Shown here piece after piece: positions 1 to 64,000 of a stretch of 64,000 bases of DNA. A program made the translations under genes and the position numbers. The number at the start of each line of letters is the position of its first letter. Position 1 is the first letter of the stretch. Source of the DNA: Amycolatopsis suaedae (GTDB lineage: Bacteria; Actinomycetota; Actinomycetes; Mycobacteriales; Pseudonocardiaceae); assembly GCF_004214935.1 (NCBI RefSeq), contig NZ_SFCC01000012.1, forward strand, positions 124,001 through 188,000. Direction: 5' to 3'. A model generated the notes under the pieces. It worked only from the letters and a program-made list of their open reading frames with translations, made no database searches and had not been told where the DNA came from.

Positions 1-434
1 AGACCGACGGCATGGTGCGCTACCGCGACTACCGCTGTGCGCGGATGTACTGGGCACCCACGCATCACAACTTCGGACCGAAGATCATGACCGGCCACAT
101 CCACGCCGAATATCTCAGGCTAGGCGGGCACACCTCGGCCCGGCTGGGCCTGCCGGTGACCGACGAACTGGACGCACCCGACAAGGTCGGCCGGTACAAC
201 ACCCTGTCCAACGCCGGGGCGATCTACTGGTCGCCCTCGACCGGCGCGCACGCCATGTTCGGCTCGATCCTGAGCACCTGGTACTCGCTCGGCGGTGTGA
301 AGTCGTCGCTGAAGTACCCGATCAGCGCCGAAACCGACATCCCCGGACTGCCCGGCGGTAAGCGCACGCTGTTCCAGGGCGGCCGTATCGACTACGACCC
401 CGCGACCGGCAAGGCGACCCCCTACCCTGCCTGA
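1..434 (+). CDS. LGFP-repeat cell-wall protein (C-terminal fragment)
   Basis: Only the 3' part lies in the window; the frame is open to the left edge, so the real start is upstream and the ATG at 12 is probably internal. The visible 140 residues contain at least two LGFP-type repeats, recognisable from the pattern H-x-x-(I/L)-x-x-x-(W/Y)-x-x-x-G-G, then L-G-x-P-x-(S/T)-x-E/D, then an F-x-x-G-x-I-x-(Y/W)-x-P-x-T-G block. LGFP repeats occur in secreted actinobacterial proteins, often linked to peptidoglycan or mycolyl-arabinogalactan (for example mycolyltransferase tails). The N-terminal domain that would give the function is outside the window. A strong hairpin terminator follows the stop. Confidence 0.8.
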   Translation, partial: TDGMVRYRDYRCARMYWAPTHHNFGPKIMTGHIHAEYLRLGGHTSARLGLPVTDELDAPDKVGRYNTLSNAGAIYWSPSTGAHAMFGSILSTWYSLGGVKSSLKYPISAETDIPGLPGGKRTLFQGGRIDYDPATGKATPYPA

Positions 435-448
435 CGCGGGACCGACCC

Positions 449-481
449 GGGCCCCTCGCTCACTCCCCGGGCGAGGGGCCC
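449..481 (+). terminator. Rho-independent-like hairpin after the LGFP gene
   Basis: GGGCCCCTCGC (449-459) is perfectly complementary to GCGAGGGGCCC (471-481), with an 11-nt loop, starting 15 bp after the stop codon. The downstream tract TTCTC is only weakly T-rich, as is common for hairpin terminators in high-GC actinobacteria. It separates the LGFP gene from the following regulator gene. Confidence 0.7.
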
Positions 482-554
482 TTCTCGCAGGTCAACCATC
501 TTGCTAAAGTACGCCCGCGTCGGCATCACGATGTTATGGACGGGTGGGGGCACC

Positions 555-3500
555 GTGGTCGAAGACCCGAAGACGTGGGGAGCAGCGCTGCGGACACGGC
601 GCAGGAACGCCGGGCTCACCCAGCGCGACCTGGCGAGCCTGTCCGGGGTGAGCGTCCGCACCATCCGCCACCTGGAACAGGGCCTGACCGGCAAGCCCCG
701 GCAGGAGTCGGTCCGCAGGCTGGTGGCCGCGCTGGACTCCGGCGGTCCCGCGCCCACGGCGCCGGAGGCCACGCTCCGCATCGACATTCTCGGCCCGCTG
801 GCGGTGACACTCGACGGCACCCCGGCCGACCTCGGCCCGATGAAGCAGCGGTCGCTGTTCGCCCTGCTCGCGCTGCGCGCCGGCCAGGTGGTCACCCGCG
901 AGGAACTGGTCGACGCGCTGTGGGGCGACCGGCCGCCGGCCAGCTGTCACAACCTGGTCCATACCTATGTCTCCGGGCTGCGCAAGGCGCTGGCGACCGG
1001 TCACGGCGCGGCGGCGGCCATTTCCTCCGCCACCGGCGGCTACCTGCTGACCGCCGACGCGGACGCGATCGACCTTGGCCGGTTCGACCGGCTGGCGACC
1101 ATGGCCGACCGGCTGTGGCAGGAAAGCCCGGAGGCGGCCCTTGATCTGGCCGAACGGGCGTTGCGCTGCTGGCGCGGGCCGGCACTGGCCGACCTGCCGC
1201 CCGGGATCCGGCAGCACCCGGTGGCGCAGGCGGCCGGCACCCGCCGCATCGCCGTCTGTCTTGCCTACGCGGAGACGGCGTCGCGGCTGGGAACACCGGA
1301 GCAGGCCGTCGAGTACCTGCGGGCGCTGACCCACGAGGAGCCGTTCCACGAGGGACTGCACGCCCGGCTGATGCTGGCCCTGGCCGGCAGCGGGCAGCAG
1401 GCGACCGCCCTGCGGTTGTTCGGCGAGCTGCGCTCGCGGCTGTCCGACGAGCTGGGAATCGCGCCTGGGCAGGAAGTGCGGTCGGCCCATCTGCAGATCG
1501 TGCGCGACGAACTGCCAGCGAAGCCGGTCCCGAACTCGCGGCAGCCCGTGCCCGCGCAGCTTCCGGCCGCCGTGTCCGGGTTCGTCGGCAGGCAGGACAG
1601 TCTCGGCACGCTCGACGCGCTGCTCGGCGGCGCCGTCAGCCTCGCGGTCATCAGCGGCACGCCCGGCGTCGGGAAGACCTCGCTCGCCGTGCAGTGGGCC
1701 CAGCACGTGCGCGGCCGCTTCCCGGACGGCCAGCTGTACGTCAACCTGCGCGGCAACGCCTCCGGGCAGCCCGCGCGGCCGCTGGAGGTGCTGGTCCGGT
1801 TCCTGCGCGCGCTCGGCGTGGCCCCCGAGCACACCCCCGGTGACGTCGACGAGGCCGCCGCCCTGTTCCGCACCCGGCTGGCCGGGCGCCGGATGCTGAT
1901 CCTGCTGGACGACGCCGCGGGCGCCGACCAGGTCCGCCCGCTGCTGCCGGGTAGTCCCGGCTGCCTCGTCGTGGTCACCAGCCGGGACCGGCTGACCGGG
2001 CTCACGGCGAAGGAGGGCGCGTCCCGGCTGTGCCTCGGCGTGCTCGACGAGACCGAGGCCGAACTGCTGCTCGGCAGGATGATCGGCACGGACCGGGTGC
2101 ACGCCGAGGCCGGCGCGGTCCGGGAACTGGCCCGCGCCTGCGCCTACCTGCCGCTGGCGCTGCGGATCGCGGCGGCCAACCTGATGTCGGCGCCGCACAC
2201 CAGCGTCGCCGCCTACCTCGACGAGCTGCGTGGCGCCGGGACGCTGAGCGGTCTCGCGGTGCAGGGCGAGGACAGCGGCGACGCCGTGCTCCCCGCGTTC
2301 GAGATTTCCTACACCAGGCTGGAACCACCGGCCCAGCGGCTGTTCCGGCTACTCGGCCTGGTCCCCGGCAGCGACTTCACCGCCGGGTCGGCGGCCGCGC
2401 TCACCGGTGACCCGGTCCCCGTCACGCGGCAGCTGCTGCGCAGGCTGACCGCGGCGAGCCTGCTCGACGAGCACGCGGCCGGCCGCTACCAGTTCCACGA
2501 CCTGCTCCGCGAGTACGCCGCCGGGCTCGCCCGCCACGCCGAGCCTGCCGAACACCGGCGTGCCGCGGTGCGCGGGCTGTTCGACTACTACCTCGGCCAC
2601 GCCGAGGCCGCGAGCGCCGTGCTGTACCCGTTCGCCCGCCGGACCGTCCGGCCCGCCGACGTCGAGTTCACCACGTCGTCCGCCGTCGACTGGCTGGACC
2701 GGGAGCGCACCAACCTGTTCGCCATGGTGTCGCGGGCGGCCGAGCACGACCTCGCCGACCACGGCTGGAAAGCGGTCGACATCCTCAGCCGCTACCTCTA
2801 CCACCGGGGCCACAGCGCGGAATGGCTGACCGCCTGCCGTGGCGCGCTGGCCGCGGCGCGGACCCGCGGCGACCAGCGCGCCCAGGCCAGGATGCACAAC
2901 GTCCTCGGGCTCATCCACTACAACCTCAGCGACTTCCGCGCCTCGCTCAGCGAGCACGCGACCGCGCTGGTGCTGAGCAGGTTCACCGGCGACAAGGCCA
3001 TGCAGGCCGGCGCGCTGCACAACATGGGCAGGGTGTACTCGCAGACCGGGCAGCACAAGCGCGAGGTCGACTGTTACCAGCAGGCGCTGTCGCTGCGGCA
3101 GGAGATCGGCGACCGGGTCGGTGAGGTGGCGGTGCGCCAGCACCTGGCCGTCACCTCCTACACGCTGGCCGAGTTCGACACCTCGATCCGTGAACTCGGC
3201 AGGGTGCTGGAGGTGGCGAGGGCGGAGAGCGCCGCCGACATCGAGCAGCGGGCCCTGCACGCGCTCGGGATGAACAACTGGGCGCTCGGCCGGTTCGACG
3301 AGGCACTCGGGTTCTACACCCGGTGTGCCCGGATCGTGCACCGCACCGGCAACCGGCACGGCGAGGCACCCGCCCTGGTGTGCATGGCGGAGACGAACTG
3401 CGACGCGGGACGGCTGTCCACGGCGGCGGAGCAGGCGCGGGAGGCGGTCCGGCTGGGCCGGTCGCTGGGTGAGCGCAGGCACGAGGCGGGCGGGCTGGAG

Positions 3501-3998
3501 GTGCTGGCCGCCGTCGAAGCCCGGCTCGGCAGGCACGACGAGGCGATCCGGGGCTACACCGAGGTGCTGCGCCTGGCCGAGGAGATCTCGTTCGACTACG
3601 GGCAGCAGTCCGTCCTCATCGGACTCGGTGCCGCCTACCGCGGCGCCGGGCGGACCGAGCAGGCCGTCGAGACCGGGGCCGCGGCGCTGGAAATGGTGCG
3701 GGCGTCCGCGACGCTGGTGCTGGAGGTGCGGGCGCTGACCGAACTGGCCAGGTCATTGCTGGCCGCCGGGGACACCGCCGCCGCGGAGCGCCACGCCGAG
3801 CAGGCGGTGACCCTCGCGCGCCGGCGTGGCCAGCGGTTCGGCGAGGCCCATGCCCTGCACGTGTCGGGGCAGGCCCTGCGGGCCGAGGGCCGTGCCGAGG
3901 CGGGAGCCCGGCGCCTGGACGAGGCACACGCCCTGTTCGCCGAACTGGGGACGCCGGGGGCGGGCGACAGGCCGTCCCTGATCGGCAGAAGCGCGTGA
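555..3998 (+). CDS. XRE-SARP-NB-ARC-TPR transcriptional regulator (AfsR-like)
   Basis: This is a multidomain activator of about 1147 residues. An XRE-type helix-turn-helix (about residues 8-60) precedes an OmpR-type winged helix (from about 74, 'LGPLAV') and a BTAD domain (about 177-320). An NB-ARC/STAND ATPase follows, with a P-loop GTPGVGKT near residue 368 and a hydrophobic Walker B ending LLDD, then a long TPR array to the C-terminus. SARP/AfsR proteins activate secondary-metabolism or stress genes by binding direct repeats at promoters. Classical AfsR lacks an N-terminal XRE domain, so this protein has two DNA-binding domains. The GTG at 555 is preferred because GGTGGGGG lies just upstream; ATG 531 is the alternative. 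The target genes are unknown. Confidence 0.85.
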   Translation: MVEDPKTWGAALRTRRRNAGLTQRDLASLSGVSVRTIRHLEQGLTGKPRQESVRRLVAALDSGGPAPTAPEATLRIDILGPLAVTLDGTPADLGPMKQRSLFALLALRAGQVVTREELVDALWGDRPPASCHNLVHTYVSGLRKALATGHGAAAAISSATGGYLLTADADAIDLGRFDRLATMADRLWQESPEAALDLAERALRCWRGPALADLPPGIRQHPVAQAAGTRRIAVCLAYAETASRLGTPEQAVEYLRALTHEEPFHEGLHARLMLALAGSGQQATALRLFGELRSRLSDELGIAPGQEVRSAHLQIVRDELPAKPVPNSRQPVPAQLPAAVSGFVGRQDSLGTLDALLGGAVSLAVISGTPGVGKTSLAVQWAQHVRGRFPDGQLYVNLRGNASGQPARPLEVLVRFLRALGVAPEHTPGDVDEAAALFRTRLAGRRMLILLDDAAGADQVRPLLPGSPGCLVVVTSRDRLTGLTAKEGASRLCLGVLDETEAELLLGRMIGTDRVHAEAGAVRELARACAYLPLALRIAAANLMSAPHTSVAAYLDELRGAGTLSGLAVQGEDSGDAVLPAFEISYTRLEPPAQRLFRLLGLVPGSDFTAGSAAALTGDPVPVTRQLLRRLTAASLLDEHAAGRYQFHDLLREYAAGLARHAEPAEHRRAAVRGLFDYYLGHAEAASAVLYPFARRTVRPADVEFTTSSAVDWLDRERTNLFAMVSRAAEHDLADHGWKAVDILSRYLYHRGHSAEWLTACRGALAAARTRGDQRAQARMHNVLGLIHYNLSDFRASLSEHATALVLSRFTGDKAMQAGALHNMGRVYSQTGQHKREVDCYQQALSLRQEIGDRVGEVAVRQHLAVTSYTLAEFDTSIRELGRVLEVARAESAADIEQRALHALGMNNWALGRFDEALGFYTRCARIVHRTGNRHGEAPALVCMAETNCDAGRLSTAAEQAREAVRLGRSLGERRHEAGGLEVLAAVEARLGRHDEAIRGYTEVLRLAEEISFDYGQQSVLIGLGAAYRGAGRTEQAVETGAAALEMVRASATLVLEVRALTELARSLLAAGDTAAAERHAEQAVTLARRRGQRFGEAHALHVSGQALRAEGRAEAGARRLDEAHALFAELGTPGAGDRPSLIGRSA

Positions 3999-4001
3999 GG
4001 T

Positions 4002-4030
4002 GCGGGGCCGGTGTCGGGGACCGGCCCCGC
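4002..4030. terminator. Bidirectional hairpin between convergent genes
   Basis: GCGGGGCCGGT (4002-4012) pairs perfectly with ACCGGCCCCGC (4020-4030) around a 7-nt loop. It sits in the 41-bp gap between the convergent SARP-like regulator and the small secreted protein gene, so it could terminate both. No T-tract follows, so factor-assisted termination is likely. Confidence 0.65.
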
Positions 4031-4039
4031 GGTCCGTTC

Positions 4040-4357
4040 TCAGCAGGTTCCCTGGTTGTCGATCGTGAAGATCTCGGTGGGCCCCCAGCCCTTGAGCCCG
4101 GCCGTCGGCCCCGACTCGATGGCGAAATGCGCGTTGACCGCGTCCCAGGTGAGGATCGCCCCGCGCGTACCCGGCCACACCCGCACCCGCTCACCGCCCG
4201 CACCCGGCCCGGCAACCTCGAGGTTGTACTCGATCTCGAAGAATCCCGTGTTCAGGCAGGCGGGCTCGCTGCTCGCGCCGGCCGGCGCCGCCAGCACCAC
4301 GCCGGCGGCTCCGGCGGCGAGCCCGGCCGCCAACGTCCTGGTGAGCATCTTGACCAC
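4040..4357 (-). CDS. Small secreted protein, function unknown
   Basis: The predicted precursor is about 105 residues with a clear Sec signal peptide: VVKMLTR, then an Ala/Leu/Val-rich core, ending around APAGA-S. The mature part is about 75 residues with two cysteines (one near the mature N-terminus, one at the extreme C-terminus) that could form a disulfide. GTG 4357 is chosen because AGGGAG lies 8 nt upstream; the internal ATG at 4348 is possible. I do not recognise the family. A GTTGGT-N5-ACCAAC inverted repeat lies about 25 bp upstream, overlapping the probable transcription start. It is followed on the same strand by the response-regulator/kinase genes, which lie upstream of it. Confidence 0.7.
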   Translation of the reverse strand: MVKMLTRTLAAGLAAGAAGVVLAAPAGASSEPACLNTGFFEIEYNLEVAGPGAGGERVRVWPGTRGAILTWDAVNAHFAIESGPTAGLKGWGPTEIFTIDNQGTC

Positions 4358-4380
4358 TGTGTCGACTCCCTGTGTCGCTT

Positions 4381-4397
4381 GTTGGTTGATTACCAAC
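4381..4397 (-). promoter_or_regulatory. Operator-like inverted repeat upstream of the secreted-protein gene
   Basis: GTTGGTTGATTACCAAC is a perfect 6-bp inverted repeat with a 5-bp spacer. On the minus strand it follows a TAGCGT -10-like hexamer by a few bases, so a bound protein would block initiation. Just upstream on the same strand are two direct TTCCAG copies 11 bp apart, which could be a response-regulator site. The binding proteins are unknown. Confidence 0.4.
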
Positions 4398-4466
4398 GAG
4401 ACGCTAGGGATCGTTTCTGGAACACCACTGGAACCCGGCTGAACCGGTGCCTGCCCGGTGGACCCG

Positions 4467-5120
4467 TCAGTCCAGCAGGCCGTGGTGCAGCGCCCGCAGC
4501 ACCGCCCGGGTGCGGTCGCGCGTGCCGAGCTTGCCCAGCAGGTTCGACACGTGGTTCTTCACCGTTCCCTCGGCCAGGAACAGCGCCTCGCCGATCTCCC
4601 GGTTGCTGTACCCGCCGGCGACCAGGCGCAGGACCTCGAGTTCGCGTTCGGTCAGCTCCCGCACCGGCGCGGCGTCGGCCTCGGTCAGCGGGGCGAGTTC
4701 GCCGGACCGGACCACCCGCAGCAGCCGGTCGGTGATCGCGGGCCGGACCAGGGTCGCCCCGGCAGCGAGCGTGCGCACGGCTCCGACGAGCTGCTCCAGG
4801 GTGACGTCCTTGAGCAGGTACCCCTTCGCCCCCGCCCGCAGTGCCCGCAACGCGAGTTCGTCGTCGTCGAACGTGGTGAGCACCAGCACCGGGACGTCGA
4901 TTCCGCGCTGCCGCAACGCTTCCAGCGTCCAGATCCCGTCGTGGCGCGGCATGCGCAGGTCCAGCAGGACGACGTCGGGCCGGTGATCGGCGATGGCCGT
5001 CACGGCCGCGGCGCCGTCGTCGGCCTCGGCCACCACCTCGACGTCCGGCGACAGGTCGAGCAGGCCGCGGATCCCCTTCCGGACCAGGGTCTGATCGTCG
5101 ACGACGCACACCCGGATCAT
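4467..5120 (-). CDS. NarL/LuxR-family response regulator
   Basis: The 217-residue protein has a receiver domain with the acidic pair VVDDQ near residue 9, phospho-acceptor Asp54 in LLDLRMP, and a conserved T/K pair. A C-terminal LuxR-type HTH (TERELEVLRLVAGGYSNREIGEAL start) follows. Its ATG overlaps the TGA of the upstream kinase gene (ATGA), so the two are translationally coupled. NarL-type regulators paired with DesK-type kinases next to ABC-2 exporters usually sense membrane or envelope stress and switch the exporter on. The divergent ABC exporter at 6344-7830 is therefore the most likely target. Confidence 0.92.
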   Translation of the reverse strand: MIRVCVVDDQTLVRKGIRGLLDLSPDVEVVAEADDGAAAVTAIADHRPDVVLLDLRMPRHDGIWTLEALRQRGIDVPVLVLTTFDDDELALRALRAGAKGYLLKDVTLEQLVGAVRTLAAGATLVRPAITDRLLRVVRSGELAPLTEADAAPVRELTERELEVLRLVAGGYSNREIGEALFLAEGTVKNHVSNLLGKLGTRDRTRAVLRALHHGLLD

Positions 5121-6232
5121 GGCGCGGGCACCTGCGCCAGGACGCGGAACCCACCGCCGCCGGCGAATTCCACGCGGCCGCCGAGTTCTTCGACCCGCTC
5201 GGTGATGCCGCGCAGCCCGTTGCCGGGGCGGATCGCGGCCGCACCCCGGCCGTCGTCCCACGCGCTGAACCGCACCTCACCGCCGGTCCCGGTGATCTCG
5301 ATCCACAGCTGGGTCGCCTCGGCATGGCGGATGGCGTTGGTGACGACCTCCTGCACGCAGCGGATCAGCGCCGCGGTGCGGGTCTCGTCGACCCGCACGG
5401 TGTCGTCGACGCGCAGGTGCACCGTCGGCTCGGGCAGGTCGGCGACCAGCTCGCGCAGGGTGTCGCGCAGGTCCGGGCTCCGGCGGCGCAGTTCGCCGAC
5501 GGCCGCGCGGACGTCCCCGAGCAGGCCCCGGGCCGTGGCGCGGGCCTGGGTGACGTGCTCGGCGGCGGGCCCGGACGCGGTGTGCGCGGCGACCTCCAGT
5601 TCGAGCGCGAGGACCGTCAGCTGGTGCCCGATCAGGTCGTGCAGCTCGCGGGAGATCCGCAACCGCTCGTCGGCTCTGGTCGATTCGGCCAGCAGTGCGG
5701 TGGCCGCACGCAGCTCGACGTGTGCCCCGGCGAGTTCCTGCCGGGTCCGCGCCTCCCGCAGCTGGACCAGTACCCCGAACAACACGCCCAGCTGCAGCAG
5801 CAGGTACAGCAGCGGAAGCAGCAGCATCTCCACGAGCCGTCCGGAGGTCATCCAGACCGCGGCGGCCACCACGCCAGTGTGCAGCACGATGATCGCCGCG
5901 CTGGTCCTCCTGCCGACCAGATAGCCGCTCGTTGCCGCCGTGTAGACCAGCAGAATCGGCGTCCAGCCGACCTGTGGTGCCAGCAGCACGAGGGCCGCGC
6001 CCAGCAGAACCTGCGCGGCGAACACCCGTCGCACGAGCACCGCCGAGGTGAGGTCGACCAGCCAGGTGCAGACCACCAGCGCCGTGGCGTAGCCGGCGAA
6101 GCAGATCCACCACAACCAGAAGGGAGCGGCGCCCGTGGCGCCGCCGGACAGCTGGACCACCAGGACCGGCACGGCGACGGTGACACAGACGAGCGTGCCG
6201 AAGATTCCGGACCACAGCTCGTCTCGCCGCAT
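5117..6232 (-). CDS. DesK/NarX-type sensor histidine kinase
   Basis: The 371-residue protein has about six hydrophobic N-terminal segments and almost no extracytoplasmic domain. A HisKA_3 dimerisation domain follows with the phospho-acceptor His in RELHDLIGHQL, then an HATPase_c domain with N-box (VVTNAIRHAE) and G1 box (DDGRG). The lack of a large sensor loop suggests sensing inside the membrane. The start at 6232 (MRRDELW) is preferred over the longer frame, because upstream residues read antisense to the ABC ATPase gene. It is divergent from the ABC exporter with a 111-bp shared intergenic region. Confidence 0.92.
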   Translation of the reverse strand: MRRDELWSGIFGTLVCVTVAVPVLVVQLSGGATGAAPFWLWWICFAGYATALVVCTWLVDLTSAVLVRRVFAAQVLLGAALVLLAPQVGWTPILLVYTAATSGYLVGRRTSAAIIVLHTGVVAAAVWMTSGRLVEMLLLPLLYLLLQLGVLFGVLVQLREARTRQELAGAHVELRAATALLAESTRADERLRISRELHDLIGHQLTVLALELEVAAHTASGPAAEHVTQARATARGLLGDVRAAVGELRRRSPDLRDTLRELVADLPEPTVHLRVDDTVRVDETRTAALIRCVQEVVTNAIRHAEATQLWIEITGTGGEVRFSAWDDGRGAAAIRPGNGLRGITERVEELGGRVEFAGGGGFRVLAQVPAP

Positions 6233-6343
6233 CCGTCCACTGTAAACGGCGGACTCCCCCGGTGACCCGTGCCGGAAGTCATGGCCTCCGATCGTGACCG
6301 CCGGCACGCGCGCGGCCCGGGGTCGCTGCCTAGCGTCGGTGGG

Positions 6344-7069
6344 GTGAAAGCGATCGAGATACACCGGCTGCACAAGCGCTACAAGCACGTCGTCGCCGTC
6401 GACAACCTGAGCCTGACGGTGGACCAGGGCGAGGTTTTCGGGCTGCTGGGCCACAACGGCGCGGGCAAGACCACGACCGTCGAGATCGTCGCGGGACTGG
6501 GCAAGCCCGACCGCGGCCGGGTCCGCGTGCTCGGGCTCGATCCGCTGCGGGAGCGCGCCGCCGTCCGGCGAGTGCTCGGTGTGCAGTTGCAGGACGCCGC
6601 CCTGCACCACGCGCTGACGGTGCGCGAACTGGTGCGGCTGTACCGGACGCTGTACCGCGACGGCGCCGACCCGGACGAGCTGATCGGCGCCGTCGGGCTC
6701 ACCGGAGCAGCTCGCACCCGGTACGACCGGCTCTCCGGCGGTCAGCAGCAGCGGCTGTCCATCGCGCTCGCCCTCGTCGGACGACCCCGCGTGGCGTTGC
6801 TCGACGAGCTGACCACCGGCCTGGATCCCCGTGCCCGCAGGGACATCTGGGCCCTGGTGGAGAACCTGCGCGCCGACGGGGTCGCCGTGCTGCTGGTCAG
6901 CCACCAGATGGAGGAGGTCGAACGGCTGTGTGACCGCGTCGTCCTGCTCGACCGCGGCAGGGTGATCGCGGCGGGCACGCCCGCCGACCTGGTGACCGAG
7001 GCCGGCGCGGTCACGCTCGACGACGCCTTCCTCGCCCTGACCGGCCGTCCCCACCAGGAGCTGTCGTGA
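6344..7069 (+). CDS. ABC transporter ATP-binding protein (DrrA-like)
   Basis: This is a 241-residue nucleotide-binding subunit with Walker A GHNGAGKT at 36-43, signature LSGGQQQR, Walker B VALLDE (followed by LTTGLDP, with Leu where Pro is usual) and a switch His in LLVSHQMEE. It belongs to the daunorubicin-resistance/CcmA type that pairs with ABC-2 permeases. GTG 6344 is chosen: a TAGCGT -10 hexamer (6331-6336) ends 7 nt before it, which fits a leaderless transcript. It overlaps the permease gene by 4 bp. Role: ATP-driven export of a hydrophobic compound or lipid; the substrate is unknown. Confidence 0.93.
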   Translation: MKAIEIHRLHKRYKHVVAVDNLSLTVDQGEVFGLLGHNGAGKTTTVEIVAGLGKPDRGRVRVLGLDPLRERAAVRRVLGVQLQDAALHHALTVRELVRLYRTLYRDGADPDELIGAVGLTGAARTRYDRLSGGQQQRLSIALALVGRPRVALLDELTTGLDPRARRDIWALVENLRADGVAVLLVSHQMEEVERLCDRVVLLDRGRVIAAGTPADLVTEAGAVTLDDAFLALTGRPHQELS

Positions 7070-7830
7070 CACCGGCGAGCCGGCCGGGCCCGCGAGCCTG
7101 GGCGGCCCTCATCGGTGCCGAGGCGCGGATGGTCGTCCGGGACACACCGGGCCTGCTCATCCCGTTCGCACTGCCCCTGCTGATCCTGGTGATGAACGCG
7201 CTCGGCTCGGCCAAGCAGGTAGTGCCGGGTACCGGCGGCCGTACCACGGTGGACCTCTACGTCGTCCCGCTGGCACTGGCGATCGGCACGGCCACCATCG
7301 CCGTGGTCAACCTGCCCAGTTTCCTCGCCTACTACCGCACCGCCGGGGTGTTGCGGCAGCTCGCCGTGACACCGGCACGGCCGATCATGGTGCTGGTGGC
7401 GCAACTGGTCGTCAGCGCGGCGCAGACAGCGGCAGGGATCGCGCTGGCGCTGGGGATCGCCACGGTCGCGTTCGACGTGCACCTGCCTGCCGCGCCGGCA
7501 GGTGCACTGGGCGTGCTGTGCCTGGCCGCGCTGGCGATGTACGCGGTCGGCCTGCTCGTCGCCGCGGTCGCGCCCACCGGCAACGCCGCCGTGGCGATCG
7601 GCATGACGCTGTTCTTCGCCATGGGCGCCGTGGGCGGCATGTTCGGCGGCACCGGCAACCTGCCCGGCGCGCTGGCCGGGATCGGTGAGGCGCTGCCGTT
7701 CGGGGCCGCGGTGAAGGCACTCGGGGCGGCCTGGGCCGGCGCCACGCCGCAACCGGCGCAGCTGGTGAGCCTGGCGGTCACCGTGGTGGTCTGCGGCCTG
7801 CTCGCCGCCCGGTTGTTCCGCTGGCGGTAG
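7066..7830 (+). CDS. ABC-2 type permease
   Basis: The 254-residue polytopic membrane protein has six hydrophobic segments and the ABC-2 pattern, including a cytoplasmic loop after TM2 (YYRTAGVLRQLAVTPARP) that resembles the coupling region of DrrB-type permeases. The GTG start overlaps the ATPase stop (GTGA), so the pair forms one exporter. It ends 7 bp from the convergent SDR gene of the next cluster. The substrate is not predictable from sequence. Confidence 0.9.
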   Translation: MTPASRPGPRAWAALIGAEARMVVRDTPGLLIPFALPLLILVMNALGSAKQVVPGTGGRTTVDLYVVPLALAIGTATIAVVNLPSFLAYYRTAGVLRQLAVTPARPIMVLVAQLVVSAAQTAAGIALALGIATVAFDVHLPAAPAGALGVLCLAALAMYAVGLLVAAVAPTGNAAVAIGMTLFFAMGAVGGMFGGTGNLPGALAGIGEALPFGAAVKALGAAWAGATPQPAQLVSLAVTVVVCGLLAARLFRWR

Positions 7831-7837
7831 TACGCCG

Positions 7838-8581
7838 TCAACGCAGGTAGAGGCCGCCGTTGGCGTCCCAGCAGGCACCGGTGACCGAGGCCGCGCCCGG
7901 TGAGGCGAGCAGGGCGACCATGTCGGCGATGAACGCCGGGTCGCCGAGCTGCCCGACCGGAATCCGGGCGGTGAAGGAGTCGAGGTCGGCGCCGACGATC
8001 GAGCGGACGGCGGGGCTGTCCAGCGGGCCCGGCGAGACGGCGTTGACGGTGACCCCCGAGGAGGCCAGCTCGCGGGCGAAGACCTTGGTGGCCGACAGGA
8101 TCGCTCCCTTGGATGCCGCGTAGTGGCCGCCGGTCGCGGTGCCGCCGTTCTGCCCGGCCAGCGACGCGAGGTTGACGATCCGGCCGTAGCCCCGCCCGGC
8201 GAGGTAGGCGCCGAAGACCTGGCAGGCCGTGAAGGTGCCGGTGAGGTTGACCGCCAGCACCTCCTCCAGTTCGGCCCGCGTGATCTCGAACAGCGGTGTG
8301 GCCTGGGTGCGGGCGGCGTTGTTGACCAGGATGTGCACGGTGCCGAAGTCGGCGACGACGTCGGCCAGCAGCCGTTCCAGCGCCGCGCGGTCGCTGACGT
8401 CGACGCGGTAACCGCGCGCCGTCGCGCCGGTGTCGTCGAGCCGGCCGGCCAGCGCGGTGGCCCCGGCGCCGTCGAGGTCGGCCACGGCGACCCGGCAGCC
8501 ACCGGTGTGCAGGCGGCGGACGAGGTACTCCCCCAGGCCGTTCGCGCCGCCGGTGACGACGGCGACCTGCCCGGCGGTCAC
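7838..8581 (-). CDS. iacE: SDR dehydrogenase of the iac-like cluster (IacE-like)
   Basis: This is a 247-residue classical short-chain dehydrogenase with the cofactor motif TGGANGLG (about 9-16), NNAA at the end of beta-4, and the catalytic Ser/YAASK set (Tyr in HYAASKG). It is the last gene of a minus-strand operon behind a flavin monooxygenase, an IacB-like protein and a Rieske oxygenase, and overlaps the beta subunit gene by 4 bp. In the proteobacterial indole-3-acetate pathway the SDR IacE acts early, on the hydroxylated product of IacA. The iacE assignment rests mainly on gene order; on sequence alone it is a generic FabG-like SDR. Confidence 0.75.
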   Translation of the reverse strand: MTAGQVAVVTGGANGLGEYLVRRLHTGGCRVAVADLDGAGATALAGRLDDTGATARGYRVDVSDRAALERLLADVVADFGTVHILVNNAARTQATPLFEITRAELEEVLAVNLTGTFTACQVFGAYLAGRGYGRIVNLASLAGQNGGTATGGHYAASKGAILSATKVFARELASSGVTVNAVSPGPLDSPAVRSIVGADLDSFTARIPVGQLGDPAFIADMVALLASPGAASVTGACWDANGGLYLR

Positions 8582-9084
8582 GGCAGGAACCCCGCCGCCG
8601 GCACGGCGTCGTCGCTGTCGACGAGCCGGACGACCTTCAGCGCGATCCGGTCGCCCGCCGGGTCCCCCGCCGACAGGCGGATCCGGTGCACGAGGTCGGC
8701 GGCCCAGATGTCGTGCCGCCCCCGTTTGTAGGCGATCAGCACCTGTGCCGACCGCAGCACGACCTCGTCGTCGGCGACCGACTCCGGCACGAACCGCGAC
8801 ACGGTGCGGACGGTGCGCGCGGCGTCCACGGCGGCGATGGCGTAGCCCTCGGTCATCCGGTTCACCCGCAGCCGCCGCATCCGGGCGTCGTCGTAGACCA
8901 TGTTGAGCGACGCGGCGAAGTCGGTGGCGTCGCGGTCGATCGGGACGACGTAGATCCCGTCTCCGGTGAACAGCTCGTTCCAGGCGGCGTAGTCCGGGCG
9001 GTCGAGCAGTTCGGCCTCCCGCCAGACGAGTTCGACCGCCCTGGCCACCCGGCGGTCGGTCAGGGACAGCGCGGTCTCAGGCAT
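8578..9084 (-). CDS. iacD: Aromatic-ring-hydroxylating dioxygenase beta subunit (IacD-like)
   Basis: The 168-residue protein has the cystatin/NTF2-like fold of Rieske oxygenase small subunits: an N-terminal helix with the pattern 'VARAVELVWREAELLDRPDY', W-x-x-L-F-x-x-D-G-x-Y, and a central R-x-x-R-x-x-R stretch. Its role is structural, supporting the alpha subunit hexamer. It overlaps the alpha subunit gene by 8 bp and the SDR gene by 4 bp, consistent with co-translation. The iac assignment comes from the neighbours. Confidence 0.8.
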   Translation of the reverse strand: MPETALSLTDRRVARAVELVWREAELLDRPDYAAWNELFTGDGIYVVPIDRDATDFAASLNMVYDDARMRRLRVNRMTEGYAIAAVDAARTVRTVSRFVPESVADDEVVLRSAQVLIAYKRGRHDIWAADLVHRIRLSAGDPAGDRIALKVVRLVDSDDAVPAAGFLP

Positions 9085-10342
9085 CGCTCATCATCCGCTT
9101 CCACTCGCCGTAGGCGGCACGCATTCCGGTCTCGTCGGTGACGTGGGAGGTCGGCAGGCCCCGCGGATCCGTTGCCTGCCTGGCCATTCCGCGGTTGACC
9201 AGGATCGCCATGTCCGGCGCGGCCCGCACCCCGCGCTGGACCCGGTCCCAGCCTTCGGCGTCGTCGGGTGTGCCGAACCCGAACGGTCCCTGGAAGTGCT
9301 CGTGGATGCGCAGCCGTTCCCGGTTGACCACGTCGAGTTCGGGCGGGCCGTCCGGGCCGATCGCGATGTGCTCGATCTCGGTCTCGTCCACCGCGACCGG
9401 GCGCAGCACCCGCAGGAACGACGAGGACAGCGACACGTTCGGGAACAGGTTGAGGTTGAACCCGGTGCCGTGCATGGCCCGCACCAGTTTGCGCACGGTG
9501 GCCGGATCGAGCGTCTGCGACAGTTCCGCGGCGATGCCCGCGAAGCGGGACGGCAACGGCTCGCTGCCGTCGTCGACGTCCAGATCGGAGTGCCCGGGCA
9601 CCATCCGCATGACGCTGTGGCCGTTGCCCAGATCGTGGGTGACCGCGGCGGGATCGGTCATGAACGACATCATGTCCGCGGTCTCGGCATCGACCGAGGC
9701 CATCCAGGACCGGTGCACGATCGGGAAGTGGTAGCCGTCGGTCGTGTTCTCCAGCTGGATCTTCCAGTTGCCCCGGTAGCGGAACCGGTGCCTGCCCAGG
9801 ACCTTGACCGGGTAACCGCCGCCCTGCTTGAAGAACCGGTCGATCCACGGAACGGCCTCACCGAGGAAGTCCGCCAGCGGCTCGCCGTCCCCGGCGAGGG
9901 TCGCGAACACCATGCCGCCGCAGACCTCGGTGCGCACCCGGTGCAGCGACAGCTCCCGCCGGTCGAACACGCCGTCGTAGCCCTGCGGGTAGGGCACCCC
10001 GCGCAGGGTTCCGTCCAGGCCGTAGGACCAGGCGTGGTACGGGCAGGTGAACCCGTTGGCCCGGCCCGAGGGCTTCTCGCACAGGCTCGCGCCGCGGTGC
10101 CTGCAGCGGTTGAGCAGCGTGTGCAGGACGCCCTGGCGGTCGCGGGTCACGATCACCGGCTGGCGGCCGATGTGCGCGGTCTTGAAGGTGCCCGGCTCCG
10201 GCAGCTCGCTCTCGTGCGCGACCCACACCCAGGTGCGTTCGAAGATGCCGGTGAGCTCACGCTCGAAGATCTCCGGGTCGGTGTAGAGCCGGCCGGCGAC
10301 CCGGTCCGGGGACACCAGGTCGCCGGGGGAATGCTCGGTCAT
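9077..10342 (-). CDS. iacC: Rieske non-heme iron oxygenase alpha subunit (IacC-like)
   Basis: The 421-residue protein has a Rieske [2Fe-2S] motif with Cys80-x-His82 and Cys100-x2-His103, and a catalytic domain carrying the mononuclear iron site (NTTDGYHFPIVH gives the two His; a downstream Asp is expected as third ligand). It needs electrons from a reductase and sometimes a ferredoxin. No ferredoxin gene is adjacent, although iacF is part of the proteobacterial cluster. The start at 10342 is chosen because upstream residues belong to the next gene in another frame and the Rieske N-terminus begins at a normal distance. In iac clusters this enzyme oxidises the indole-derived ring. Confidence 0.85.
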   Translation of the reverse strand: MTEHSPGDLVSPDRVAGRLYTDPEIFERELTGIFERTWVWVAHESELPEPGTFKTAHIGRQPVIVTRDRQGVLHTLLNRCRHRGASLCEKPSGRANGFTCPYHAWSYGLDGTLRGVPYPQGYDGVFDRRELSLHRVRTEVCGGMVFATLAGDGEPLADFLGEAVPWIDRFFKQGGGYPVKVLGRHRFRYRGNWKIQLENTTDGYHFPIVHRSWMASVDAETADMMSFMTDPAAVTHDLGNGHSVMRMVPGHSDLDVDDGSEPLPSRFAGIAAELSQTLDPATVRKLVRAMHGTGFNLNLFPNVSLSSSFLRVLRPVAVDETEIEHIAIGPDGPPELDVVNRERLRIHEHFQGPFGFGTPDDAEGWDRVQRGVRAAPDMAILVNRGMARQATDPRGLPTSHVTDETGMRAAYGEWKRMMSDA

Positions 10343-10356
10343 CGGGTGCTCCCTGC

Positions 10357-10734
10357 TCAGTCGGGAAGGGTGACGTCCTCGCGGACGGTGAGCGCGCGGC
10401 CGATGCGGGCCTCGATCCTGGCGAACTTCCACAGCTTGAACTCGGTGCCGCCGACGCCGGTGGTGCGCAGCAGGTTGCAGGCCGCCTTGACGGTCTCCTG
10501 CGTGTCGACGTCGGCGAGCAGGTAGCAGGTCCACGGCCAGCCCTCGGACGGGCCGACCATGTGCGAGTCGTCGTCGAAGTCGCCGATGAAGTCCACCCCG
10601 GGCAGGGCCTTGAGCTGGCCGGTCATCGAGACGAACGCCTGCCAGACGTCGCCGGCGGTGATGCCGTCCCTGGGCAGGTCGAAGAAGTTCTGGTTGATGC
10701 CGATGCAGAACAGCACCCGCAGTGGCTGGTTCAT
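10357..10734 (-). CDS. iacB: IacB-like small protein
   Basis: This soluble protein of about 125 residues has no obvious enzymatic motif. It looks like a ferredoxin-fold, EthD-type alpha+beta protein with a conserved aromatic patch (GWPWTCYLLADVD). It sits exactly where iacB lies in indole-acetate clusters, between the flavin monooxygenase and the Rieske alpha subunit, with the same size class. ATG 10734 is chosen because GAGGGGAG ends 5 nt upstream. IacB is needed for the pathway in proteobacteria, but its reaction is less well defined than those of IacA and IacE. The family link is from recollection of context and size, not an alignment. Confidence 0.65.
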   Translation of the reverse strand: MNQPLRVLFCIGINQNFFDLPRDGITAGDVWQAFVSMTGQLKALPGVDFIGDFDDDSHMVGPSEGWPWTCYLLADVDTQETVKAACNLLRTTGVGGTEFKLWKFARIEARIGRALTVREDVTLPD

Positions 10735-10748
10735 GGAACTCCCCTCGC

Positions 10749-11855
10749 TCAACGGAAACCGGGCGTCGTGGGTGGCAGTCCCATGAGGACGGCGCCTGCG
10801 GCGTCGTACATCGCGGGACCGAGGAAGGCGTGCTGCTTGGGGACCAGCGCGTCACCGAGCAGCAGCTGCAGCGGGTGGTCGTTGTTGATCGCGGCGGTTC
10901 CGGAGACCTCGACCAGCCTGGCGACGACATCGGACGACGTCCGCGCCAGGTGCGCCGCGGCGAGCCGGAGGTGGGCGTTCTGCTCGTCGCTGACGTCGTC
11001 GCCGGCGACGACGGTGTCCCACACCTCGTGGCTGAGGTCGTAGAACCAGGACCGGGCCGAGCGCAGCTCCGCCTCGGCGGTGGCGACCGCGGCGCGGTAG
11101 TACGCCCGGTCGGCCAGCTTGGGCGCGCCGGTCACCCCGGCGTACCCGGCACCGGTTTCCTCGGCGTGGTTCAGCGCGGCCCGCGCGACACCGGCGCCGA
11201 CGACGGCGAGAACCTGTGCCGCGTAGGCGATGGTCGGATAGCGGTACAGCGGCTCGTCAACGGTGGGTGCTCCGCCGCGGACGAACGTCCACTCCCTCGG
11301 CACCTCGACGCCCCGGACGACCAGGTCGAACGACCCGGTGCCACGCATGCCGACGACGTCCCAGTCCCGCACGATCTCCACCTGCTCCGGCCGCAGCAGC
11401 GCGACCCGCGGCTTGCCTGCGGTGGAGTCGTCGCCGGGAATGCCCACGCCGAGCACGTCGGCCGCCATGCAGCCGCTGGCGAACTTCCAGCGGCCCTCGA
11501 CCAGGAACCCGTCCCCGGTCGGCTCGGCGGGCTGCACCGGGAACAGGCCACCGGCGAAGACGACGTCCGGGCCGTCCCGGTACAGCTCGGCCTGGGTCTG
11601 CGGGGGCAGTGCGGCCAGGTAGATCAGGCCCGAGCCGAAGCTGGCCACCCAGCCGGCCGAGCCGTCGACGACCGAGATGCGCTCGATGCGGTCGAGGAAC
11701 TCCGCGGGTGGCAGCGGTTCGCCGCCGAACTTCGCCGGGGTGGCCGCGCGGTAGAGGCCCGTCTCCTTGAGGCGGTCGACGAAGTCCCTTGGCACGTAAC
11801 GCTGCTCGCGGAACTCCGCCCGCCGCCGGGCGAGCTCCGCCAGTACGGCGTCCAT
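10749..11855 (-). CDS. iacA: Flavin-dependent monooxygenase of acyl-CoA dehydrogenase fold (IacA-like)
   Basis: The 368-residue protein has the acyl-CoA dehydrogenase fold used by group D two-component monooxygenases (HsaA, HpaB-like, IacA). It has an N-terminal helical domain, a beta domain with W-K-F-A-S-G-C and G-M-R-G-T-G-S flavin-binding motifs, and a C-terminal helical bundle. Such enzymes take reduced flavin from a separate reductase; the gene at 13524-14027 can supply it. In iac clusters IacA starts indole-3-acetate degradation by hydroxylating the indole ring. It is the first gene of the minus-strand operon, with GAGGAG upstream of the ATG, and is divergent from the sensor kinase gene. 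Confidence 0.8.
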   Translation of the reverse strand: MDAVLAELARRRAEFREQRYVPRDFVDRLKETGLYRAATPAKFGGEPLPPAEFLDRIERISVVDGSAGWVASFGSGLIYLAALPPQTQAELYRDGPDVVFAGGLFPVQPAEPTGDGFLVEGRWKFASGCMAADVLGVGIPGDDSTAGKPRVALLRPEQVEIVRDWDVVGMRGTGSFDLVVRGVEVPREWTFVRGGAPTVDEPLYRYPTIAYAAQVLAVVGAGVARAALNHAEETGAGYAGVTGAPKLADRAYYRAAVATAEAELRSARSWFYDLSHEVWDTVVAGDDVSDEQNAHLRLAAAHLARTSSDVVARLVEVSGTAAINNDHPLQLLLGDALVPKQHAFLGPAMYDAAGAVLMGLPPTTPGFR

Positions 11856-11933
11856 CTGCTGCTCCTCGCGTCGGGTGTCCCCCGCACGGTACGAATCCGG
11901 CGCGGGTCACGGAATCGGTATTGCCTCTGCCCG

Positions 11934-11951
11934 CGTAGGGGATTCCTTCAG
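11934..11951. promoter_or_regulatory. 18-bp element in the iacA/kinase divergent promoter, copy 1
   Basis: CGTAGGGGATTCCTTCAG lies 24 bp upstream of the TACGCT -10 hexamer (11976-11981) that would drive a leaderless kinase transcript from GTG 11988. It matches 14 of 18 positions with a second copy at 13450-13467. Its location also allows control of the divergent iacA operon. It is a candidate site for the FixJ-type regulator at 15488-16114. Confidence 0.5.
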
Positions 11952-11987
11952 TAGGTGCGGCCCGCGCACCCGCCCTACGCTGACGGG

Positions 11988-13454
11988 GTGCAGGCCGATC
12001 CGCGCGCCCCCGAGCTGATCACGGACGACTTCGTGGCGATGATGAACGCCACCCGGACGTGTGTACTCCTCCACGACGCCGCGACCAAGAACATCCTGTG
12101 GGCCAACCCGGCCGCCTGCGAGATGCTCGAGTGGACCGTCACCGAGCTGCGGCCGCTCAAGGCGAACCACATGAGCAGCTCGGCGCAGCAGTACGACCGG
12201 GTGATCGGCCGGGCGTGGCTGCAGGAAGCCGTCGACAAGGGCGCCAGCCGGATCGAGTGGCACTACCGCAGCAGGTCCGGCCGGGTGATCCCGACCGACG
12301 CGCTGGCCGTCCGCGTCGAACTGGCCCAGGGGCCCGCGGTGATGGTGCAGTTCCGCGACATCGAACGGGAGCAGCGGATCGAACGCGAGCTGCGGCGCAC
12401 CACGTCCTATGTCGACGCGCTGGCCCACCACACCTCGACGGCCGCGCTCATGCTCGACGCGGACGGCGCGCTGCGGTTCGCCACCGACACGGCCGCCACC
12501 CTGCTCGGCGCGGACCCGACCGAGCCGCTCGGGCCGCTGACCGGCTACGGCAGGCTGCGCCTGGACGGCCGTCCGGCGACGTGGGAGCAGGCCGTGACGC
12601 GGGCCGACCCGGTGGCCGCGGTCGGGCTGGAGGTTCCCCGCGGCGACGGCGACCCGGTGTGGCTGGAAGGCAGCCTGGAACGGCTGCGGCAGGCCGACGG
12701 CGACGCGCTGCTGATGATCCTGCACGACGTCTCCGACCGGGTACACCAGGAAGTGCGCAGGGAACGCGAGCTGCACCGGGAGAACTACCTGGCCCGCTAC
12801 ACCGCGATGGGCGACATGGCGATGGCGATTGCGCACGAGCTCGGCCAGCCGCTGTCGGCAGCGGGCAACTTCCTGGCCGGGCTGCGGGCCCGCGCCGGCG
12901 CGCTGGCGGTGGCAGGCGAGCTGGGCTACGGCATCGACAGCGCGGTCCGCCAGATCGAGCGGGCCAGCGCGATCGTCGCGTCGGTGCGGGCGTTCGTCGG
13001 TCACCTCGAACACGTCCACCAGGAGGTGGACCTGGGCGAGATCGTCGAGGAATGCCTGTACTTCGTGCGGCTGCGCGCCGAGCCGGCCGGGGTGCTGGTG
13101 ACGGTCCGGCACGACGGGCCGGTGCGGGTGCGCTGCGAGCGCGTGCTCACCGGGCAGGTCGTGCTCAACCTCTGTTTCAACGCGATCGACGAGCTGGCGG
13201 CCTGCGACCCGGCGCGGCGGCGGCTCACGATCACCACCCGGACCGAGGACGGCCGCGGCGTCCTCACCGTCGACGACGAGGGCCGCGGCCTGCCCGCCGA
13301 CCCGTTCGCCGGGTCGTTCACCGCCAAGGAACACGGCAGCGGCATCGGGCTGGCGCTGAGCTACCGGATCATCACCCGCCAGCACGGCACCATCTGGGCA
13401 CAGCGGCGCGACGAGGGCGGCTCGCGGTTCGGCTTCACCCTGCCCCTGGCGTAG
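11988..13454 (+). CDS. PAS-domain sensor histidine kinase of the iac-like cluster
   Basis: The 488-residue soluble kinase has an N-terminal PAS domain (about 14-110), a second degenerate PAS-like region (about 130-235), a HisKA domain with phospho-acceptor His283 in AIAHELGQPL, and an HATPase_c domain with N box (CFNAIDELA) and a G box (SGIGLALSY). No membrane segment is present, so it probably senses an intracellular aromatic ligand or redox state. The architecture resembles StyS/TodS/FixL-type kinases, whose partners are FixJ-type regulators; the only one nearby is at 15488-16114. GTG 11988 has TACGCT 6 nt upstream (leaderless); GTG 11955 is the longer alternative. Confidence 0.88.
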   Translation: MQADPRAPELITDDFVAMMNATRTCVLLHDAATKNILWANPAACEMLEWTVTELRPLKANHMSSSAQQYDRVIGRAWLQEAVDKGASRIEWHYRSRSGRVIPTDALAVRVELAQGPAVMVQFRDIEREQRIERELRRTTSYVDALAHHTSTAALMLDADGALRFATDTAATLLGADPTEPLGPLTGYGRLRLDGRPATWEQAVTRADPVAAVGLEVPRGDGDPVWLEGSLERLRQADGDALLMILHDVSDRVHQEVRRERELHRENYLARYTAMGDMAMAIAHELGQPLSAAGNFLAGLRARAGALAVAGELGYGIDSAVRQIERASAIVASVRAFVGHLEHVHQEVDLGEIVEECLYFVRLRAEPAGVLVTVRHDGPVRVRCERVLTGQVVLNLCFNAIDELAACDPARRRLTITTRTEDGRGVLTVDDEGRGLPADPFAGSFTAKEHGSGIGLALSYRIITRQHGTIWAQRRDEGGSRFGFTLPLA

Positions 13455-13467
13455 GGGAAATCCTCAG
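13450..13467. promoter_or_regulatory. 18-bp element before the flavin reductase gene, copy 2
   Basis: CGTAGGGGAAATCCTCAG overlaps the kinase stop codon and lies 44 bp upstream of the TAGGCT -10 hexamer of the next gene. Compared with copy 1, the distance from element to -10 differs by 20 bp, about two helical turns, so a protein bound at both sites would face the polymerase the same way. Confidence 0.5.
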
Positions 13468-13523
13468 CCGCGGCGGTGTTACTCACGATGCCCCGGCGCC
13501 CGCGCACGCCGTAGGCTTTCCCC

Positions 13524-14027
13524 GTGCCCGAGCCGACCCGGACCCAGCTGGAGTTCCGCTCCGCGATGGCGAACCTGTCCGCCGCGGTGAACGTGATCAC
13601 CACCGACGGGCCGCACGGCCGCGCCGGGCTGACCGTCAGCGCGGCCTGCTCGGTGACCGACTCGCCGCCGACGATGCTGGTCTGCGTCAACCGGTCGGCC
13701 CGCTCGCACGGCGTCCTGCTGGCCAACGGGCGGGTGTGCGTCAACGTGCTCGGCGCCGAACACGAGGACCTGGCCCGCTACTTCGCGGGCGGGGCGGGCG
13801 TGCCACCCGCGCAGCGGTTCACCGACGGCCGGTGGGACCTGGACACCGAGGGCGTCCCGGTGCTGCGGGACGCCCTCGCCTCGGTGGTCGGCCGGATCGT
13901 GGCCGAGCAGACCCAGGGGTCGCACTCGGTGCTGTTCGTCGAGGTCGACACGGTGCCCGAGCCGGCAACCGACAGCGGTGCGCTGGTCTACTTCCAGCGC
14001 CGGTACCACAACCTGGCGGCGTCGTGA
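13524..14027 (+). CDS. iacG: Flavin reductase, DIM6/NTAB type (IacG-like)
   Basis: The 167-residue protein belongs to the flavin_reduct domain family (HpaC/ActVB/NTAB). It has the typical start F-R-x-A-M-x-x-L-x-x-x-V-x-V-I-T-T-D-G-x-x-G-R-x-G-L-T-V-S-A, a central P-P-T-M-L-V-C-V-N flavin-binding stretch and a G-R-V-C-V-N-V-L segment. It would pass reduced FMN/FAD to the IacA-like monooxygenase. GTG 13524 is preceded by TAGGCT with a 6-nt gap, indicating a leaderless transcript. It is coupled (GTGA overlap) to a small gene and then to an amidase. Confidence 0.85.
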   Translation: MPEPTRTQLEFRSAMANLSAAVNVITTDGPHGRAGLTVSAACSVTDSPPTMLVCVNRSARSHGVLLANGRVCVNVLGAEHEDLARYFAGGAGVPPAQRFTDGRWDLDTEGVPVLRDALASVVGRIVAEQTQGSHSVLFVEVDTVPEPATDSGALVYFQRRYHNLAAS

Positions 14028-14281
14028 ACCGGATGACGCTCACCTGCTACAACGACACCCACGGCTACGGCTGGCGGCACGTCGACCTGTTCGTCCACGA
14101 CGCCGGGGGACGCGAGCTGAGCTGGGTGCACTGGCAGGTGCCCGAGGACGGCCCGGAGGCCGCCGACGCGGTGACCGCCGAGGTCGAGCCGCTGCTGCGG
14201 CGCACGTCCGAGTGGCGGCACGGGGTGAGCGAGAGCGGGATGGACTACTGGGTGGCCGACGCCGAATGGGCGCGGCCGTGA
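14024..14281 (+). CDS. Small protein between flavin reductase and amidase, function unknown
   Basis: This acidic 85-residue protein reads from GTG 14024, which overlaps the flavin reductase stop (GTGA); ATG 14033 is the alternative. It is rich in Trp, His and Tyr (HGYGWRHVDLFVHD, SWVHWQV, SGMDYWVADAEW) and has no signal peptide or membrane segment. I do not recognise the family. Coupling on both sides (it ends in GTGA with the amidase) argues that it is a real gene and functions in the same pathway, perhaps as an accessory subunit. Confidence 0.65.
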   Translation: MNRMTLTCYNDTHGYGWRHVDLFVHDAGGRELSWVHWQVPEDGPEAADAVTAEVEPLLRRTSEWRHGVSESGMDYWVADAEWARP

Positions 14282-15498
14282 CCGGGCCGTGGTCGCTGCG
14301 TGAGCTGGCCGGCGAACTCGCCCGCGGCACGATCACGCCGGCCGAGGCCGTCGCCCGGTCCCGCGCCCGCATCGCCGGGACCGACGCCGCGCTGCACGCG
14401 TGGGTCGCCCAGGATCCCGGCGCGCCCGGCGGGATCCCGCTCGGCGTGAAGGACATCATCGACCTGGCCGGCCTCCCGACCCGCTGCGGCAGCGTCCTGC
14501 GGGCGGACGCCACGCCGGCGCGGGCCGACGCGGCGATCGTCACCGCCTGGCGCCGGGCCGGCGCGGCACCGGTCGGCAAGACCGCCACCACCGAGTTCGC
14601 CTACTTCGCCCCCGGGCCCACCGGCAATCCGGCGGCGCCCGGCCACACCCCGGGCGGCTCGTCGAGCGGGTCGGCCGCGGCCGTCGCGGCCGGGCAGGTG
14701 CCGCTGGCCCTGGGCACGCAGACCGCCGGCTCGGTGACCAGGCCCGCGGCGTTCTGCGGGGTGGCGTCGCTGGTGTTCAGCCACGGCCGGTTCCCGATGG
14801 ACGGGGTCACCGCACTCAGCCCGAGCCTGGACAGCCACGGCGTGTTCGCCGCCCGGGTCGCCGATCTCGCCCTGGCGTGGTCGATGCTGACCGGCGAGCC
14901 CGAGCCCGGCCCCGGCCGTCCACCCCGGCTGCTGGCCTGGACGGCGGTGCCGCTCGGGGTCGTCGGCACGGAGATGTCCGGCGCGCTGGCCGCCGCCCGG
15001 CGGAGGCTGACCGAGGCGGGCGCGGTGGTCGACGACTTCCCCGACGAGCGGCTGATCGCCGAGGTCACCGCCGCCCACGCGGTGGTGATGGCCTACGAGG
15101 CCGCCCGCGAGCGGGCCGCCGAGCTGGCCGACCGGGACCGGCTGAGCCCGCAGCTGACCGGGCTGCTGGACACCGGCGCGGCGACCCCGGACGGCGACTA
15201 CCAGGCCGCGCGGGAGGTCGTCGCCGCGGCCCGGCCCCGGGTGGCGGACCTGCTGGCGTCCTACGACGCCATGCTGGGCCCGGCCGCCCCGGGCCCGGCT
15301 CCGGCCGGGCTGGCGGCGACCGGCGACCCGGCGGTCAGCCGGGCGTGGCAGGCGCTGGGGCTGCCCGCGGCGGGCGTGCCGGGCCTGGTCACCGCGGCGG
15401 GGCTGCCGCTCGGGCTCCAGCTCGTCGGCCCGGCGGGCGGCGAGCCCGCGCTGCTCGGAGTCGCGTGCTGGGCGGAGGCCGCGCTCGTCAGACCGTGA
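14278..15498 (+). CDS. iacH: Amidase-signature family hydrolase (IacH-like)
   Basis: The 406-residue amidase-signature enzyme has the Ser-cisSer-Lys triad visible: Lys in LGVKDIID, the Gly/Ser-rich stretch TPGGSSSGSAAAVAAG, and the nucleophile Ser in QTAGSVTRPA. Family members hydrolyse C-N amide bonds; in iac clusters IacH acts on a ring-opened amide or lactam intermediate. GTG 14278 overlaps the previous stop (GTGA); ATG 14266 is an alternative start. The gene overlaps the convergent response-regulator gene by 11 bp at its 3' end. Confidence 0.8.
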   Translation: MTGPWSLRELAGELARGTITPAEAVARSRARIAGTDAALHAWVAQDPGAPGGIPLGVKDIIDLAGLPTRCGSVLRADATPARADAAIVTAWRRAGAAPVGKTATTEFAYFAPGPTGNPAAPGHTPGGSSSGSAAAVAAGQVPLALGTQTAGSVTRPAAFCGVASLVFSHGRFPMDGVTALSPSLDSHGVFAARVADLALAWSMLTGEPEPGPGRPPRLLAWTAVPLGVVGTEMSGALAAARRRLTEAGAVVDDFPDERLIAEVTAAHAVVMAYEAARERAAELADRDRLSPQLTGLLDTGAATPDGDYQAAREVVAAARPRVADLLASYDAMLGPAAPGPAPAGLAATGDPAVSRAWQALGLPAAGVPGLVTAAGLPLGLQLVGPAGGEPALLGVACWAEAALVRP

Positions 15499-16114
15499 CC
15501 TGGTGGACCAGGACGTCCCGGACGAGTGCGCCGAGGCTGTCCGCTCCGGTCTTCGCCTTGATCCGGGCGCGGTGGACGTCGATGGTCTTCACGCTGGCGC
15601 TCAGCCGCCGCGCGATGTGCTGGCTGGGCAGTCCCTCGACGACCAGCCGGAGTACCTCGCGTTCCCGTGGTGTCAGCGTGCCGATGCGGCGCTGGACGTC
15701 CTGCCTGCGGGCGTGCTCGGCGAACCGCTCGCGGGCCTCGATCAGCTGCTGCTGCACGACTTCGAGCATGCGCTGCGGCTGGTAGGGCTTTTCCAGGAAG
15801 TCGGCGGCGCCGCCTGCCATCGCGCGGACCGACATCGGGATGTCGCCGTGTGCCGAGCAGAAGATGACCGGCGCGGGGTGGCCGAGCTGCCGTAACCGCT
15901 CCTGCAGCCCGAACCCGCTGATCCCGGGCATGCGCACGTCGACGATGACCACCGCGGGCTCGTCCGGGTCGAACTCGGCGAGGAACGAGGCCGCGTCGGG
16001 GTAGGTGAGCGCCTGGACGCCCACGCTGTCGAGCAGGAAGACCAGCGACCGCCGCAGGTCCTCGTCGTCGTCGACGATGTGGACGACCGGCTCTGGCGAT
16101 CCCGGGGCTGCCAT
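15488..16114 (-). CDS. FixJ-type response regulator of the iac-like cluster
   Basis: The 208-residue protein has a receiver domain (VDDDED near residue 15, phospho-acceptor Asp59 in VVIVDVRMPG, Lys in FLEKPYQP) and a LuxR-type HTH (LTPREREVLRLVVEGLPSQHIARRL). The KPYQP-type linker region is typical of FixJ/StyR/TodT regulators. It is the third gene of a GntR, NTF2-like, regulator operon and lies 4 bp after the NTF2-like gene. The cognate kinase is probably the PAS kinase at 11988, separated by the flavin reductase/amidase genes. The CGTAGGGGA elements at 11934 and 13450 are candidate targets. Confidence 0.88.
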   Translation of the reverse strand: MAAPGSPEPVVHIVDDDEDLRRSLVFLLDSVGVQALTYPDAASFLAEFDPDEPAVVIVDVRMPGISGFGLQERLRQLGHPAPVIFCSAHGDIPMSVRAMAGGAADFLEKPYQPQRMLEVVQQQLIEARERFAEHARRQDVQRRIGTLTPREREVLRLVVEGLPSQHIARRLSASVKTIDVHRARIKAKTGADSLGALVRDVLVHQVTV

Positions 16115-16118
16115 GCGC

Positions 16119-16676
16119 TCATGGTCTCATCAACACCGACGCCGCCGGGTGATCACCGGGCCATGAGTGCGGCAGCGGCGCGACGAAGACGTTCTCGGTC
16201 CGGGTGCGGGTGATCTTCCAGCTGCCGCCGGTCCTGCGGAAGGCGTTGTTCAGCCTGCTCGACCGCAGCAGCGACCGGCCGTCGGAGAACAGCCAGGGCT
16301 GGACGTGGATCCACTGGCCGGTCGCCTCCTGCCCGGTGACGTGGATCTGTTCCGAGGTCAGGTAATGCGCGTTGAGCACCAGGGCGGGATCCCGCTTCTC
16401 GCCCCAGAACCGCTCGAAGTGCGCGCGGATGGCGGCGGCTCCCTCAGCGCGGCCGAACTGGCCGTCGTAGTACTCCCCCACGCCCTCCCAGACGGCGTCC
16501 TCGGTGTAGAGCTCCATGATCAGGTCGATCCGCCGCGCATCGTCCGTGACGCCGTACTCGGGGCAGGGGGTGTCGCACAGGAACACGTACCGGGCCTGCA
16601 GGCGGCGGATCTCGGCCTCGGCCTCGAGCACCTCGACCCGGCGCAGCAGGTCGGCAACCGTCGTCTCGATCGTCAT
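16119..16676 (-). CDS. SnoaL/NTF2-like protein
   Basis: The 185-residue protein has a SnoaL-like alpha+beta-barrel pattern: an N-terminal helix, RLQARYVFLCD, then R-I-D-L-I-M-E-L-Y-T-E-D-A-V-W, and a C-terminal strand ending W-K-I-T-R-T-R-T-E-N. Family members include scytalone-dehydratase-like enzymes, polyketide cyclases and ring-hydroxylating dioxygenase beta-like proteins. Here it lies between a GntR regulator and a FixJ-type regulator next to the iac-like genes. It might be the counterpart of IacI, but I cannot confirm that from sequence alone. Its catalytic residues are not clear. Confidence 0.75.
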   Translation of the reverse strand: MTIETTVADLLRRVEVLEAEAEIRRLQARYVFLCDTPCPEYGVTDDARRIDLIMELYTEDAVWEGVGEYYDGQFGRAEGAAAIRAHFERFWGEKRDPALVLNAHYLTSEQIHVTGQEATGQWIHVQPWLFSDGRSLLRSSRLNNAFRRTGGSWKITRTRTENVFVAPLPHSWPGDHPAASVLMRP

Positions 16677-16688
16677 GGGAACGGGACG

Positions 16689-17336
16689 CTACGCGAGCCC
16701 TGCGGCGGTCTGCGTGAGGTGCCGGGTGAGCAGGTCCGCGGCGGCGTCGGCGTCCCTGGCCAGTGCGGCTTCCTCCAGCCCGCGGTGCTCGGCGAGGTGG
16801 TCCCGGCCGGGGTCGCGGCCGGCGGCCCAGCGGCGGGTCAGCTCGCCCGCGAGCCACATCCGGTCGAACGTCTCCAGCAGCACGTCGTTGCCGCTGCCCT
16901 CCAGCAGGGTGCGGTGGAAGACGCGGTGCGCCTCCGACCACTGTGGACTGACGCCGCCGGTTCCCGGCTCGTGCGTCGGCGTGTTCGCCAGCCGGTGGTG
17001 TGCCGCGCGGACCCGTGCCTCCCAGTCGAGGTCGCCGCGGGCGATGGACATCCGCAGCGTCGCGGGTTCGATCGTGCTCCGCGCCTCGGCCAGGTCCTGC
17101 CACCGCTTGGCCGACTGGAGCGGGACCGCGAAGCCGCGGTTGGTGAGCCGGTCGGCCAGGCCGTCGCCGACCAGGCGGACCAGCGCCTCCCGCACCACCG
17201 CGAGGCTCACCCCGTGCGCCCCGGCCAGCTCCTGCGGTTTGAGGGCGTCGCCGGGCGCGAAGTCGCCGCGCAGGATCGCGTCGCGCAGCTCGGCGTACAC
17301 GCGCCCGGACAGCATCTGCTTGGTCCCCTGAGCCAT
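16689..17336 (-). CDS. GntR-family regulator (FadR-type)
   Basis: The 215-residue regulator has an N-terminal winged helix (VYAELRDAILRGDFAPGDALKPQELAGAHGVS) and a C-terminal FCD/FadR-like all-helical ligand domain with conserved His/Arg/Asp positions. FCD proteins usually bind small carboxylates through a metal, and indole-derived or aromatic acids are plausible. ATG 17336 is chosen because a TACGAT -10 hexamer lies 6 nt upstream on the minus strand, implying a leaderless transcript. The gene heads the operon with the NTF2-like and FixJ-type genes. A near-perfect 20-bp palindrome between it and the divergent PEBP gene is its probable operator. Confidence 0.88.
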   Translation of the reverse strand: MAQGTKQMLSGRVYAELRDAILRGDFAPGDALKPQELAGAHGVSLAVVREALVRLVGDGLADRLTNRGFAVPLQSAKRWQDLAEARSTIEPATLRMSIARGDLDWEARVRAAHHRLANTPTHEPGTGGVSPQWSEAHRVFHRTLLEGSGNDVLLETFDRMWLAGELTRRWAAGRDPGRDHLAEHRGLEEAALARDADAAADLLTRHLTQTAAGLA

Positions 17337-17357
17337 GCCGACATCGTAGACCATTTG

Positions 17358-17377
17358 ACAGATAATCGATTTTCTGT
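17358..17377. promoter_or_regulatory. 20-bp palindromic GntR operator in a divergent promoter
   Basis: ACAGATAATCGATTTTCTGT equals its own reverse complement at 18 of 20 positions. It starts inside the TTGACA -35 of the PEBP promoter (17355-17360, -10 TATCGT at 17380-17385) and lies just upstream of the TACGAT -10 of the GntR gene. A bound regulator would repress both directions. Confidence 0.6.
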
Positions 17378-17392
17378 GCTATCGTCGATCTC

Positions 17393-17905
17393 GTGAACGA
17401 TCCTTTCGCCCGCCTTCCCGAGGCAGCCACCTTCACCGTCACCAGTAACTCCGTCACCGACGGCGGCACGCTCGCCGCCGAGCAACTGGCCGGCGCGGAC
17501 GTCTCGCCGCAGCTGTCCTGGACCGGCGCCCCCGAGGGCACGAAGAGCTACGCCGTCACCGCCTACGACCCGGACGCCCCCACCGGTTCCGGGTTCTGGC
17601 ACTGGGCCGTCGCCGACATCCCGGCGACGGTGACCGGCCTGCCCGCCGGAGCGGGCGACGCCACCGGCTCGGGCCTGCCGGAGGGCGCCTTCCAGCTGCC
17701 CAACGACGCCCGCGAGGCCCGGTTCGTCGGCGCCGCCCCGCCCGCGGGCCACGGCAGGCACCGGTACCTGTTCGTCGTGCACGCGCTCGACGTCGCCACG
17801 ATCGGCGTCCCGGCCGACGCCACCCCGGCCTACCTCGGCTTCACCATCGCCGGCCACATCCTGGGCCGGGCCGTGCTGACGGCGACGGCGGAAACGCCCG
17901 CCTGA
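17393..17905 (+). CDS. YbhB/YbcL-family PEBP-like protein
   Basis: The 170-residue cytosolic protein has PEBP/Raf-kinase-inhibitor-like motifs: an S-P-Q-L-S-W core, D-P-D-A-P-x-G-S-G-F-W-H-W and a G-H-G-x-H-R-Y-x-F-x-V-H-A-L-D block that builds the anion pocket. Bacterial YbhB proteins have no firmly established role; ligand or phosphate-ester binding is likely. GTG 17393 follows TATCGT by 7 nt and TTGACA is 19 bp further up, so the promoter is good and the mRNA leaderless. The gene is divergent from, and probably controlled by, the GntR regulator. Confidence 0.88.
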   Translation: MNDPFARLPEAATFTVTSNSVTDGGTLAAEQLAGADVSPQLSWTGAPEGTKSYAVTAYDPDAPTGSGFWHWAVADIPATVTGLPAGAGDATGSGLPEGAFQLPNDAREARFVGAAPPAGHGRHRYLFVVHALDVATIGVPADATPAYLGFTIAGHILGRAVLTATAETPA

Positions 17906-17907
17906 GT

Positions 17908-19080
17908 TCAGCCGGCGCGGCCGTGGCGCAGCAGCGCGGGCAGGGCGACGGCGAGCGCCACCGCCCTGGCCACGCCGGCGAGCTGGTACGGCACGCGGAG
18001 ACCGAGCCCGTGCGCGACCAGGCCGCCGGCGAGCATGCCGAGCGGGATCAGTCCCCAGCCGAGCAGCTTGTAGACGCTGTTGACCCGGCCGAGCAAAGTG
18101 GACGGAACGAGTCGCTGCCGCAGCGTCGCGGTGGCGACGTTCCACATGGTCGTCGCGAAGCCGCCCAGGGCGAGGAAACAGCCGAGGGTGACCGGGCCGG
18201 GGCTGAACCCGGCCCCGACGAGCGCGACGACGTTGAGGGCCGCCGCGACGACGAGCGACGAACCGGCCCGCAGCGGGACGTGCGCGCTGATCAGTCCACT
18301 CAGGACACTGCCTGCGCCTGCCGCCGTGAGCAGCAGGCCGTAGCCCCCGGCGCTGACCTGCAGGGTCTGGGTGGCGAACAGGACCAGCGTGGCGTTCGCC
18401 AGCTGGCCGAAGAAGGTGTTGACACCGAGCAGGACGGCTACGGTGCGCAGCAGGCGATGCCGCGTCAGCCAGCGCAGGCCCTCCGCGACGGCCGTACGCA
18501 CGGGTTTCCGCTCCCGGCGGCCGGTTTTCGGCAGCCCGGACAGCAGGAAGGCGGCCACGGCGAACGACCCCGCGGTGACCGCGAACGGCAGCCCGGCCGA
18601 GACGGCGAACAGAGCGCTGCCCAGCGGCGGCCCGGCGAACTGGTGCCCCGCGGTGATCACCGCCTGCTGGGCCCCGTTGGCCCTGTGCAGCATGGGCCCG
18701 GGAACGACGTCGGGCAGCACCGTCTGGACGGCGACGCCGAGCACGACGGTGCAGATTCCCAGCGCGAACGCGAGCACCGCCAGGGTGGCGATGCCGATCC
18801 CGTCCAGCGCGGCGAGAATGCCGGTGGCCGCGACGATCGCGGCCGCCACCAGCTGGGTCCGCCACATCAGGCCCGCCCGGTCGAACCGGTCCACCCACGT
18901 CCCGGCCGGCAGCGCCACCAGCAACCACGGCAGGTAGGCCATGGTGGAGATCGCCGTGACCAGCCGGGGATCACGCGTGATCGTGATCGCCAGCAGCGGC
19001 ACCGCGGCGACGCAAGCGCCGCTGCCCATTCCTTCGATTCCGGTGGCCGCGACCAGCCGCCGGTACCCCGCCGCACCCAT
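17908..19080 (-). CDS. MFS exporter (EntS/MFS_3-like)
   Basis: The 390-residue transporter has about 10-12 hydrophobic segments and MFS motif A in the loop after TM2 (GTWVDRFDRAGLM). It resembles the MFS_3 group (enterobactin exporter EntS and macrolide-efflux-like proteins). It ends 2 bp from the convergent PEBP gene and is divergent from the winged-helix regulator at 19147. Role: proton-driven efflux of an unidentified small molecule. Regulation by the divergent HTH protein is plausible. Confidence 0.85.
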   Translation of the reverse strand: MGAAGYRRLVAATGIEGMGSGACVAAVPLLAITITRDPRLVTAISTMAYLPWLLVALPAGTWVDRFDRAGLMWRTQLVAAAIVAATGILAALDGIGIATLAVLAFALGICTVVLGVAVQTVLPDVVPGPMLHRANGAQQAVITAGHQFAGPPLGSALFAVSAGLPFAVTAGSFAVAAFLLSGLPKTGRRERKPVRTAVAEGLRWLTRHRLLRTVAVLLGVNTFFGQLANATLVLFATQTLQVSAGGYGLLLTAAGAGSVLSGLISAHVPLRAGSSLVVAAALNVVALVGAGFSPGPVTLGCFLALGGFATTMWNVATATLRQRLVPSTLLGRVNSVYKLLGWGLIPLGMLAGGLVAHGLGLRVPYQLAGVARAVALAVALPALLRHGRAG

Positions 19081-19146
19081 GGCTTCAGCGTGCGGTGGCC
19101 GTTGCCGTTCCGGACACGGTTTAGCCCGGTGCTACATACTCGGGCG

Positions 19147-20232
19147 ATGGCACTCACGGTCGAGGTAGGGGTGGACGACCTTGCCACCACCCGGTTCGCC
19201 GTCTCGCCGCTGTCGGAGACGGTGGCCTGCCTGCAGCAGCTGTGCGGACGCGACCGCAACCCGGCCAACCTCCGGTGGCTGCGCTGGGCACGCGACCGGC
19301 TGGCCGAATCGCCGCTCGACCTTCCGCGCACCTGGCCGCTGCTGGTGGGAACCCACCGCAGCTGGCCCGAGTTCCTCGTGCCCGCGCCCACCGGCGCCGC
19401 CCCGGCGATCGACGACGAACTGGCCACGGTCGCCGGCACCTCCGCCCGCGACATACGCGCCAGCCTGGCCAGGGTCTTCGGCGACAACCCGCCCGCCGCC
19501 CTGTGGGCCCGCCCGGTCACGGAGATCCGGGCGGTGGCGCGGGAACTGCGTCAGGCCCACGACCGGCTGGTCGCCCCGCACTGGCCGCGCATCCGGGCGG
19601 CACTCGAAGCCGACATCGCCTACCGGGCACGCGGGCTCGCCCTCGGCGGAGCCGGGCAGCTCTTCGCCGGCCTGCACCGGGACCTCAGCTGGCAGGACGG
19701 CAGGCTGACGCTGGCCGGAGACCGCTGGCGGGCCCACCGCGCGGTCGGCCGCGGCCCGGGCGGGCTGGTCCTGCTGCCGGTCGCGCTCGGCTCCGCCCAC
19801 GTCCTGATCAAGAAGCAGACCTCGACCCAGACCACCGTGCGCTACCCGGCCCGCGGCATCGCCACGCTGTGGACGGCGGACACCGGCCCGCCCGCGGACA
19901 ACGTCGTACGGCTGCTCGGACGACCGCGAGCCGAGATCCTGCGAGCACTACGGTCGCCCGCGACCACCACCGACCTCGCGCGGGCCCTTGGCGTCACGCC
20001 GAGCGCGGTGTCCCAGCATCTCGCGGTGCTGCGAGCCAGCGACCTGGTCGCCCGCACCCGCGCCGGACGCAACGTCCTCTACCGGACCACCGCGCTCGGT
20101 ACCCGGCTACTGGCCGGGATGGCTCACGCCGAGCAGGTCGCCGGGTCCGCGACGACCAGCGGGTCGGTCGCCGGCCTGCCGGTGAACGGGACGGTCTCCC
20201 GCACGCTCAGCGCGCCGTCGCGCAGGGTGTAG
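19147..20232 (+). CDS. ArsR-type winged-helix regulator with large N-terminal domain
   Basis: The 361-residue protein has a C-terminal ArsR-like winged helix (residues about 255-325: REILRALRSPATTTDLARALGVTPSAVSQHL..., with an RAGRNVLYRTT wing) and a long N-terminal helical region. This layout occurs in actinobacterial 'ArsR/SmtB family' proteins next to exporters; no metal-binding Cys cluster is visible. ATG 19147 follows CATACT by 6 nt, consistent with a leaderless start. The last 36 codons are antisense to the end of the FG-GAP gene (20124-20232), so the extreme C-terminus is probably a read-through tail. It is divergent from the MFS exporter. Confidence 0.8.
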   Translation: MALTVEVGVDDLATTRFAVSPLSETVACLQQLCGRDRNPANLRWLRWARDRLAESPLDLPRTWPLLVGTHRSWPEFLVPAPTGAAPAIDDELATVAGTSARDIRASLARVFGDNPPAALWARPVTEIRAVARELRQAHDRLVAPHWPRIRAALEADIAYRARGLALGGAGQLFAGLHRDLSWQDGRLTLAGDRWRAHRAVGRGPGGLVLLPVALGSAHVLIKKQTSTQTTVRYPARGIATLWTADTGPPADNVVRLLGRPRAEILRALRSPATTTDLARALGVTPSAVSQHLAVLRASDLVARTRAGRNVLYRTTALGTRLLAGMAHAEQVAGSATTSGSVAGLPVNGTVSRTLSAPSRRV

Positions 20233-20780
20233 ACCGTACGGGTACCGGAGTAGGTCAGTTCCCCGGCCGGGCTGCCCAGGTTGTCGGCCTCGGCGGCGAC
20301 GGTGCCGAAGGTTCGGCCGCCGCCCTCGGGCGAGCAGTTGTATCCCAGCCGGGCGGCGATACCGCCACCCTCGGCCAGGGCGACGGGTGTGCCGTCGGGG
20401 CCGACGACCTGGCTCAGGTTCCCGCCGTCGAAGTGCAGCGTGGTGAAGTGCGTGGTGTTCGCGCCCACCGACTGCGTGACGATCAGTTCCGCCCGGCCGT
20501 CACCGTTGAGGTCGGCCACGCGGGGTGCCTCGAGACCGGCGGCGGAGTCGGCACCGACGCGGATCGAGGCGGGCACCCCCTGCACCGTCGCCGAGATCAC
20601 CTGGTCGTCACCGGCCGGCGTCGCGGTGACCGTCTCGATCTCGCCGTCTCCGTCCAGGTCCGCGACGGTCGTGACCGGCTCCGTGGCCGGGGCCGCCGTG
20701 GCGGTCGCCGTGGCCGTGAGACTCAGCGCCGCGGCGATGCCGGTGAGCGTGGCCGCGCGGACGATTCCCTTGCGGTTCAT
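20124..20780 (-). CDS. Secreted FG-GAP/VCBS-repeat protein
   Basis: The 218-residue precursor has a Sec signal peptide (MNRKGIVRAATLTGIAAALSL..., cleavage near TATAA-P). Two D-x-D/N-G-D-G motifs (DLDGDGEIE and DLNGDGRAE) are typical calcium-binding loops of FG-GAP/VCBS repeats. Two cysteines near the C-terminal half could be bridged. The repeats suggest a partial beta-propeller; a full propeller would need more blades. It has no clear enzymatic domain. The gene shares 109 bp at its 3' end with the convergent HTH regulator gene. Confidence 0.8.
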   Translation of the reverse strand: MNRKGIVRAATLTGIAAALSLTATATATAAPATEPVTTVADLDGDGEIETVTATPAGDDQVISATVQGVPASIRVGADSAAGLEAPRVADLNGDGRAELIVTQSVGANTTHFTTLHFDGGNLSQVVGPDGTPVALAEGGGIAARLGYNCSPEGGGRTFGTVAAEADNLGSPAGELTYSGTRTVYTLRDGALSVRETVPFTGRPATDPLVVADPATCSA

Positions 20781-20919
20781 GAGGTTCTCCCCTTCTCTCC
20801 GGACCGTCCGGTGATCTTTTCACCGAAACTGTCTTCGTACGGGGAGACGTCCACCTGGCCGCGAGGTGGGCCACGGGTGTGATGTGCCACACCAGCGCAA
20901 CCCTGACGCACTTCAAAGT

Positions 20920-20942
20920 GCCTTTTGTAAGGCTTCTTTTTC
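20920..20942 (+). terminator. Small hairpin with T-tract
   Basis: GCCTT-TTGT-AAGGC (20920-20933) is followed by TTCTTTTTC on the plus strand, an unusual low-GC arrangement here. A second hairpin, CACTT-ca-AAGTG, lies directly before it (20909-20920). It could stop plus-strand read-through, or on the minus strand shape the 5' leader of the FG-GAP gene. Confidence 0.4.
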
Positions 20943-20960
20943 TCACTCATGATGGTGTTA

Positions 20961-20972
20961 CGCACTACCAGT
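20961..20972. repeat. CGCACTACCAGT repeat, copy 1
   Basis: This exact 12-bp match to 21469-21480 contains the inverted repeat CACT-ACC-AGTG. It is followed by a good ribosome-binding site and an ATG (20988) that opens only a frame antisense to the HxlR gene. It may be an HxlR operator left from a lost target gene. Confidence 0.4.
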
Positions 20973-21017
20973 GAGGTGAGAAGGACGATGGCGGAACAGG
21001 GAACGCGTGGGGACGGG

Positions 21018-21449
21018 TCACTCTCGCGCCGCGCCGGCCGAAGCCCTGCCCCGGCCGACTCCGGTTCGTTCGCTGACCGCGCGGTTGCCGGCGATCTCAC
21101 GGTGGTGAGTGGCGGCCCAGTCGGCCATCGCCGACACCGCCTCCAGCAGGGACCGGCCCAGGTCCGTCAGCTCGTACTCCACCCGCGGTGGAACCTCGGC
21201 GTACGCGGTCCGCGAGATCAGTCCGTCACGCTCGAGGTGCTTGAGGGTCTGGGTCAGCATCCGCTGGGAGATGCCCGGGATGCTCGCCTGCAGGTCGGAG
21301 TAGCGCAGCACCCCGGCGCTCAGGGTGCTGACGACCAGGACCGTCCACTTGTCACCGATGCGATCGAGCACTTCCCGGATGAAGGCGCCGTCCTCCGGCC
21401 ATGCCTGGCACGGACCGCTGATCTGTCGCGCTGACGCCATCCCGCTCAC
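21018..21449 (-). CDS. HxlR-family redox/aldehyde-type regulator
   Basis: The 143-residue MarR-like winged helix of the HxlR family has a single Cys14 before the HTH (GPCQAW), then IGDKWTVLVVSTL, L-x-Y-S-D-L, ISQRMLTQTLKHLERDGLI and a wing with PPRVEYELT. Regulators of this type (YodB, HypR, QorR) sense quinones, diamide or aldehydes through a conserved N-terminal Cys, and often control a divergent azoreductase or quinone reductase, exactly as seen here. The last 25 residues (RAVSERTGVGRGRASAG) look like an extension. ATG 21440 is an alternative start. Confidence 0.88.
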   Translation of the reverse strand: MSGMASARQISGPCQAWPEDGAFIREVLDRIGDKWTVLVVSTLSAGVLRYSDLQASIPGISQRMLTQTLKHLERDGLISRTAYAEVPPRVEYELTDLGRSLLEAVSAMADWAATHHREIAGNRAVSERTGVGRGRASAGAARE

Positions 21450-21468
21450 CTCTCATCCGGTGTGCAAC

Positions 21469-21480
21469 CGCACTACCAGT
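21469..21480. promoter_or_regulatory. CGCACTACCAGT operator candidate, copy 2
   Basis: It lies in the 62-bp gap between the divergent HxlR and azoreductase genes. It repeats the 12-bp sequence at 20961 and the near-palindrome CACT-ACC-AGTA. A site here could control both promoters. Confidence 0.5.
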
Positions 21481-21511
21481 ATGTAACCACCACCGAAAAG
21501 GAACACCACCC

Positions 21512-22147
21512 ATGTCGTACCTGCTTCACGTCGACTCGTCCGCTCTCGGCGAGGCCTCGATCTCGCGCCAGGTCGCCCGGTCCTTCCTCGACGGCTGGCA
21601 GGGCACGGTCGTCCACCGCGACCTCGCCGCGGCGCCCGTGCCCCACCTCAGCGCGGCCGGCATCACCGCCCGCGTCACCGATCCCGCCCAGCACACCGAC
21701 GAACAGGCCGCCGCGGCGGCGTTGCAGGACGAGCTGATCGAGGAGTTCCTCGGCGCCAGGGCTTACCTGTTCACGGTGCCGATGTACAACCTGTCGATGC
21801 CGTCGGTGTTCAAGGCCTGGCTCGACCAGATCGTCGTGCACGGCCGCACGTTCCGGCCGTCCCCCGTCGCCGGGCGTCCGGCGGTGCTGATCTCCGCCCG
21901 GGGTGGCAGCTACGCTCCCGGCGCACCCAACCACGGCTTCGACTACGTCGTGCCCACGACCGAGGCGGTGCTCGGGCGGGAGGAACTGCTGGGACTCGAT
22001 GTCGCCACCGTGATCCCCGAACTGACCTTGGCTCCCCACACACCGTCCCTGGCGGAGCTTCTGCCGAAGCACAAGGAATCCATGGCCGAGGCCCACGACC
22101 GCGCCCGTGAACTCGCCGCGACGATCGCCACCGCGACTGCCGCCTGA
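21512..22147 (+). CDS. azoR: FMN-dependent NADH-azoreductase / quinone reductase
   Basis: The 211-residue flavodoxin-fold enzyme is of the AzoR/AcpD family. It has an N-terminal LLHVDSSALGEASIS loop that binds FMN phosphate, P-M-Y-N-L-S-M-P-S-V-F-K-A-W-L-D in the flavin/dimer region, and a third FMN loop SARGGSY. The family reduces quinones and azo dyes by two electrons, protecting against electrophile stress. It is divergent from an HxlR regulator with a shared operator, so quinone or diamide induction is likely. Confidence 0.88.
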   Translation: MSYLLHVDSSALGEASISRQVARSFLDGWQGTVVHRDLAAAPVPHLSAAGITARVTDPAQHTDEQAAAAALQDELIEEFLGARAYLFTVPMYNLSMPSVFKAWLDQIVVHGRTFRPSPVAGRPAVLISARGGSYAPGAPNHGFDYVVPTTEAVLGREELLGLDVATVIPELTLAPHTPSLAELLPKHKESMAEAHDRARELAATIATATAA

Positions 22148-22171
22148 GGTCATCCGATCGTGTAATGGTTT

Positions 22172-22194
22172 CGAACACGTGTTCGTAATACGAT
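22172..22194 (+). promoter_or_regulatory. SOS (LexA) box and leaderless -10 of the 13E12-type gene
   Basis: CGAACACGTGTTCG (22172-22185) is a perfect 14-bp palindrome matching the Gram-positive LexA consensus CGAAC-RNRY-GTTCG. It occupies the spacer directly before the TACGAT -10 hexamer (22189-22194), and GTG 22201 follows after 6 nt. LexA binding here would block the promoter. Confidence 0.75.
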
Positions 22195-22200
22195 GGTGAT

Positions 22201-23514
22201 GTGTTCGAGAGATCTGGCACCCGCTTGTGGCGGCACTCCGACGAGGAGGTAGCCGCCATCATTCAGCGTGGCCAGGAAAAGATGGCCGCGGCCGCCGCTG
22301 AGGTGCTGGAGGGCCTGGCGGAGCTGAGCGCCCGCGGGGCCGATTTGGGTTTCCGGGATCTGGTGGCGTTTCAGTTGGACAACCTGAACGTCTCCCGGAC
22401 GCTGGCCAAGACCCGGGTGCAGCTGGCCGAGGACCTGTTCGGCTCGCTGGCCGCCACCGGCGCGGCGCTGGCCGCGGGCGAGGTGTCACTGGAGCACGCG
22501 GTGGAAATCCACCGCGCTATTACGGCCCTGCCGGTAGAGGGCCGGGAGGGTTTCGAGGACATTCTGCTGACCCTGGCCCGCACGGCCCCACCGACCGCGG
22601 TCCGCAAGGCCGGGGACAACATCCGGGCCAGGGTCGACCAGGACAGTGCCCCACCCGACGAGGACGCACTGGCGCACCCGGTCCGGGAGTTCCGCTCCAA
22701 AGTAGACCGACACGGCCGATACCGCTTCACCGGCGTCCTCGACCCGGAGACCGGCGCCACGCTGGACGGGTTGTTCGACGTGCTGGCCAAACCACACCCC
22801 GCCGAGGAAGGCGTGCCCGACCTCCGCGACCAGGCGGAGCGGAAGGGTGACGCGCTGGCCGAGATCGTCGACCTGGTCGCCCGCACCGAAGACCTGCACA
22901 CCCAAGCCGGGGAACGCGCCGTGGTCACCGTGACGGTGACACTGGAGGACCTGGAACGCCGCGCCGGAGCGGCACTCGACGGCGCCGGATACCTGAGTGC
23001 CCCGGCGCTGTCCCGGTTGTGCTGCGAGGCCAAGCTCGTCCCGGCCGTGTTCGGCTCCGACGGCGAGGTCCTGCACCTGGGCCGCGAGGCCCGGCTGGCC
23101 ACCAAAGGCCAGCGCCGCGCCCTCGCCCTCCGCGACCGTGGCTGCGCCTTCCCCGGCTGCACCCGCAAACCCCGCTGGTGCGTCGTCCACCACGTCCGCG
23201 AATGGCAACACGGCGGACGAACCAATGTGGACGAAATGGTCCTGCTCTGCGGACGCCACCACCGCGTCATCCACCACACCGACTGGACCGTCACCATCAC
23301 CGACGGCAAACCCCGATTCCACCCACCAGCCTGGCTCACCAGGCGCCGAAGACCCAGCAGCAACCCCTACCACCGGATCCCCGCCCAATGGGAGCTACTC
23401 CCCCTCGGGCGCGGCGAACGCCTCCTCGTACCGCAGCAGCGTGTCCACGAACAGCCGCCGCTGCGCCGCGCTCAGCGGTGCGAGGGCGTGCCGCCACGCA
23501 TGAGCCCCCGGTGA
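22201..23514 (+). CDS. DUF222/13E12-family HNH endonuclease
   Basis: The 437-residue protein has an N-terminal DUF222 (13E12 repeat) helical domain to about residue 300 and a C-terminal HNH nuclease (about 310-385). The HNH has Cys pairs CAFPGC and the catalytic motif VVHHVREWQHGG...N...LCGRHHRVIHH. 13E12 proteins are abundant in actinobacteria; several mycobacterial REP13E12 genes are preceded by LexA sites, and the same arrangement is found here. Their cellular role is not well established; DNA repair or mobile-element-like behaviour has been suggested. The last 40 residues are antisense to the MarR gene end and are probably not functional. Confidence 0.88.
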   Translation: MFERSGTRLWRHSDEEVAAIIQRGQEKMAAAAAEVLEGLAELSARGADLGFRDLVAFQLDNLNVSRTLAKTRVQLAEDLFGSLAATGAALAAGEVSLEHAVEIHRAITALPVEGREGFEDILLTLARTAPPTAVRKAGDNIRARVDQDSAPPDEDALAHPVREFRSKVDRHGRYRFTGVLDPETGATLDGLFDVLAKPHPAEEGVPDLRDQAERKGDALAEIVDLVARTEDLHTQAGERAVVTVTVTLEDLERRAGAALDGAGYLSAPALSRLCCEAKLVPAVFGSDGEVLHLGREARLATKGQRRALALRDRGCAFPGCTRKPRWCVVHHVREWQHGGRTNVDEMVLLCGRHHRVIHHTDWTVTITDGKPRFHPPAWLTRRRRPSSNPYHRIPAQWELLPLGRGERLLVPQQRVHEQPPLRRAQRCEGVPPRMSPR

Positions 23515-23853
23515 CAGCCACTGCGCGATCGCGGGACGGCTCTCCGGGCTGATGTCGACGATGCGCCGGCGGCGGTCGGCGTCGTCCTCGCGCCGCACCA
23601 GGACGCCCTTGCGGCTGAGGTCGCTCACCAGCAGGCTCACGGTGGTCGGCGCCACGCCCAGCATCCCGGCCAGTTGCGAGACGGTCAGCGGCCCGTCGAG
23701 CAGAAGCAGCGACAGCATCGACAGGTGTCTCGGCGCCAGATCCAGCGACCGCAGCTGCTCCGGCAACGGCATCCGCTTGATCCGGCCGACCACCCTGGGC
23801 ATCACCAGCAGCAGCTCCCTGACCGCGTCGTCGGTGGCATCCGGCGTTGACAT
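23395..23853 (-). CDS. MarR-family regulator
   Basis: The 152-residue winged helix has the MarR pattern: LAPRHLSMLSLLLLDGPLTVSQLAGMLGVAPTTVSLLVSDLSRKGVLVRREDDADRRRRIVDIS. Residues DDADRRRR form the wing. It is divergent from a tautomerase gene with two related inverted repeats between them, so it probably represses that gene and itself, responding to an aromatic or phenolic ligand. It overlaps the convergent HNH gene by 120 bp at the 3' end. Confidence 0.88.
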   Translation of the reverse strand: MSTPDATDDAVRELLLVMPRVVGRIKRMPLPEQLRSLDLAPRHLSMLSLLLLDGPLTVSQLAGMLGVAPTTVSLLVSDLSRKGVLVRREDDADRRRRIVDISPESRPAIAQWLSPGAHAWRHALAPLSAAQRRLFVDTLLRYEEAFAAPEGE

Positions 23854-23872
23854 CCGCCCAACCTTTCAATAG

Positions 23873-23902
23873 CTTTGAGATCAAAGATATTTTGTGATCA
23901 AA
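23873..23902. promoter_or_regulatory. Tandem MarR operator candidates
   Basis: CTTTGA-GA-TCAAAG (23873-23886) is a perfect 6-bp inverted repeat. A second, weaker copy TTTG-TGAT-CAAA follows 5-6 bp downstream, both sharing GATCAAA. The A+T-rich block stands out from the GC-rich surroundings and lies between the divergent MarR and tautomerase genes. Confidence 0.55.
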
Positions 23903-23920
23903 CCTGTCAGGGAGTATGTC

Positions 23921-24307
23921 ATGCCCCACCTCACCGTCCATGTGCTGGAAAGCGACCTCGCCGGCCGGGAGACGGCACTGATCGAGAAGCTGACCGACGC
24001 GGTCGTCACCGTCTACGGCGAATGGGCCCGCGGCATTGTGGATGTCCGGCTGATCGGCCTGCCGCCCGGCCGGTGGGGAATCGGCGGTACGCCAGCACAG
24101 GCGCCCTCGCCGAGCGTGACGTTCGGCATCAGGGAGGCCGCGTTCAGCAGACCGGACGCCGACGAGATCGTCGCCGGCCTGGTCACCGCGGTCACCGAGG
24201 CCGTCGTCGGCGTCTTCGGCGAGCGCGTCCGGTCCGATGTCACGGTCGAACTCGTGGGCAGCCCGGCCGGACGCACCGGCGCCGGCGGAGCCGTGGTCAC
24301 GTCGTAG
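23921..24307 (+). CDS. Fused 4-oxalocrotonate-tautomerase-like protein
   Basis: The 128-residue tautomerase-superfamily protein starts M-P-H-L-T-V-H-V, so Pro would be the catalytic N-terminal base after Met removal. The sequence is two tandem 4-OT-like beta-alpha-beta units (about 1-58 and 66-128); only the first has the N-terminal Pro. The size and fused form resemble cis-CaaD/MSAD-type members, although the key Arg/His/Glu set cannot be confirmed. ATG 23921 has AGGGAG upstream. It is controlled probably by the divergent MarR regulator. The 3' end overlaps the convergent SARP gene by 11 bp. Confidence 0.75.
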   Translation: MPHLTVHVLESDLAGRETALIEKLTDAVVTVYGEWARGIVDVRLIGLPPGRWGIGGTPAQAPSPSVTFGIREAAFSRPDADEIVAGLVTAVTEAVVGVFGERVRSDVTVELVGSPAGRTGAGGAVVTS

Positions 24308-27300
24308 CCCTGCCGGGCAGGTTCTCCCCCGGCTCCTGGGCGCGTCCGGCGCCGGACTCCGCCGCGAACGTCTCCGCGCCGAGCCGGTCGCGTACCGCCG
24401 CGGTGATCCGGTCGACGTCGGGGCGGTGCGGTCCGGGCACCGGCGCCCCGGCACTGTCCCGCAGCGCGGCGGCGGTTCCGAGCAGCCGTGCCGCGCGGAC
24501 CGGGTGCCCGGCGGCCAGCTGCGCGCCGGCGAGTCCTTCCAGTGCGAGTGCGGCGCTGCGGTGGTTGCCGAGGTCGCGGGCACGCTCGAAGCCCGCGACG
24601 TGACAGGCCGTCGCCTCGGCGGCGTCGCCCCGCAGCCGCGCGGTGAATCCCAGCTCGGCCAGCGTGTTCACCACGCCGGGCTCGTGGGCGATCTGCTGAT
24701 AGGACTTCAACGCCCCGCGCAGCCGGGTCCGCGCCGTGTCGAGGTCGCCTTCCCGGCGCGCGAGGCTGCCGAGGTTCTCCTCCGCCAGGATCTCCCAGAA
24801 CCGGTTCGACTGTTCGGCCGCGAGCCGCTCCGCCCGCTCGAACGCCTTCCTGGCGCGCGAGAAGTCCCCGGTGAACATGGCGGCACGGCCCAGGCCGACG
24901 AGCTTCGCCGGGACTTCCGCCCACAGGCCGAGTTCCTCGGCGGTGCGCAGCCCGTCCCGGTGCCAGCGTCCGGCCCGCGCGTAGTCGCCTGCCAGTTCGG
25001 CGAGTTCGGCCAGGCTCGCGGTGGCCTGCATCCGGCCCCAGCGGTCGCCTGCCTCCCGGAACAGCTCGTCGCTGCGCTCGCAGTCCCGCCGCAGGGTGGC
25101 CAGATCTCCTTTCAGCACCGAGAAGAACCCGCGGGTCCACAGGGCGGCGGCGACGCCCCAGCTGTCCCCGAGTGACCGGAACATGTCCAGCGCCCGGCTC
25201 ACCTCGGCCTCGCTGGCGCCCAGGTCCCCGAAGCTGTACAGCGCCGCTCCCCGGAACCACCGTGCCCGGGCCAGCCCGGCGTCCACTTCGGTGTCCGCGA
25301 TCTCGCCGACGGCGACCGCAGGCTGCTCGCCGAGCATCAGCCGGATGCCCGAGTGCCACGCGCTCGCCTGGGCCCGCAGCCCGTGCGGGGCAGGCCCGGG
25401 ATGAGCGTGTGCGGCGGCCAGCGCCCGGCCGCCCTCCCGCAGCCTGCCGGAGAGCACCCAGTACCAGCTCAGCGCGGTGACCAGCCGCAGCACCGGCGCT
25501 GCCGTGTCCTCGTGCCGGAACGTCTCCAGCGCGGCGCGCAGGTTGGCGTTCTCGGTGTCCAGCGTGCGCAGCCACTGCCGTTGCCCGTGGCCGCGCAGGT
25601 GCGGTTCGGCTTCCTCGGCGAGCTCCAGGTAGTACCGGCTGTGCCTGCGCCGGGTCTCGTCGAACTCGCCGGCCGCGCGCAGGCGTTCGGCGCAGTAGGC
25701 CGTGACCGGGGCGAGCAGCCGGTAGCGGGGGCCCTCGGTGACGATCACCAGTGAGCGGTCGACCAGGCGGGCGAGCAGCCCGACCACCGCGGCGGGTTCC
25801 ACGTCGTCGCCCGCGCAGGTCGCCTCGGCGGCGGCGAGCGCGCACCCGTCGACGTGCACGGCCAGCCTGCGCAGCACGGCACGCTCCACATCGGACAGCA
25901 GCTCCCAGCTCCAGTCGACGGTCGCCCGCAGGGTGCGCTGCCGTCGCGGCGCTCCGCGGCGGCCCGCGGTGAGCAGGTGGTCGTCGAGCCCGCGGGCCAG
26001 CTGGTGCACGCCCATCCCGCGGACCTGGGTGGCGGCCAGTTCCAGTGCCAGGGGGATTCCGTCCAGGCGGCGGCAGATGTTCGCCACCGCGGCGGCGTTG
26101 CCGGACTCGAGGGCGAATCCGGGCGAGGCCGCCGCGGCCCGGGCGACGAACAGTTCCACCGCGCCGGGCTCCGCGAGCGGCTCGGCGTAGTACACGTGCT
26201 CGCCGGTGAGCCGCAACGGTTCCTGGCTGGTCAGCAGCACGTGCGGGCCGGCGGCGGAGCGCAGCAGCACGTCGGCCAGTTCGGCGGCGGCCTCGACGAC
26301 GTGCTCGCAGTTGTCCAGCACCAGCAGCATGCGCCTGCCCCGCACCACCTCCACCAGCCGGTCGGCGGCTGCCGTGGCCTGCCCGGTGCGCGCCGAGGCG
26401 ATCCCGTCCCGGATGCCCAGTGTCGCGGCCACCGCATCGGCCACCGCGGCCACCGGCGCGCCGGGTGCCACGTTCACCAGCGGGACCAGGAAAATCCCGT
26501 CCGGGAAGGCGTCCCGCAGGCGGTCGGCCGCGGCCAGCGCGAGCCTCGTCTTGCCGACACCGCCGGTGCCGGTGAGGGTCACCACGCGCCGCGTCCGCAC
26601 CAGGGCGGACACCGCCTCGACGTCCCCGGCCCGCCCGACCAGCTCGGTCAGCGGCACCGGCAGGTTGCCCGGAGCCGCGTCGAGCGCGGGGCTCTGCTCG
26701 AGCATCGCCCGGTGCAGCTCGACGAGTTCCCTGCCCGGATCGGTACCCAGCTCGCCACGCAGCCGGTCACTCAGCCTGGCGTACGCGTGCAGGGCCTCGC
26801 CCTGCCGTCCCGACCGGTAGAGCGCCAGCAGGTAGACCGCCTGCAGGCCTTCGCGCAGCGGGTGCCGGGCGGCGGCATCGGCCAGCTCCATCGCCAGCTG
26901 GACGTGCTCGCCCAGGTCGAGCCGTGCCCGCGCGTGGTCCTCGACGGCCCCGATGCGCTGTTCGGCCAGCTGGGCGACGACCGGGCGGGCGCACTCCAGG
27001 TCGCCGACATCGGCATACGGCTCACCGCGCCACAACGCCATCGCCTCGGCGAACAGCGCGGCCCGCGCCCGCGGATCCGCGGTGGCCCGCGCCCGGCCGG
27101 TGAGCGTGCTGAAGAGATCGGCGTCGACCGCGCCGGGTTCGGCTCGCAGGAGGTATCCGTCCTGCTGGTACCCGATCAGGTCACCGGCGCCCGGCTCGGC
27201 GGCGTCCAGCTTCCGGCGCAGCTGCCAGACCTTGTTCTGCAGGGTGGCACGCGGGTTGCCGGGCAGCCGCTCGCCCCACACCTGCTCGATCAGCAGATCG

Positions 27301-27428
27301 GTCGGCACGAACCGGCCCGCACGCACCAGCAGCACGGCCAGCAGCGACCGGAGCTTCGTCGCGGAGACCTCGACCGGGACACCGGCGGAAGTCCAGACCG
27401 CCAGTGGACCGAGAACCCCGAACCGCAC
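24297..27428 (-). CDS. SARP-NB-ARC-TPR transcriptional regulator
   Basis: The 1043-residue activator has an OmpR-type winged helix at residues 1-95 (VRFGVLGPLAV at the very start), a BTAD domain (about 100-245), an NB-ARC/LuxR-ATPase-like module with P-loop GTGGVGKT at 287-294 and Walker B LLVLDNCEH, and C-terminal helical TPR-like repeats. Unlike the SARP at 555 it has no XRE domain. GTG 27428 has TACTGT 6 nt upstream, indicating a leaderless transcript. It is divergent from the MFS exporter/lipoprotein genes (gap 97 bp), which are candidate targets. Confidence 0.88.
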   Translation of the reverse strand: MRFGVLGPLAVWTSAGVPVEVSATKLRSLLAVLLVRAGRFVPTDLLIEQVWGERLPGNPRATLQNKVWQLRRKLDAAEPGAGDLIGYQQDGYLLRAEPGAVDADLFSTLTGRARATADPRARAALFAEAMALWRGEPYADVGDLECARPVVAQLAEQRIGAVEDHARARLDLGEHVQLAMELADAAARHPLREGLQAVYLLALYRSGRQGEALHAYARLSDRLRGELGTDPGRELVELHRAMLEQSPALDAAPGNLPVPLTELVGRAGDVEAVSALVRTRRVVTLTGTGGVGKTRLALAAADRLRDAFPDGIFLVPLVNVAPGAPVAAVADAVAATLGIRDGIASARTGQATAAADRLVEVVRGRRMLLVLDNCEHVVEAAAELADVLLRSAAGPHVLLTSQEPLRLTGEHVYYAEPLAEPGAVELFVARAAAASPGFALESGNAAAVANICRRLDGIPLALELAATQVRGMGVHQLARGLDDHLLTAGRRGAPRRQRTLRATVDWSWELLSDVERAVLRRLAVHVDGCALAAAEATCAGDDVEPAAVVGLLARLVDRSLVIVTEGPRYRLLAPVTAYCAERLRAAGEFDETRRRHSRYYLELAEEAEPHLRGHGQRQWLRTLDTENANLRAALETFRHEDTAAPVLRLVTALSWYWVLSGRLREGGRALAAAHAHPGPAPHGLRAQASAWHSGIRLMLGEQPAVAVGEIADTEVDAGLARARWFRGAALYSFGDLGASEAEVSRALDMFRSLGDSWGVAAALWTRGFFSVLKGDLATLRRDCERSDELFREAGDRWGRMQATASLAELAELAGDYARAGRWHRDGLRTAEELGLWAEVPAKLVGLGRAAMFTGDFSRARKAFERAERLAAEQSNRFWEILAEENLGSLARREGDLDTARTRLRGALKSYQQIAHEPGVVNTLAELGFTARLRGDAAEATACHVAGFERARDLGNHRSAALALEGLAGAQLAAGHPVRAARLLGTAAALRDSAGAPVPGPHRPDVDRITAAVRDRLGAETFAAESGAGRAQEPGENLPGRATT

Positions 27429-27525
27429 ACGACGACAGTAGTCGACCCGCGACGAGAGTGAGCCGAGAGCAGTACCCGGCACAGTGAGTACGCCGGTTAC
27501 GGCCGACCCGTGGAGGAGACCACCG

Positions 27526-29043
27526 ATGACCCAGTCCGAGACACGTGCGGGCCCCCGGGCCTGGATCGGCCTCGCCGTCGTGACCGCGGCCAGCGTGCTG
27601 ATCGCGATGGACAACACCATCCTGTTCCTCAGCCTGCCGCACATCACCGCCGACCTGGGCGCGACCGGGCCGCAGATGCTGTGGATCCAGGACATCTACG
27701 GCTTCCTCGTCGCCGGGCTGCTGATCACCATGGGCACGCTCGGCGACCGGATCGGCCGCAGGCGGCTGCTCATGATCGGCGCGGCGGCGTTCGGCGCCGC
27801 GTCGCTGCTGGCCGCGTTCTCGGCGAGCGCGGAGATGCTGATCGCCGCCCGCGGCATCCTCGGCGTCGCGGGCGCGGCGCTGGTGCCGACGATCCTGGGC
27901 ATGGTGCGCGGGCTCTTCCCGGACCCGAAGCAACGCACGCGCGCCATTTCCGTGCTGATGACCTGCTTCACGCTCGGCGGGGCACTCGGGCCGCTCGCCG
28001 GCGGCGTGCTGCTGGAGCACTTCTGGTGGGGCGCGGTGTTCATCGTCGCCGTCCCGGTGATGGCGCTGGTCCTGCTGACCGCGCCGCTGCTGCTCACCGG
28101 CCAGGAGGACACCCGGCCCGGCAGGCTCGACCTGCCCAGCGTGGGCCTGTCCCTGGTGTCGATCCTGCCGATCACCTACGGCGTCAAGGAACTGGCCAGC
28201 TACGGCCCGTCCTGGACGGTGCTCGTCAGCATCGTCGCCGGCGGCGCGTTCACCGTGCTGTTCGCCCGCAGGCAGTACCGGCTGGACAGTCCGCTGCTGG
28301 ACCTGCGGCTGTTCCGCTCCCGGACGTTCAGCGTGTCGCTGGGCGCGCTGCTGCTCGGGCAGTTCGCGATCGGCGGCATGTTGTTCCTGCTGCCCCAGTT
28401 CTTCCAGCTGGTGCTGGGCGAGACGCCGCTGCGGGCCGGGTTGTGGCTGCTGCCGGGCACCGCGGTCTTCGCGCTGGTCGCCATCATCGTCCCGGCTGTC
28501 GTCGCCAGGGTCCGGCGCGACCGGCTGCTCACCGGCGCCCTGGTCCTCGCGGCCGCGGGCTACGTCCAGCTCGCCCTGGCCGGTCCCGGCGCCGGCCACG
28601 CGCAGCTGGTGGCGGCGATGGTGGTCATGTTCGCCGGGATGGCGCCACTCGTGCTCGTGGTCACCGACCTCGCGGTGGCCGGGGCGCCGCCGGACCGCGC
28701 GGGCGCGGCCGCCGCGATGTCCAGTACCGCCACCGAGTTCGGGATCGCCGCCGGTGTCGCCGCGCTCGGCAGCGTCCTGGCCGCCGTGTACACCCGGGTG
28801 CTGGGTCCCCTGCCCGAGGGCGTGCCCGCGGCCGCCGGGGAGAGCCTCGCGCGGGCGGGCGACGTGGCCGGGCATCTGCCCGAGCCGGTCGCGGAACAGC
28901 TGCTGGCCACGGCCAGGGACGCGTTCGTCACCGGGTTCAACGTCGTCGCCGCCATCAGCGCGGTGGTGGCACTCGGCTCGGCGATCGCGGTGAAGTCGCT
29001 GTTGGGCGGACGAAGTGCGAGTCATACGCGCGGGAACGGGTAG
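27526..29043 (+). CDS. DHA2-type MFS multidrug exporter
   Basis: The 505-residue transporter has 14 predicted membrane segments, motif A GTLGDRIGRRRLLMIG after TM2, and an early Asp/Asn pair in TM1 (MDNTILFLSLPHI), similar to SmvA/QacA-type pumps for cationic drugs. ATG 27526 has GGAGGAG upstream. It is divergent from the SARP regulator and followed 9 bp later by a lipoprotein gene. Confidence 0.88.
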   Translation: MTQSETRAGPRAWIGLAVVTAASVLIAMDNTILFLSLPHITADLGATGPQMLWIQDIYGFLVAGLLITMGTLGDRIGRRRLLMIGAAAFGAASLLAAFSASAEMLIAARGILGVAGAALVPTILGMVRGLFPDPKQRTRAISVLMTCFTLGGALGPLAGGVLLEHFWWGAVFIVAVPVMALVLLTAPLLLTGQEDTRPGRLDLPSVGLSLVSILPITYGVKELASYGPSWTVLVSIVAGGAFTVLFARRQYRLDSPLLDLRLFRSRTFSVSLGALLLGQFAIGGMLFLLPQFFQLVLGETPLRAGLWLLPGTAVFALVAIIVPAVVARVRRDRLLTGALVLAAAGYVQLALAGPGAGHAQLVAAMVVMFAGMAPLVLVVTDLAVAGAPPDRAGAAAAMSSTATEFGIAAGVAALGSVLAAVYTRVLGPLPEGVPAAAGESLARAGDVAGHLPEPVAEQLLATARDAFVTGFNVVAAISAVVALGSAIAVKSLLGGRSASHTRGNG

Positions 29044-29052
29044 CGCTGGTAC

Positions 29053-29601
29053 ATGCGCGTGCGACGGACTGTGCTGATGCTGGCGGCGTTCCTCGTCCCG
29101 GTCGCGGGGTGCGGACCGTCCCGCGGGGACGGCAACGCCGGAACGCTGGGGACGAGTGCGGAGATCGGGGAGGTGAAACTCCGCAACGTCTACGTCGAGC
29201 GGCCGGACGACGGCGCGCACCGGCCAGGGGACAGCGCCCGGGTCGCGTTCACGGTGGTTTCCAGCGAGAACGCCGACGACCGGCTGACCGCGGTCACGAC
29301 CGGCCACGCCCGCGAGGTGCGGATCAACTGGGACCAGCACTGCGACGGCACCGCCGAGCCGGTCACCGCGCTGCCTCTGCGCAACGGCGGTGTTCCCGGG
29401 CCCGCCGACCGGGCGGTCACCGGTCACCTGCCCTACCACCTCACGCTCGTCGGGTTCACCCGCGAGGTCCTCGCGGGCACGACCGTCCCGCTCACCTTCA
29501 CCTTCGCCCGCGCGGGCACCGTCACCGTGGACGCCATGGTCCAGCCACGCGACCCCAGCGACGCTCCCGGCGCGTACGCCTGCGGCGCAACTCCGCTGTG
29601 A
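29053..29601 (+). CDS. Lipoprotein, LpqE/PCuAC-like
   Basis: The 182-residue precursor has an N-terminal signal and lipobox (L-V-P-V-A-G-C, Cys at about 20). The mature part looks like an immunoglobulin-like beta fold (VYVERPDD..., VAFTVVSSENADDRL, LTFTFARAGTVTVDAMV) resembling the LpqE/PCu(A)C copper-chaperone superfamily. The His/Met copper ligands of true PCuAC proteins are not evident. Two mature Cys (in QHCDG and YACGA) may form a disulfide. The function is not established. It may be co-transcribed with the exporter gene 9 bp upstream. Confidence 0.75.
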   Translation: MRVRRTVLMLAAFLVPVAGCGPSRGDGNAGTLGTSAEIGEVKLRNVYVERPDDGAHRPGDSARVAFTVVSSENADDRLTAVTTGHAREVRINWDQHCDGTAEPVTALPLRNGGVPGPADRAVTGHLPYHLTLVGFTREVLAGTTVPLTFTFARAGTVTVDAMVQPRDPSDAPGAYACGATPL

Positions 29602-29664
29602 CAACCCTCATGGGGTACCCGGTTTGCCGTCTATGTCCGTTGCTTGCGGATATGCTGCACAGTC

Positions 29665-30297
29665 ATGAACGACGCGCCCACCCCCTCGGAAGCCTTCGAG
29701 CTGCTGCTGGCCGGCAACCAGCGCTTCGTCGACGGGACGCCGCAGCATCCGAACCAGGACGCCGCGCGGCGTGCCGACATCGCCCCCGGCCAGCGCCCGT
29801 TCGCAGTGTTGTTCGGCTGCTCGGACTCCCGGCTGGCCGCCGAGATCATCTTCGACCGCGGCCTGGGTGACCTGTTCGTGGTCCGCACCGCGGGTCACGT
29901 CGCCGGGCCCGAGGTCCTGGGCAGCATCGAGTACGCCGTGAGCGTGCTGGGCTGCCCGCTGATCGTCGTGCTCGGCCACGACTCGTGCGGCGCCGTCGCC
30001 GCCACCCGCGCCGCCCTCACCGACGGCCTGGGCACCAGCGGGTTCGTGCGCGACGTCATCGAGCGGGTCACGCCCAGCGTGCTCGCCGCCCACGCCGCCG
30101 GGATCACCGGCGACGACGACATCGTCGCCGAGCACACCCGGCACACCGTCAACCTCCTCGTCGACCGCTCCCGGCTGCTCGCCGAGCGGGTCGCCGCCGG
30201 ACAGACCGCCGTCGTGGGCATGTGCTACCGGCTGGCCGACGGCAGTGCCCACGTGGTGACCACCCAGGGCCTGGCCACCGAACCCAGCCCCACCTGA
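29665..30297 (+). CDS. Beta-class carbonic anhydrase
   Basis: The 210-residue cytosolic enzyme has the zinc ligands and dyad of beta-carbonic anhydrases: Cys52-x-Asp54-x-Arg56 in GCSDSR, and His105-x2-Cys108 in GHDSCG. It interconverts CO2 and bicarbonate for carboxylases and pH balance. ATG 29665 is chosen over an upstream TTG; TATGCT lies 8 nt upstream. A decamer TATGTCCGTT just before the promoter recurs before the TerC gene leader. Confidence 0.92.
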   Translation: MNDAPTPSEAFELLLAGNQRFVDGTPQHPNQDAARRADIAPGQRPFAVLFGCSDSRLAAEIIFDRGLGDLFVVRTAGHVAGPEVLGSIEYAVSVLGCPLIVVLGHDSCGAVAATRAALTDGLGTSGFVRDVIERVTPSVLAAHAAGITGDDDIVAEHTRHTVNLLVDRSRLLAERVAAGQTAVVGMCYRLADGSAHVVTTQGLATEPSPT

Positions 30298-30354
30298 CGC
30301 ACGTCCAGGTGACACCCTCTTTACGATATGTCCGTTTTGCCTGATACTCGCGGG

Positions 30355-30447
30355 TGAGGGGAGTACTTCCCGAAGCCCCTGACCGGTCAGGACGGACACG
30401 ACCGGGTGTCCCCGGCAGGGCGCCCATCGCGGGCGAAGGAGACCTCG
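30355..30447 (+). ncRNA. yybP-ykoY manganese riboswitch
   Basis: The leader of the TerC gene has the class hallmarks: a 5' element TGAGG-GGAGTA (30355-30365), an internal GTCAGGACGGAC region, a helix GACCGGGTGTCCCCGGC-like arm, and a 3' element GGAGA-CCTCG (30438-30447). The outer arms TGAGG and CCTCG pair as P1, in the same register as AAAGG/CCUUU in the lactococcal example. yybP-ykoY RNAs bind Mn2+ and commonly control TerC/Alx, MntP or P-type ATPase genes. Confidence 0.85.
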
Positions 30448-30468
30448 AACGCTGACGGTTCGAGGAGG
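30443..30468 (+). promoter_or_regulatory. Riboswitch expression platform masking the Shine-Dalgarno
   Basis: CCTCGAAC (30443-30450) pairs perfectly with GTTCGAGG (30458-30465). The right arm overlaps the Shine-Dalgarno GAGGAGG (30462-30468, 8 nt from ATG 30477); the left arm overlaps the 3' P1 strand of the aptamer. Ligand-stabilised P1 would therefore free the ribosome site. Confidence 0.7.
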
Positions 30469-30476
30469 CTCCCGCC

Positions 30477-31448
30477 ATGACCCAGTCCACGATCGGCTCA
30501 CCGTGGCTGTGGGGCGTCAGCATCGCGGTCCTGCTGGCCCTGCTGGTGACCGACTTCCTGGTGACCCGGCGCCCGCACGAGGTGTCGCTACGCGAGGCGG
30601 CCGGCTGGTCGGTGTTCTACCTGGCCTTGCCGCTGGCGTTCGGCGCCGGGCTGTGGTGGGCCTTCGGCGGTGCGCAGGCACTGGAGTTCGTCACCGGCTT
30701 CGTCGTCGAGAAGTCCCTTTCGGTGGACAACCTCTTCGTCTTCCTGCTGCTGCTGACCGCGTTCGCCGTGCCAGCCGAGGTCCAGCAACGGGTTCTGCTC
30801 TACGGCATCGTCGGCGCGCTGATCCTGCGCGGCGTCTTCATCGCCGCCGGTGCCGCGTTGCTGCAGGCGGGCACCTGGGCGTTCCTGGTCTTCGGCGCCA
30901 TCCTGTTCGGCTCAGCGGTCAAGATCCTCCGCGAGGCCGTCACCGGCGCCGGGCTGGAACGGGACGTGGCCCAGCTGCGCTCGGTGCGGCTGCTGCGCAA
31001 GCTGATGCCGGTCACCGACGACTACCGCGGCACCCGGCTGATGGCGTACGAGCGGGGACGGCGCGCGCTCACCCCGCTCAGCGTCGTGGTGGTGGCCGTC
31101 TTCGCCACCGACGTCGTGTTCGCCGTCGACTCCGTGCCCGCCGTCTACGGCATCACCGAGGACCCCTACCTGGTCTTCGCCACCAACGCCTTCGCGTTGC
31201 TGGGGCTGCGGGCGCTGTACTTCGTACTGCGCACCACGCTGGCCAAGCTCGTGCACCTCAACCACGGGCTCGCCGTCATCCTCGCCTTCATCGGGATCAA
31301 GCTCGTCCTGCACTGGGCACACGACCTCTGGCCGGCCGTCCCGTCGATCCCCACCCCGGTCTCCCTGGCCGTCATCGTGCTGGTCCTGGTCACCGTCACC
31401 CTGACCAGCCTGCATTCCCGTAACCGCACCCGCGCCACCCGGAGCTGA
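30477..31448 (+). CDS. TerC/Alx-family membrane protein, probable Mn2+ exporter
   Basis: The 323-residue TerC-family integral membrane protein has 8-9 hydrophobic segments and the signature acidic membrane motifs FVVEKSLSVDNLFVF and ATDVVFAVDSVPAVYGIT, which likely bind divalent metal. Alx/TerC proteins act in manganese efflux and metalation of secreted enzymes. Control by the yybP-ykoY riboswitch directly upstream supports a manganese role. GAGGAGG lies 8 nt before the ATG. A 32-residue membrane miniprotein gene follows 2 bp after the stop. Confidence 0.9.
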   Translation: MTQSTIGSPWLWGVSIAVLLALLVTDFLVTRRPHEVSLREAAGWSVFYLALPLAFGAGLWWAFGGAQALEFVTGFVVEKSLSVDNLFVFLLLLTAFAVPAEVQQRVLLYGIVGALILRGVFIAAGAALLQAGTWAFLVFGAILFGSAVKILREAVTGAGLERDVAQLRSVRLLRKLMPVTDDYRGTRLMAYERGRRALTPLSVVVVAVFATDVVFAVDSVPAVYGITEDPYLVFATNAFALLGLRALYFVLRTTLAKLVHLNHGLAVILAFIGIKLVLHWAHDLWPAVPSIPTPVSLAVIVLVLVTVTLTSLHSRNRTRATRS

Positions 31449-31450
31449 CC

Positions 31451-31549
31451 ATGCTCAACACCCTCATCGACGCCGGCCTGATCGCCCTGCTCATCCTCGC
31501 CGCCCTCATCACCGCGGCCGTCCTCATCGACCCCCGGCCGCGCCGCTGA
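31451..31549 (+). CDS. 32-residue single-membrane-span miniprotein
   Basis: The ATG at 31451 is 2 bp after the terC stop and is preceded by GGAG inside the end of terC. The peptide starts MLNTLIDAGL, continues as one Leu/Ile/Ala-rich membrane segment of about 21 residues (IALLILAALITAAVLI) and ends in a positive tail DPRPRR. Such proteins often bind and modulate a larger membrane partner, here plausibly TerC. No homologue is recognised, and the reading frame could be chance, but spacing, ribosome site and topology support it. Confidence 0.5.
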   Translation: MLNTLIDAGLIALLILAALITAAVLIDPRPRR

Positions 31550-31557
31550 CCCGGCCC

Positions 31558-31589
31558 GCTCGTTATGATACCGCTGTATCATAACGAGC
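31558..31589 (+). promoter_or_regulatory. 14-bp-arm inverted repeat operator abutting an MFS start codon
   Basis: GCTCGTTATGATAC (31558-31571), a 4-bp spacer CGCT, and GTATCATAACGAGC (31576-31589) form a perfect inverted repeat ending directly at ATG 31590. TATCAT (31577-31582) is a good -10 for a leaderless transcript, so the repressor would sit on the promoter. The size and symmetry fit a TetR-family operator, yet no TetR gene is adjacent. Confidence 0.65.
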
Positions 31590-33017
31590 ATGGGGGCATC
31601 GATGGGAGACCGGCGCGGGGTGGTCCTGGCCCTGGCGTGCGCGGCGCAGTTCATGGTGGTGCTCGACATCTCCGTGGTGAACGTCGCGCTGCCGTCGATC
31701 CAGCGGTCCCTCGGGTTCGGCGACGCCGTCCAGCAGTGGGTGGTCAACGCCTACGCCCTGACCTTCGCCGGCCTGCTGCTGCTCGGCGGGCGGCTGGCCG
31801 ACCTCTACGGCCACCGGCGCGTGTTCCTCACCGGCCTGGCGTTGTTCTCCGGCGCGAGCCTGGCCGGTGGCCTGGCCGGCACCGCCGAGTTGCTCGTCGC
31901 CGCCCGCGCCGTGCAGGGCATCGGGGCGGCCGTGCTCGCCCCGGCCACCCTGACCGTGCTCACCGGCACGTTCGCCGAAGGACCCCGGCGGACGCGTGCG
32001 CTGGCGATGTGGACCGCGGTGGGCGTCGCCGGTGGCACCGCGGGCAACCTGCTCGGCGGGATTCTCACCGAGTACCTGTCCTGGCGGTCCATCCTGCTGA
32101 TCAACGTCCCGGTCGGGGCGGTCGCCCTGCTGCTCGCCCCGCGTCACCTCGCCGGGCACCACCGGCCCGCCGGACGGCCCCGGCTCGACGTGACCGGGGC
32201 GGTGCTGGCGACCCTCGGGCTGTCCGCGCTGACCTTCGGCATCGCCCGGTCGCACACCTCGGGCTGGGCCGCACCCGCCACGGTGGCCGCCCTGGCCGTC
32301 GCGGCCGCCGCGCTCGCGGCGTTCGTGGTGGTGGAAGCCCGTTTCGCCGCGGTCCCGGTCATCCCGCCGCGGCTGTTCCGGGCCCGCGCGATCAGCATCG
32401 GCAACCTCGCCATGCTCCTGGCAGGCGCCTGCCTCAACCCGATGTGGTTCTTCCTCACCCTGGCCATGCAGAACGTCCTGCACTACAGCCCGCTGCAGAC
32501 CGGGCTGGCCTTCCTGCCGCACACCGTGGTCACCATCGTCGTGGCCGCCCGCGTCACCCCGTGGCTGATGCGGCACGTCGGCAGCCGCACGCTCGTCGCG
32601 CTCGGCTCCCTGCTCGCCGCCGCGGGGTTCGCCTGGCAGGCCCAGCTCACCCCGGACAGCGGTTACCTGACCGGCATCCTCGGCCCCGCCATCGTGTTCT
32701 CCCTCGGCGGCGGGCTGCTCAACACCCCGCTGACCACCCTCGTCACCTCCGGCGTCGGCCCCGGTGACGGCGGAGCCGCGTCCGGGCTGATGAACACCAC
32801 CAAGCAGGTCGGCGGCGCCGTCGGCCTGGCCGCACTGGTCACCCTCGCCGGTCCCGGCTACGCGACCGCCTTCCTCGCCATGGCGGCCCTCATGGCCGTC
32901 ACCGCGGTCGTCGCCCTCACCCTTCCCCGCGGGCCCGTCATCCGCGCCGGCCGGGGAGAGCGGCGAGGCCGGCCAGCGCCGCCGCGTAACACAGCCCGGC
33001 GACCACGGTGCAGCTGA
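31590..33017 (+). CDS. DHA2-type MFS multidrug exporter
   Basis: The 475-residue EmrB/QacA-like pump has about 14 membrane segments. TM1 has the D-I-S-V-V-N-V-A-L-P motif, motif A is GGRLADLYGHRRVFLTG, and motif C lies in TM5 (TAGNLLGGILTEYLSWRSILLINVPVG). ATG 31590 directly follows a long inverted repeat; ATG 31602 with a GGGGG upstream is an alternative. The last 26 residues overlap the convergent exporter gene by 80 bp and are probably non-functional tail. Confidence 0.88.
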   Translation: MGASMGDRRGVVLALACAAQFMVVLDISVVNVALPSIQRSLGFGDAVQQWVVNAYALTFAGLLLLGGRLADLYGHRRVFLTGLALFSGASLAGGLAGTAELLVAARAVQGIGAAVLAPATLTVLTGTFAEGPRRTRALAMWTAVGVAGGTAGNLLGGILTEYLSWRSILLINVPVGAVALLLAPRHLAGHHRPAGRPRLDVTGAVLATLGLSALTFGIARSHTSGWAAPATVAALAVAAAALAAFVVVEARFAAVPVIPPRLFRARAISIGNLAMLLAGACLNPMWFFLTLAMQNVLHYSPLQTGLAFLPHTVVTIVVAARVTPWLMRHVGSRTLVALGSLLAAAGFAWQAQLTPDSGYLTGILGPAIVFSLGGGLLNTPLTTLVTSGVGPGDGGAASGLMNTTKQVGGAVGLAALVTLAGPGYATAFLAMAALMAVTAVVALTLPRGPVIRAGRGERRGRPAPPRNTARRPRCS

Positions 33018-34452
33018 TGGTGAGCGCGTCGAGGAACGAGGCCTGGGCCGCGTCGAGCAGGCGCGGGTCGGCTCCGGCCACGGAGAACGCCACGGGCACC
33101 GACCGAGCCGCCTCGTGTGCCTGGCCGGTGGCGGCGAAGGCGCTGTCGAGCAGGCGTGCCCCGAACACCGAGGAGAAGACCGAGCCGACCACCGCCACGC
33201 CGAGGGTGGAGCCGAGTTCACGGGTCGCGTCGTTGACCGCCGACCCGACTCCGGCCCGGGCGGGCGGGAGCACCCGCATGATCGACTCGGTGGCCGGGGT
33301 GGAGATCAGGCCCATGCCCAGGCCCATGAGCACCATCTGCGGCACGATCGTCGACCAGTAGGCGGTGTCGGCGGCGACGCTGCCTGCGATCCAGGCCATC
33401 GCGGTGCCGAACGAGACCAGCCCGGCCACCACGACCGATCTCGTGCCCACCCGCGGCGCGAGCATGCCACCGGCGACGGAGGCGACGGCGATCGAGAGGG
33501 CCACCGGCAGGATCCGGGCGCCGGTCGAGAGCGGGCCGAATCCGCGCACCACCTGGAAGTACTGGGTGATCAGGAAGATGAAGCCGGCCAGCGCGAAGAA
33601 CGTCACCGCCACCGCACCGCTGGCGGCGCTGAAGCGGCGGTCGGTGAACAGCCGGATCTCCAGCATCGGATGCTCGGCGACCCGCTCGACCGCCACGAAC
33701 ACCGCGACCAGCAGGGCCGACCCGGCGAAGCCGAGCAGGGTCGCCGTGCTGTCCCAGCCGCGCTCGGGACCCTCGATCACCGTGTAGGTCAGCAGCCCGA
33801 GCAAGCCGGCCGACACCAGCAGGCCACGCAGATCCAGCCGCGGCACCGACGGGTCCCGCGACTCCGGCACCAGCGCGAAGCCGAGGACGGCGGCCACCAG
33901 CGCGAGCGGAACGAGCGCCAGGAAGACGCTGCCCCAGTAGAAATGCTCCAGCAGCAACCCGCCGGTCACCGGGCCGGACGCCACGCCCACCCCCACGACG
34001 GCGCCCCAGCCGCCGAGCGCCGCCGCGCGCTGCCTGCGCTCGCGGAAGGTGTTGGAGATGATCGACAGCGTCGTCGGGAAGATCAGCGCGGCGAACACGC
34101 CCATGCCGAATCTGGCGGCGATCAGCGTGCCCGTGCTGGCGGCCAGTGCTCCGGCCACCGAGGTGACCGCGAACCCGGCGAGGCCGAGCAGCAGCGCGGG
34201 GCGCCGTCCGTAGCGATCGGACAGTCCGCCCGCGGCCAGGACCAGCGCGGTGAAGGCCAGGTTGTAGCCGTCGACAACCCACTGGAGACCACGGGTCCCG
34301 GCACCGAGTTCCGTGGCGACACTCGGCAACGCGACGTTCACGATCGTGACGTCGAGGTTGATCGCGAGCGTCGCCGCGTACACCGCGACCAGGATCCCGG
34401 CCCGCCGTCGCAGGGTCAGGTCCGGCATGAGGTTCGGAGAACTCGCGCGCAT
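32938..34452 (-). CDS. DHA2-type MFS multidrug exporter
   Basis: The 504-residue EmrB/QacA-like 14-TM pump has TM1 L-D-V-T-I-V-N-V-A-L-P-S-V, motif A GGLSDRYGRRPALLLG, and motif C GVGVASGPVTGGLLLEHFYWGSVF. An internal Met (34428, MPDLTLRRR) is an equally good start. It is divergent from an HxlR-family regulator with nested inverted repeats between them, which suggests ligand-dependent derepression. The gene is convergent and overlapping with the other DHA2 pump. Confidence 0.88.
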   Translation of the reverse strand: MRASSPNLMPDLTLRRRAGILVAVYAATLAINLDVTIVNVALPSVATELGAGTRGLQWVVDGYNLAFTALVLAAGGLSDRYGRRPALLLGLAGFAVTSVAGALAASTGTLIAARFGMGVFAALIFPTTLSIISNTFRERRQRAAALGGWGAVVGVGVASGPVTGGLLLEHFYWGSVFLALVPLALVAAVLGFALVPESRDPSVPRLDLRGLLVSAGLLGLLTYTVIEGPERGWDSTATLLGFAGSALLVAVFVAVERVAEHPMLEIRLFTDRRFSAASGAVAVTFFALAGFIFLITQYFQVVRGFGPLSTGARILPVALSIAVASVAGGMLAPRVGTRSVVVAGLVSFGTAMAWIAGSVAADTAYWSTIVPQMVLMGLGMGLISTPATESIMRVLPPARAGVGSAVNDATRELGSTLGVAVVGSVFSSVFGARLLDSAFAATGQAHEAARSVPVAFSVAGADPRLLDAAQASFLDALTISCTVVAGLCYAAALAGLAALPGRRG

Positions 34453-34473
34453 GTTCTCGTCCTACTGCCTGGA

Positions 34474-34511
34474 GTTTGAAAAAGTCAAGTGTCCACTCTT
34501 GAATATCAAAC
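34474..34511. promoter_or_regulatory. Nested inverted repeats, HxlR operator candidate
   Basis: Outer arms GTTTGA (34474-34479) and TCAAAC (34506-34511) enclose inner arms TCAAG (34485-34489) and CTTGA (34498-34502). This A+T-rich block lies between the divergent DHA2 pump and HxlR regulator genes and just upstream of the TAGGTT -10 (34522-34527) of the regulator. Confidence 0.5.
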
Positions 34512-34533
34512 ACCGTGCGGCTAGGTTCGGAGC

Positions 34534-35190
34534 ATGCGTTCCTACGGCCACTACTGCGCGGTCGCGAAGGCTCTGGACGTGATCGGCGACCGCTGGACAC
34601 TCCTGGTGATCCGGGAGCTCTTCCTGCAGGGCGGGTGCCGCCACGCCGACCTGATGGCCGGGCTGCCCGGCATCGCCACCAACCTGCTCGGCGACCGGCT
34701 GCGCAAGCTCGAGGCGAACGGGCTGGTGCGCAGGGAGGCGGCGGCTCCACCGGTGGCCGCGACCCTCTACCACCTCACCGACGCCGGCCGGGACCTGCAG
34801 CCGGTACTCCGGGCGCTCGGCCACTTCGGCGCCAGGTACATGCCCAGCCCGACCGGTGACGAGGAGTTCCGCAGCCACTGGGTGGCGTTCCCCGTCTCGG
34901 AACTTCTCGACGACGCCGACCCCGGTGGACCCCAGGTCGTCTTCGAGATCCGCACCGGGGACCGGCCCACGTTCGTCGAACTGGCCGACGGCGAGATGCG
35001 CACGACGTTCACCGCTCCCCGATCGCCCGACCTCGTCCTGGACGGTCCCGCTCCGCTTGTCCTCGGCGTGCTCACCGGGCAGCTCACGGTGACCAACGCC
35101 CGCCGGATGGGGTTGCGCACCGAGGGGTCGACCGCCCCGCTGCGACGCCTGCGCTACCTCGTCCCGGCCGGACCGGAGGCCCAGGCATGA
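34534..35190 (+). CDS. HxlR-family regulator with C-terminal SCP2-like domain
   Basis: The 218-residue protein has an N-terminal HxlR winged helix (YCAVAKALDVIGDRWTLLVIRELFLQGGCRHADLMAGLPGIATNLLGDRLRKLEANGLV) and a C-terminal 110-residue alpha/beta extension similar to sterol-carrier-like ligand domains found in this subclass. The Cys at residue 8 is placed as in redox-sensing HxlR proteins. ATG 34534 follows TAGGTT by 6 nt (leaderless). It overlaps the hydrolase gene by 4 bp, so regulator and enzyme are co-expressed, and it is divergent from the drug exporter. Confidence 0.86.
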   Translation: MRSYGHYCAVAKALDVIGDRWTLLVIRELFLQGGCRHADLMAGLPGIATNLLGDRLRKLEANGLVRREAAAPPVAATLYHLTDAGRDLQPVLRALGHFGARYMPSPTGDEEFRSHWVAFPVSELLDDADPGGPQVVFEIRTGDRPTFVELADGEMRTTFTAPRSPDLVLDGPAPLVLGVLTGQLTVTNARRMGLRTEGSTAPLRRLRYLVPAGPEAQA

Positions 35191-36044
35191 CGGCGCGCCG
35201 CCCGTCGTGGGTGGACGACGACCTGTTCCCCTTCCCGAGCCGGTTCGCCGACATCGACGGGCACACCGTCCACTACGTGGACGAAGGATCGGGGCCGACG
35301 CTGCTGTTCCTGCACGGCAACCCGACCTGGTCGTTCGAGTTCCGCGACGTCATCCGGGCCCTGCGGGCACGGTTCCGCTGCGTCGCCCTGGACTACCCCG
35401 GCTTCGGGCTGTCCACGGCCCGCCCCGGCTACCGGTATCTGCCCGAGGACCACGCCCAGGTCGTCACCGCGTTCGTCTGCGCCCTGGGCTTGACTGGAAT
35501 CACCCTGGTGGGCCACGACTGGGGTGGCCCCATCGGCCTGGCCACCGTCCAGCGGCGGCCCGCCGCCTTCACCGGCCTCGTGCTGGCCAACACCTGGGCC
35601 TGGCCCATCGGGGACCTCCACATCAAGGCCGCCTCGCACCTGTTCGGCAACCCGCTGGGGCGGGTGCTGATCAGGCGGCTCAACCTGTTCGTCAACGCGC
35701 TGATCCCGGCCGGGCACCGGCTGCGGAAGCCGACCGCCGCCGAGATGGCCCACTACCGCAAGCCGCCCGGCGTTCCCGGCGCGTCGGCGGTACTCCCCGG
35801 TCGCATCACCGCCAGCCGCGACTTCCTCGCCGGCGTCGAGGCCGGGCTCGCCGGCCTCGCGTCGCTCCCGGCGCTCATCGTGTGGGGCGACGCCGACTTC
35901 GCCTTCCGCGCCAAGGAACGGCGGCGCTGGGAGCAGACCTTCGCCGACCACCACACCGTCGTCATCGAGGGCGCGGGTCACTTCGTGCAGTCCGACGCAC
36001 CGCGGGAGTTCGCGGCCGCGATCCGCGACTGGCGGTCCGGGTGA
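35187..36044 (+). CDS. Haloalkane-dehalogenase-like alpha/beta hydrolase
   Basis: The 285-residue alpha/beta-hydrolase has H43-G-N45-P (oxyanion hole with a halide-stabilising Asn), nucleophile Asp111 followed by Trp112 in GHDWGGP, a probable acid Asp235/237 in WGDADF, and His265 in GAGHFVQ. The Asp nucleophile with adjacent Trp and HGNP Asn are the residue set of haloalkane dehalogenases; epoxide hydrolases share HDWG but normally have HGFP. It could therefore cleave carbon-halogen bonds, but that is an inference from motifs. It is translationally coupled to the HxlR regulator. Confidence 0.75.
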   Translation: MTARRPSWVDDDLFPFPSRFADIDGHTVHYVDEGSGPTLLFLHGNPTWSFEFRDVIRALRARFRCVALDYPGFGLSTARPGYRYLPEDHAQVVTAFVCALGLTGITLVGHDWGGPIGLATVQRRPAAFTGLVLANTWAWPIGDLHIKAASHLFGNPLGRVLIRRLNLFVNALIPAGHRLRKPTAAEMAHYRKPPGVPGASAVLPGRITASRDFLAGVEAGLAGLASLPALIVWGDADFAFRAKERRRWEQTFADHHTVVIEGAGHFVQSDAPREFAAAIRDWRSG

Positions 36045-36048
36045 CCCG

Positions 36049-37314
36049 TCAGCCGCCTGCGATCTCCTTCTCGATGGCGGCGACCTCGGCCGCGTTGTCC
36101 GCTTCCCGCACGAGGTAGGCGTGCCGGGCGGTCTCCAGCTTGTCCGCCAGGTCGGCCGTCGCGGCGCTGCCCTTCTTCAGCAGATCCTTCGCGATCCGGT
36201 CGGACAGCGCGTTCAGGGCCGTGGACTGGTTGGCCGTGAAGCTCGGCACCCGGGTGAACATGGCCGGGATCTCCTCGACTCCGGCTGCACGGGTGCCGAG
36301 CGCGGACAGTCGCGTGGAGATGTCGTCCCAGAACGCCGCGTGATCGGTGAAGAACCGGGCGTCCATCACCAGCTGGCGCCGGTTACGGCGCCCGTTGTCC
36401 GCGCCGGCCACCGCGATCGGGGCGGGCCAGCCGTCGTCCCCCCGGACCTCCCCGGGATCGTTGACCATGACGTTCAGGGACTCGATGTCGAGTAGGTCCT
36501 GAATGTTCTTGGTGGCCATTTTCCCGAAGGCGACGTTCTTCTCCGCCTCCACTTCCTTGAGACCGTTCACCGCACTGAAACCCGCGTCGATGAGCTGACC
36601 GATGGTCGCCATCGACGGTGGCTCGGCGAATCCGGCGACGTCGGTGACCACCTTCGAGTAGTACTGCTGCAGTCCGGTGGTGATGGCGCCGTAGTCCGCC
36701 AGGTTCCCCGCCAGGCTTTCGAGAAACTTGGCGCTGCTGTTCAGCAGTCCCGAGATGACATTCGTCGTGACACTGGCCGCGTTGCTCTGGGAAGCCAGGA
36801 CCACGCCGTAGGTGCCGGAGGCGATCGGGCTTTCCCATCCGGCCGGAGCTTTCGTCCGGATGTAGGCGGCGTCGGACGGGATCACGACCTCGCGCGCGAG
36901 GGTGTCCCGGATTCGCAGCCACGTGATCAGGAACTTGCCGATGGTGATCGGTGTGTTGGCGATGTCGTCGACGTTGAGCTGGAAGTGCTTGTCGTTGGAA
37001 TTCGCCTTGCCGAGAAGTTCCTCGACCCGCTTCCTCGCCGCCGGCGCCTCCGGGTGGGGCACCTGCTCCTCGGCCAGAACGGCGAACCCGCTCGCGTAGA
37101 AGCCCAGTTTCTCGAACCACGACATCTTAACGTCCCGGTAGGTTTCCTCGACGGTTCCCCGCCTGCTCAGGACGTACTTCCACTGCGTGATCCTGCCGAT
37201 CGAGGTTTCCAGGTCCTCCAGGGCGGGAGCGGCCTGCGCGGCGAGATTCGCGTACGTCGCCCTGAGATCTTCGCAGTTCTGCGTGATCTTCTTTACGATT
37301 TCCTCGACCGACAT
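36049..37314 (-). CDS. Unrecognised 421-residue, mostly helical protein
   Basis: I do not recognise the family. The N-terminal 90 residues look like a heptad-rich helical hairpin (EEIVKKITQNCEDLRATYANL, APALEDLETSIGRI). A central part has W-E-S-P-I-A-S-G-T-Y-G and long Ser/Asn/Ala-rich amphipathic helices, and the C-terminus is a charged coiled coil. No signal peptide or membrane span is obvious. A Y-L-V-R-E near the C-terminus fits the YxxxD/E pattern of type VII secretion substrates, which may be chance. Codon use looks less GC-rich than neighbours. It is second in an operon, 30 bp after the gene at 37345-37887. Confidence 0.8.
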   Translation of the reverse strand: MSVEEIVKKITQNCEDLRATYANLAAQAAPALEDLETSIGRITQWKYVLSRRGTVEETYRDVKMSWFEKLGFYASGFAVLAEEQVPHPEAPAARKRVEELLGKANSNDKHFQLNVDDIANTPITIGKFLITWLRIRDTLAREVVIPSDAAYIRTKAPAGWESPIASGTYGVVLASQSNAASVTTNVISGLLNSSAKFLESLAGNLADYGAITTGLQQYYSKVVTDVAGFAEPPSMATIGQLIDAGFSAVNGLKEVEAEKNVAFGKMATKNIQDLLDIESLNVMVNDPGEVRGDDGWPAPIAVAGADNGRRNRRQLVMDARFFTDHAAFWDDISTRLSALGTRAAGVEEIPAMFTRVPSFTANQSTALNALSDRIAKDLLKKGSAATADLADKLETARHAYLVREADNAAEVAAIEKEIAGG

Positions 37315-37344
37315 GAGTCGCCGCCTCTCGACAGTGCCGCGCCG

Positions 37345-37887
37345 CTATCCGGCCAGGTACCGCTCGAACCGGGCGCGATGCTCGTTGATCTCCGCCATTT
37401 CCGGAAGGACCGGAGCTCGCTGGTCCAGGTGCACGTCGCGGAGCGCCTCACTGATGAGGGCCGACAGCGATGCCGCGCTCGCGTCGTCGAACACCGCCGG
37501 GACGATTCCCATCAGGCAGAACTTGCCGGCCGAGTCGAATTCGACGATCCATCGCCGGCCCGGATCGTCGATGGACGCCGGCGGGCGCCAGACCGGAAGC
37601 TCCCCTGCCCGTGCCCGCTCGCGGAGTTTCTCCAGCTTTCGCTGCCACAGCATGAACTCGTTCCAGAAACCGCGAAGCCGGTCCGGTTCGGTCACCGTGA
37701 CCTCGTCGTCGGCCGGTTCGGGAGCGTCCGGCGGCAGCGCGGCGAGAATCGTCTCCGTGAGGGTCGCGCAGAACTCGACCGGGTCATCGTAGTGCCGCCG
37801 CCACGACCGGTCGACGGTCACACCGTCGACGACATCGCCCGTCGTGCGCACGTCGAAAACGCCGTACTCGTCGGTGGCTTCGCCCAT
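37345..37887 (-). CDS. Unrecognised 180-residue protein with YbaB-like halves
   Basis: The product is acidic and soluble. Two stretches resemble the C-terminal half of YbaB/EbfC-type proteins, each a beta strand pair followed by a helix: TGDVVDGVTVDRSWRRHYDD then a Leu-rich helix ending ETILAAL (about 15-55), and WIVEFDSAGKFCLMGIVP then LSALISEALRDV (about 115-155). The resemblance is by eye. YbaB-like proteins are common beside actinobacterial type VII secretion and WXG genes. ATG 37887 has GGAGGGGG upstream. It is the first gene of the pair with 36049-37314. Confidence 0.7.
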   Translation of the reverse strand: MGEATDEYGVFDVRTTGDVVDGVTVDRSWRRHYDDPVEFCATLTETILAALPPDAPEPADDEVTVTEPDRLRGFWNEFMLWQRKLEKLRERARAGELPVWRPPASIDDPGRRWIVEFDSAGKFCLMGIVPAVFDDASAASLSALISEALRDVHLDQRAPVLPEMAEINEHRARFERYLAG

Positions 37888-38078
37888 TGCGTCCCCCTCC
37901 GGCCGCCCGGGACAACTGTATCCCCGGATCGCGGAACCGTTGTCGGTCGAATGCCCGACAACCGCGTACGTCACCGGGCGTAGGTCCAGGTGCCGGTCGT
38001 CGGCGGACGACGCTAGGACCGGCAAACCGCGAACCTGTTGCCGTCAGGAGGAACGGTTTCGAAGGAACGGAGCGAACG

Positions 38079-38540
38079 ATGACGATCAAGACAACCCTGA
38101 CGGGAATCGGGAACTGGCTTGCCCGGCACAGTGTCGGCGCGCTGCGGGTGAGCGTCGGGGTGGTGTTTCTCGGGTTCGGGGTACTGAAGTTCATTCCCGG
38201 CGCCAGCCCGGCGCAGGAGCTGGTGATCCGCACGCTGGAGACGCTGTCGTTCGGCGTGCTGTCGCCGCAGGCGGCGCTGCTGGTGACGGCGGTCGCGGAG
38301 TGTTTCATCGGCCTCACCCTGATCACCGGCAGGCTGCTGAAGACCGGCCTGGTGGTACTCGGGGCGTCGCTGGTGGGCATCCTGTCGCCGCTGGTGCTGT
38401 TCTTCACCGACCTGTTCCCCGGCGCGCCGACGCTGGAGGCCCAGTACGTGTTCAAGGACATCGTGCTGGTCACCGCCGGCCTGGTGATCGCCGCAGGCGC
38501 GCTCGGCGCCCGGCTGCGGCCGGTCCCCCACGCAGCATGA
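38079..38540 (+). CDS. DoxX-family membrane protein
   Basis: The 153-residue protein has four hydrophobic segments in the DoxX/YqjF pattern: G-x-L-R-V-S-V-G-V-V-F-L-x-F-G-x-x-K-F in TM1, an A-E-C-F-I-G-L-x-L-I-T-G in TM3, and a K-D-I-V-L-V-T-A-G-L-V-I in TM4. DoxX proteins are linked to respiratory, thiol or oxidative-stress functions but are poorly defined. GAAGGAACGGAG precedes ATG 38079. The stop overlaps the next start (ATGA). Confidence 0.82.
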   Translation: MTIKTTLTGIGNWLARHSVGALRVSVGVVFLGFGVLKFIPGASPAQELVIRTLETLSFGVLSPQAALLVTAVAECFIGLTLITGRLLKTGLVVLGASLVGILSPLVLFFTDLFPGAPTLEAQYVFKDIVLVTAGLVIAAGALGARLRPVPHAA

Positions 38541-39055
38541 CGATGCCGGTTGCCCACCGTGCCGGATCGCTCGATGATGGTGCGGTGATCCCAGCCTGGC
38601 GGGCAGATCGGTTACGCGATGACGACGAGATCGTCCGGTGGCGGCCTGTGCTCCGCGTTTCCCAGGCCGCCACCTGGGCCGGGCGGGACGTGGACGACCG
38701 ATGGGTTGTCGGTAAGCCGGGGGCGCACGTCCTGCGGGCGGAGTCGGCGCAGGGGGTGATCGCGTTGCTGCCTCTGCTGGACCGGCCGGTGACGGAGGTC
38801 GCGGCCGAACTCGGCACCGGCGTCAGCAGCCTTCCCTGCCATGACCTGGGTTTAGAACGCGTGCTCGGCGCCGCCCTTCACCGTGACAGCAGCGGTCACT
38901 GGACCACCCGGGCCATTGCCTGGATCGACGCAGGCTTTCCCTTCGCCGGGTGCCGCGACGCCCTGATCCAGGCGGCATCCGACAGGCGCGTCCCGCAGCG
39001 CGCTCGCCAGACAGCCGCCCGGATCCTGACCAGAAACCCCAGATCGTCCACTTAG
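38537..39055 (+). CDS. Hypothetical protein coupled to DoxX gene
   Basis: The 172-residue soluble protein of unrecognised family starts at an ATG overlapping the DoxX stop. It contains several Trp in the first half (PAWRADRL, VRWRPVLR, QAATWAGR, DRWVVGK) and a helical C-terminal half (GHWTTRAIAWIDAGFPFAGCRDALIQAASD). No catalytic motif or membrane segment is visible. Translational coupling suggests a soluble partner of the DoxX-like membrane protein. Confidence 0.65.
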   Translation: MTMPVAHRAGSLDDGAVIPAWRADRLRDDDEIVRWRPVLRVSQAATWAGRDVDDRWVVGKPGAHVLRAESAQGVIALLPLLDRPVTEVAAELGTGVSSLPCHDLGLERVLGAALHRDSSGHWTTRAIAWIDAGFPFAGCRDALIQAASDRRVPQRARQTAARILTRNPRSST

Positions 39056-39092
39056 GACATTCTGCCGCCGGGCTCCACGCTGGTCGTGCTCG

Positions 39093-40044
39093 TCAGAGCC
39101 GGGTCCTCTCCCGGGCGCCGACCGCGAGGCGGGCGTCCTCGGCGGCCAGGTCGGCGTTGATCTGCGTGGCCGCCGCCGAACCGGCCGCGGCGGCCGCGCC
39201 GACCTGGGCGGCCAGGTCGGTGACGTTGCCGGCGGCCCACACGCCGGGCACCTCGGTCCGCCCGGCCGCGTCGACCGCGATGTACTCACCCATGGGATGC
39301 GCCGTGGGGTACAGCCCGAGCCCGGCGAGGAACCCGGCGCGGGCCACCATCCTCGGCGAGACGGCGACCACCTCGCGTTCGACGACCGTGCCATCGGCCA
39401 GCCGGACACCGGCCAGGCGGTCCTCAGTGATCTCCACGGCGGCCACCTCGCCGTCCACCACGCGGATGCCCCGTGCGTCCAGTTGCTCCGCCTGTTCCCC
39501 GGCCGGCGCGGTGCCGCGAGCGAAGAACGTCACGTCGTCGCTGAGCTGGCGGAACAGCAACGCCTGGTGCACCGACATCGGACCGGTGGCCAGCACGCCG
39601 ATCGCCTGGTCGCGGACCTCCCAGCCGTGGCAGTACGGGCAGTGCAGCACATCGCGCCCCCAGCGCTGCCACAGTCCCGGGATGTCCGGCAGCTCGTCGG
39701 CCAGCCCCGTGGCGGCCAGCAGCCGGCCCGTGAACGACCTTTCCGCCGGCCAGCGTCGCCGCGAACAGATCACCCCTTCGGGTCACGGTGTCGACCACAC
39801 CGGACACCACCTCGCCCCCGTAGCCGCGCACCTCCTCGCGGCCTCGCGCCAGTAGCTCGGCGGGCGGCAGCCCGTCCAGGGCGAGCAGCCCGTGCACCCC
39901 GTCCGCCGGGGCGTTACGTGGCGTGCCCCCATCGACCACCACCACCGACCGCCGCACCCGCGCCAGCGTCAGCGCCGCGCCCAGGCCGGCGGCACCCCCA
40001 CCGACGACCACCACGTCGTAGCGGTCTGCCAATTCCTCTGTCAC
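39093..40044 (-). pseudogene. Frameshifted thioredoxin-reductase-like flavoprotein
   Basis: The N-terminal part reads in one frame from ATG 40044 with an FAD motif VVVGGGAAGLGAALTLAR, down to LAGGKVVH. The rest (GRLLAATGLADELPDIPG..., redox-active CPYC in HCPYCHGWE, a C-terminal FAD motif VPGVWAAGNVTD) continues in another frame. The break is at about 39725-39740, equivalent to one extra base or two missing. The full product would be about 316 residues, like actinobacterial NAD(P)/FAD oxidoreductases paired with XRE-cupin regulators. The divergent regulator with a shared TTGCC-N5-GGCAA operator fits this. It is either a true pseudogene or a sequencing error. Confidence 0.8.
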
Positions 40045-40099
40045 CGTGGATCACCTCCACGGCCACCATCGCACCGCTCACACCAGCTTGCAAATTAAG

Positions 40100-40114
40100 T
40101 TGCCGAACTGGCAA
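40100..40114. promoter_or_regulatory. TTGCC-N5-GGCAA operator, copy 1
   Basis: TTGCCGAACTGGCAA lies between the divergent flavoprotein (start 40044) and XRE-cupin regulator (start 40125) genes. It is the first of three identical-arm sites in 3.3 kb and the likely autoregulatory site of the XRE-cupin protein. Confidence 0.65.
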
Positions 40115-40124
40115 AGTGGTCGGT

Positions 40125-40718
40125 ATGGACGACGTCGACAGCGCACTGGACGCCGTGGGACCTCAGCTACGCGCGTTGCGCCGGGAGCGCGGCACCACAC
40201 TCGCCGAGCTGTCCGCGGTCACCGGCATCTCCGTGAGCACCCTGTCCCGGCTGGAATCGGGTAGCCGCCGCCCGACCCTGGAACAGCTGCTTCCGCTGGC
40301 CAAGGCACACGGCGTCACACTCGACGAGCTGGTCGGCGCCCCGCCCACCGGCGACCCGCGCCTGCATCTGCGGCCGATCAGCTGTCAGGGCGGGATGACG
40401 ATCCTGCCGCTCACCCGGCGGCCCGGCGGCATCCAGGCGTACAAGTTCGTCCTCTCGGCCAGGGCCCGCCCGAAGGAACCGGATCCGCAGACCCACGAAG
40501 GTTACGAATGGCTGTATGTCCTCAACGGACGCCTGCGGCTGGTGCTCGGTGAGCACGATCTCGTCCTGGCTCCCGGCGAGGTGGCCGAGTTCGACACCCA
40601 CGTCCCCCACTGGTTCGGCGCCGCCGACACGGAATCGGTCGAATTCCTGAGCCTGTTCGGCAAACAGGGTGAACGTGCGCACATCCGGGCGCGCCCAGGG
40701 AATTCCCGGTCCCGCTGA
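40125..40718 (+). CDS. XRE-cupin transcriptional regulator
   Basis: The 197-residue protein has an N-terminal XRE HTH (about 12-70: LRALRRERGTTLAELSAVTGISVSTLSRLESGSRRPTLEQL) and a C-terminal cupin domain (about 105-190; HEGYEWLYVLNGRLRLVLGEHDLVLAPGEVAEFDTHVPHWFG). The cupin His/Glu/His pattern would bind metal or a small effector. It lies in a set with a thioredoxin-reductase-like gene and a persulfide dioxygenase/rhodanese, all with TTGCC-N5-GGCAA sites. It is therefore the likely local regulator of a thiol or sulfide response. Confidence 0.88.
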   Translation: MDDVDSALDAVGPQLRALRRERGTTLAELSAVTGISVSTLSRLESGSRRPTLEQLLPLAKAHGVTLDELVGAPPTGDPRLHLRPISCQGGMTILPLTRRPGGIQAYKFVLSARARPKEPDPQTHEGYEWLYVLNGRLRLVLGEHDLVLAPGEVAEFDTHVPHWFGAADTESVEFLSLFGKQGERAHIRARPGNSRSR

Positions 40719-40723
40719 GCCAC

Positions 40724-40738
40724 TTGCCACCCTGGCAA
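40724..40738 (+). promoter_or_regulatory. TTGCC-N5-GGCAA operator, copy 2
   Basis: TTGCCACCCTGGCAA sits 6 bp upstream of the -35 (TTGACG) of the CstB-like gene. That position suits an activator, or a repressor that hinders polymerase access. Confidence 0.65.
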
Positions 40739-40744
40739 AGTTCT

Positions 40745-40774
40745 TTGACGCCTCCTCGCCGGGCTACCGATACT
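40745..40774 (+). promoter_or_regulatory. Promoter of the CstB-like gene
   Basis: A TTGACG -35 and a GATACT -10 are separated by 18 bp, with transcription expected near 40780. GGAGG lies 7 nt upstream of the GTG start at 40800, so this transcript has a leader, unlike many others in the window. Confidence 0.55.
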
Positions 40775-40799
40775 CCGGTGCGACAGCGGAGGTGGCGAA

Positions 40800-42155
40800 G
40801 TGTTTGTGGACCAGTACTATCTCGAGTGCCTTTCCCAGGCGAGTTACCTGGTGGGCGACCAGGTGGCCGGCGAGGCGATCGTCATCGACCCTCGGCGTGA
40901 CATACAGGACTACCTCGACGGCGCCCGGCGACGAGGGGTACGGATCACCGGAGTGGTGAACACCCACTTCCACGCCGATTTCGTCGCCGGGCACCTGGAA
41001 CTGCGGCAGGCGACGGGAGCCTGGATCGCCTACGGTCAGCGCGCCGAAACGGAGTACCCGATCCGGCGACTGCGCACCGGGGACCGGATCACGGTGGGCG
41101 CGACGATCCTGGAAGTGCGGGAGACACCCGGTCACACCTGGGAGAGCATCTCGCTGGTGGCCTATGCGGGAACGGATCCCCGGCCTCGCGCGGTCTTCAC
41201 CGGCGACACACTGTTCGTCGGCGACGTCGGCCGTCCCGACCTGGCGGCCGCGGTCGGCGCGAACCCGGTCGAACTCGCCCACGAGCAGTTCAACAGCGTC
41301 CACAATGTCCTGATGACGTTGCCGGACGAGGTCGTCGTCCACCCCGGGCACGGAGCGGGTTCGGCCTGCGGCAAGAACCTCTCCGCGGACCTCCAGTCCA
41401 CGATCGGCAGGCAACGTCACACGAACGTGGCGGTGCGGGAGACCAACGAGGATCGCTTCGTGGCACGCCTGCTCACCGGCCAGCCTGCGATTCCACGCTA
41501 CTTCGCCGTCGACGCCGTCCTGAACCGGCGGGAACGGACCGTGCTCGACACGCCGCCGGCTCCGCCGGGCCTGCCGGCCAGGCGGCTGCGGGAACTGGTG
41601 AAAGCGGGAGCACGCGTCGTCGACGCCCGGTCACCGGAGGAGTTCGCCGAGGGGCACCTCCAGGGGTCGGTCAATGTCGGCGTCGACGGACGCTTCGCGG
41701 AGACGGCGGGCATGGTGTTCGACCCGGCCGACCACCTGGTGATCGTCGCCCCACCCGGCCGGGAGAACGAGGTCGCCCTGAGACTCGCGCGGATCGGACT
41801 CGACAATGTCGCCGGGTACCTCGCGCGAGACTTCACCGGGCTGAGCGACCTCGTCCGCCCGGGATTCCGGATCGGCCCACAGGACGTCGCCGGGCGGTTG
41901 CCCCGGATCACCGTGGTGGATGTGCGCAATCCCGGCGAGCGAGCAGCCGGGTACATCGCCGGCTCCCTGCCGATCCCGCTGGCCGAACTGGGCCGGCGCA
42001 TGGACGAGATCCCGGACGACCGCACCGTGCTGGTGCACTGCGCGGGCGGCTGGCGCTCCAGCGTCGCGGCGAGCATGCTGCGCGCCGCCGGGCGTACCGA
42101 CGTGCTCGATCTCGACGGCGGTTACGACGCCTGGAAGCGGGCCGGAGCGGCATAG
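40800..42155 (+). CDS. Persulfide dioxygenase-rhodanese fusion (CstB-like)
   Basis: The 451-residue protein has an N-terminal metallo-beta-lactamase fold of the ETHE1/persulfide dioxygenase type with His56-x-His58-x-Asp60 (THFHADF), a PGHT His and a later TGD-T-L-F-V-G-D. A degenerate rhodanese domain follows without active Cys (VIVAPPGRE), then a complete rhodanese with active-site Cys in VHCAGGWRSS. This three-part order is that of CstB, which oxidises persulfides and makes thiosulfate during sulfide detoxification. It is controlled probably by the adjacent XRE-cupin protein. Confidence 0.88.
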   Translation: MFVDQYYLECLSQASYLVGDQVAGEAIVIDPRRDIQDYLDGARRRGVRITGVVNTHFHADFVAGHLELRQATGAWIAYGQRAETEYPIRRLRTGDRITVGATILEVRETPGHTWESISLVAYAGTDPRPRAVFTGDTLFVGDVGRPDLAAAVGANPVELAHEQFNSVHNVLMTLPDEVVVHPGHGAGSACGKNLSADLQSTIGRQRHTNVAVRETNEDRFVARLLTGQPAIPRYFAVDAVLNRRERTVLDTPPAPPGLPARRLRELVKAGARVVDARSPEEFAEGHLQGSVNVGVDGRFAETAGMVFDPADHLVIVAPPGRENEVALRLARIGLDNVAGYLARDFTGLSDLVRPGFRIGPQDVAGRLPRITVVDVRNPGERAAGYIAGSLPIPLAELGRRMDEIPDDRTVLVHCAGGWRSSVAASMLRAAGRTDVLDLDGGYDAWKRAGAA

Positions 42156-42165
42156 CCGGGCGGCG

Positions 42166-43320
42166 TCAGCCGGCGGCCGGGATGAAGTTGGCGTACTCCT
42201 CGATCCGGTCGATGAGTCCGTCCTTGAAGCGGAAGTACATCGCCGCCTGTACCTCGCCGACCGGCCCGTCGGCATTGCTGATGCGCAGGACGTGCTGCTG
42301 GAGCACCTCGTCCGCCTCAGCGAGCTGGCGGGTGATGTCGTAACGCAGTGACGCGTCCGCTCCAGGCATGTCCTTGAGCATCGCGAGGTTCTCGTCGATG
42401 GTCTGCTCGCCCTTGCCGTCGTTGTGCCAGACGGTCGCGGTGTCCGTGCACAGCGCACGCATCGCGGCGTAGTCACCCTCTTCCAGCCGTCGCAGGTAGC
42501 GGACAGCGGTGTCCTTGATGTCGGCGCTCATGGCTTCGCGTGTTCCTTTCGGTTCGTGAACAGGTGCCCGCTCCCCCACCGGCACGGGGACCGGCAGGTG
42601 GTTGCCCTCCGGGGGCAACGGGCAGGGATAGATGTGCGAGAAGGTGTGCAGCGGAAGCACGACCTGGTTGAGATCGATGTGGACGGTGTCGCCCTCCACC
42701 GGCGGCAGCAGCACCCACCTGCCGATGGCCGGGGTCTCGGTGCCGCTGGTGGAATCGGTGAACACCACCAGCAGGTTGCCGGGGAACGTCTCGATCACCG
42801 TCAGCGTGTGCCGCTGCCCCGCCAGGTCGAACACCAGATCGGCGGGCGCGGGCAGGACGTGCTTGGTGGGCGGATCGGTCAGCCGCTCGATCTCGACTTC
42901 CCGCCCCGGCGTCCGCCGGTACTCCGCCTCGACCACATACGCCGGATCCACCGGGTACACCGCGATTTCCCGCAGCCCCGTCAGTGCCTCGGCGGCGGGA
43001 TCCCAGACGACCAGCCCGTACCTCCCCTCCCCTCCGGAGATCGTCGCGGTGCGCCCGCCCGGCAACCGCAGGCTGTCGCCCCCGGCCAGCGTGACGGTGC
43101 CGTCCACCGGACTGCCGTCCGTCGACACCTCGTCCGCGGCGGCCGCGGTGAATCTCAACCCGTCCGGGCCGCTCGCGTCCCACTGCCCGGGCACGCCCTC
43201 GACGGTCTGGGCCGGCCCGCTGAGGGTGGCGAGCTGAACCACCCCGGCCTTCCCCTGCTGTCCGGCTATCTCTTCCCAGCGGGCATTCCGCCACGCCGTG
43301 TAGTCCACTTCTTCGACCAT
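42166..43320 (-). CDS. DUF1684-SnoaL fusion protein
   Basis: The first 250 residues are a DUF1684 domain, recognisable by its C-terminal hallmark DLNQVVLPLH...YPCPLPPEGNHLPVPVPVGE and a central LLVVFTDSTSGTETPAIGRW block. After a short linker the same frame continues into a SnoaL/NTF2-like domain (from MSADIKDTAVRYLRRLEEGDYAAMRALC, about 120 residues). DUF1684 has no settled function. The Met at the domain junction (about nt 42532) could also serve as an internal start. The start 43320 is preceded by a TTGCC-N5-GGCAA site, placing the gene in the XRE-cupin regulon. It is convergent with the CstB-like gene. Confidence 0.78.
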   Translation of the reverse strand: MVEEVDYTAWRNARWEEIAGQQGKAGVVQLATLSGPAQTVEGVPGQWDASGPDGLRFTAAAADEVSTDGSPVDGTVTLAGGDSLRLPGGRTATISGGEGRYGLVVWDPAAEALTGLREIAVYPVDPAYVVEAEYRRTPGREVEIERLTDPPTKHVLPAPADLVFDLAGQRHTLTVIETFPGNLLVVFTDSTSGTETPAIGRWVLLPPVEGDTVHIDLNQVVLPLHTFSHIYPCPLPPEGNHLPVPVPVGERAPVHEPKGTREAMSADIKDTAVRYLRRLEEGDYAAMRALCTDTATVWHNDGKGEQTIDENLAMLKDMPGADASLRYDITRQLAEADEVLQQHVLRISNADGPVGEVQAAMYFRFKDGLIDRIEEYANFIPAAG

Positions 43321-43362
43321 GGTTCGAGTTAGCCGCACAGGCGGGCCAACCGTCAAACTTTG

Positions 43363-43377
43363 TTGCCAATCTGGCAA
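43363..43377 (-). promoter_or_regulatory. TTGCC-N5-GGCAA operator, copy 3
   Basis: TTGCCAATCTGGCAA lies 43 bp upstream of the DUF1684-SnoaL start codon, within the divergent region shared with the TetR gene. Confidence 0.65.
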
Positions 43378-43393
43378 GTCACGTCCTCGGCCG

Positions 43394-43420
43394 GCCATCT
43401 GGCAGCCACTGCCAGATGGC
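43394..43420 (+). promoter_or_regulatory. TetR operator, 12-bp-arm palindrome
   Basis: Arms GCCATCTGGCAG and CTGCCAGATGGC with spacer CCA form a perfect inverted repeat just upstream of TTAGGCT, the probable -10 of the TetR gene. The core TGGCAG-N3-CTGCCA recurs at 44136-44150 before the FAD monooxygenase gene. Confidence 0.7.
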
Positions 43421-43456
43421 AGTTAGGCTTACCGGCCCCGAACCGAGGAAGGTGCC

Positions 43457-44056
43457 ATGACACTGCGCGCGACCAAAATGGAGCGAACCCGGGACCTGAT
43501 CGCCGAGACAGCCCTGACGCTGTTCCAGGAGCAGGGATACGCCGACACGACCGTCGAGCAGATCGCGGCCGCGGCCGAGGTCGGCGCACGCACGGTGTAT
43601 CGCTACTACCCGACGAAGGAAGCACTCGTCTTCGGCCTGTACGCGAGGATGCTCGACACCGCACGCCAGGAACTCCGGGCACTGCCCGACGACACCTCCG
43701 TTCCGGATTTGCTCCGGGCCGTTCTCGACAGCATCGTGCGCTCACACCTGGACAAGCCGGACCAGATGCTCGCGGCGTTCGCCCTCGCGCAGCAGACCCG
43801 GTCGGTCATGGCCTACCTCACGCACCTGCTGTTCACCTGGCGGCAGGAACTGGTCCACGACGTGGCCGCCCGGCTCGACGGGCGGTCCGCAGACCTCGTC
43901 GCGGGGCTCGCGGTGGAACAGACGGCGACGGTGTTCACCCTGGCCTTCCGGAAGTGGGCCGACGGCGGTGGCCGGTCCGACCTGCGGAAACTGACCTACA
44001 CGACGTTGAAGCTGCTGCACTCGGACGCCGTCCCGCTGCCGTCGCTGCGGCGCTGA
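43457..44056 (+). CDS. TetR-family repressor
   Basis: The 199-residue protein has an N-terminal TetR HTH (RTRDLIAETALTLFQEQGYADTTVEQIAAAAEVGARTVYRYYPTKEALVFG) and a helical ligand-binding domain of unrecognised specificity. GAGGAAGG lies upstream of ATG 43457. A large palindrome before its own promoter and a related one before the FAD monooxygenase gene 120 bp downstream make it the probable repressor of itself and of the monooxygenase/hydrolase operon. The inducer may be the aromatic substrate of that enzyme. Confidence 0.9.
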   Translation: MTLRATKMERTRDLIAETALTLFQEQGYADTTVEQIAAAAEVGARTVYRYYPTKEALVFGLYARMLDTARQELRALPDDTSVPDLLRAVLDSIVRSHLDKPDQMLAAFALAQQTRSVMAYLTHLLFTWRQELVHDVAARLDGRSADLVAGLAVEQTATVFTLAFRKWADGGGRSDLRKLTYTTLKLLHSDAVPLPSLRR

Positions 44057-44134
44057 CCACCGGCGGCGACTGAGACGCACGCCACTTTCGCCGCCATGGC
44101 GGCAGCTCGCGTCAACCGGCAGACTGTGCCTTGT

Positions 44135-44151
44135 GGCAGTGACTGCCACGA
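44135..44151 (+). promoter_or_regulatory. TetR operator before FAD monooxygenase
   Basis: GTGGCAG-TGA-CTGCCAC is a perfect 7-bp inverted repeat, sharing TGGCAG-N3-CTGCCA with the operator at 43394. It lies 25 bp upstream of ATG 44177. Confidence 0.65.
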
Positions 44152-44176
44152 GAGGGCGAGCGAAGTGGAGACAGCC

Positions 44177-45769
44177 ATGACCGTCGAGTCGGCCGAGCGG
44201 GTTCCGGTGCTGATCGTGGGAGGCGCCTACACCGGGCTGAGCACGGCGCTCGGACTGGCCTCGCGTGGGGTGCCGCCGATGCTGGTGGAACGCCGGGCGA
44301 CGACGTCCACGCTGCCGAAGGCATGGGGACTCAACTCGCGGACCCACGAACTGCTCAGCACCATCCCGGGGGTCGCCGCGGCGCTGCACGACGCGCAGAA
44401 GGACGTGCGGCTGCCGCTGGTCAAATCCGGCCCCACCGTGCGCGACGCGCGAGCGGCCGACGTCCCGGAGGACCTGCTCGCCAGGTACCGCATGCTCACC
44501 GCGGCGCCCGCGTGCTGGCTCCCGCAGGCGACCATCGAGAGGATCCTGCGCGGGCGAGCCGAGGAACTCGGCGCCGACCTGCGTTTCGGCACCGAACTGG
44601 TGTCCTGGACACAGGACGCGGACGGGGTCACCGCGGTGGTGCGTGCCACCGGTGACGGGCGCGAGTACCGCGTCCACGCCGACTACCTGGTCGCCGCCGA
44701 CGGTTACACCAGTCCGATCCGCACCAGCCTCGGCATCGGGGTGGAGGGCGGCGGGCGGATCGGCCACGTCTACGTGATCACCTTCGAAGCCGACCTCGAT
44801 GCCTACTTCGAGGAAGGCCGGTTCTGCGTGACCGGGCTACCCGGCAGCGGGATGAGCGTGATCCACGACAGCATGGGCACCCGCACCCTGTGGGTCGACT
44901 ACTTCCCCGAGCAAGGACAGAGCGAGGCCGATTTCACCGAGGACCTGTGCCGGGACAGGGTCCGCCGGGCCGTCGGCGATCCCGGGCTGGAGTGCCGGAT
45001 CGTCAACGCCCGCCCGTTCACCCTGAACCACCAGCTCGCCGAACGGTTCCGGGCAGGCCGGGTCATCCTGGCCGGCGACGCGGCACACGCCTGTCCCCCG
45101 GTCGGCGGGCAGGGCGGGAACCTCGCCATCCAGGACGGCTACGACCTCGCCTGGCGGCTGGCCCTGGTTCTCGGCGGGCAGGCCGGTGAGGCACTGCTGG
45201 ACACCTACCAGGCCGAGCGGCGGCCGGTCGTCAACATCACCCTGGAACGTGAGGTCGCGCTCCAGGCGGTGGCCGACGGGCGCGTGCTGTCCACTTTCGA
45301 CCCGTCGCAGCCGATACCCACACCCCGGGAGATTCTCGGGTTCCGGTACCACTCGCCTGCCGTCCGCACCGAACCCGGCGACGACCACGCTCTCCAGGAG
45401 GACCCGGAGAACCCGACCGGGCGGCCCGGCAGCCGCGCCCCGCACGTGCGCCTGGAACGGGACGGGCTGGCACTGTCCACACACGACCTGTTCGGTCCCG
45501 GCTTCGTCCTGCTCACCGACGCGGAGGGCACGGCGTGGGCCGACGCGGCCGCGAACGTCGCCCGGTACCTCGGAATCACGCTGACCGCCCACCAGATCGG
45601 CGGCCGGATCCGGGACGCCGAGGGAGTCTGGCGGCGCCGCTACGGAATCGAAGCCGGCGGAGCGACGCTCGTCCGCCCGGACGCGATGATCGCCTGGCGC
45701 AGCCGGACCGCCGCGGCCGGCCCGGAGCGCGAGCTCGAGAACGCCCTCACCGCGATCCTCGCGCGCTGA
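44177..45769 (+). CDS. FAD-dependent aromatic hydroxylase
   Basis: The 530-residue group A flavoprotein monooxygenase is similar to PheA/TfdB and polyketide hydroxylases. It has an N-terminal FAD motif VGGAYTGLSTALGLA (Ala replaces the second Gly of GxGxxG, as in some polyketide hydroxylases), a DG-type motif VAADGYTSPIR, a GD motif RVILAGDAAHACPPVGGQGGN, and a thioredoxin-like C-terminal domain. It hydroxylates a phenolic or polycyclic aromatic with NAD(P)H and O2. GGAG precedes ATG 44177. The hydrolase gene downstream overlaps by one base (TGATG). Confidence 0.88.
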   Translation: MTVESAERVPVLIVGGAYTGLSTALGLASRGVPPMLVERRATTSTLPKAWGLNSRTHELLSTIPGVAAALHDAQKDVRLPLVKSGPTVRDARAADVPEDLLARYRMLTAAPACWLPQATIERILRGRAEELGADLRFGTELVSWTQDADGVTAVVRATGDGREYRVHADYLVAADGYTSPIRTSLGIGVEGGGRIGHVYVITFEADLDAYFEEGRFCVTGLPGSGMSVIHDSMGTRTLWVDYFPEQGQSEADFTEDLCRDRVRRAVGDPGLECRIVNARPFTLNHQLAERFRAGRVILAGDAAHACPPVGGQGGNLAIQDGYDLAWRLALVLGGQAGEALLDTYQAERRPVVNITLEREVALQAVADGRVLSTFDPSQPIPTPREILGFRYHSPAVRTEPGDDHALQEDPENPTGRPGSRAPHVRLERDGLALSTHDLFGPGFVLLTDAEGTAWADAAANVARYLGITLTAHQIGGRIRDAEGVWRRRYGIEAGGATLVRPDAMIAWRSRTAAAGPERELENALTAILAR

Positions 45770-46605
45770 TGCCGATGTCGCCGACGACGATCCGCCTCGG
45801 TGAGCTGACCTTCGACGTCGCGGACTCCGGCCCGGCGGACTCCCCCGTGGTCCTGCTGCTGCACGGTTTCCCGCAGTCCCGCCACTGCTGGGACGAGGTC
45901 GCCGGGCAGCTCAACGCGCACGGGTACCGCACCGTCGCCCCCGACCAGCGAGGCTACTCACCGGGCGCGCGGCCGCCCGCGGTCTCCGGCTACGCGATCC
46001 CGGAGCTGGTGGCCGACGTCATCGGGCTCCTGGATGCCATCGGCGTGGACACCGCACACATCGTCGGCCACGACTGGGGCGCGATAGTGGCCTGGTACAC
46101 CGCCGTCCACCATCCCGAGCGCACGCGGACCCTCACCGCGCTGTCCGTGCCGCACCCGGCCGCGTTCGCCTGGGCCCGCGACCACGACCCCGACCAGCGA
46201 CGGCGCTCGGCCTACATCGACCTGTTCCGTCGCGAGGGAGCAGCGGAGGACCTGTTTTTCGGTGAACAAGGCGGTCTGCGCCGCCTGTTCGTGCCGCCCC
46301 TCACCGAGGCGCAGGCCGCGCCCCATCTCGCGCTGCTGTCCACCCGCCCCGCGCTGACCGCGGCACTCAACTGGTACCGGGCACTCGACAGCGGCTTCGG
46401 CGACCTGGGCCCGTCGGCCGTGCCGACGACCTACCTCTGGAGCACGGACGATCCGGCGCTGGGCAGGGCCGGTGCCCTGCGCTGCGAGCGACACGTCACC
46501 GGCCCGTACCGGTTCGTCCGGCTGGACGGCATCAGCCACTGGATTCCCGAGCAGGCACCGGCCGCGGTCACCCGGGAGATCCTCACGCGCGCGGCGACGG
46601 CCTGA
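45769..46605 (+). CDS. Alpha/beta hydrolase (epoxide-hydrolase-like)
   Basis: The 278-residue enzyme has the oxyanion motif HGFPQSRHCWDEV, nucleophile Asp in GHDWGAIVAW and catalytic His in GISHWIPEQAP. HGFP plus HDWG is the epoxide-hydrolase-type pattern, in contrast to the HGNP dehalogenase-like gene at 35187. It is coupled to the FAD monooxygenase, so it may process its product (epoxide, lactone or ester). ATG 45775 is an alternative start two codons in. Confidence 0.85.
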   Translation: MPMSPTTIRLGELTFDVADSGPADSPVVLLLHGFPQSRHCWDEVAGQLNAHGYRTVAPDQRGYSPGARPPAVSGYAIPELVADVIGLLDAIGVDTAHIVGHDWGAIVAWYTAVHHPERTRTLTALSVPHPAAFAWARDHDPDQRRRSAYIDLFRREGAAEDLFFGEQGGLRRLFVPPLTEAQAAPHLALLSTRPALTAALNWYRALDSGFGDLGPSAVPTTYLWSTDDPALGRAGALRCERHVTGPYRFVRLDGISHWIPEQAPAAVTREILTRAATA

Positions 46606-46629
46606 CACCCTCGGCCCCGGTGCCCTGCC

Positions 46630-47208
46630 TCAGGACCCCTCGATCCGTTCGACGAGTTCGTCGCGGAACTCCCGCGCCGCCGCGAGCTCCGGTTCGTCGC
46701 CGGTCGCCCGCTTCAACGCGCCTTCCAGGATCTTCAGGCCCTGGCGTTCGTCGCCGCGCGCGTCCGCCTGCCTCGCGGCGTTCTCCATGGCTTTGGCGAG
46801 CTTGGTCCGTGCCTCGGGTTCGGTGGCCGCCTGGTTGATCCGGATCCAGTTGCCGCCCGGGTCGACGACGGTGAATCCGGTGTACCGGTCGTTGCGCAGC
46901 CGCGGCCGGGTCATCCGCGGGATGCCGGAAACAAGCAGCTTTCCGTGCACGGACCGCATTCCCGCCGCGAAGGCCTCGAACAGCTCGCCGGTGTCGGGCA
47001 CGATGACCAGGCACGTGCTGTACGACTGCGCCGGGTCGTAGCCGTCCATCCCGAAGAAGTGCAGATTGATGTCCTCCCGGCGCACCGCGACGTGCGGGTT
47101 CGGCCGCGTCTGCCGGTAGGTGATCTCGAAGCCGAGCATCTCGTAGAACGACGCGGTCTCGTCGATGGACGGGCAGGGCAGGAGCGGAATGGTCAGTTCG
47201 TTCGCCAT
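46630..47208 (-). CDS. VOC (glyoxalase/bleomycin-resistance fold) protein
   Basis: The 192-residue protein has an N-terminal vicinal-oxygen-chelate domain (LTIPLLPCPSIDETASFYEMLGFEITYRQ, then VHGKLLVSGIPRMT and FTVVDPGGNWIRINQ) of about 120 residues. A 65-residue helical tail follows that looks TPR-like (ARQADARGDERQGLKILEGALKRA). Enzyme activity is not predictable; metal ligands are incomplete, which favours a binding role. It is convergent with the hydrolase gene and downstream of the methyltransferase on the same strand. Confidence 0.82.
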   Translation of the reverse strand: MANELTIPLLPCPSIDETASFYEMLGFEITYRQTRPNPHVAVRREDINLHFFGMDGYDPAQSYSTCLVIVPDTGELFEAFAAGMRSVHGKLLVSGIPRMTRPRLRNDRYTGFTVVDPGGNWIRINQAATEPEARTKLAKAMENAARQADARGDERQGLKILEGALKRATGDEPELAAAREFRDELVERIEGS

Positions 47209-47281
47209 TGCCCGAAGCTAAGCCCGGGCCCGCCGAAACGACACCAAGCTCTTTGCTCAAGCGAACGGCCCGGCGGCCGGT

Positions 47282-48319
47282 TCACACCGGAGCGGCCTCG
47301 AGCAGCGAGAACCCGTCCGGCGCCGCGGGCAGCGGGTGCACGGTCACCGTGAAGCCCGCCGAGCTCAGCAACGCGTGGTACTCCGGCTCGGTTCGAAGCC
47401 GCCCGCCGACGTTGACGACGGAACCGACATCGTCGACGTAGACATGCGGCGGTATCGACCCGTCCACGGTGGCGGGCAGCATCTGCTCCACCAGCAGCAG
47501 GCGCCCCTTGTCGGTAGCCATGCTCTCGCGGCAGTTGGCCAGGATCATGGCCACCCGCTCGTCCTCCGGCCAGTTGAAGAGCACGCTCTTGCACAGGTAG
47601 ACGTCCCCGCGCGGGAGGGACTCGAAGAAGTCACCGGTCCGGATCTCGCATCGGTCCGCGACGCCGGCTTCGGCCAGCACGCGAGGCGCGTGCTTCACCC
47701 CGTCCTCGCGGTCGAGCAGGATGCCGCGCAGCTGGGGATGGGCGGCGAGGACGGCCGCGATGAACGGCCCGCTGCCACCGCCGATGTCCACGACCGTCGA
47801 GAACGGACCGAAGTCGTAACTGTCCACAATGATCGGAGCGATCACGCGGGTGTGCTCGATCATCAAGCGGTCGATGGATTCCCGGAACTCCGAATCCTGG
47901 CTCCAGTCGATGTCGCTCCAGAATCCCGGGTCGGAGGTGAACTCACTGGCCTGCTTGCCGGTACGGACAGCCTGGTCCAGCTTGGGCCAGGCTCCCCAGG
48001 CCCACTCGCCGACCTGGTACGCCGCCAGCTCGTGCACCGATCCGGGCGCGCCCGGCAGCAGCAACCGTCCGCGTGGGGCGAGCCGGAAGGCGCCCGGCCG
48101 CTCCTCGGTGAGGACCTCGAGTGCGGCCAGTGCCCGCAGCACGCGGGTCAGTGTCGGCTCGTGCGTCGACGTGGCGCGGGCCAGATCCCCGGCGGTCACC
48201 GTCGAGTCGCCGATCGCGTCCAGCAGCCGCAGTTTCAGCGTGGCGCCGAGCAGGAACGTGAACGTGTAGCCGTCGAGCATCCGCAGCAGCTCAGGGTCTT
48301 GCCAGGGTCCTCTGGTCAT
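47282..48319 (-). CDS. SAM-dependent O-methyltransferase (family 2, polyketide type)
   Basis: The 345-residue protein has an N-terminal winged-helix dimerisation domain (LLDAIGDSTVTAGDLARATSTHEPTLTRVLRALAALEVLTEE) and a Rossmann methyltransferase domain with SAM motif VVDIGGGSGPFIAAVL, then GDFFESLPRGDVYLCKSVLFNW. It belongs to the group of DnrK/TcmO/CalO-like enzymes that methylate phenolic hydroxyls of aromatic natural products. A role together with the FAD hydroxylase 1.5 kb away (hydroxylate then methylate) is possible but not shown. Confidence 0.88.
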   Translation of the reverse strand: MTRGPWQDPELLRMLDGYTFTFLLGATLKLRLLDAIGDSTVTAGDLARATSTHEPTLTRVLRALAALEVLTEERPGAFRLAPRGRLLLPGAPGSVHELAAYQVGEWAWGAWPKLDQAVRTGKQASEFTSDPGFWSDIDWSQDSEFRESIDRLMIEHTRVIAPIIVDSYDFGPFSTVVDIGGGSGPFIAAVLAAHPQLRGILLDREDGVKHAPRVLAEAGVADRCEIRTGDFFESLPRGDVYLCKSVLFNWPEDERVAMILANCRESMATDKGRLLLVEQMLPATVDGSIPPHVYVDDVGSVVNVGGRLRTEPEYHALLSSAGFTVTVHPLPAAPDGFSLLEAAPV

Positions 48320-48391
48320 GCGTCACTCCCTCTTGGCGAACTCCACTAAGGCATGGCTAACCTCATCTTGGGCGTTCAAGCCGGCTTGATG

Positions 48392-49678
48392 TCAATTCGA
48401 CACATGACCGGTTCGCGGGGCGCGAACCCTGAGCACGGCGAGGGCTCCGACGAGTGAGATCACCCCGCTGACGACGTACAGGGCCGGGTAGCCGCCGAGC
48501 GAGCTGACGATCATCGCGGCGAGGAACGGGGCGACGACCTGTGGCGCGGTGACCGCGATGTGGAAGACGCCGAGATCGCGGCCCGTGTCGCCGGCCGCGG
48601 GCATGACCAGTGTCGCCAGCGCGAGATCGACACCGAGGTACAGGCCCATGCTGAAGGCGGTGACGGAACCGCAGATCAGCCAAGCCGTCCAGACCGGCCA
48701 CACGAACGGGACCAGCGTCGAGACCGCGGCCACGAGCCCGGACCCGAGCACGAACATCCGGTGGTGACCGAACCGGTCGACCAGGGGACCGGCGATGGCG
48801 GTGCTGACCACGGTGAGCGGAAGCACCAGCGTCGAGCCGATCGCCGCGGCCTCGGCCGCCGTCATGCCGGGCGGCAGCGTGACGTAGTCCTGCAGGACGT
48901 ACAGGCTGAAGCTGCTGACCATGGTGAATCCGAGGAAGAGCACCGCACGGGAGATGAAAACCCAGCGGTAGTCGCGGAATCGCAGACTGGAGAGCGTCTG
49001 GCGCAGCTCGGCGAGCACCGGCCGGCTCTCCCGGACCTCCGCGGCGGCCTCGCGCGGCTCCCGCGTGAGCCAGGCACCGACCAGCGAGGCGAGCGGCACC
49101 AGGATCGCCAGGACCAGATAGCCGGTGGCGATCGCGTCGGCGAAGTACGCGCCGATCTGGACCCCGACGACCCCTCCGATGGGCAGCCCCAGCCCCTGGA
49201 TCGTGCTGGCCAGACCGTGCCGGTGCGGGGGAATCCGGTCGGGGATCACCGCGAGGATGACGTTGAGCCCGATGTTCACCAGTGCCTGCATCAGAAACCA
49301 GCCGACGACGAGTCCGGCGACCGTCGCCGAGGTGCCGAGCATGATCAGCGAACCGGCGGTGCCGAGGCCGCCGAAGAAGATCCACGGTGCCCGCCGGCCC
49401 CACCTGCTCCGGGTGCGGTCGGACCGGATCCCGATGAACGGCGGCACGGCGAACGAGGCGATCGCCGCGATCCCGGTCACCAGCGCGAGTGCGGACGGGG
49501 CGCCGTCGCCTGCGATGAGCCGCGCCTGGGTGGGCAGCAGTATCTGGAGTGCTCCCGAGATCGCCGCGTAGGCGCAGACGTTGAGCACGAACATCGACAG
49601 CATGATCGGCCACACCCGCACCGTCCGGGCGGCCGTGCCGGTGGCTAGTTCTTCCTGCTGGGGAGCTTGCTGGGACAC
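48392..49678 (-). CDS. GPH-like MFS glycoside transporter
   Basis: The 428-residue protein has 12 hydrophobic segments. The loop after TM2 reads GIRSDRTRSRWGRRAPWI, the D-R-T-x-S-R-W-G-R signature of the glycoside-pentoside-hexuronide and sucrose transporter group. It probably imports a sugar or glycoside with a cation. GTG 49678 is chosen because GGAGG lies 7 nt upstream. It is divergent from a ROK regulator with an inverted repeat between, and near the GH89 operon, so it likely supplies the GH89 substrate. Confidence 0.82.
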   Translation of the reverse strand: MSQQAPQQEELATGTAARTVRVWPIMLSMFVLNVCAYAAISGALQILLPTQARLIAGDGAPSALALVTGIAAIASFAVPPFIGIRSDRTRSRWGRRAPWIFFGGLGTAGSLIMLGTSATVAGLVVGWFLMQALVNIGLNVILAVIPDRIPPHRHGLASTIQGLGLPIGGVVGVQIGAYFADAIATGYLVLAILVPLASLVGAWLTREPREAAAEVRESRPVLAELRQTLSSLRFRDYRWVFISRAVLFLGFTMVSSFSLYVLQDYVTLPPGMTAAEAAAIGSTLVLPLTVVSTAIAGPLVDRFGHHRMFVLGSGLVAAVSTLVPFVWPVWTAWLICGSVTAFSMGLYLGVDLALATLVMPAAGDTGRDLGVFHIAVTAPQVVAPFLAAMIVSSLGGYPALYVVSGVISLVGALAVLRVRAPRTGHVSN

Positions 49679-49781
49679 GGGCAGGCCTCCGGGCTCGAAG
49701 GCCGCGCCGGCCCTGGCGGCGACATCGCCAGGACGGGCCGGGTACCGGTTCGGGTGAGATTCGTACGTAGCCTCCAAAATC

Positions 49782-49797
49782 CGAACATAGAAGTTCG
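49782..49797. promoter_or_regulatory. ROK operator candidate
   Basis: CGAAC-ATAGAA-GTTCG lies inside an A+T-rich patch, with flanks AAATC and ATTT extending the symmetry imperfectly. It lies between the divergent transporter and ROK genes. The central spacer of 6 bp, rather than 4, argues against a LexA site. Confidence 0.5.
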
Positions 49798-49910
49798 ATT
49801 TCTGAAAAAAGTCTCCGGCCATAGCTTTCACCTGCAAGGCTGGTCACCCAGCCCGGACGGACTGGTGGCCGATTTTCGTCCGAAGCTCCTCAGACCGGTA
49901 AGGTGAGGGA

Positions 49911-51110
49911 ATGACTGACCGCTCGCGCTCGCCGCGGATCGAGTCGCCCGCGTCGATCGGGTCCGTGTTCGACCTCATCCGCCGCGGGACCGCACGCACC
50001 CGGCGGGAGATCTCCCGGCAGACCGCGCTCGCCCCGTCCACCGTCTCGCTGCGGGTGGATTCCCTCATCGCGGCCGGCCTGGTCGAGGAAGCGGCGAGCG
50101 GGCAGGCCACCGGCGGCAGGCAGCCGCGGTTCCTGCGGGTGCGCGGAGACGCCGGGGCGGTCGTCTCGGTCGCTCTCGGCACGCACCACTTCCGCCTCGC
50201 GGTCGCCGACCTCGTCGGGCGGGTGCTGCACGTGACCGAGTGCCCGATCGACGTCGCCCTCGGGCCGGCCGCGGCGATGCGCGAGATCTGGGAGCGGACC
50301 CTGATCGCGCTCGGGGACGCCCGCGTCGACGCCGGCGCCGTGCGCGGGATGGCGCTGGGCGTCCCGGCTCCGATCGACTCCCGGCTGGGCACCGTGACGT
50401 CCTCGGCCCAGTTGCCGGGCTGGGGCCAGCAGAACCTCTATGACCTGATCAAGCGGCACACCGAGCTCCCGGTGTCGATCCAGAACGACGCGAACCTCCT
50501 GGCACTCGCGGAATTCCGGGCCGCCGGCCCGGACGTGGGGCACATGCTCGCGGTGAAGGTCGGCAGCCGGATCGGCTCCGGGGTCGTCGTCGGCGGCCGG
50601 CTGTACTCGGGCTCGAGCGGTGCCGCAGGAGAGATCAGCCACTCCCGTTCGTCCGGCCGGTCGGCCATTCACTGCTGGTGTGGCACGCCGGACTGCCTCG
50701 AGTCGGTCGCCGGCGGCGCGGCGCTGGTCGCCAGGCTCCGGCAGGAGGGCTACGACATCGGCGGAACAGCCGATCTGGTCGCACTCGCCGGCGCGGGTGA
50801 CGCCCGGGCGGTCGAGCTGCTCCGCGAGGCAGGCGGACTGGTCGGCGAGGTGCTGTCCTACGTCGTCAACTTCCTCAACCCGGACCTGGTCACCTTCGGC
50901 GGGCAGCTCTCCGGCGTGCCGCCGTTCGTGGCCGCGATCCGCGCGGCGGTGTTCCAGCAGTGCCTTCCGGTGGTCACCGACGCGCTCGAGGTGCGGGTCG
51001 GCACCGTGGGCACCGACGCCGAGATTCTCGGTGGCATCCAGCTGATCCTGGATCGCACGCTGGACGTGAACCGGGTCGACAAGCTCGTGGCGAACGGCTG
51101 GACCGGCTGA
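49911..51110 (+). CDS. ROK-family transcriptional regulator
   Basis: The 399-residue protein has an N-terminal winged helix (about 15-75: GSVFDLIRRGTARTRREISRQTALAPSTVSLRVDSLIAAGLV) and a sugar-kinase-like ROK domain. The zinc motif CWCGTPDCLES and a preceding His-poor ROK signature (VKVGSRIGSGVVVGGRLYSGSSGAAGEISH) are visible. ROK repressors sense sugars or amino sugars such as GlcNAc. ATG 49911 follows TAAGGT by 6 nt, with GAGGGA also fitting as a ribosome site. It probably controls the divergent GPH-like transporter. Confidence 0.9.
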   Translation: MTDRSRSPRIESPASIGSVFDLIRRGTARTRREISRQTALAPSTVSLRVDSLIAAGLVEEAASGQATGGRQPRFLRVRGDAGAVVSVALGTHHFRLAVADLVGRVLHVTECPIDVALGPAAAMREIWERTLIALGDARVDAGAVRGMALGVPAPIDSRLGTVTSSAQLPGWGQQNLYDLIKRHTELPVSIQNDANLLALAEFRAAGPDVGHMLAVKVGSRIGSGVVVGGRLYSGSSGAAGEISHSRSSGRSAIHCWCGTPDCLESVAGGAALVARLRQEGYDIGGTADLVALAGAGDARAVELLREAGGLVGEVLSYVVNFLNPDLVTFGGQLSGVPPFVAAIRAAVFQQCLPVVTDALEVRVGTVGTDAEILGGIQLILDRTLDVNRVDKLVANGWTG

Positions 51111-51119
51111 CGCGGGTGG

Positions 51120-51965
51120 TCAGGTCCGCGTGCGCCCGGCGCGGAAGTGCGCCCGGTACGCGCTGGGCGACATTCCTTTCACCGCGCGAAAACGGCGGTT
51201 GAAGTTGGACAGGTTGGTGAACCCCGACTCGGTCGCGATCGTGGCCACCGGCCGGTCGGTCTCCCGCAGCGACCGGCAGGCGGCGTTGAGCCGGACGACG
51301 GTGAGGTACCGGGTGACGCTGGAGCCGGTGCAGCGAGCGAAGAGCCGGCTCGCCGCGCTGGCGTTCATGCTCGCCGCGCCGGCGATGTCCTTGAGGGCGA
51401 GCGGGGACGCGTAGCCGGCGTGGATCTTCGCCACCATGGCTTCGACCCGGCCGGCCACCGCCCGGCTGACGGCTGGCCGCCGCTGCTCGGTGGCCAGCAG
51501 GCGATACGGCACCCGGCTCATCGTGACCAGCAGCCGGAGCAGCTCGACGCTGCGTTCGGCCGCGGGGAGCGTGCCCAGGCCGTCGGGCTGTTCCGGCGGA
51601 TCCGGGAACCAGATTCCGTTCGCGGCGTCGTCGAGCATGGCGGCGACATTCTCGAATGCCGGTGTATCGAATAGGCCGTCGCCGAGAAAATCCCGGCGGA
51701 AATGAATCACGACCGCCTCGTTCACCATGTCCTCGCCGGTCGACACGTAGCAGTGCGGCAGGTCGGGACCGAACAGGGCGAGGTCCCCCGACTGGTACTC
51801 CTCGACCGAATCGCCGGCCAGCCGGGTACCCCTTCCCCGGACCATGCGGGTCAGCTCGAACTCGCGGTGGAAGTGCCAGTACGGATCCAGCCTACCCACC
51901 ATGAAGTGCGCATACCGCCAGGTGAGCGGAGCGGCGGGGGTGAGGTGCTCGAAGGTCGGCCGCAT
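51120..51965 (-). CDS. AraC-family regulator
   Basis: The 281-residue protein has an N-terminal cupin-like sensor domain (WHFHREFELTRMVRGRGTRLAGDSVEEYQSGDLALFGPDLPH) and a C-terminal pair of AraC HTHs (LKDIAGAASMNASAASRLFARCTGSSVTRYL and VATIATESGFTNLSNFNRRFRAVKGMSPSAYR). This layout is usual in sugar-responsive activators. It is divergent from the beta-propeller/GH89/P450 operon with an inverted repeat at 52014, so it is the likely activator of that operon. ATG 51965 is chosen over a longer frame that lacks the family's usual start. Confidence 0.9.
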   Translation of the reverse strand: MRPTFEHLTPAAPLTWRYAHFMVGRLDPYWHFHREFELTRMVRGRGTRLAGDSVEEYQSGDLALFGPDLPHCYVSTGEDMVNEAVVIHFRRDFLGDGLFDTPAFENVAAMLDDAANGIWFPDPPEQPDGLGTLPAAERSVELLRLLVTMSRVPYRLLATEQRRPAVSRAVAGRVEAMVAKIHAGYASPLALKDIAGAASMNASAASRLFARCTGSSVTRYLTVVRLNAACRSLRETDRPVATIATESGFTNLSNFNRRFRAVKGMSPSAYRAHFRAGRTRT

Positions 51966-52013
51966 CGCGATCCTCCCGTTCCAGGGTGCAACGATCGTAC
52001 CAGGATCTGCCAC

Positions 52014-52026
52014 GACAAACGTTGTC
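52014..52026 (+). promoter_or_regulatory. Inverted repeat upstream of the GH89 operon
   Basis: GACAA-ACG-TTGTC lies 31 bp upstream of the first operon start (52057), in the AraC/operon divergent region. It is a candidate regulator site; AraC proteins often use direct repeats, so the protein bound is uncertain. Confidence 0.4.
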
Positions 52027-52056
52027 CGAATACCCCCGCCCAATCAGGGTTGGGGT

Positions 52057-53061
52057 ATGACCACATCCGTTCCCGACGGTACCGAAACCATTTCCCCGCC
52101 GATGACCTGGCAGATTCTCACGCCCGGTACACCGCGCAGCCCGGAATGGTCGCATTCGGGAATCGCGGTCGATCCGGCGGGGACGGTCTACTGGGCCGAC
52201 CCGGCAGGCGGGGCGATCCTGACCCGGCACCCGGCCGGGCGGCCGGGCCGGATCGAGGTACCGCTGCTCGAAATCCACGGGATCACCCACGAACACCGGG
52301 CCGGCCGGGAGGCGCTGTGGCTGGCCGACCCCGGGTTCAAGATGCGGCCACCCCGCTACGAGCCCGAGGTACGCGACGGGACGGCGGGGCGCTTCGACCT
52401 CGCGACGCGGGAGTTCCGCCCGCTCCCCCAGCCCGGCCTGCCCGCGTACGCCGGACAGCCGTGGCGGCCCACCGCGGTCGCGATCGCCGGGGAGCTCGTC
52501 GTCGTGGCCGACGGCTACGGCGCCGGCCTGGTGCACTTCTTCGACCGTTCGGGCCACCTGCTGACCCTGGACGGGAGCGAGACGGGGACGGGCTTCCGGT
52601 GCCCGCACGACCTGACGGTTCTCGGGCACGGCGGGCGGGAGCACCTGGTGGTCGCCGACCGCGGCAACCGCAGGCTCGTCTCGTACGGGCTCGACGGCGC
52701 GTACCGGCACAGCCTCACCCACCCCTCGCTGCGCAGCCCGACCGGTCTCGCCGTCCTGGGCGAGACGCTCGTCGTCACCGATCTCGACGGGGCGTTGCTG
52801 GCGGTCGACCTCGACGGCGGGCGGGTGGAGGAGATCGTCGCCTTCCCCGCCGGGGCGAAACAGCCGGGGTGGCCCAATCTCGAGCGGCCAGGCGCGACGG
52901 TGCGGCCCGAGCTGACCGTGGGGACGCTGAACAGCCCGCACGGGGTGGCCGCAGGACCGGACGGGTCCCTCTATCTCACCGAGTGGGTCATCGGCGGACG
53001 CGAGATCCGCCTGACCCCGGCCCATGACCGACACCCGACACCCGACAGGAGATTCCCGTGA
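52057..53061 (+). CDS. NHL/SMP-30-like six-bladed beta-propeller protein
   Basis: The 334-residue protein has repeated strand patterns of a beta-propeller: IAVDPAGTVYWADPAGG, ALWLADPGF, VVVADGYGAG, HLVVADRGNRRLV, TGLAVLGETLVVTDLDG, HGVAAGPDGSLYLTEW. The V-A-D-R-G-N-R-R-L-V blade is NHL-like; acidic metal ligands of gluconolactonases are only partly recognisable. It has no signal peptide. It could be a sugar lactonase acting on an oxidised sugar or a binding protein. The stop overlaps the GH89 start (GTGA), so the two are co-translated. Confidence 0.75.
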   Translation: MTTSVPDGTETISPPMTWQILTPGTPRSPEWSHSGIAVDPAGTVYWADPAGGAILTRHPAGRPGRIEVPLLEIHGITHEHRAGREALWLADPGFKMRPPRYEPEVRDGTAGRFDLATREFRPLPQPGLPAYAGQPWRPTAVAIAGELVVVADGYGAGLVHFFDRSGHLLTLDGSETGTGFRCPHDLTVLGHGGREHLVVADRGNRRLVSYGLDGAYRHSLTHPSLRSPTGLAVLGETLVVTDLDGALLAVDLDGGRVEEIVAFPAGAKQPGWPNLERPGATVRPELTVGTLNSPHGVAAGPDGSLYLTEWVIGGREIRLTPAHDRHPTPDRRFP

Positions 53062-55283
53062 TTGACCACTCCACGCCGACGGCGGCCACCACCGCCGCCG
53101 CGGCCATCCACCGGCTCAGCGGCATTCCCGCCGACGACATCCAGGTCGAGATCGACCCCGGCATCGCCGACGGGTTCCGGGTGCACGCCGCCGACGGCCG
53201 GCTGCACGTGGCGGCCTCGGGCGCGGGAGCGGCCGTCGCGGGCTACGCCGCCTTCGCCCGCCGGACCGGAGTCGCGCACGTGTCGCGGTTCGGTACCCGC
53301 CCGGTCGACCGCGCCCTGCCCGCCGACGTCGTGGTGGACCGGCGAGCGCGGCTGGACCTGCGCGTCGCCTACAACCTCACGGTCCCGGGGTACACGACGC
53401 CGTACTTCGACTGGCCGCAGTGGGAAGCCGAACTCGACCTGCTCGCCGCCGGCGGAATCAACGCCGCACACGTCACGCTCGGCCAGGAACTCGTCTACCT
53501 GGAGACGTTCACCCGGTTCGGGTACTCCGAGGAGGAGATCCTCCGGTGGCTCGGGCCGCCGTCGCACCAGCCGTGGCTGTGGCTGAACAGCATCCACAGC
53601 TTCGGCGAGGGCACGACACGTGCACTGGTGGACAAGCGTGCCGCGCTGGCCCGCCGGGTGCTCCGGCGAATGCGCGAACTCGACATCACCCCGATCCTGC
53701 CGGGCTTCAGCGGATCCGTCCCGCCGGAGTTCGGTGAGCGCAACGACGGCGCCCACGTCGTACCGCAGGGACTCTGGTTCATGGATCTCGCCGGGCCGCA
53801 ACGGCCGGACTGGCTCGATTCGACCTCCGGGGCCTACGCGGCGGTCGCCGAACGGTTCTACGCCGCGCAGCGTTCCGCGTTCGGCACCTACGGGATGTGG
53901 GCGGTGGACCTGCTGCACGAGGGCGGCAAGACCGGCGGGGTCGACCTCGCCGAGGCCGCCCGGGGCGTGCAGCGGGCCATGACCGCCGCCGATCCGGGCT
54001 CGACGTGGGTGATGCAGGCCTGGATCGGCAACCCACGCAGGGAACTGCTGGAGGCCGTCGACCTGTCCCGGGTCCTCGTGCTCGACCTGACCGGTGACGC
54101 GGCCGACGCCGACGGCGGCTTCCTCGGCGCGAAGTGGGCGCTGGGCATCCTGCCGAACTACGGTGGCCGGACGGTGCTCTACGGCGACCTGGCGACCGTC
54201 GCGGCGACGCCGGGGCGCTGGACCCCGGACGCCGGGCCGGCACCGGCCGGCCTGACGAACATGGCGGAAGGGGTCGCCAACAACCCGGTGCTGTGGGATC
54301 TGTTCAGCGACCTCGCGTGGGCCGACGGTGAAATCCACATCGGACGCTGGCTGGACGAGTGGACCACCGCCCGGTACGGCACCGCCGACGAGCACGCGCG
54401 TGCCGCCTGGACCACCCTGGCCGGCACGGCGTACGCGGCATGGCGGCAGGACGGCGCGGGCAGCACTCCGGTCGAGTCGCAGCAGGCCATGGCGGGAAAC
54501 ACGGTCGACGCCGCCGACCCCGCCAGGGGCCTCGTCCCGGCCGCCGTCGACCCCGCCGGATCGTCGGCGGACGCCTTCACGATGCCCTACAGCAGTACCG
54601 ACTCGGTGATCGCGGCCGTTCCCAGCATGCGGGCCAACCAGTCGAGCATGGTGGGGCCGCGCGCGCTGCCCTACCCCGAGAACGCACTCATCCCGGCACT
54701 GCGGCAGCTGCTGGCCGCCGCGGATTCCGTGCACACCAAGGGTTTCGAGTACGACCTCGTCGACGTCGCCCGCCAGGTGGCCGACGACGTGGCCCGCGCC
54801 GCACTGCGGGCCGTCGCCGAGGCGGCCGAGGCGAAGGATCTCGGTGCCTACGACCGGGGCACGGCCGCCTTCCTGGAACTGATCGACGCGCAGGAGACGC
54901 TGCTGGGCACCAACGAGCACTTCCTGCTCGGGCGGTGGCTCGACGACGCCAGGGCGTGGGGCTCCACGCAGGACGAGGGCCGTTACCTCGCCGAGGAAGC
55001 CAAGCGCCTGCTGACCTCCTGGGGCTACGAGGACTCCACCTTCCTGATCGACTACGCGAACCGGGGCTGGGCCGGCCTCGTCGGCGACTACTACCGCCGC
55101 CGCTGGAGCACCTGGCTGACACAGGTACGGAAGGCCCTCACCGGGGAGGCCACGACGCCGGTCGACTGGTACCGGTTCACCGACGACTGGATCAGGAGCG
55201 CCACCCCGTACCCGAGCCGGCCGCACGGTGACCCGAGGGCGGCCGCCGCCGCGGTACTCGCGATCGCCGAACGGCTCACCTAG
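53058..55283 (+). CDS. GH89 alpha-N-acetylglucosaminidase (NAGLU family)
   Basis: The 741-residue protein has the three NAGLU regions: an N-terminal alpha/beta domain (to about 100), a TIM barrel starting LRVAYNLTVPGYTTPYFDWPQWEAELDLLAAGGIN (about 101-134), and a C-terminal helical domain. Probable catalytic acids are Glu288 in DLLHEGG and Glu404 in NMAEGVANNP, both in the positions of the family's paired Glu residues. GH89 enzymes remove terminal alpha-linked GlcNAc. No signal peptide is present, so the substrate must be imported. It is clustered with ferredoxin, reductase and P450 genes, an unusual partnership. Confidence 0.88.
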   Translation: MIDHSTPTAATTAAAAIHRLSGIPADDIQVEIDPGIADGFRVHAADGRLHVAASGAGAAVAGYAAFARRTGVAHVSRFGTRPVDRALPADVVVDRRARLDLRVAYNLTVPGYTTPYFDWPQWEAELDLLAAGGINAAHVTLGQELVYLETFTRFGYSEEEILRWLGPPSHQPWLWLNSIHSFGEGTTRALVDKRAALARRVLRRMRELDITPILPGFSGSVPPEFGERNDGAHVVPQGLWFMDLAGPQRPDWLDSTSGAYAAVAERFYAAQRSAFGTYGMWAVDLLHEGGKTGGVDLAEAARGVQRAMTAADPGSTWVMQAWIGNPRRELLEAVDLSRVLVLDLTGDAADADGGFLGAKWALGILPNYGGRTVLYGDLATVAATPGRWTPDAGPAPAGLTNMAEGVANNPVLWDLFSDLAWADGEIHIGRWLDEWTTARYGTADEHARAAWTTLAGTAYAAWRQDGAGSTPVESQQAMAGNTVDAADPARGLVPAAVDPAGSSADAFTMPYSSTDSVIAAVPSMRANQSSMVGPRALPYPENALIPALRQLLAAADSVHTKGFEYDLVDVARQVADDVARAALRAVAEAAEAKDLGAYDRGTAAFLELIDAQETLLGTNEHFLLGRWLDDARAWGSTQDEGRYLAEEAKRLLTSWGYEDSTFLIDYANRGWAGLVGDYYRRRWSTWLTQVRKALTGEATTPVDWYRFTDDWIRSATPYPSRPHGDPRAAAAAVLAIAERLT

Positions 55284-55311
55284 CAACGACAGCAACGGAA
55301 AGGGAAACACC

Positions 55312-55503
55312 ATGAAGATCGAGGTCAACGACCCGGCGTGTGTGGGCTCCGGCCAGTGCGCCCTCGTCGCGGAGGACCTGTTCGACCAGGACGACGACGG
55401 CATCGTCGTCCTGCTGCGGGACCACGCCGGGCCCGAGCACCAGGACGCCGCCCGGCGCGCGGCCGCGCTGTGCCCGGCCCGCGCGATCACCCTGTCGGAC
55501 TGA
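55312..55503 (+). CDS. 3Fe-4S ferredoxin (P450-type)
   Basis: The 63-residue protein has only three cluster cysteines, Cys10, Cys16 and Cys54 (CVGSGQC ... LCP), typical of [3Fe-4S] ferredoxins that donate electrons to actinobacterial P450s. It is very acidic. It starts 28 bp after the GH89 gene with AAAGGGAAA upstream, and is followed 7 bp later by its likely reductase. Confidence 0.92.
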   Translation: MKIEVNDPACVGSGQCALVAEDLFDQDDDGIVVLLRDHAGPEHQDAARRAAALCPARAITLSD

Positions 55504-55510
55504 GCTGGCC

Positions 55511-56689
55511 ATGACCAGGCGGCACCGCACCGTGATCGTCGGTGCGTCCATCGGCGGATTCACCACGGCGGAGTCCTTGCGCCACAACGGATACGAGGGC
55601 CGGATCACGCTGGTCGGCGAGGAGCGGCACCAGCCCTACCACCGCCCGCCGCTGTCCAAGCAGGTCCTGGCCGGCGACTGGGCGCCCGGGGACGCGGCCA
55701 TCGCGCCGGCCGGGACGATCGCCACGCTGGGGATCGACCACCTCCCCGGCACGCGGGCGACCGGTCTCGACCCGGTCCGGCGCCTGGTCGAGACCACGAA
55801 CGGCCCGCTCCCGTTCGACTCGCTGGTGATCGCCACCGGGGTGTCCGCCAGGTGGCCCGGCCGGCGGGCCGCCCTCGCGGGCTGCCACACGCTGCGCACC
55901 CTCGACGACGCGGCCGCACTCGCCGCGGACCTCGACGGCGCGGCACGCGTCCTCGTCGTCGGCGCCGGGATTCTCGGCGGTGAGATCGCGGCCGGGCTGG
56001 TGAAACGCGGCCTGCCGGTGACACTCGTCGACCGGAGCCGGTCGATGCGGTTCGGCCAGGCAGGGACGCTGCTCTCGGCGCGGCTGGTGGCCCTGCACCA
56101 GGCGAACGGGGTGGACCTGCGGCTGGGCTGCCGGGTGGTCCGGTTGCTCGGCACGGACCGGGTCCGCGGCGCGGTGCTGTCCAGCGGAGCGGCGGTCGCC
56201 GCCGACGTCGTGGTGGCCGCGGTGGGCAGCCGCCCGCGAGTCGAGTGGCTCGCCGGGACGGGCCTGCGGCTCGCCGACGGGATCGAGTGCGACGCGGCGG
56301 GCCGGGCGGCCAGGGACATCCACGCCGTCGGCGACGTCGCGCACTGGCCGGGCGCGCCCCGCGTCGAGCACCAGCAGAACGCGATCGAACAGGCACACGC
56401 GGTGGCCGCGACGCTGTCCACCGGCGTCGCGCAGTCGCCGGACATCGTGCCCTTCTTCTGGTCGGAACTCCACGGAACCCGCATTCAGGCGTACGGGCGG
56501 TTCACCGGCGCGACCGCCCTCGAGGTGGTCGCCGGGGACCCGGCCGGCGGAAGGTTCGTCGGCGTCGCGACCCGCGGCGGCACGCCGGTGGGCGTCGTGG
56601 GATGGAACCTGCCGCGCGCCTTCCGCACCGTGCGGTCCCAGTTCACGTCCGGGTCACCGGACCTCGCAGAAAGGCAGCTCCGCACATGA
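55511..56689 (+). CDS. Ferredoxin reductase, FAD/NAD(P)-dependent
   Basis: The 392-residue protein is of the putidaredoxin-reductase type, with N-terminal FAD motif VIVGASIGGFTTAESL, R-P-P-L-S-K, the NAD-binding motif VLVVGAGILGGEIAAGL at about 150, and a second FAD motif DIHAVGDVAHWP. It transfers electrons from NAD(P)H to the ferredoxin encoded just upstream. The stop overlaps the P450 start (ATGA). Confidence 0.92.
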   Translation: MTRRHRTVIVGASIGGFTTAESLRHNGYEGRITLVGEERHQPYHRPPLSKQVLAGDWAPGDAAIAPAGTIATLGIDHLPGTRATGLDPVRRLVETTNGPLPFDSLVIATGVSARWPGRRAALAGCHTLRTLDDAAALAADLDGAARVLVVGAGILGGEIAAGLVKRGLPVTLVDRSRSMRFGQAGTLLSARLVALHQANGVDLRLGCRVVRLLGTDRVRGAVLSSGAAVAADVVVAAVGSRPRVEWLAGTGLRLADGIECDAAGRAARDIHAVGDVAHWPGAPRVEHQQNAIEQAHAVAATLSTGVAQSPDIVPFFWSELHGTRIQAYGRFTGATALEVVAGDPAGGRFVGVATRGGTPVGVVGWNLPRAFRTVRSQFTSGSPDLAERQLRT

Positions 56690-57903
56690 CAAGCCAGCTG
56701 AACACGCGGGCCACGGGGTGCCCCTACCCGCACCCGCCGACGATGCCAAGGGACGGCACGCCGTTCCGTCCCTCACCGTCGTTCGCGCGGTGGCGTGCCG
56801 AGGCGCCCGCGACCCGGATGACGGCCGAGGACGGCAACGTCGGGTGGTTCGTCACCGGTTACGAGCTGGCCCGCCAGGTACTCCAGGACTCCCGCTTCAG
56901 CCAGGCCGACCAGCGGACCCCGCTGGGCTCGGCGCCGGTGCCGGCGGAGACGCCGATCGACGAGGAGACCCTGCACGCCCTGGTCGCCGGCAACGTCCTG
57001 GGTCTCGATCCGCCGCAGCACACGAAGATCCGCCGGGTCGCGGTCCGGCGCTTCTCGGTCCGCGCGGTGCGCGGGCAACGGGAGGCGATCGGCGAGTTCA
57101 TCGAACGGCGGCTGGACGAGATTCTCGCCGCCGGGTCCACCGCCGACCTGTTCGAGGACTTCGCCGTCCCGGTGTCGGTCTTCGCCCACTGCCGGGTCCT
57201 GGGCATCCCGGACGGCAAGGCCGACGAGTTCGCCGCCCTCTTCGCCACCGAGGAACCGCGGGCAGGCGACATGGTGCGATTCGCGGCCGAGACCCTGGAG
57301 CTGAAGGCAGGCGACCTCGGCGAGGACACGATCAGCGACCTGCTGCGTTCGGAACTCACCGCGGGCGAGCGGCTGGGGATCACCACGGTGCTGATGGGGT
57401 CGGGGCGCGACGCGGTCGCGTACATGATCGGGACGATCATGGTCTCGTTGCTGTCGGATCCGGGCCAGCTGGAACTCCTGCGGCGGGAGCCCGGGCGGAT
57501 CCCCGCCGCCGTCGAGGAGTTCGTGCGGTTCCACGCGATGTTCGTCTCGGCGCATCCACGCACCGTGGCCGAGGACGTCACCCTGGAGGGGATCGACTTC
57601 CGCGCGGGCGAACCGGTCTGGGTGTCCACAGTGGCCGCCAACCGGGACGGCGAGCGGTTCCCGGATCCCGACACCTTCGACGTCACCCGGGAGGCGTCCG
57701 GGCACCTCGCGTTCGGGCACGGCATCCACGCCTGCATCGGGCAGCAGCTGGCCCGGGTGACGATCGCCGAGGCGATCACCCGGCTGCTGCGGCGCCTGCC
57801 GGTGCTGCGCCTGGTCGAGGCGGAGCAGCGGACGCCGATGGCCTTCGCGGGCAACCTGCCGACCTACGCCCCGGGGACCGTCCGGGTCAGCTGGGACGGC
57901 TGA
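56686..57903 (+). CDS. Cytochrome P450 with atypical I-helix
   Basis: The 405-residue P450 has heme ligand Cys350 in FGHGIHACIG, an ExxR motif in VEEFVRFHAM, and an HPRTVAEDV stretch. The I-helix reads MGSGRDAVAYMI where most P450s have AGHDTT/AGxET, so the conserved proton-relay Thr is missing (Ala/Val), as in P450eryF-like enzymes that rely on substrate-assisted catalysis. Its redox partners are encoded directly upstream. It shares an operon with a GH89 glycosidase, so its substrate may be a sugar or a glycoside aglycone. Confidence 0.9.
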   Translation: MTSQLNTRATGCPYPHPPTMPRDGTPFRPSPSFARWRAEAPATRMTAEDGNVGWFVTGYELARQVLQDSRFSQADQRTPLGSAPVPAETPIDEETLHALVAGNVLGLDPPQHTKIRRVAVRRFSVRAVRGQREAIGEFIERRLDEILAAGSTADLFEDFAVPVSVFAHCRVLGIPDGKADEFAALFATEEPRAGDMVRFAAETLELKAGDLGEDTISDLLRSELTAGERLGITTVLMGSGRDAVAYMIGTIMVSLLSDPGQLELLRREPGRIPAAVEEFVRFHAMFVSAHPRTVAEDVTLEGIDFRAGEPVWVSTVAANRDGERFPDPDTFDVTREASGHLAFGHGIHACIGQQLARVTIAEAITRLLRRLPVLRLVEAEQRTPMAFAGNLPTYAPGTVRVSWDG

Positions 57904-57910
57904 GCGGGAT

Positions 57911-58564
57911 TCACGACGTCGCGATGCCCAGCACCGGATGTTCCGGTGTGCTCGACGGCAGTTCGTGGAAGCCGAGGCGGCGGTAGAACGCCAGCGCCCC
58001 CGGGTTGCCGGCGTCGACGCCGAGGAACAGCGCCGGCACCCCGCGCGCGGCGAGCGCCTCGCGGAACGTGTCGACCAGGCGCCTGCCGACACCCCTGCCC
58101 TGCAGCTCCGGCAGCAGGTTGATGTGCAGGTGCGCGGGGTAGTCGGCGACCTCCGGGATGGTGGTCACCTCGGGATTCAGGCCCGCCCAGACGAGCACTT
58201 CCTCGGTGATCACGGGGTGATGGCCGGTCGGAGGCCCGGGCGCCGGATGCCGCTTCGCGAACTCCGGCGCCCAGGACCGCCGCCACCACGCTGTGAACGC
58301 CTCGGTGTCGGCGACCCCGATCACGTAACCCAGGACGTTCGTCCCGTCGTCGGCGACGAAGGCGAGGTCGGGGGCGAACTCCAGGTAGGGCAGCGCGGCG
58401 ACGTCGGCGACGAGCGTGTCGTCGGAGTAGACGCCCGTGGCGTCGGCACCGGCCGCCCCGGTGAGCAGACAGACCCGCGCCACCGCGTCGCGGTCGGCCG
58501 GGCGGTACGGGCGGATCGTCAGCTCGCCCGGTTCGCCGGGCCCTGCCAGTGCGATGTCGTTCAT
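57911..58564 (-). CDS. GNAT N-acetyltransferase
   Basis: The 217-residue protein has a GNAT fold: TIRPYRPADRDAVARVC at the start, a central beta-bulge region (FVADDGTNVLGYVIGV), acetyl-CoA motif A LHINLLPELQGRGVGRRLVDTF, and a final FLGVDAGNPGALAFYRRLGF. It resembles actinobacterial GNATs annotated beside beta-N-acetylglucosaminidases (NagZ/OGA-like acetyltransferase domains). That link is suggestive next to a GlcNAc-ase but unproven. It is convergent with the P450 gene. Confidence 0.88.
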   Translation of the reverse strand: MNDIALAGPGEPGELTIRPYRPADRDAVARVCLLTGAAGADATGVYSDDTLVADVAALPYLEFAPDLAFVADDGTNVLGYVIGVADTEAFTAWWRRSWAPEFAKRHPAPGPPTGHHPVITEEVLVWAGLNPEVTTIPEVADYPAHLHINLLPELQGRGVGRRLVDTFREALAARGVPALFLGVDAGNPGALAFYRRLGFHELPSSTPEHPVLGIATS

Positions 58565-58741
58565 GACCTCAGCGTCGGGCAGCCATGATCCACGGGCAAC
58601 GCCGCGGTTGGCCGGAACCGGTACGTTCTTTGCCCCTCTCCCCCGGACTACGTCACCGGGCGTACCCGGCGAGCCGCCTGACGACGGATGCGCCGGCGAC
58701 GGCCGCGGGCCATCGTTGGGCGCGAAGGAGAGGTGAGGTCG

Positions 58742-60088
58742 ATGACTCGACACAAGCGGCGGCGACGAGGACTGCTCGCTCCCGCCCTCGCACTGGCGAT
58801 GCTGGTGAGCACACCGGCGGCACTCGCCGGGCAGCCGCGGCACCCGGTGGCCGGCTGGGTCCGGCACAACGCCGCGCCGCTGGAGCACGTGGACCCCGCG
58901 GCCCCGCTGGACGACCTGGCGCCGCTGCGCCGCGCGGTCGGCGACGCGTGGATCGTCGGGCTGGGCGAGTCGGTGCACGGGGCCGCCGAGCAGCAGACCC
59001 TCAAGCACCGCACCGTGCGGATGCTCGTCGAGCAGCTCGGGTTCCGCTCCATCGCCTGGGAGGAGCAGTGGACGACCGGGCTGGCGGTCGACGAGTACCT
59101 GCGCACCGGCGAGGGTGACCTGGCGGCGCTGGTGCGCGGGCTGGGCCCGCAGTGGCAGTCCCGGGAGATGACCGACACGCTGCGCTGGCTGCGCGACTTC
59201 AACGCCGGCCGGGCGGACAAGGTGCGCTTCGTCGGCGTCGAGTACTACCTGACCGGACTTGCCGCCTACACCGGCGTCGACACCTACGTCGCCCACGCCG
59301 CCCCCGGCCGGCACGCGGAGCTGCTGCGGCACCTGAAGCCGATCACGCCCCGCACCGGGAACATCGACGACCACATCACCTGGTTCGAGGCCCTGCCCGC
59401 CGCGGAGCAGCAGGCGGTCGTCGACGACGCCCGCCGGGTGCACGACCTGGTCGCCGGCCTCCCCGGCCGGCCGGGGCACGCGGTGGCGCTGCGCCACGCC
59501 CGGCAGATCCTGTCGTTCTTCGAGCACCTGATTCTGCCCGAGCCGGACACCCACACCTACCGGGACGCGCGCACCGCGCAGACCGTGCGCTGGTGGCAGG
59601 AACTGACCGGCGACAAGGTCGCGTACTGGGCGGCCAGCCCGCACACGGCCAACGCGCCGCGGCTGCGGATCGCCCTGCCGCCCGAGCCCGACCTGCGCTT
59701 CGCCGCCGCCGGTTCGCACCTGCGCCAGTGGTACGGGCGGCGCTACCTGTCGATCGGGTTCACCTTCGACCACGGCGCCGTCCGGCTGACGCCCGACCTG
59801 ACGGTCCCCCAGACGCCGCCGAAACCACACTGGTTCGAACGGCCCTTCGGCGAGACCGGAATCGCCCAGTTCACCCTGGACCTGCGCAGGCCGGCACCAC
59901 CGGCGGTGCGGGAATGGCTGCGGGCACCCGCCACCACCCGGGGCATGGCACACGCCGGTCCGGAGTCCTATGTGGACGGCGGCAGCCTGGGCCAGTGGTT
60001 CGACGTGATCGTCCACCGCCAGGAGGTGACCCCCATGCGGCCGGCGCCGGTCAGCCCGGATCGCGGTGCCGGCCGCGCGGCGGCGTGA
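58742..60088 (+). CDS. Secreted erythromycin-esterase-like protein
   Basis: The 448-residue precursor has a Sec signal peptide (MTRHKRRRRGLLAPALALAMLVSTPAALA, cleavage before GQ). The mature part is of the erythromycin esterase/EreA family with the conserved GLGESVHGAAE (Glu/His pair), a later AWEEQW and a C-terminal SIGFTFDHG. True Ere enzymes hydrolyse macrolactones; many actinobacterial members are secreted and have unknown substrates. GAAGGAGAGG precedes ATG 58742. Confidence 0.85.
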   Translation: MTRHKRRRRGLLAPALALAMLVSTPAALAGQPRHPVAGWVRHNAAPLEHVDPAAPLDDLAPLRRAVGDAWIVGLGESVHGAAEQQTLKHRTVRMLVEQLGFRSIAWEEQWTTGLAVDEYLRTGEGDLAALVRGLGPQWQSREMTDTLRWLRDFNAGRADKVRFVGVEYYLTGLAAYTGVDTYVAHAAPGRHAELLRHLKPITPRTGNIDDHITWFEALPAAEQQAVVDDARRVHDLVAGLPGRPGHAVALRHARQILSFFEHLILPEPDTHTYRDARTAQTVRWWQELTGDKVAYWAASPHTANAPRLRIALPPEPDLRFAAAGSHLRQWYGRRYLSIGFTFDHGAVRLTPDLTVPQTPPKPHWFERPFGETGIAQFTLDLRRPAPPAVREWLRAPATTRGMAHAGPESYVDGGSLGQWFDVIVHRQEVTPMRPAPVSPDRGAGRAAA

Positions 60089-60129
60089 TCGACATAGCGT
60101 GGTGGAGCACGTCGCTTGTCACACGATGC

Positions 60130-60522
60130 TCACACGATGCCGGTGGCCTGCGACCAGACACAGCGCCACCCGTTTCCGCCCGAGACGTACACGTCGGTGT
60201 GCCAGGCCTCGTGCCGGGGAATGTCCGTGCCGTCCACGGTGACCTCGATGGCACACCGGTAGCGGAGAACGACGACCCCCTCGCCGGCGACGGCGACCGG
60301 GTCACTCAGCAACTCCAGGCTCCGGTAGGCGACCTGCCCGGTGGTGAGCAGGTCGAGGTACTGCGCCTTGGTCCAGACGGCGCCGGTGGGGTTGCACAGC
60401 TCGTATTCCGGGGCATGCAACCGGTCGTACGCCTCGGGGTCGACGTCGAGCAGGCTCCGGATCCGGTCCTTCTCGGCCTGGACGACCTCGCCGGCCGGGT
60501 CGCCGGTCAGATGGAGGGTCAT
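60130..60522 (-). CDS. SnoaL/DUF4440-like protein
   Basis: This is a small NTF2-like protein of about 130 residues: an N-terminal helix (VVQAEKDRIRSLLDVDPEAYDRLHAPEYELCNPTG), a Y-L-D-L-L-T-T-G-Q strand region and a closing W-R-C-V-W-S-Q-A-T pair, typical of DUF4440/SnoaL-like folds. No catalytic residues are assigned. ATG 60522 is preferred over the upstream in-frame codons at 60537, which lack support. It stands alone between the secreted esterase and SDR genes. Confidence 0.75.
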   Translation of the reverse strand: MTLHLTGDPAGEVVQAEKDRIRSLLDVDPEAYDRLHAPEYELCNPTGAVWTKAQYLDLLTTGQVAYRSLELLSDPVAVAGEGVVVLRYRCAIEVTVDGTDIPRHEAWHTDVYVSGGNGWRCVWSQATGIV

Positions 60523-60559
60523 GCCGAACGATACCAATCTCGTGAACCGGATCGTGCGG

Positions 60560-61414
60560 TCAGCTGGAAGCGATCTGGTGGCCGTCGGGAAAATCGGTGG
60601 AGCGGGACAGCTCCTCCCACTCGCGCAGGTCCTTCTCGACAGCGGAGCGGCCGGCGGCGACCAGGCGCAGCGCGTCGGAGCCCAGTACCAGATGCACGGG
60701 TGGCTTCTCGGCCGCCACGACCTTCAGGACGGCCTCGGCCGCTTTGGCCGGGTCCCCCAGCTGGTTGCCGCTGGCCGCCTGCCGGGCCGCGCGGATGGGT
60801 TCGAACAACGTGTCGTAGTCCGGAATGGATCGTCGCGCGCGGACCATCGACCGGCCCGCCCAGTCGGTGCGGAACGAGCCCGGTTCGATGATCGTCACGT
60901 GCACGCCGAAATCCGCGACCTCCTTGGCGACGGTCTCCAGGATGCCCTCCACGGCGTACTTGCTGCCGCAGTAGTAGGCCAGCCCAGGCACGGTCATCAG
61001 CCCGCCCATCGAGCTGACCGCGAACACGTGCCCCGCACGGCGCTCGCGCATGAACGGCAGTACCGCCTGCACCGTGGCGGCAACCCCGAACACGTTGACG
61101 GCGAACTGCGCCCGCAACTCGGACAGCGGTGACTCCTCGAACACCCCCTCGTGCCCGTAACCGGCGTTCGCGATGAGCACGTCGATCGGCCCGACCCGCG
61201 CCTCGATCTCCTCCACGACGGCGAAAACCGCGTCGTCGTCGGTGACATCCAGCCGGCGCGCGTGCGCACGTCCCGGCGCGAGCGCTTCGAACACCTCGGC
61301 GTCCTCCGCCCGGCGGATCGTGCCGACGACGGTGTGCCCGGCGTCGAGCGCCCCGCGGGCGAACGCCCGGCCGAGGCCGCTGCTGACACCGGTGATCAGG
61401 AAAAGCATGGTCAC
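60560..61414 (-). CDS. Short-chain dehydrogenase/reductase
   Basis: The 284-residue classical SDR has TGVSSGLGRAFA for the NAD(P) site, NAGYG, Ser in FAVSSMGG, and catalytic Tyr-x3-Lys in YCGSKYAVEG. The longer C-terminal region resembles retinol-dehydrogenase-like actinobacterial SDRs. The GTG start overlaps the TetR stop (GTGA), so it is co-translated with and probably controlled by that repressor. ATG 61408 is an alternative. Confidence 0.9.
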   Translation of the reverse strand: MTMLFLITGVSSGLGRAFARGALDAGHTVVGTIRRAEDAEVFEALAPGRAHARRLDVTDDDAVFAVVEEIEARVGPIDVLIANAGYGHEGVFEESPLSELRAQFAVNVFGVAATVQAVLPFMRERRAGHVFAVSSMGGLMTVPGLAYYCGSKYAVEGILETVAKEVADFGVHVTIIEPGSFRTDWAGRSMVRARRSIPDYDTLFEPIRAARQAASGNQLGDPAKAAEAVLKVVAAEKPPVHLVLGSDALRLVAAGRSAVEKDLREWEELSRSTDFPDGHQIASS

Positions 61415-62004
61415 CCTTCAGGTAGGACGCGGCACCAGATCTCGACCATCGTCTCGGTCATGCGATCCAGACCGCCGGGTTGTGTTGACGCGTGGTAGAA
61501 GTTGCGTTCGGTCATCCAGCACAGCGCTTGGGCGAGCGCCGCCGCGTCCGCCGGGCCGTTCCCGTCGGGCAGACCGGCCGCTACGAGGACACGGGTCATG
61601 ACCTCGGTGTTGTTGGCGATGGTGTCGCGCCACAGCCGGGCGATCTCGGGCACGTGGGGGCCGAACTCGACCGCCGCCCGCATCACGAGTCCGTGCTCAC
61701 GCCAGGCGCCGGCCACGTTCTCCACCGCCCTTCGCACGATGTCGCGCGGGAGCGAACCGGGGCCGGCGGACCGTTCGTCCATGTGCAACCCGGCAACCGT
61801 GCGTTCGACCAGTGCGGCGAGCACCTCCTGTTTCGATCCGAAGTAGAAGTACAGCGAGCCGCGGGAGATCCCCGCACCCTTGGCGATCGACTCGACGGTC
61901 ATCGGCTCGGTGTGTTCCCGTTCGAGCAGCACCTCTGCGGCGTCCAGGATCGCCTGTTCGCGCAGGTCACCCTTCCTCGGTGCGTCACGACGCTTCGCTG
62001 CCAC
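61411..62004 (-). CDS. TetR-family regulator
   Basis: The 197-residue protein has an N-terminal HTH (REQAILDAAEVLLEREHTEPMTVESIAKGAGISRGSLYFYFGSKQEVLAALVERT) and a TetR_C-type ligand domain similar to EthR-like regulators (GLHMDERSAG..., WREHGLVMRAAVEFGPHVPEIARLW). GTG 62004 is chosen because CATAGT lies 6 nt upstream (leaderless). A GCAGA-N6-TCTGC inverted repeat at 62024 is its likely operator. It forms an operon with the SDR gene. Confidence 0.9.
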   Translation of the reverse strand: MAAKRRDAPRKGDLREQAILDAAEVLLEREHTEPMTVESIAKGAGISRGSLYFYFGSKQEVLAALVERTVAGLHMDERSAGPGSLPRDIVRRAVENVAGAWREHGLVMRAAVEFGPHVPEIARLWRDTIANNTEVMTRVLVAAGLPDGNGPADAAALAQALCWMTERNFYHASTQPGGLDRMTETMVEIWCRVLPEG

Positions 62005-62023
62005 GACACCACTATGACATGCC

Positions 62024-62039
62024 GCAGAGAAAAATCTGC
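62024..62039. promoter_or_regulatory. TetR operator candidate
   Basis: GCAGA-GAAAAA-TCTGC lies upstream of the TetR -10 within the 103-bp region shared with the dipeptidase gene. A further AAATTTCTGC half-site lies about 20 bp downstream. Confidence 0.45.
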
Positions 62040-62107
62040 ACTGTGTCGAAAAATTTCTGCGTGACGTAGAACGCACCGTGCCAGGCCTGCCGACCTAGAC
62101 TCAGGTC

Positions 62108-63139
62108 GTGATGTCTCTGCACCAGGACGCCGTGGTGGTGGACTGCCACAACGACCTCATCCTCCTTGTCGACCACTTCGACCAGCGAAATCAGCCCGGC
62201 CACTTCAGCGACTTCTGGCTTCCCGAGCTGCGGGCAGGCGGAGTCGACGTCCAGATCCTGCCCATCTGCCTCGAACCGGCCTTCCAGTCCGAGGGCGGCC
62301 TGCGCCGCACGCTGCTGCTCGTCGAGCGCATCCACCGCCTCGCCGCCGAGCACAGCGACGACGTGGCGGTGTGCCTGACCGCCGCCGAGATCGACGCGGC
62401 CGTGGCCGCGGGCAAGATCGCCCTGGTCATCGCACTCGAGGGAGCACACGGGATCGGGCAGGACGTCGCGCTCGTCCGCACCCTGTACCGGGTGGGCGTC
62501 CGGGTCGTGTCCATGGCCCACTTCGGCCGCACGTTCCTCGCCGACGGCAGCGGCCTGGACACCACCTCACGGGGCCGGCTCACCCCGCAGGGCATCGAGG
62601 CACTGGCCGAGATGGAGGACCTGGGCATCGTCTTCGACATCAGCCACCTCGGCCTCGGCGGCGTCGACCACGTGCTCGAACTCGCCACCCGGCCGTTCCT
62701 GGCCACCCACTCGGCCTGCCTCGGCATCACCGACATCCACCGCAACCTGCACGACGACCACATCAAGCAGATCGCCCAGCTCGGCGGCGTCATCGGGGTG
62801 GCCGCGGCGATCCCGTTCTTCATCGACGCCCAGCACCCCACCGCCGACCGGGTCGTCGACCACATCGAACGGATCATCGAGGTGGCCGGCATCGACCACG
62901 TCGGGCTCGGCCCCGACTTCATCGACGACTACTACCAGCAGGTCTACGGCGGCTGGATCATCCCGCCCGAGTTCGCGGCCACCACCGCACACGCCGAGAT
63001 CGCCCGGCCGTCGGACCTGCCCAGGATCACCGACGCACTGGTACGGCGCGGATTCGCCGAGCCGGACATCCGCAAGATCCTGGGCGAGAACGTGCTGCGG
63101 GTCCTCCGGGACGTCCTGCGGGGCTCGGTCACCACCTGA
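62108..63139 (+). CDS. M19-family membrane-dipeptidase-like zinc peptidase
   Basis: The 343-residue TIM-barrel metallopeptidase has the ligand set of renal dipeptidase: H-N-D in VVDCHNDLI, a Glu in IALEGAHGIG, and His in DISHLG and THSACLGITDIHRN. It cleaves dipeptides or related amides, with D-amino acids possible at the second position. No signal peptide is seen, so a cytoplasmic role is likely. GTG 62108 has TAGACT 6 nt upstream (leaderless); the next codon ATG is an alternative. It overlaps the convergent P450 gene by 11 bp. Confidence 0.9.
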   Translation: MMSLHQDAVVVDCHNDLILLVDHFDQRNQPGHFSDFWLPELRAGGVDVQILPICLEPAFQSEGGLRRTLLLVERIHRLAAEHSDDVAVCLTAAEIDAAVAAGKIALVIALEGAHGIGQDVALVRTLYRVGVRVVSMAHFGRTFLADGSGLDTTSRGRLTPQGIEALAEMEDLGIVFDISHLGLGGVDHVLELATRPFLATHSACLGITDIHRNLHDDHIKQIAQLGGVIGVAAAIPFFIDAQHPTADRVVDHIERIIEVAGIDHVGLGPDFIDDYYQQVYGGWIIPPEFAATTAHAEIARPSDLPRITDALVRRGFAEPDIRKILGENVLRVLRDVLRGSVTT

Positions 63140-64000
63140 CGGGCAGCGCGTTGAGGTAGGTGCCGGCGTCGTGGCGGACATCCAGCTCCTCGAACGGCAC
63201 AGCCAGCCGCAGCCCGGGCAGCCTGCGCAGCAGGGTGGGCAGCCCGATCTGCAGCTCGGCGCGAGCCAGCGGCTGGCCGAGGCACTGGTGGACGCCGTAG
63301 CCGAAGGCGAGCTGTCCCCTGACGTTACGGTCGAGGTCGAGCACGCCGGGGTCGGCGACGAACGACGGGTCATGGTTGCCGGCCAGGTAGTTCAGTACGA
63401 CACCGTCGCCTGCCCGGATGACCTGCTCGCCGACCGTGATGTCGGCGGTCGCCACGCGCGGCAGCATCTCGGCGATGCTGAGGAAGCGCAGCAGTTCCTC
63501 GACCGCGCGGGCGACCACGGCCGGGTCGTCGGTGTCCCGGAGCCGGGCGAGCTGGTCCGGATGCTGGAGCAGCACCGCCGTGCCCATGGAGAGCATCCGG
63601 GCGGTGGTGTCGTGCCCGGCGATCAGCAGGGCGACACCGTTGATAGCCACCTGCTCGTGGGTGAGTTCGCCGGTCGCGACGTACTCGTGGACCAGGGTGC
63701 TGATGATGTCGTCGGCCGGCTCGCGTTCCTTACGGTGCACCAGATCGAGCAGGTAGGCGAACAGGGTCCGCGTGGCCTGCGCCTGCTCGTCGGCAGGCAG
63801 GTTCCGGTTCGTCATGGTCTTGCTGTTGCGCTGGAAGAACTCGTGGTCCGAATAGGGCACCCCGAGCATCACCGAGATCACCAGGGACGGGACCGGCAGC
63901 GCGAAGTCCGCCACGAGGTCGGCGGGCGGGCCCTTGCTGATCATCTGTTCGACGAACCCGTCCACCACTTCCTGGATCCGGGGCCGCATCGCGTCGATCC
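63129..64000 (-). CDS. Cytochrome P450, C-terminal part (5' end outside window)
   Basis: The visible 290 residues run from helix E/F to the C-terminus and stay open to the right edge, so the start lies beyond 64000; the Met at 63989 is internal. Canonical features are an I-helix LLIAGHDTTARML, an ExxR in VEELLRF, and the heme Cys in FGYGVHQCLG, giving a CYP105-like bacterial class. It contrasts with the P450 at 56686, whose I-helix lacks the Thr. No ferredoxin is adjacent inside the window. Confidence 0.92.
   Translation of the reverse strand, partial: IDAMRPRIQEVVDGFVEQMISKGPPADLVADFALPVPSLVISVMLGVPYSDHEFFQRNSKTMTNRNLPADEQAQATRTLFAYLLDLVHRKEREPADDIISTLVHEYVATGELTHEQVAINGVALLIAGHDTTARMLSMGTAVLLQHPDQLARLRDTDDPAVVARAVEELLRFLSIAEMLPRVATADITVGEQVIRAGDGVVLNYLAGNHDPSFVADPGVLDLDRNVRGQLAFGYGVHQCLGQPLARAELQIGLPTLLRRLPGLRLAVPFEELDVRHDAGTYLNALPVRW

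Follow-up and report, generated by a model that had tools for sequence, protein, structure and literature searches.

A conserved actinobacterial gene cassette joining a GH89 α-N-acetylglucosaminidase to a cytochrome P450 system, a putative PAL-like propeller and a GNAT acetyltransferase

Gene organization of the locus

The window, by which we mean the whole stretch of 64,000 nucleotides of Amycolatopsis suaedae DNA that was analysed, carries five tightly packed plus-strand genes at positions 52057-57903, all of them at the coordinates given in an earlier note on this DNA. The operon opens with a β-propeller gene (52057..53061), which overlaps by 4 bp with a GTG-started gene for a family GH89 α-N-acetylglucosaminidase (53058..55283). 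The gene for a 3Fe-4S ferredoxin (55312..55503) follows after a gap of 28 bp, and that for an FAD/NAD(P)H ferredoxin reductase (55511..56689) after a further 7 bp; the latter shares a 4-bp ATGA overlap with the gene for a class I cytochrome P450 (56686..57903). The flanking transporter and regulator genes were also found as the earlier note had described them: a GPH-like sugar transporter of the MFS on the minus strand (48392..49837; Pfam MFS_2, E 2.6e-15), a ROK-family regulator on the plus strand (49911..51110; Pfam ROK, E 1.9e-44), and an AraC-family regulator with a cupin sensor domain on the minus strand (51120..51965; Pfam HTH_18, E 2e-22). The start of the AraC gene was set at the conserved position 51965, the open reading frame itself opening at 52043.

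Three features had been missing from that description. A GNAT acetyltransferase gene lies on the minus strand (57911..58564), convergent to the five-gene operon; a 40-bp putative AraC operator occurs in two copies, one upstream of the operon (51988..52027, plus strand) and the other directly upstream of the GNAT gene (58594..58633, minus strand); and the propeller has a set of active-site residues of the type found in peptidyl-α-hydroxyglycine α-amidating lyase (PAL). Past the GNAT gene, an erythromycin-esterase family protein is encoded at 58688-60088, and a second P450-like open reading frame of 286 aa is located on the minus strand at 63129-63989, close to the window end. On the other side, positions 43457-48280 hold genes for a TetR regulator, an FAD aromatic-ring hydroxylase, an alpha/beta hydrolase, and an O-methyltransferase, which possibly constitute a separate aromatic or natural-product locus.

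Conservation of the cassette

The association of GH89 with the P450 trio, on whose conservation the earlier note had made its reading depend, extends beyond the window: the whole set of AraC, propeller, GH89, ferredoxin, ferredoxin reductase, P450, and GNAT genes recurs in four other genomes from two other families. In Sinosporangium siamense (locus L017), the genes are ordered as a divergent AraC gene, GNAT, propeller, GH89, ferredoxin, reductase, P450, and MFS, and the products are 84% (P450), 80% (GH89), 78% (propeller and ferredoxin), 77% (MFS), and 75% (reductase) identical to those of the window. The MFS gene of L017 is operon-borne. With the MFS proteins adjoining GH89 at L018 and L019, two loci described below, the window MFS has identities of 50-61%. 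In three genomes of one other actinobacterial family (G637, G583, and G565, with cassettes L051-L053), the identities are 71-72% for P450, 78-83% for ferredoxin, 54-55% for GH89, and 57-58% for the propeller, and the order is a divergent AraC gene, ferredoxin, reductase, P450, propeller, GNAT, a solute-binding protein, two permeases, and GH89. An ABC importer therein replaces the MFS importer of the window and L017; the enzyme set has remained constant while gene order and importer type changed. Within the latter family, the P450 was detected at E <1e-100 in 3 of 22 genomes, which are exactly the three with a cassette GH89. The genome scans used exact peptide patterns in sampled genomes, so that the spread of the cassette found here is a lower bound of the true one. 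Because the set recurs in other families with its order rearranged, the cassette is not a chance neighbourhood, and we are highly confident that it represents one functional unit.

Two additional loci, L018 from Nonomuraea and L019 from the genus of the window, share the GH89 clade of the cassette and contain GH89 with an MFS gene, with no propeller, ferredoxin, or GNAT gene nearby; no propeller was found anywhere in G029, the genome of L019. The L018 locus (6717-12073) consists of GH89, MFS, and TetR genes and a P450 gene convergent to the MFS gene, the P450 being 25% identical to that of the window; its position beside GH89 and MFS is a lead only. Among 29 GH89 loci outside the cassette clade, examined as ~20-kb stretches, none has a propeller, ferredoxin, or GNAT gene, and a P450 of any kind is present in two, both ~27% identical and 6-8 kb off. 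A general GH89-P450 association was rejected on these counts. Chance adjacency of the GH89 gene to a P450 operon with which it has nothing to do could draw on the two same-clade members that have GH89 and MFS without the P450 trio; it is nevertheless ruled out for practical purposes by the five-genome conservation and the 29-locus control, since co-location is preserved in three families together with rearranged order, overlapping genes, and a shared operator.

The same comparison bears on whether the locus is a biosynthetic or self-resistance tailoring cluster instead of a catabolic one. The O-methyltransferase (47282-48280) and FAD monooxygenase (44165-45769) genes in this part of the window would suit such a cluster, but neither lies near the four other cassettes, the partners that stay with the enzymes are the AraC regulator and importers for sugars, and zero assembly-line genes are present in any cassette, which makes this reading very improbable.

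Regulator and putative operator

The AraC orthologues, which are divergent from the cassette in the other genomes, are 51% (L017) and 54-55% (L051-L053) identical to the window protein. The putative operator has the form GCAA..ATCGTACC-N18-CGTTG and is found with fixed spacing in the AraC-operon intergenic regions of all five cassette genomes. A matrix was built from four sites with the window GNAT site left out, and this GNAT-side copy scores 35.9 bits, the next best score in the window being 11.7. In L017, the matrix locates sites at 2426 before the GNAT gene and at 3357 before the propeller gene, both of which had been used in matrix building, and a weaker site, not so used, at 4557 before the GH89 gene. 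Furthermore, an operator consensus of 14 fixed bases, composed after these sites had been seen, matches exactly at two places in the whole 7.5-Mb genome to which the window belongs, namely the operon and GNAT copies, and nowhere in the reversed control. From position alone, we infer that the AraC protein binds this 40-bp element.

The ROK regulator, which the earlier note had grouped with the AraC regulator, is adjacent in the window but has no match in the four other cassettes (L017 and L051-L053). These give no support to ROK as a core member, and its membership in the cassette is uncertain.

Glycosidase and P450 system

The GH89 protein matches Pfam NAGLU (E 1.7e-85) and NAGLU_C (E 2.6e-63). 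Its residues E288 (in HEGG) and E404 (in MAEG) are invariant in nine sequences; their aligned counterparts in 2vc9 are the glutamates of HEGG and TPEA, which we take to be E483 and E601 of CpGH89, with catalytic roles. From these family residues, α-GlcNAc activity is assumed for the window enzyme. The protein has no leader and is therefore expected to be cytosolic. Many GH89 proteins in the control loci begin with signal-like or Tat-like segments, and in the GH89 tree all five cassette enzymes fall into one leaderless clade with a support of 100/100.

The ferredoxin belongs to Pfam Fer4 and has three cysteines (Cys10, Cys16, and Cys54) of the 3Fe-4S type, and the reductase shows Pyr_redox_2 (E 3.7e-46) and Reductase_C domains. 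Assignment of the P450 was confirmed by Pfam, an intact haem motif (FGHGIHACIG), and an ExxR motif in the form of EFVR; with its adjacent ferredoxin and reductase, it has the composition of a class I system. In the I-helix sequence SGRDA, Ala243 replaces the usual Thr and is invariant in all five cassettes. As in P450eryF, an Ala at this place could be accommodated if a hydroxyl group of the substrate delivers the proton, which would suit a sugar. The nearest PDB relatives of the window P450 are natural-product P450s such as PikC, and the names of the 60 best-ranked ones include no recognisable CYP236A.

Propeller with a PAL-type active site

The propeller is a six-bladed NHL protein (AlphaFold2 pLDDT 86), and its model matches the PAL structure 3fvz with a Z score of 27.6 and an rmsd of 3.1 over 272 aligned residues. 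In the fold search, many other NHL propellers tie with 3fvz and the designed Pizza proteins score equally, for which reason the fold match was rejected as proof of PAL and residue alignment was used instead. In addition, searches of PDB sequences with the propeller profile were swamped by TRIM and Pizza repeats; PAL was therefore confirmed via a PAL segment that matched 3fvz (E 1.5e-114), the PAL letters then being taken from the 3fvz alignment. Comparison of propeller and PAL by hhalign gave a probability of 98.7% and E 1.4e-15. In this alignment, PAL residues H585, Y654, H690, R706, and H786 correspond to propeller residues H74, Y154, H184, R202, and H295, which are invariant in ten diverse propellers. 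We take H585, H690, and H786 of PAL to be zinc ligands and Y654 to be catalytic. Arg533, another active-site residue of PAL, is outside the aligned PAL segment, and the ADRxN sequence of the propeller is a general NHL motif. An active-site role is documented for R706 of PAL (PMC10303134). With five PAL active-site residues aligned to invariant ones, the propeller is not a bystander in the operon. We claim from these residues that the propeller may work like PAL, which falls short of saying that it is PAL, and we consider it fairly probable that it acts as a lyase cleaving the P450 product.

The proposed pair resembles the PHM-PAL system of peptide amidation, whose lyase completes animal peptide hormones and in which an oxygenase is followed by a six-bladed lyase of the Zn-His3 type with Tyr and Arg, and the window propeller retains all five aligned PAL residues. 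It differs in that the hydroxylase here is a P450 (PhyH elsewhere), whereas PHM is a copper enzyme, and in that the window propeller is bacterial, predicted to be cytosolic, and encoded in a sugar operon.

Four further loci place a distant homologue of the propeller beside another oxygenase, either a P450 or PhyH, which supports a link between this propeller type and oxygenases. In L072 (5133-10517), a LacI regulator, a sugar-type binding protein, a P450-reductase fusion, and a PAL-like propeller are encoded consecutively, with no GH89; a PAL-like propeller is flanked by two P450s in L057 and adjoins a PhyH oxygenase in L056. The fourth locus, L061 (577-13294), is on a plasmid of Embleya sp. 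NBC_00888, the one record obtained in the plasmid search with the propeller, and contains a secreted GH89, AraC-like regulators, a PAL-like propeller, an ABC sugar importer, and two PhyH oxygenase regions, one of which is split into two open reading frames. The L061 locus mirrors the P450 cassette, with PhyH as its oxygenase. Since it has PhyH and a GH89 that belongs to another clade than that of the cassette, the association of propeller and GH89 in Embleya appears to have arisen separately. No GNAT was found near the PhyH-propeller loci. In four loci (L073-L076) from freshwater-type actinobacteria with small genomes of 1.3-1.8 Mb, a PAL-like propeller has no oxygenase adjacent, which counts against coupling of propeller and oxygenase.

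Acetyltransferase

The GNAT protein is of the SsAT/O-GlcNAcase C-terminal type and contains the CoA-binding loop motif QGRGVG; counterparts with 67-76% identity are present in all four other cassettes. It falls in the same sequence family as SsAT (4bmh, E 1.9e-47), which binds acetyl-CoA and has a pocket suited to a small-molecule acceptor (PMC3919268); unlike SsAT, it is encoded in a GH89-P450 regulon. Glucosaminide N-acetyltransferases that enable the action of an N-acetylglucosaminidase are known for β linkages, as in the couple of RmNag and the Clostridium acetobutylicum enzyme, where acetylation turns a glucosaminide into the substrate of a GlcNAc-specific hydrolase (PMC4680927). A similar order of events could apply here, although the RmNag system has β linkages, a GH3-type hydrolase, and no oxidation. 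The lysosomal HGSNAT and NAGLU step of heparan sulfate degradation offers a second parallel, in that N-acetylation of an α-glucosaminide would precede hydrolysis by GH89. In contrast to that step, the cassette has a GNAT fold instead of the membrane protein HGSNAT, adds a P450 and a lyase, and lacks heparan enzymes. On balance, we lean towards a GNAT that acts ahead of GH89.

Proposed pathway and its alternatives

The cassette is slightly more likely than not to be a single regulon that serves to break down a small α-glucosaminide, taken up from outside and bearing a blocking substituent. The substrate class and the order of steps are inferred from the gene content. The MFS transporter, or the ABC system in the other family, would import the intact α-glucosaminide compound, and the P450 would hydroxylate the carbon beside the N or O of the substituent to give a carbinolamide or hemiacetal. 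From this intermediate, the PAL-like lyase would then release an aldehyde and set the amide, amine, or hydroxyl group free, as PAL does after PHM. Where a free amine is present, GNAT would N-acetylate the exposed α-glucosamine, and the cytosolic GH89 would finally hydrolyse the α-GlcNAc glycoside to GlcNAc and the aglycone. This scheme accounts for each conserved cassette gene. Because the GNAT, the propeller, and the P450 trio are jointly missing near GH89 in L018 and L019, an argument that covers these two loci and in which L018 has an unrelated P450 nearby, the data suggest that the three act together, for example in an oxidative N-dealkylation exposing an amine for acetylation before GH89. 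The more specific reading, namely a two-step oxidative dealkylation of the PHM/PAL kind (P450 or PhyH with a zinc propeller lyase) built into bacterial amino-sugar catabolism and followed by N-acetylation and GH89, is put forward tentatively.

The earlier note had compared the locus with P450 demethylation of 6-O-methyl-D-galactose (G6Me) in porphyran use by Zobellia and Formosa (Reisky et al. 2018, as described in PMC10033563). Both systems have a dedicated P450, ferredoxin, and reductase for sugar use, and oxidative removal of a block is proposed here as well. Unlike the G6Me system, the cassette has a conserved PAL-like lyase and GNAT, a cytosolic α-GlcNAc-type hydrolase, no dehydrogenase partner, and a different organism and regulator. 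Simple oxidative O- or N-demethylation is unlikely; here the P450 would release the methyl group in the form of formaldehyde, the glycoside without its methyl would be cut by GH89, and the propeller would have an auxiliary part in binding or an unrelated hydrolysis. The trio and the sugar importers do match the G6Me layout (PMC10033563), and such P450 trios exist without a propeller; but a methyl hemiacetal collapses spontaneously, which would make the conserved lyase superfluous, none of the five cassettes has the dehydrogenase gene that G6Me loci carry nearby for a zinc alcohol dehydrogenase (PMC10033563), and only with an amine as the target would the conserved GNAT be accounted for. Oxidative unblocking of an α-GlcNAc-type glycoside, as the earlier note proposed, is still the best class of explanation, and demethylation of the 6-O-methyl-galactose type is not specifically indicated because a dehydrogenase is lacking and that reaction needs no lyase.

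Alternatively, GH89 might act first and the P450 oxidise the freed aglycone, such as a cyclitol, terpenoid, or antibiotic, with the propeller as a lactonase or lyase that helps degrade the aglycone and the GNAT in detoxification. The PikC-type nearest relatives of the P450, the P450-propeller pairs without GH89 in L072 and L057, and the fold shared with propeller lactonases are in line with this. It is rather unlikely, however, in view of the GNAT-GH89 link, which indicates amino-sugar chemistry, of the occurrence of GH89 and importer without P450, and of the invariant residues, which are those of PAL in a residue check that covered PAL, not lactonase, residues.

Returning to the unblocking pathway, our guesses for the substrate include mycothiol-type GlcN-inositol, plant GIPC head groups, aminoglycosides, and N- or O-methyl glucosaminides. 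Several antibiotics and cell-surface glycans have α-glucosamine as a core unit, and the natural substrate could therefore be of wide interest. If the pathway is correct, a bacterial NHL-propeller family so far uncharacterised would gain a function, and so would a protein related to the C-terminal domain of O-GlcNAcase, for which bacterial substrates have so far been lacking. It would also represent a new pathway type, in which an α-glucosaminide becomes ready for GH89 through hydroxylation, cleavage by a lyase, and N-acetylation, and a first role for bacterial PAL-like propellers. Because every component has been named, from the regulator and its operator to the enzymes and the importer, specific assays are feasible. 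The parts of the cassette are of known kinds; in agreement with the earlier note, to whose author no described GH89-P450 pathway was known, no account of GH89 together with a cytochrome P450 and a ferredoxin was found in the open-access literature searched, in which their combination is undescribed.

P450 trios related to that of the cassette were also observed in L113 (7295-10853) and L115 (9629-13249), where an AraC gene accompanies a mini-operon of ferredoxin, reductase, and P450 genes with no propeller, the P450s being 44-50% identical to that of the window. The trio therefore has wider uses, a point against the proposed pathway; in L115, genes for an ABC importer of the sugar type and for an alpha-L-rhamnosidase lie next to the mini-operon.
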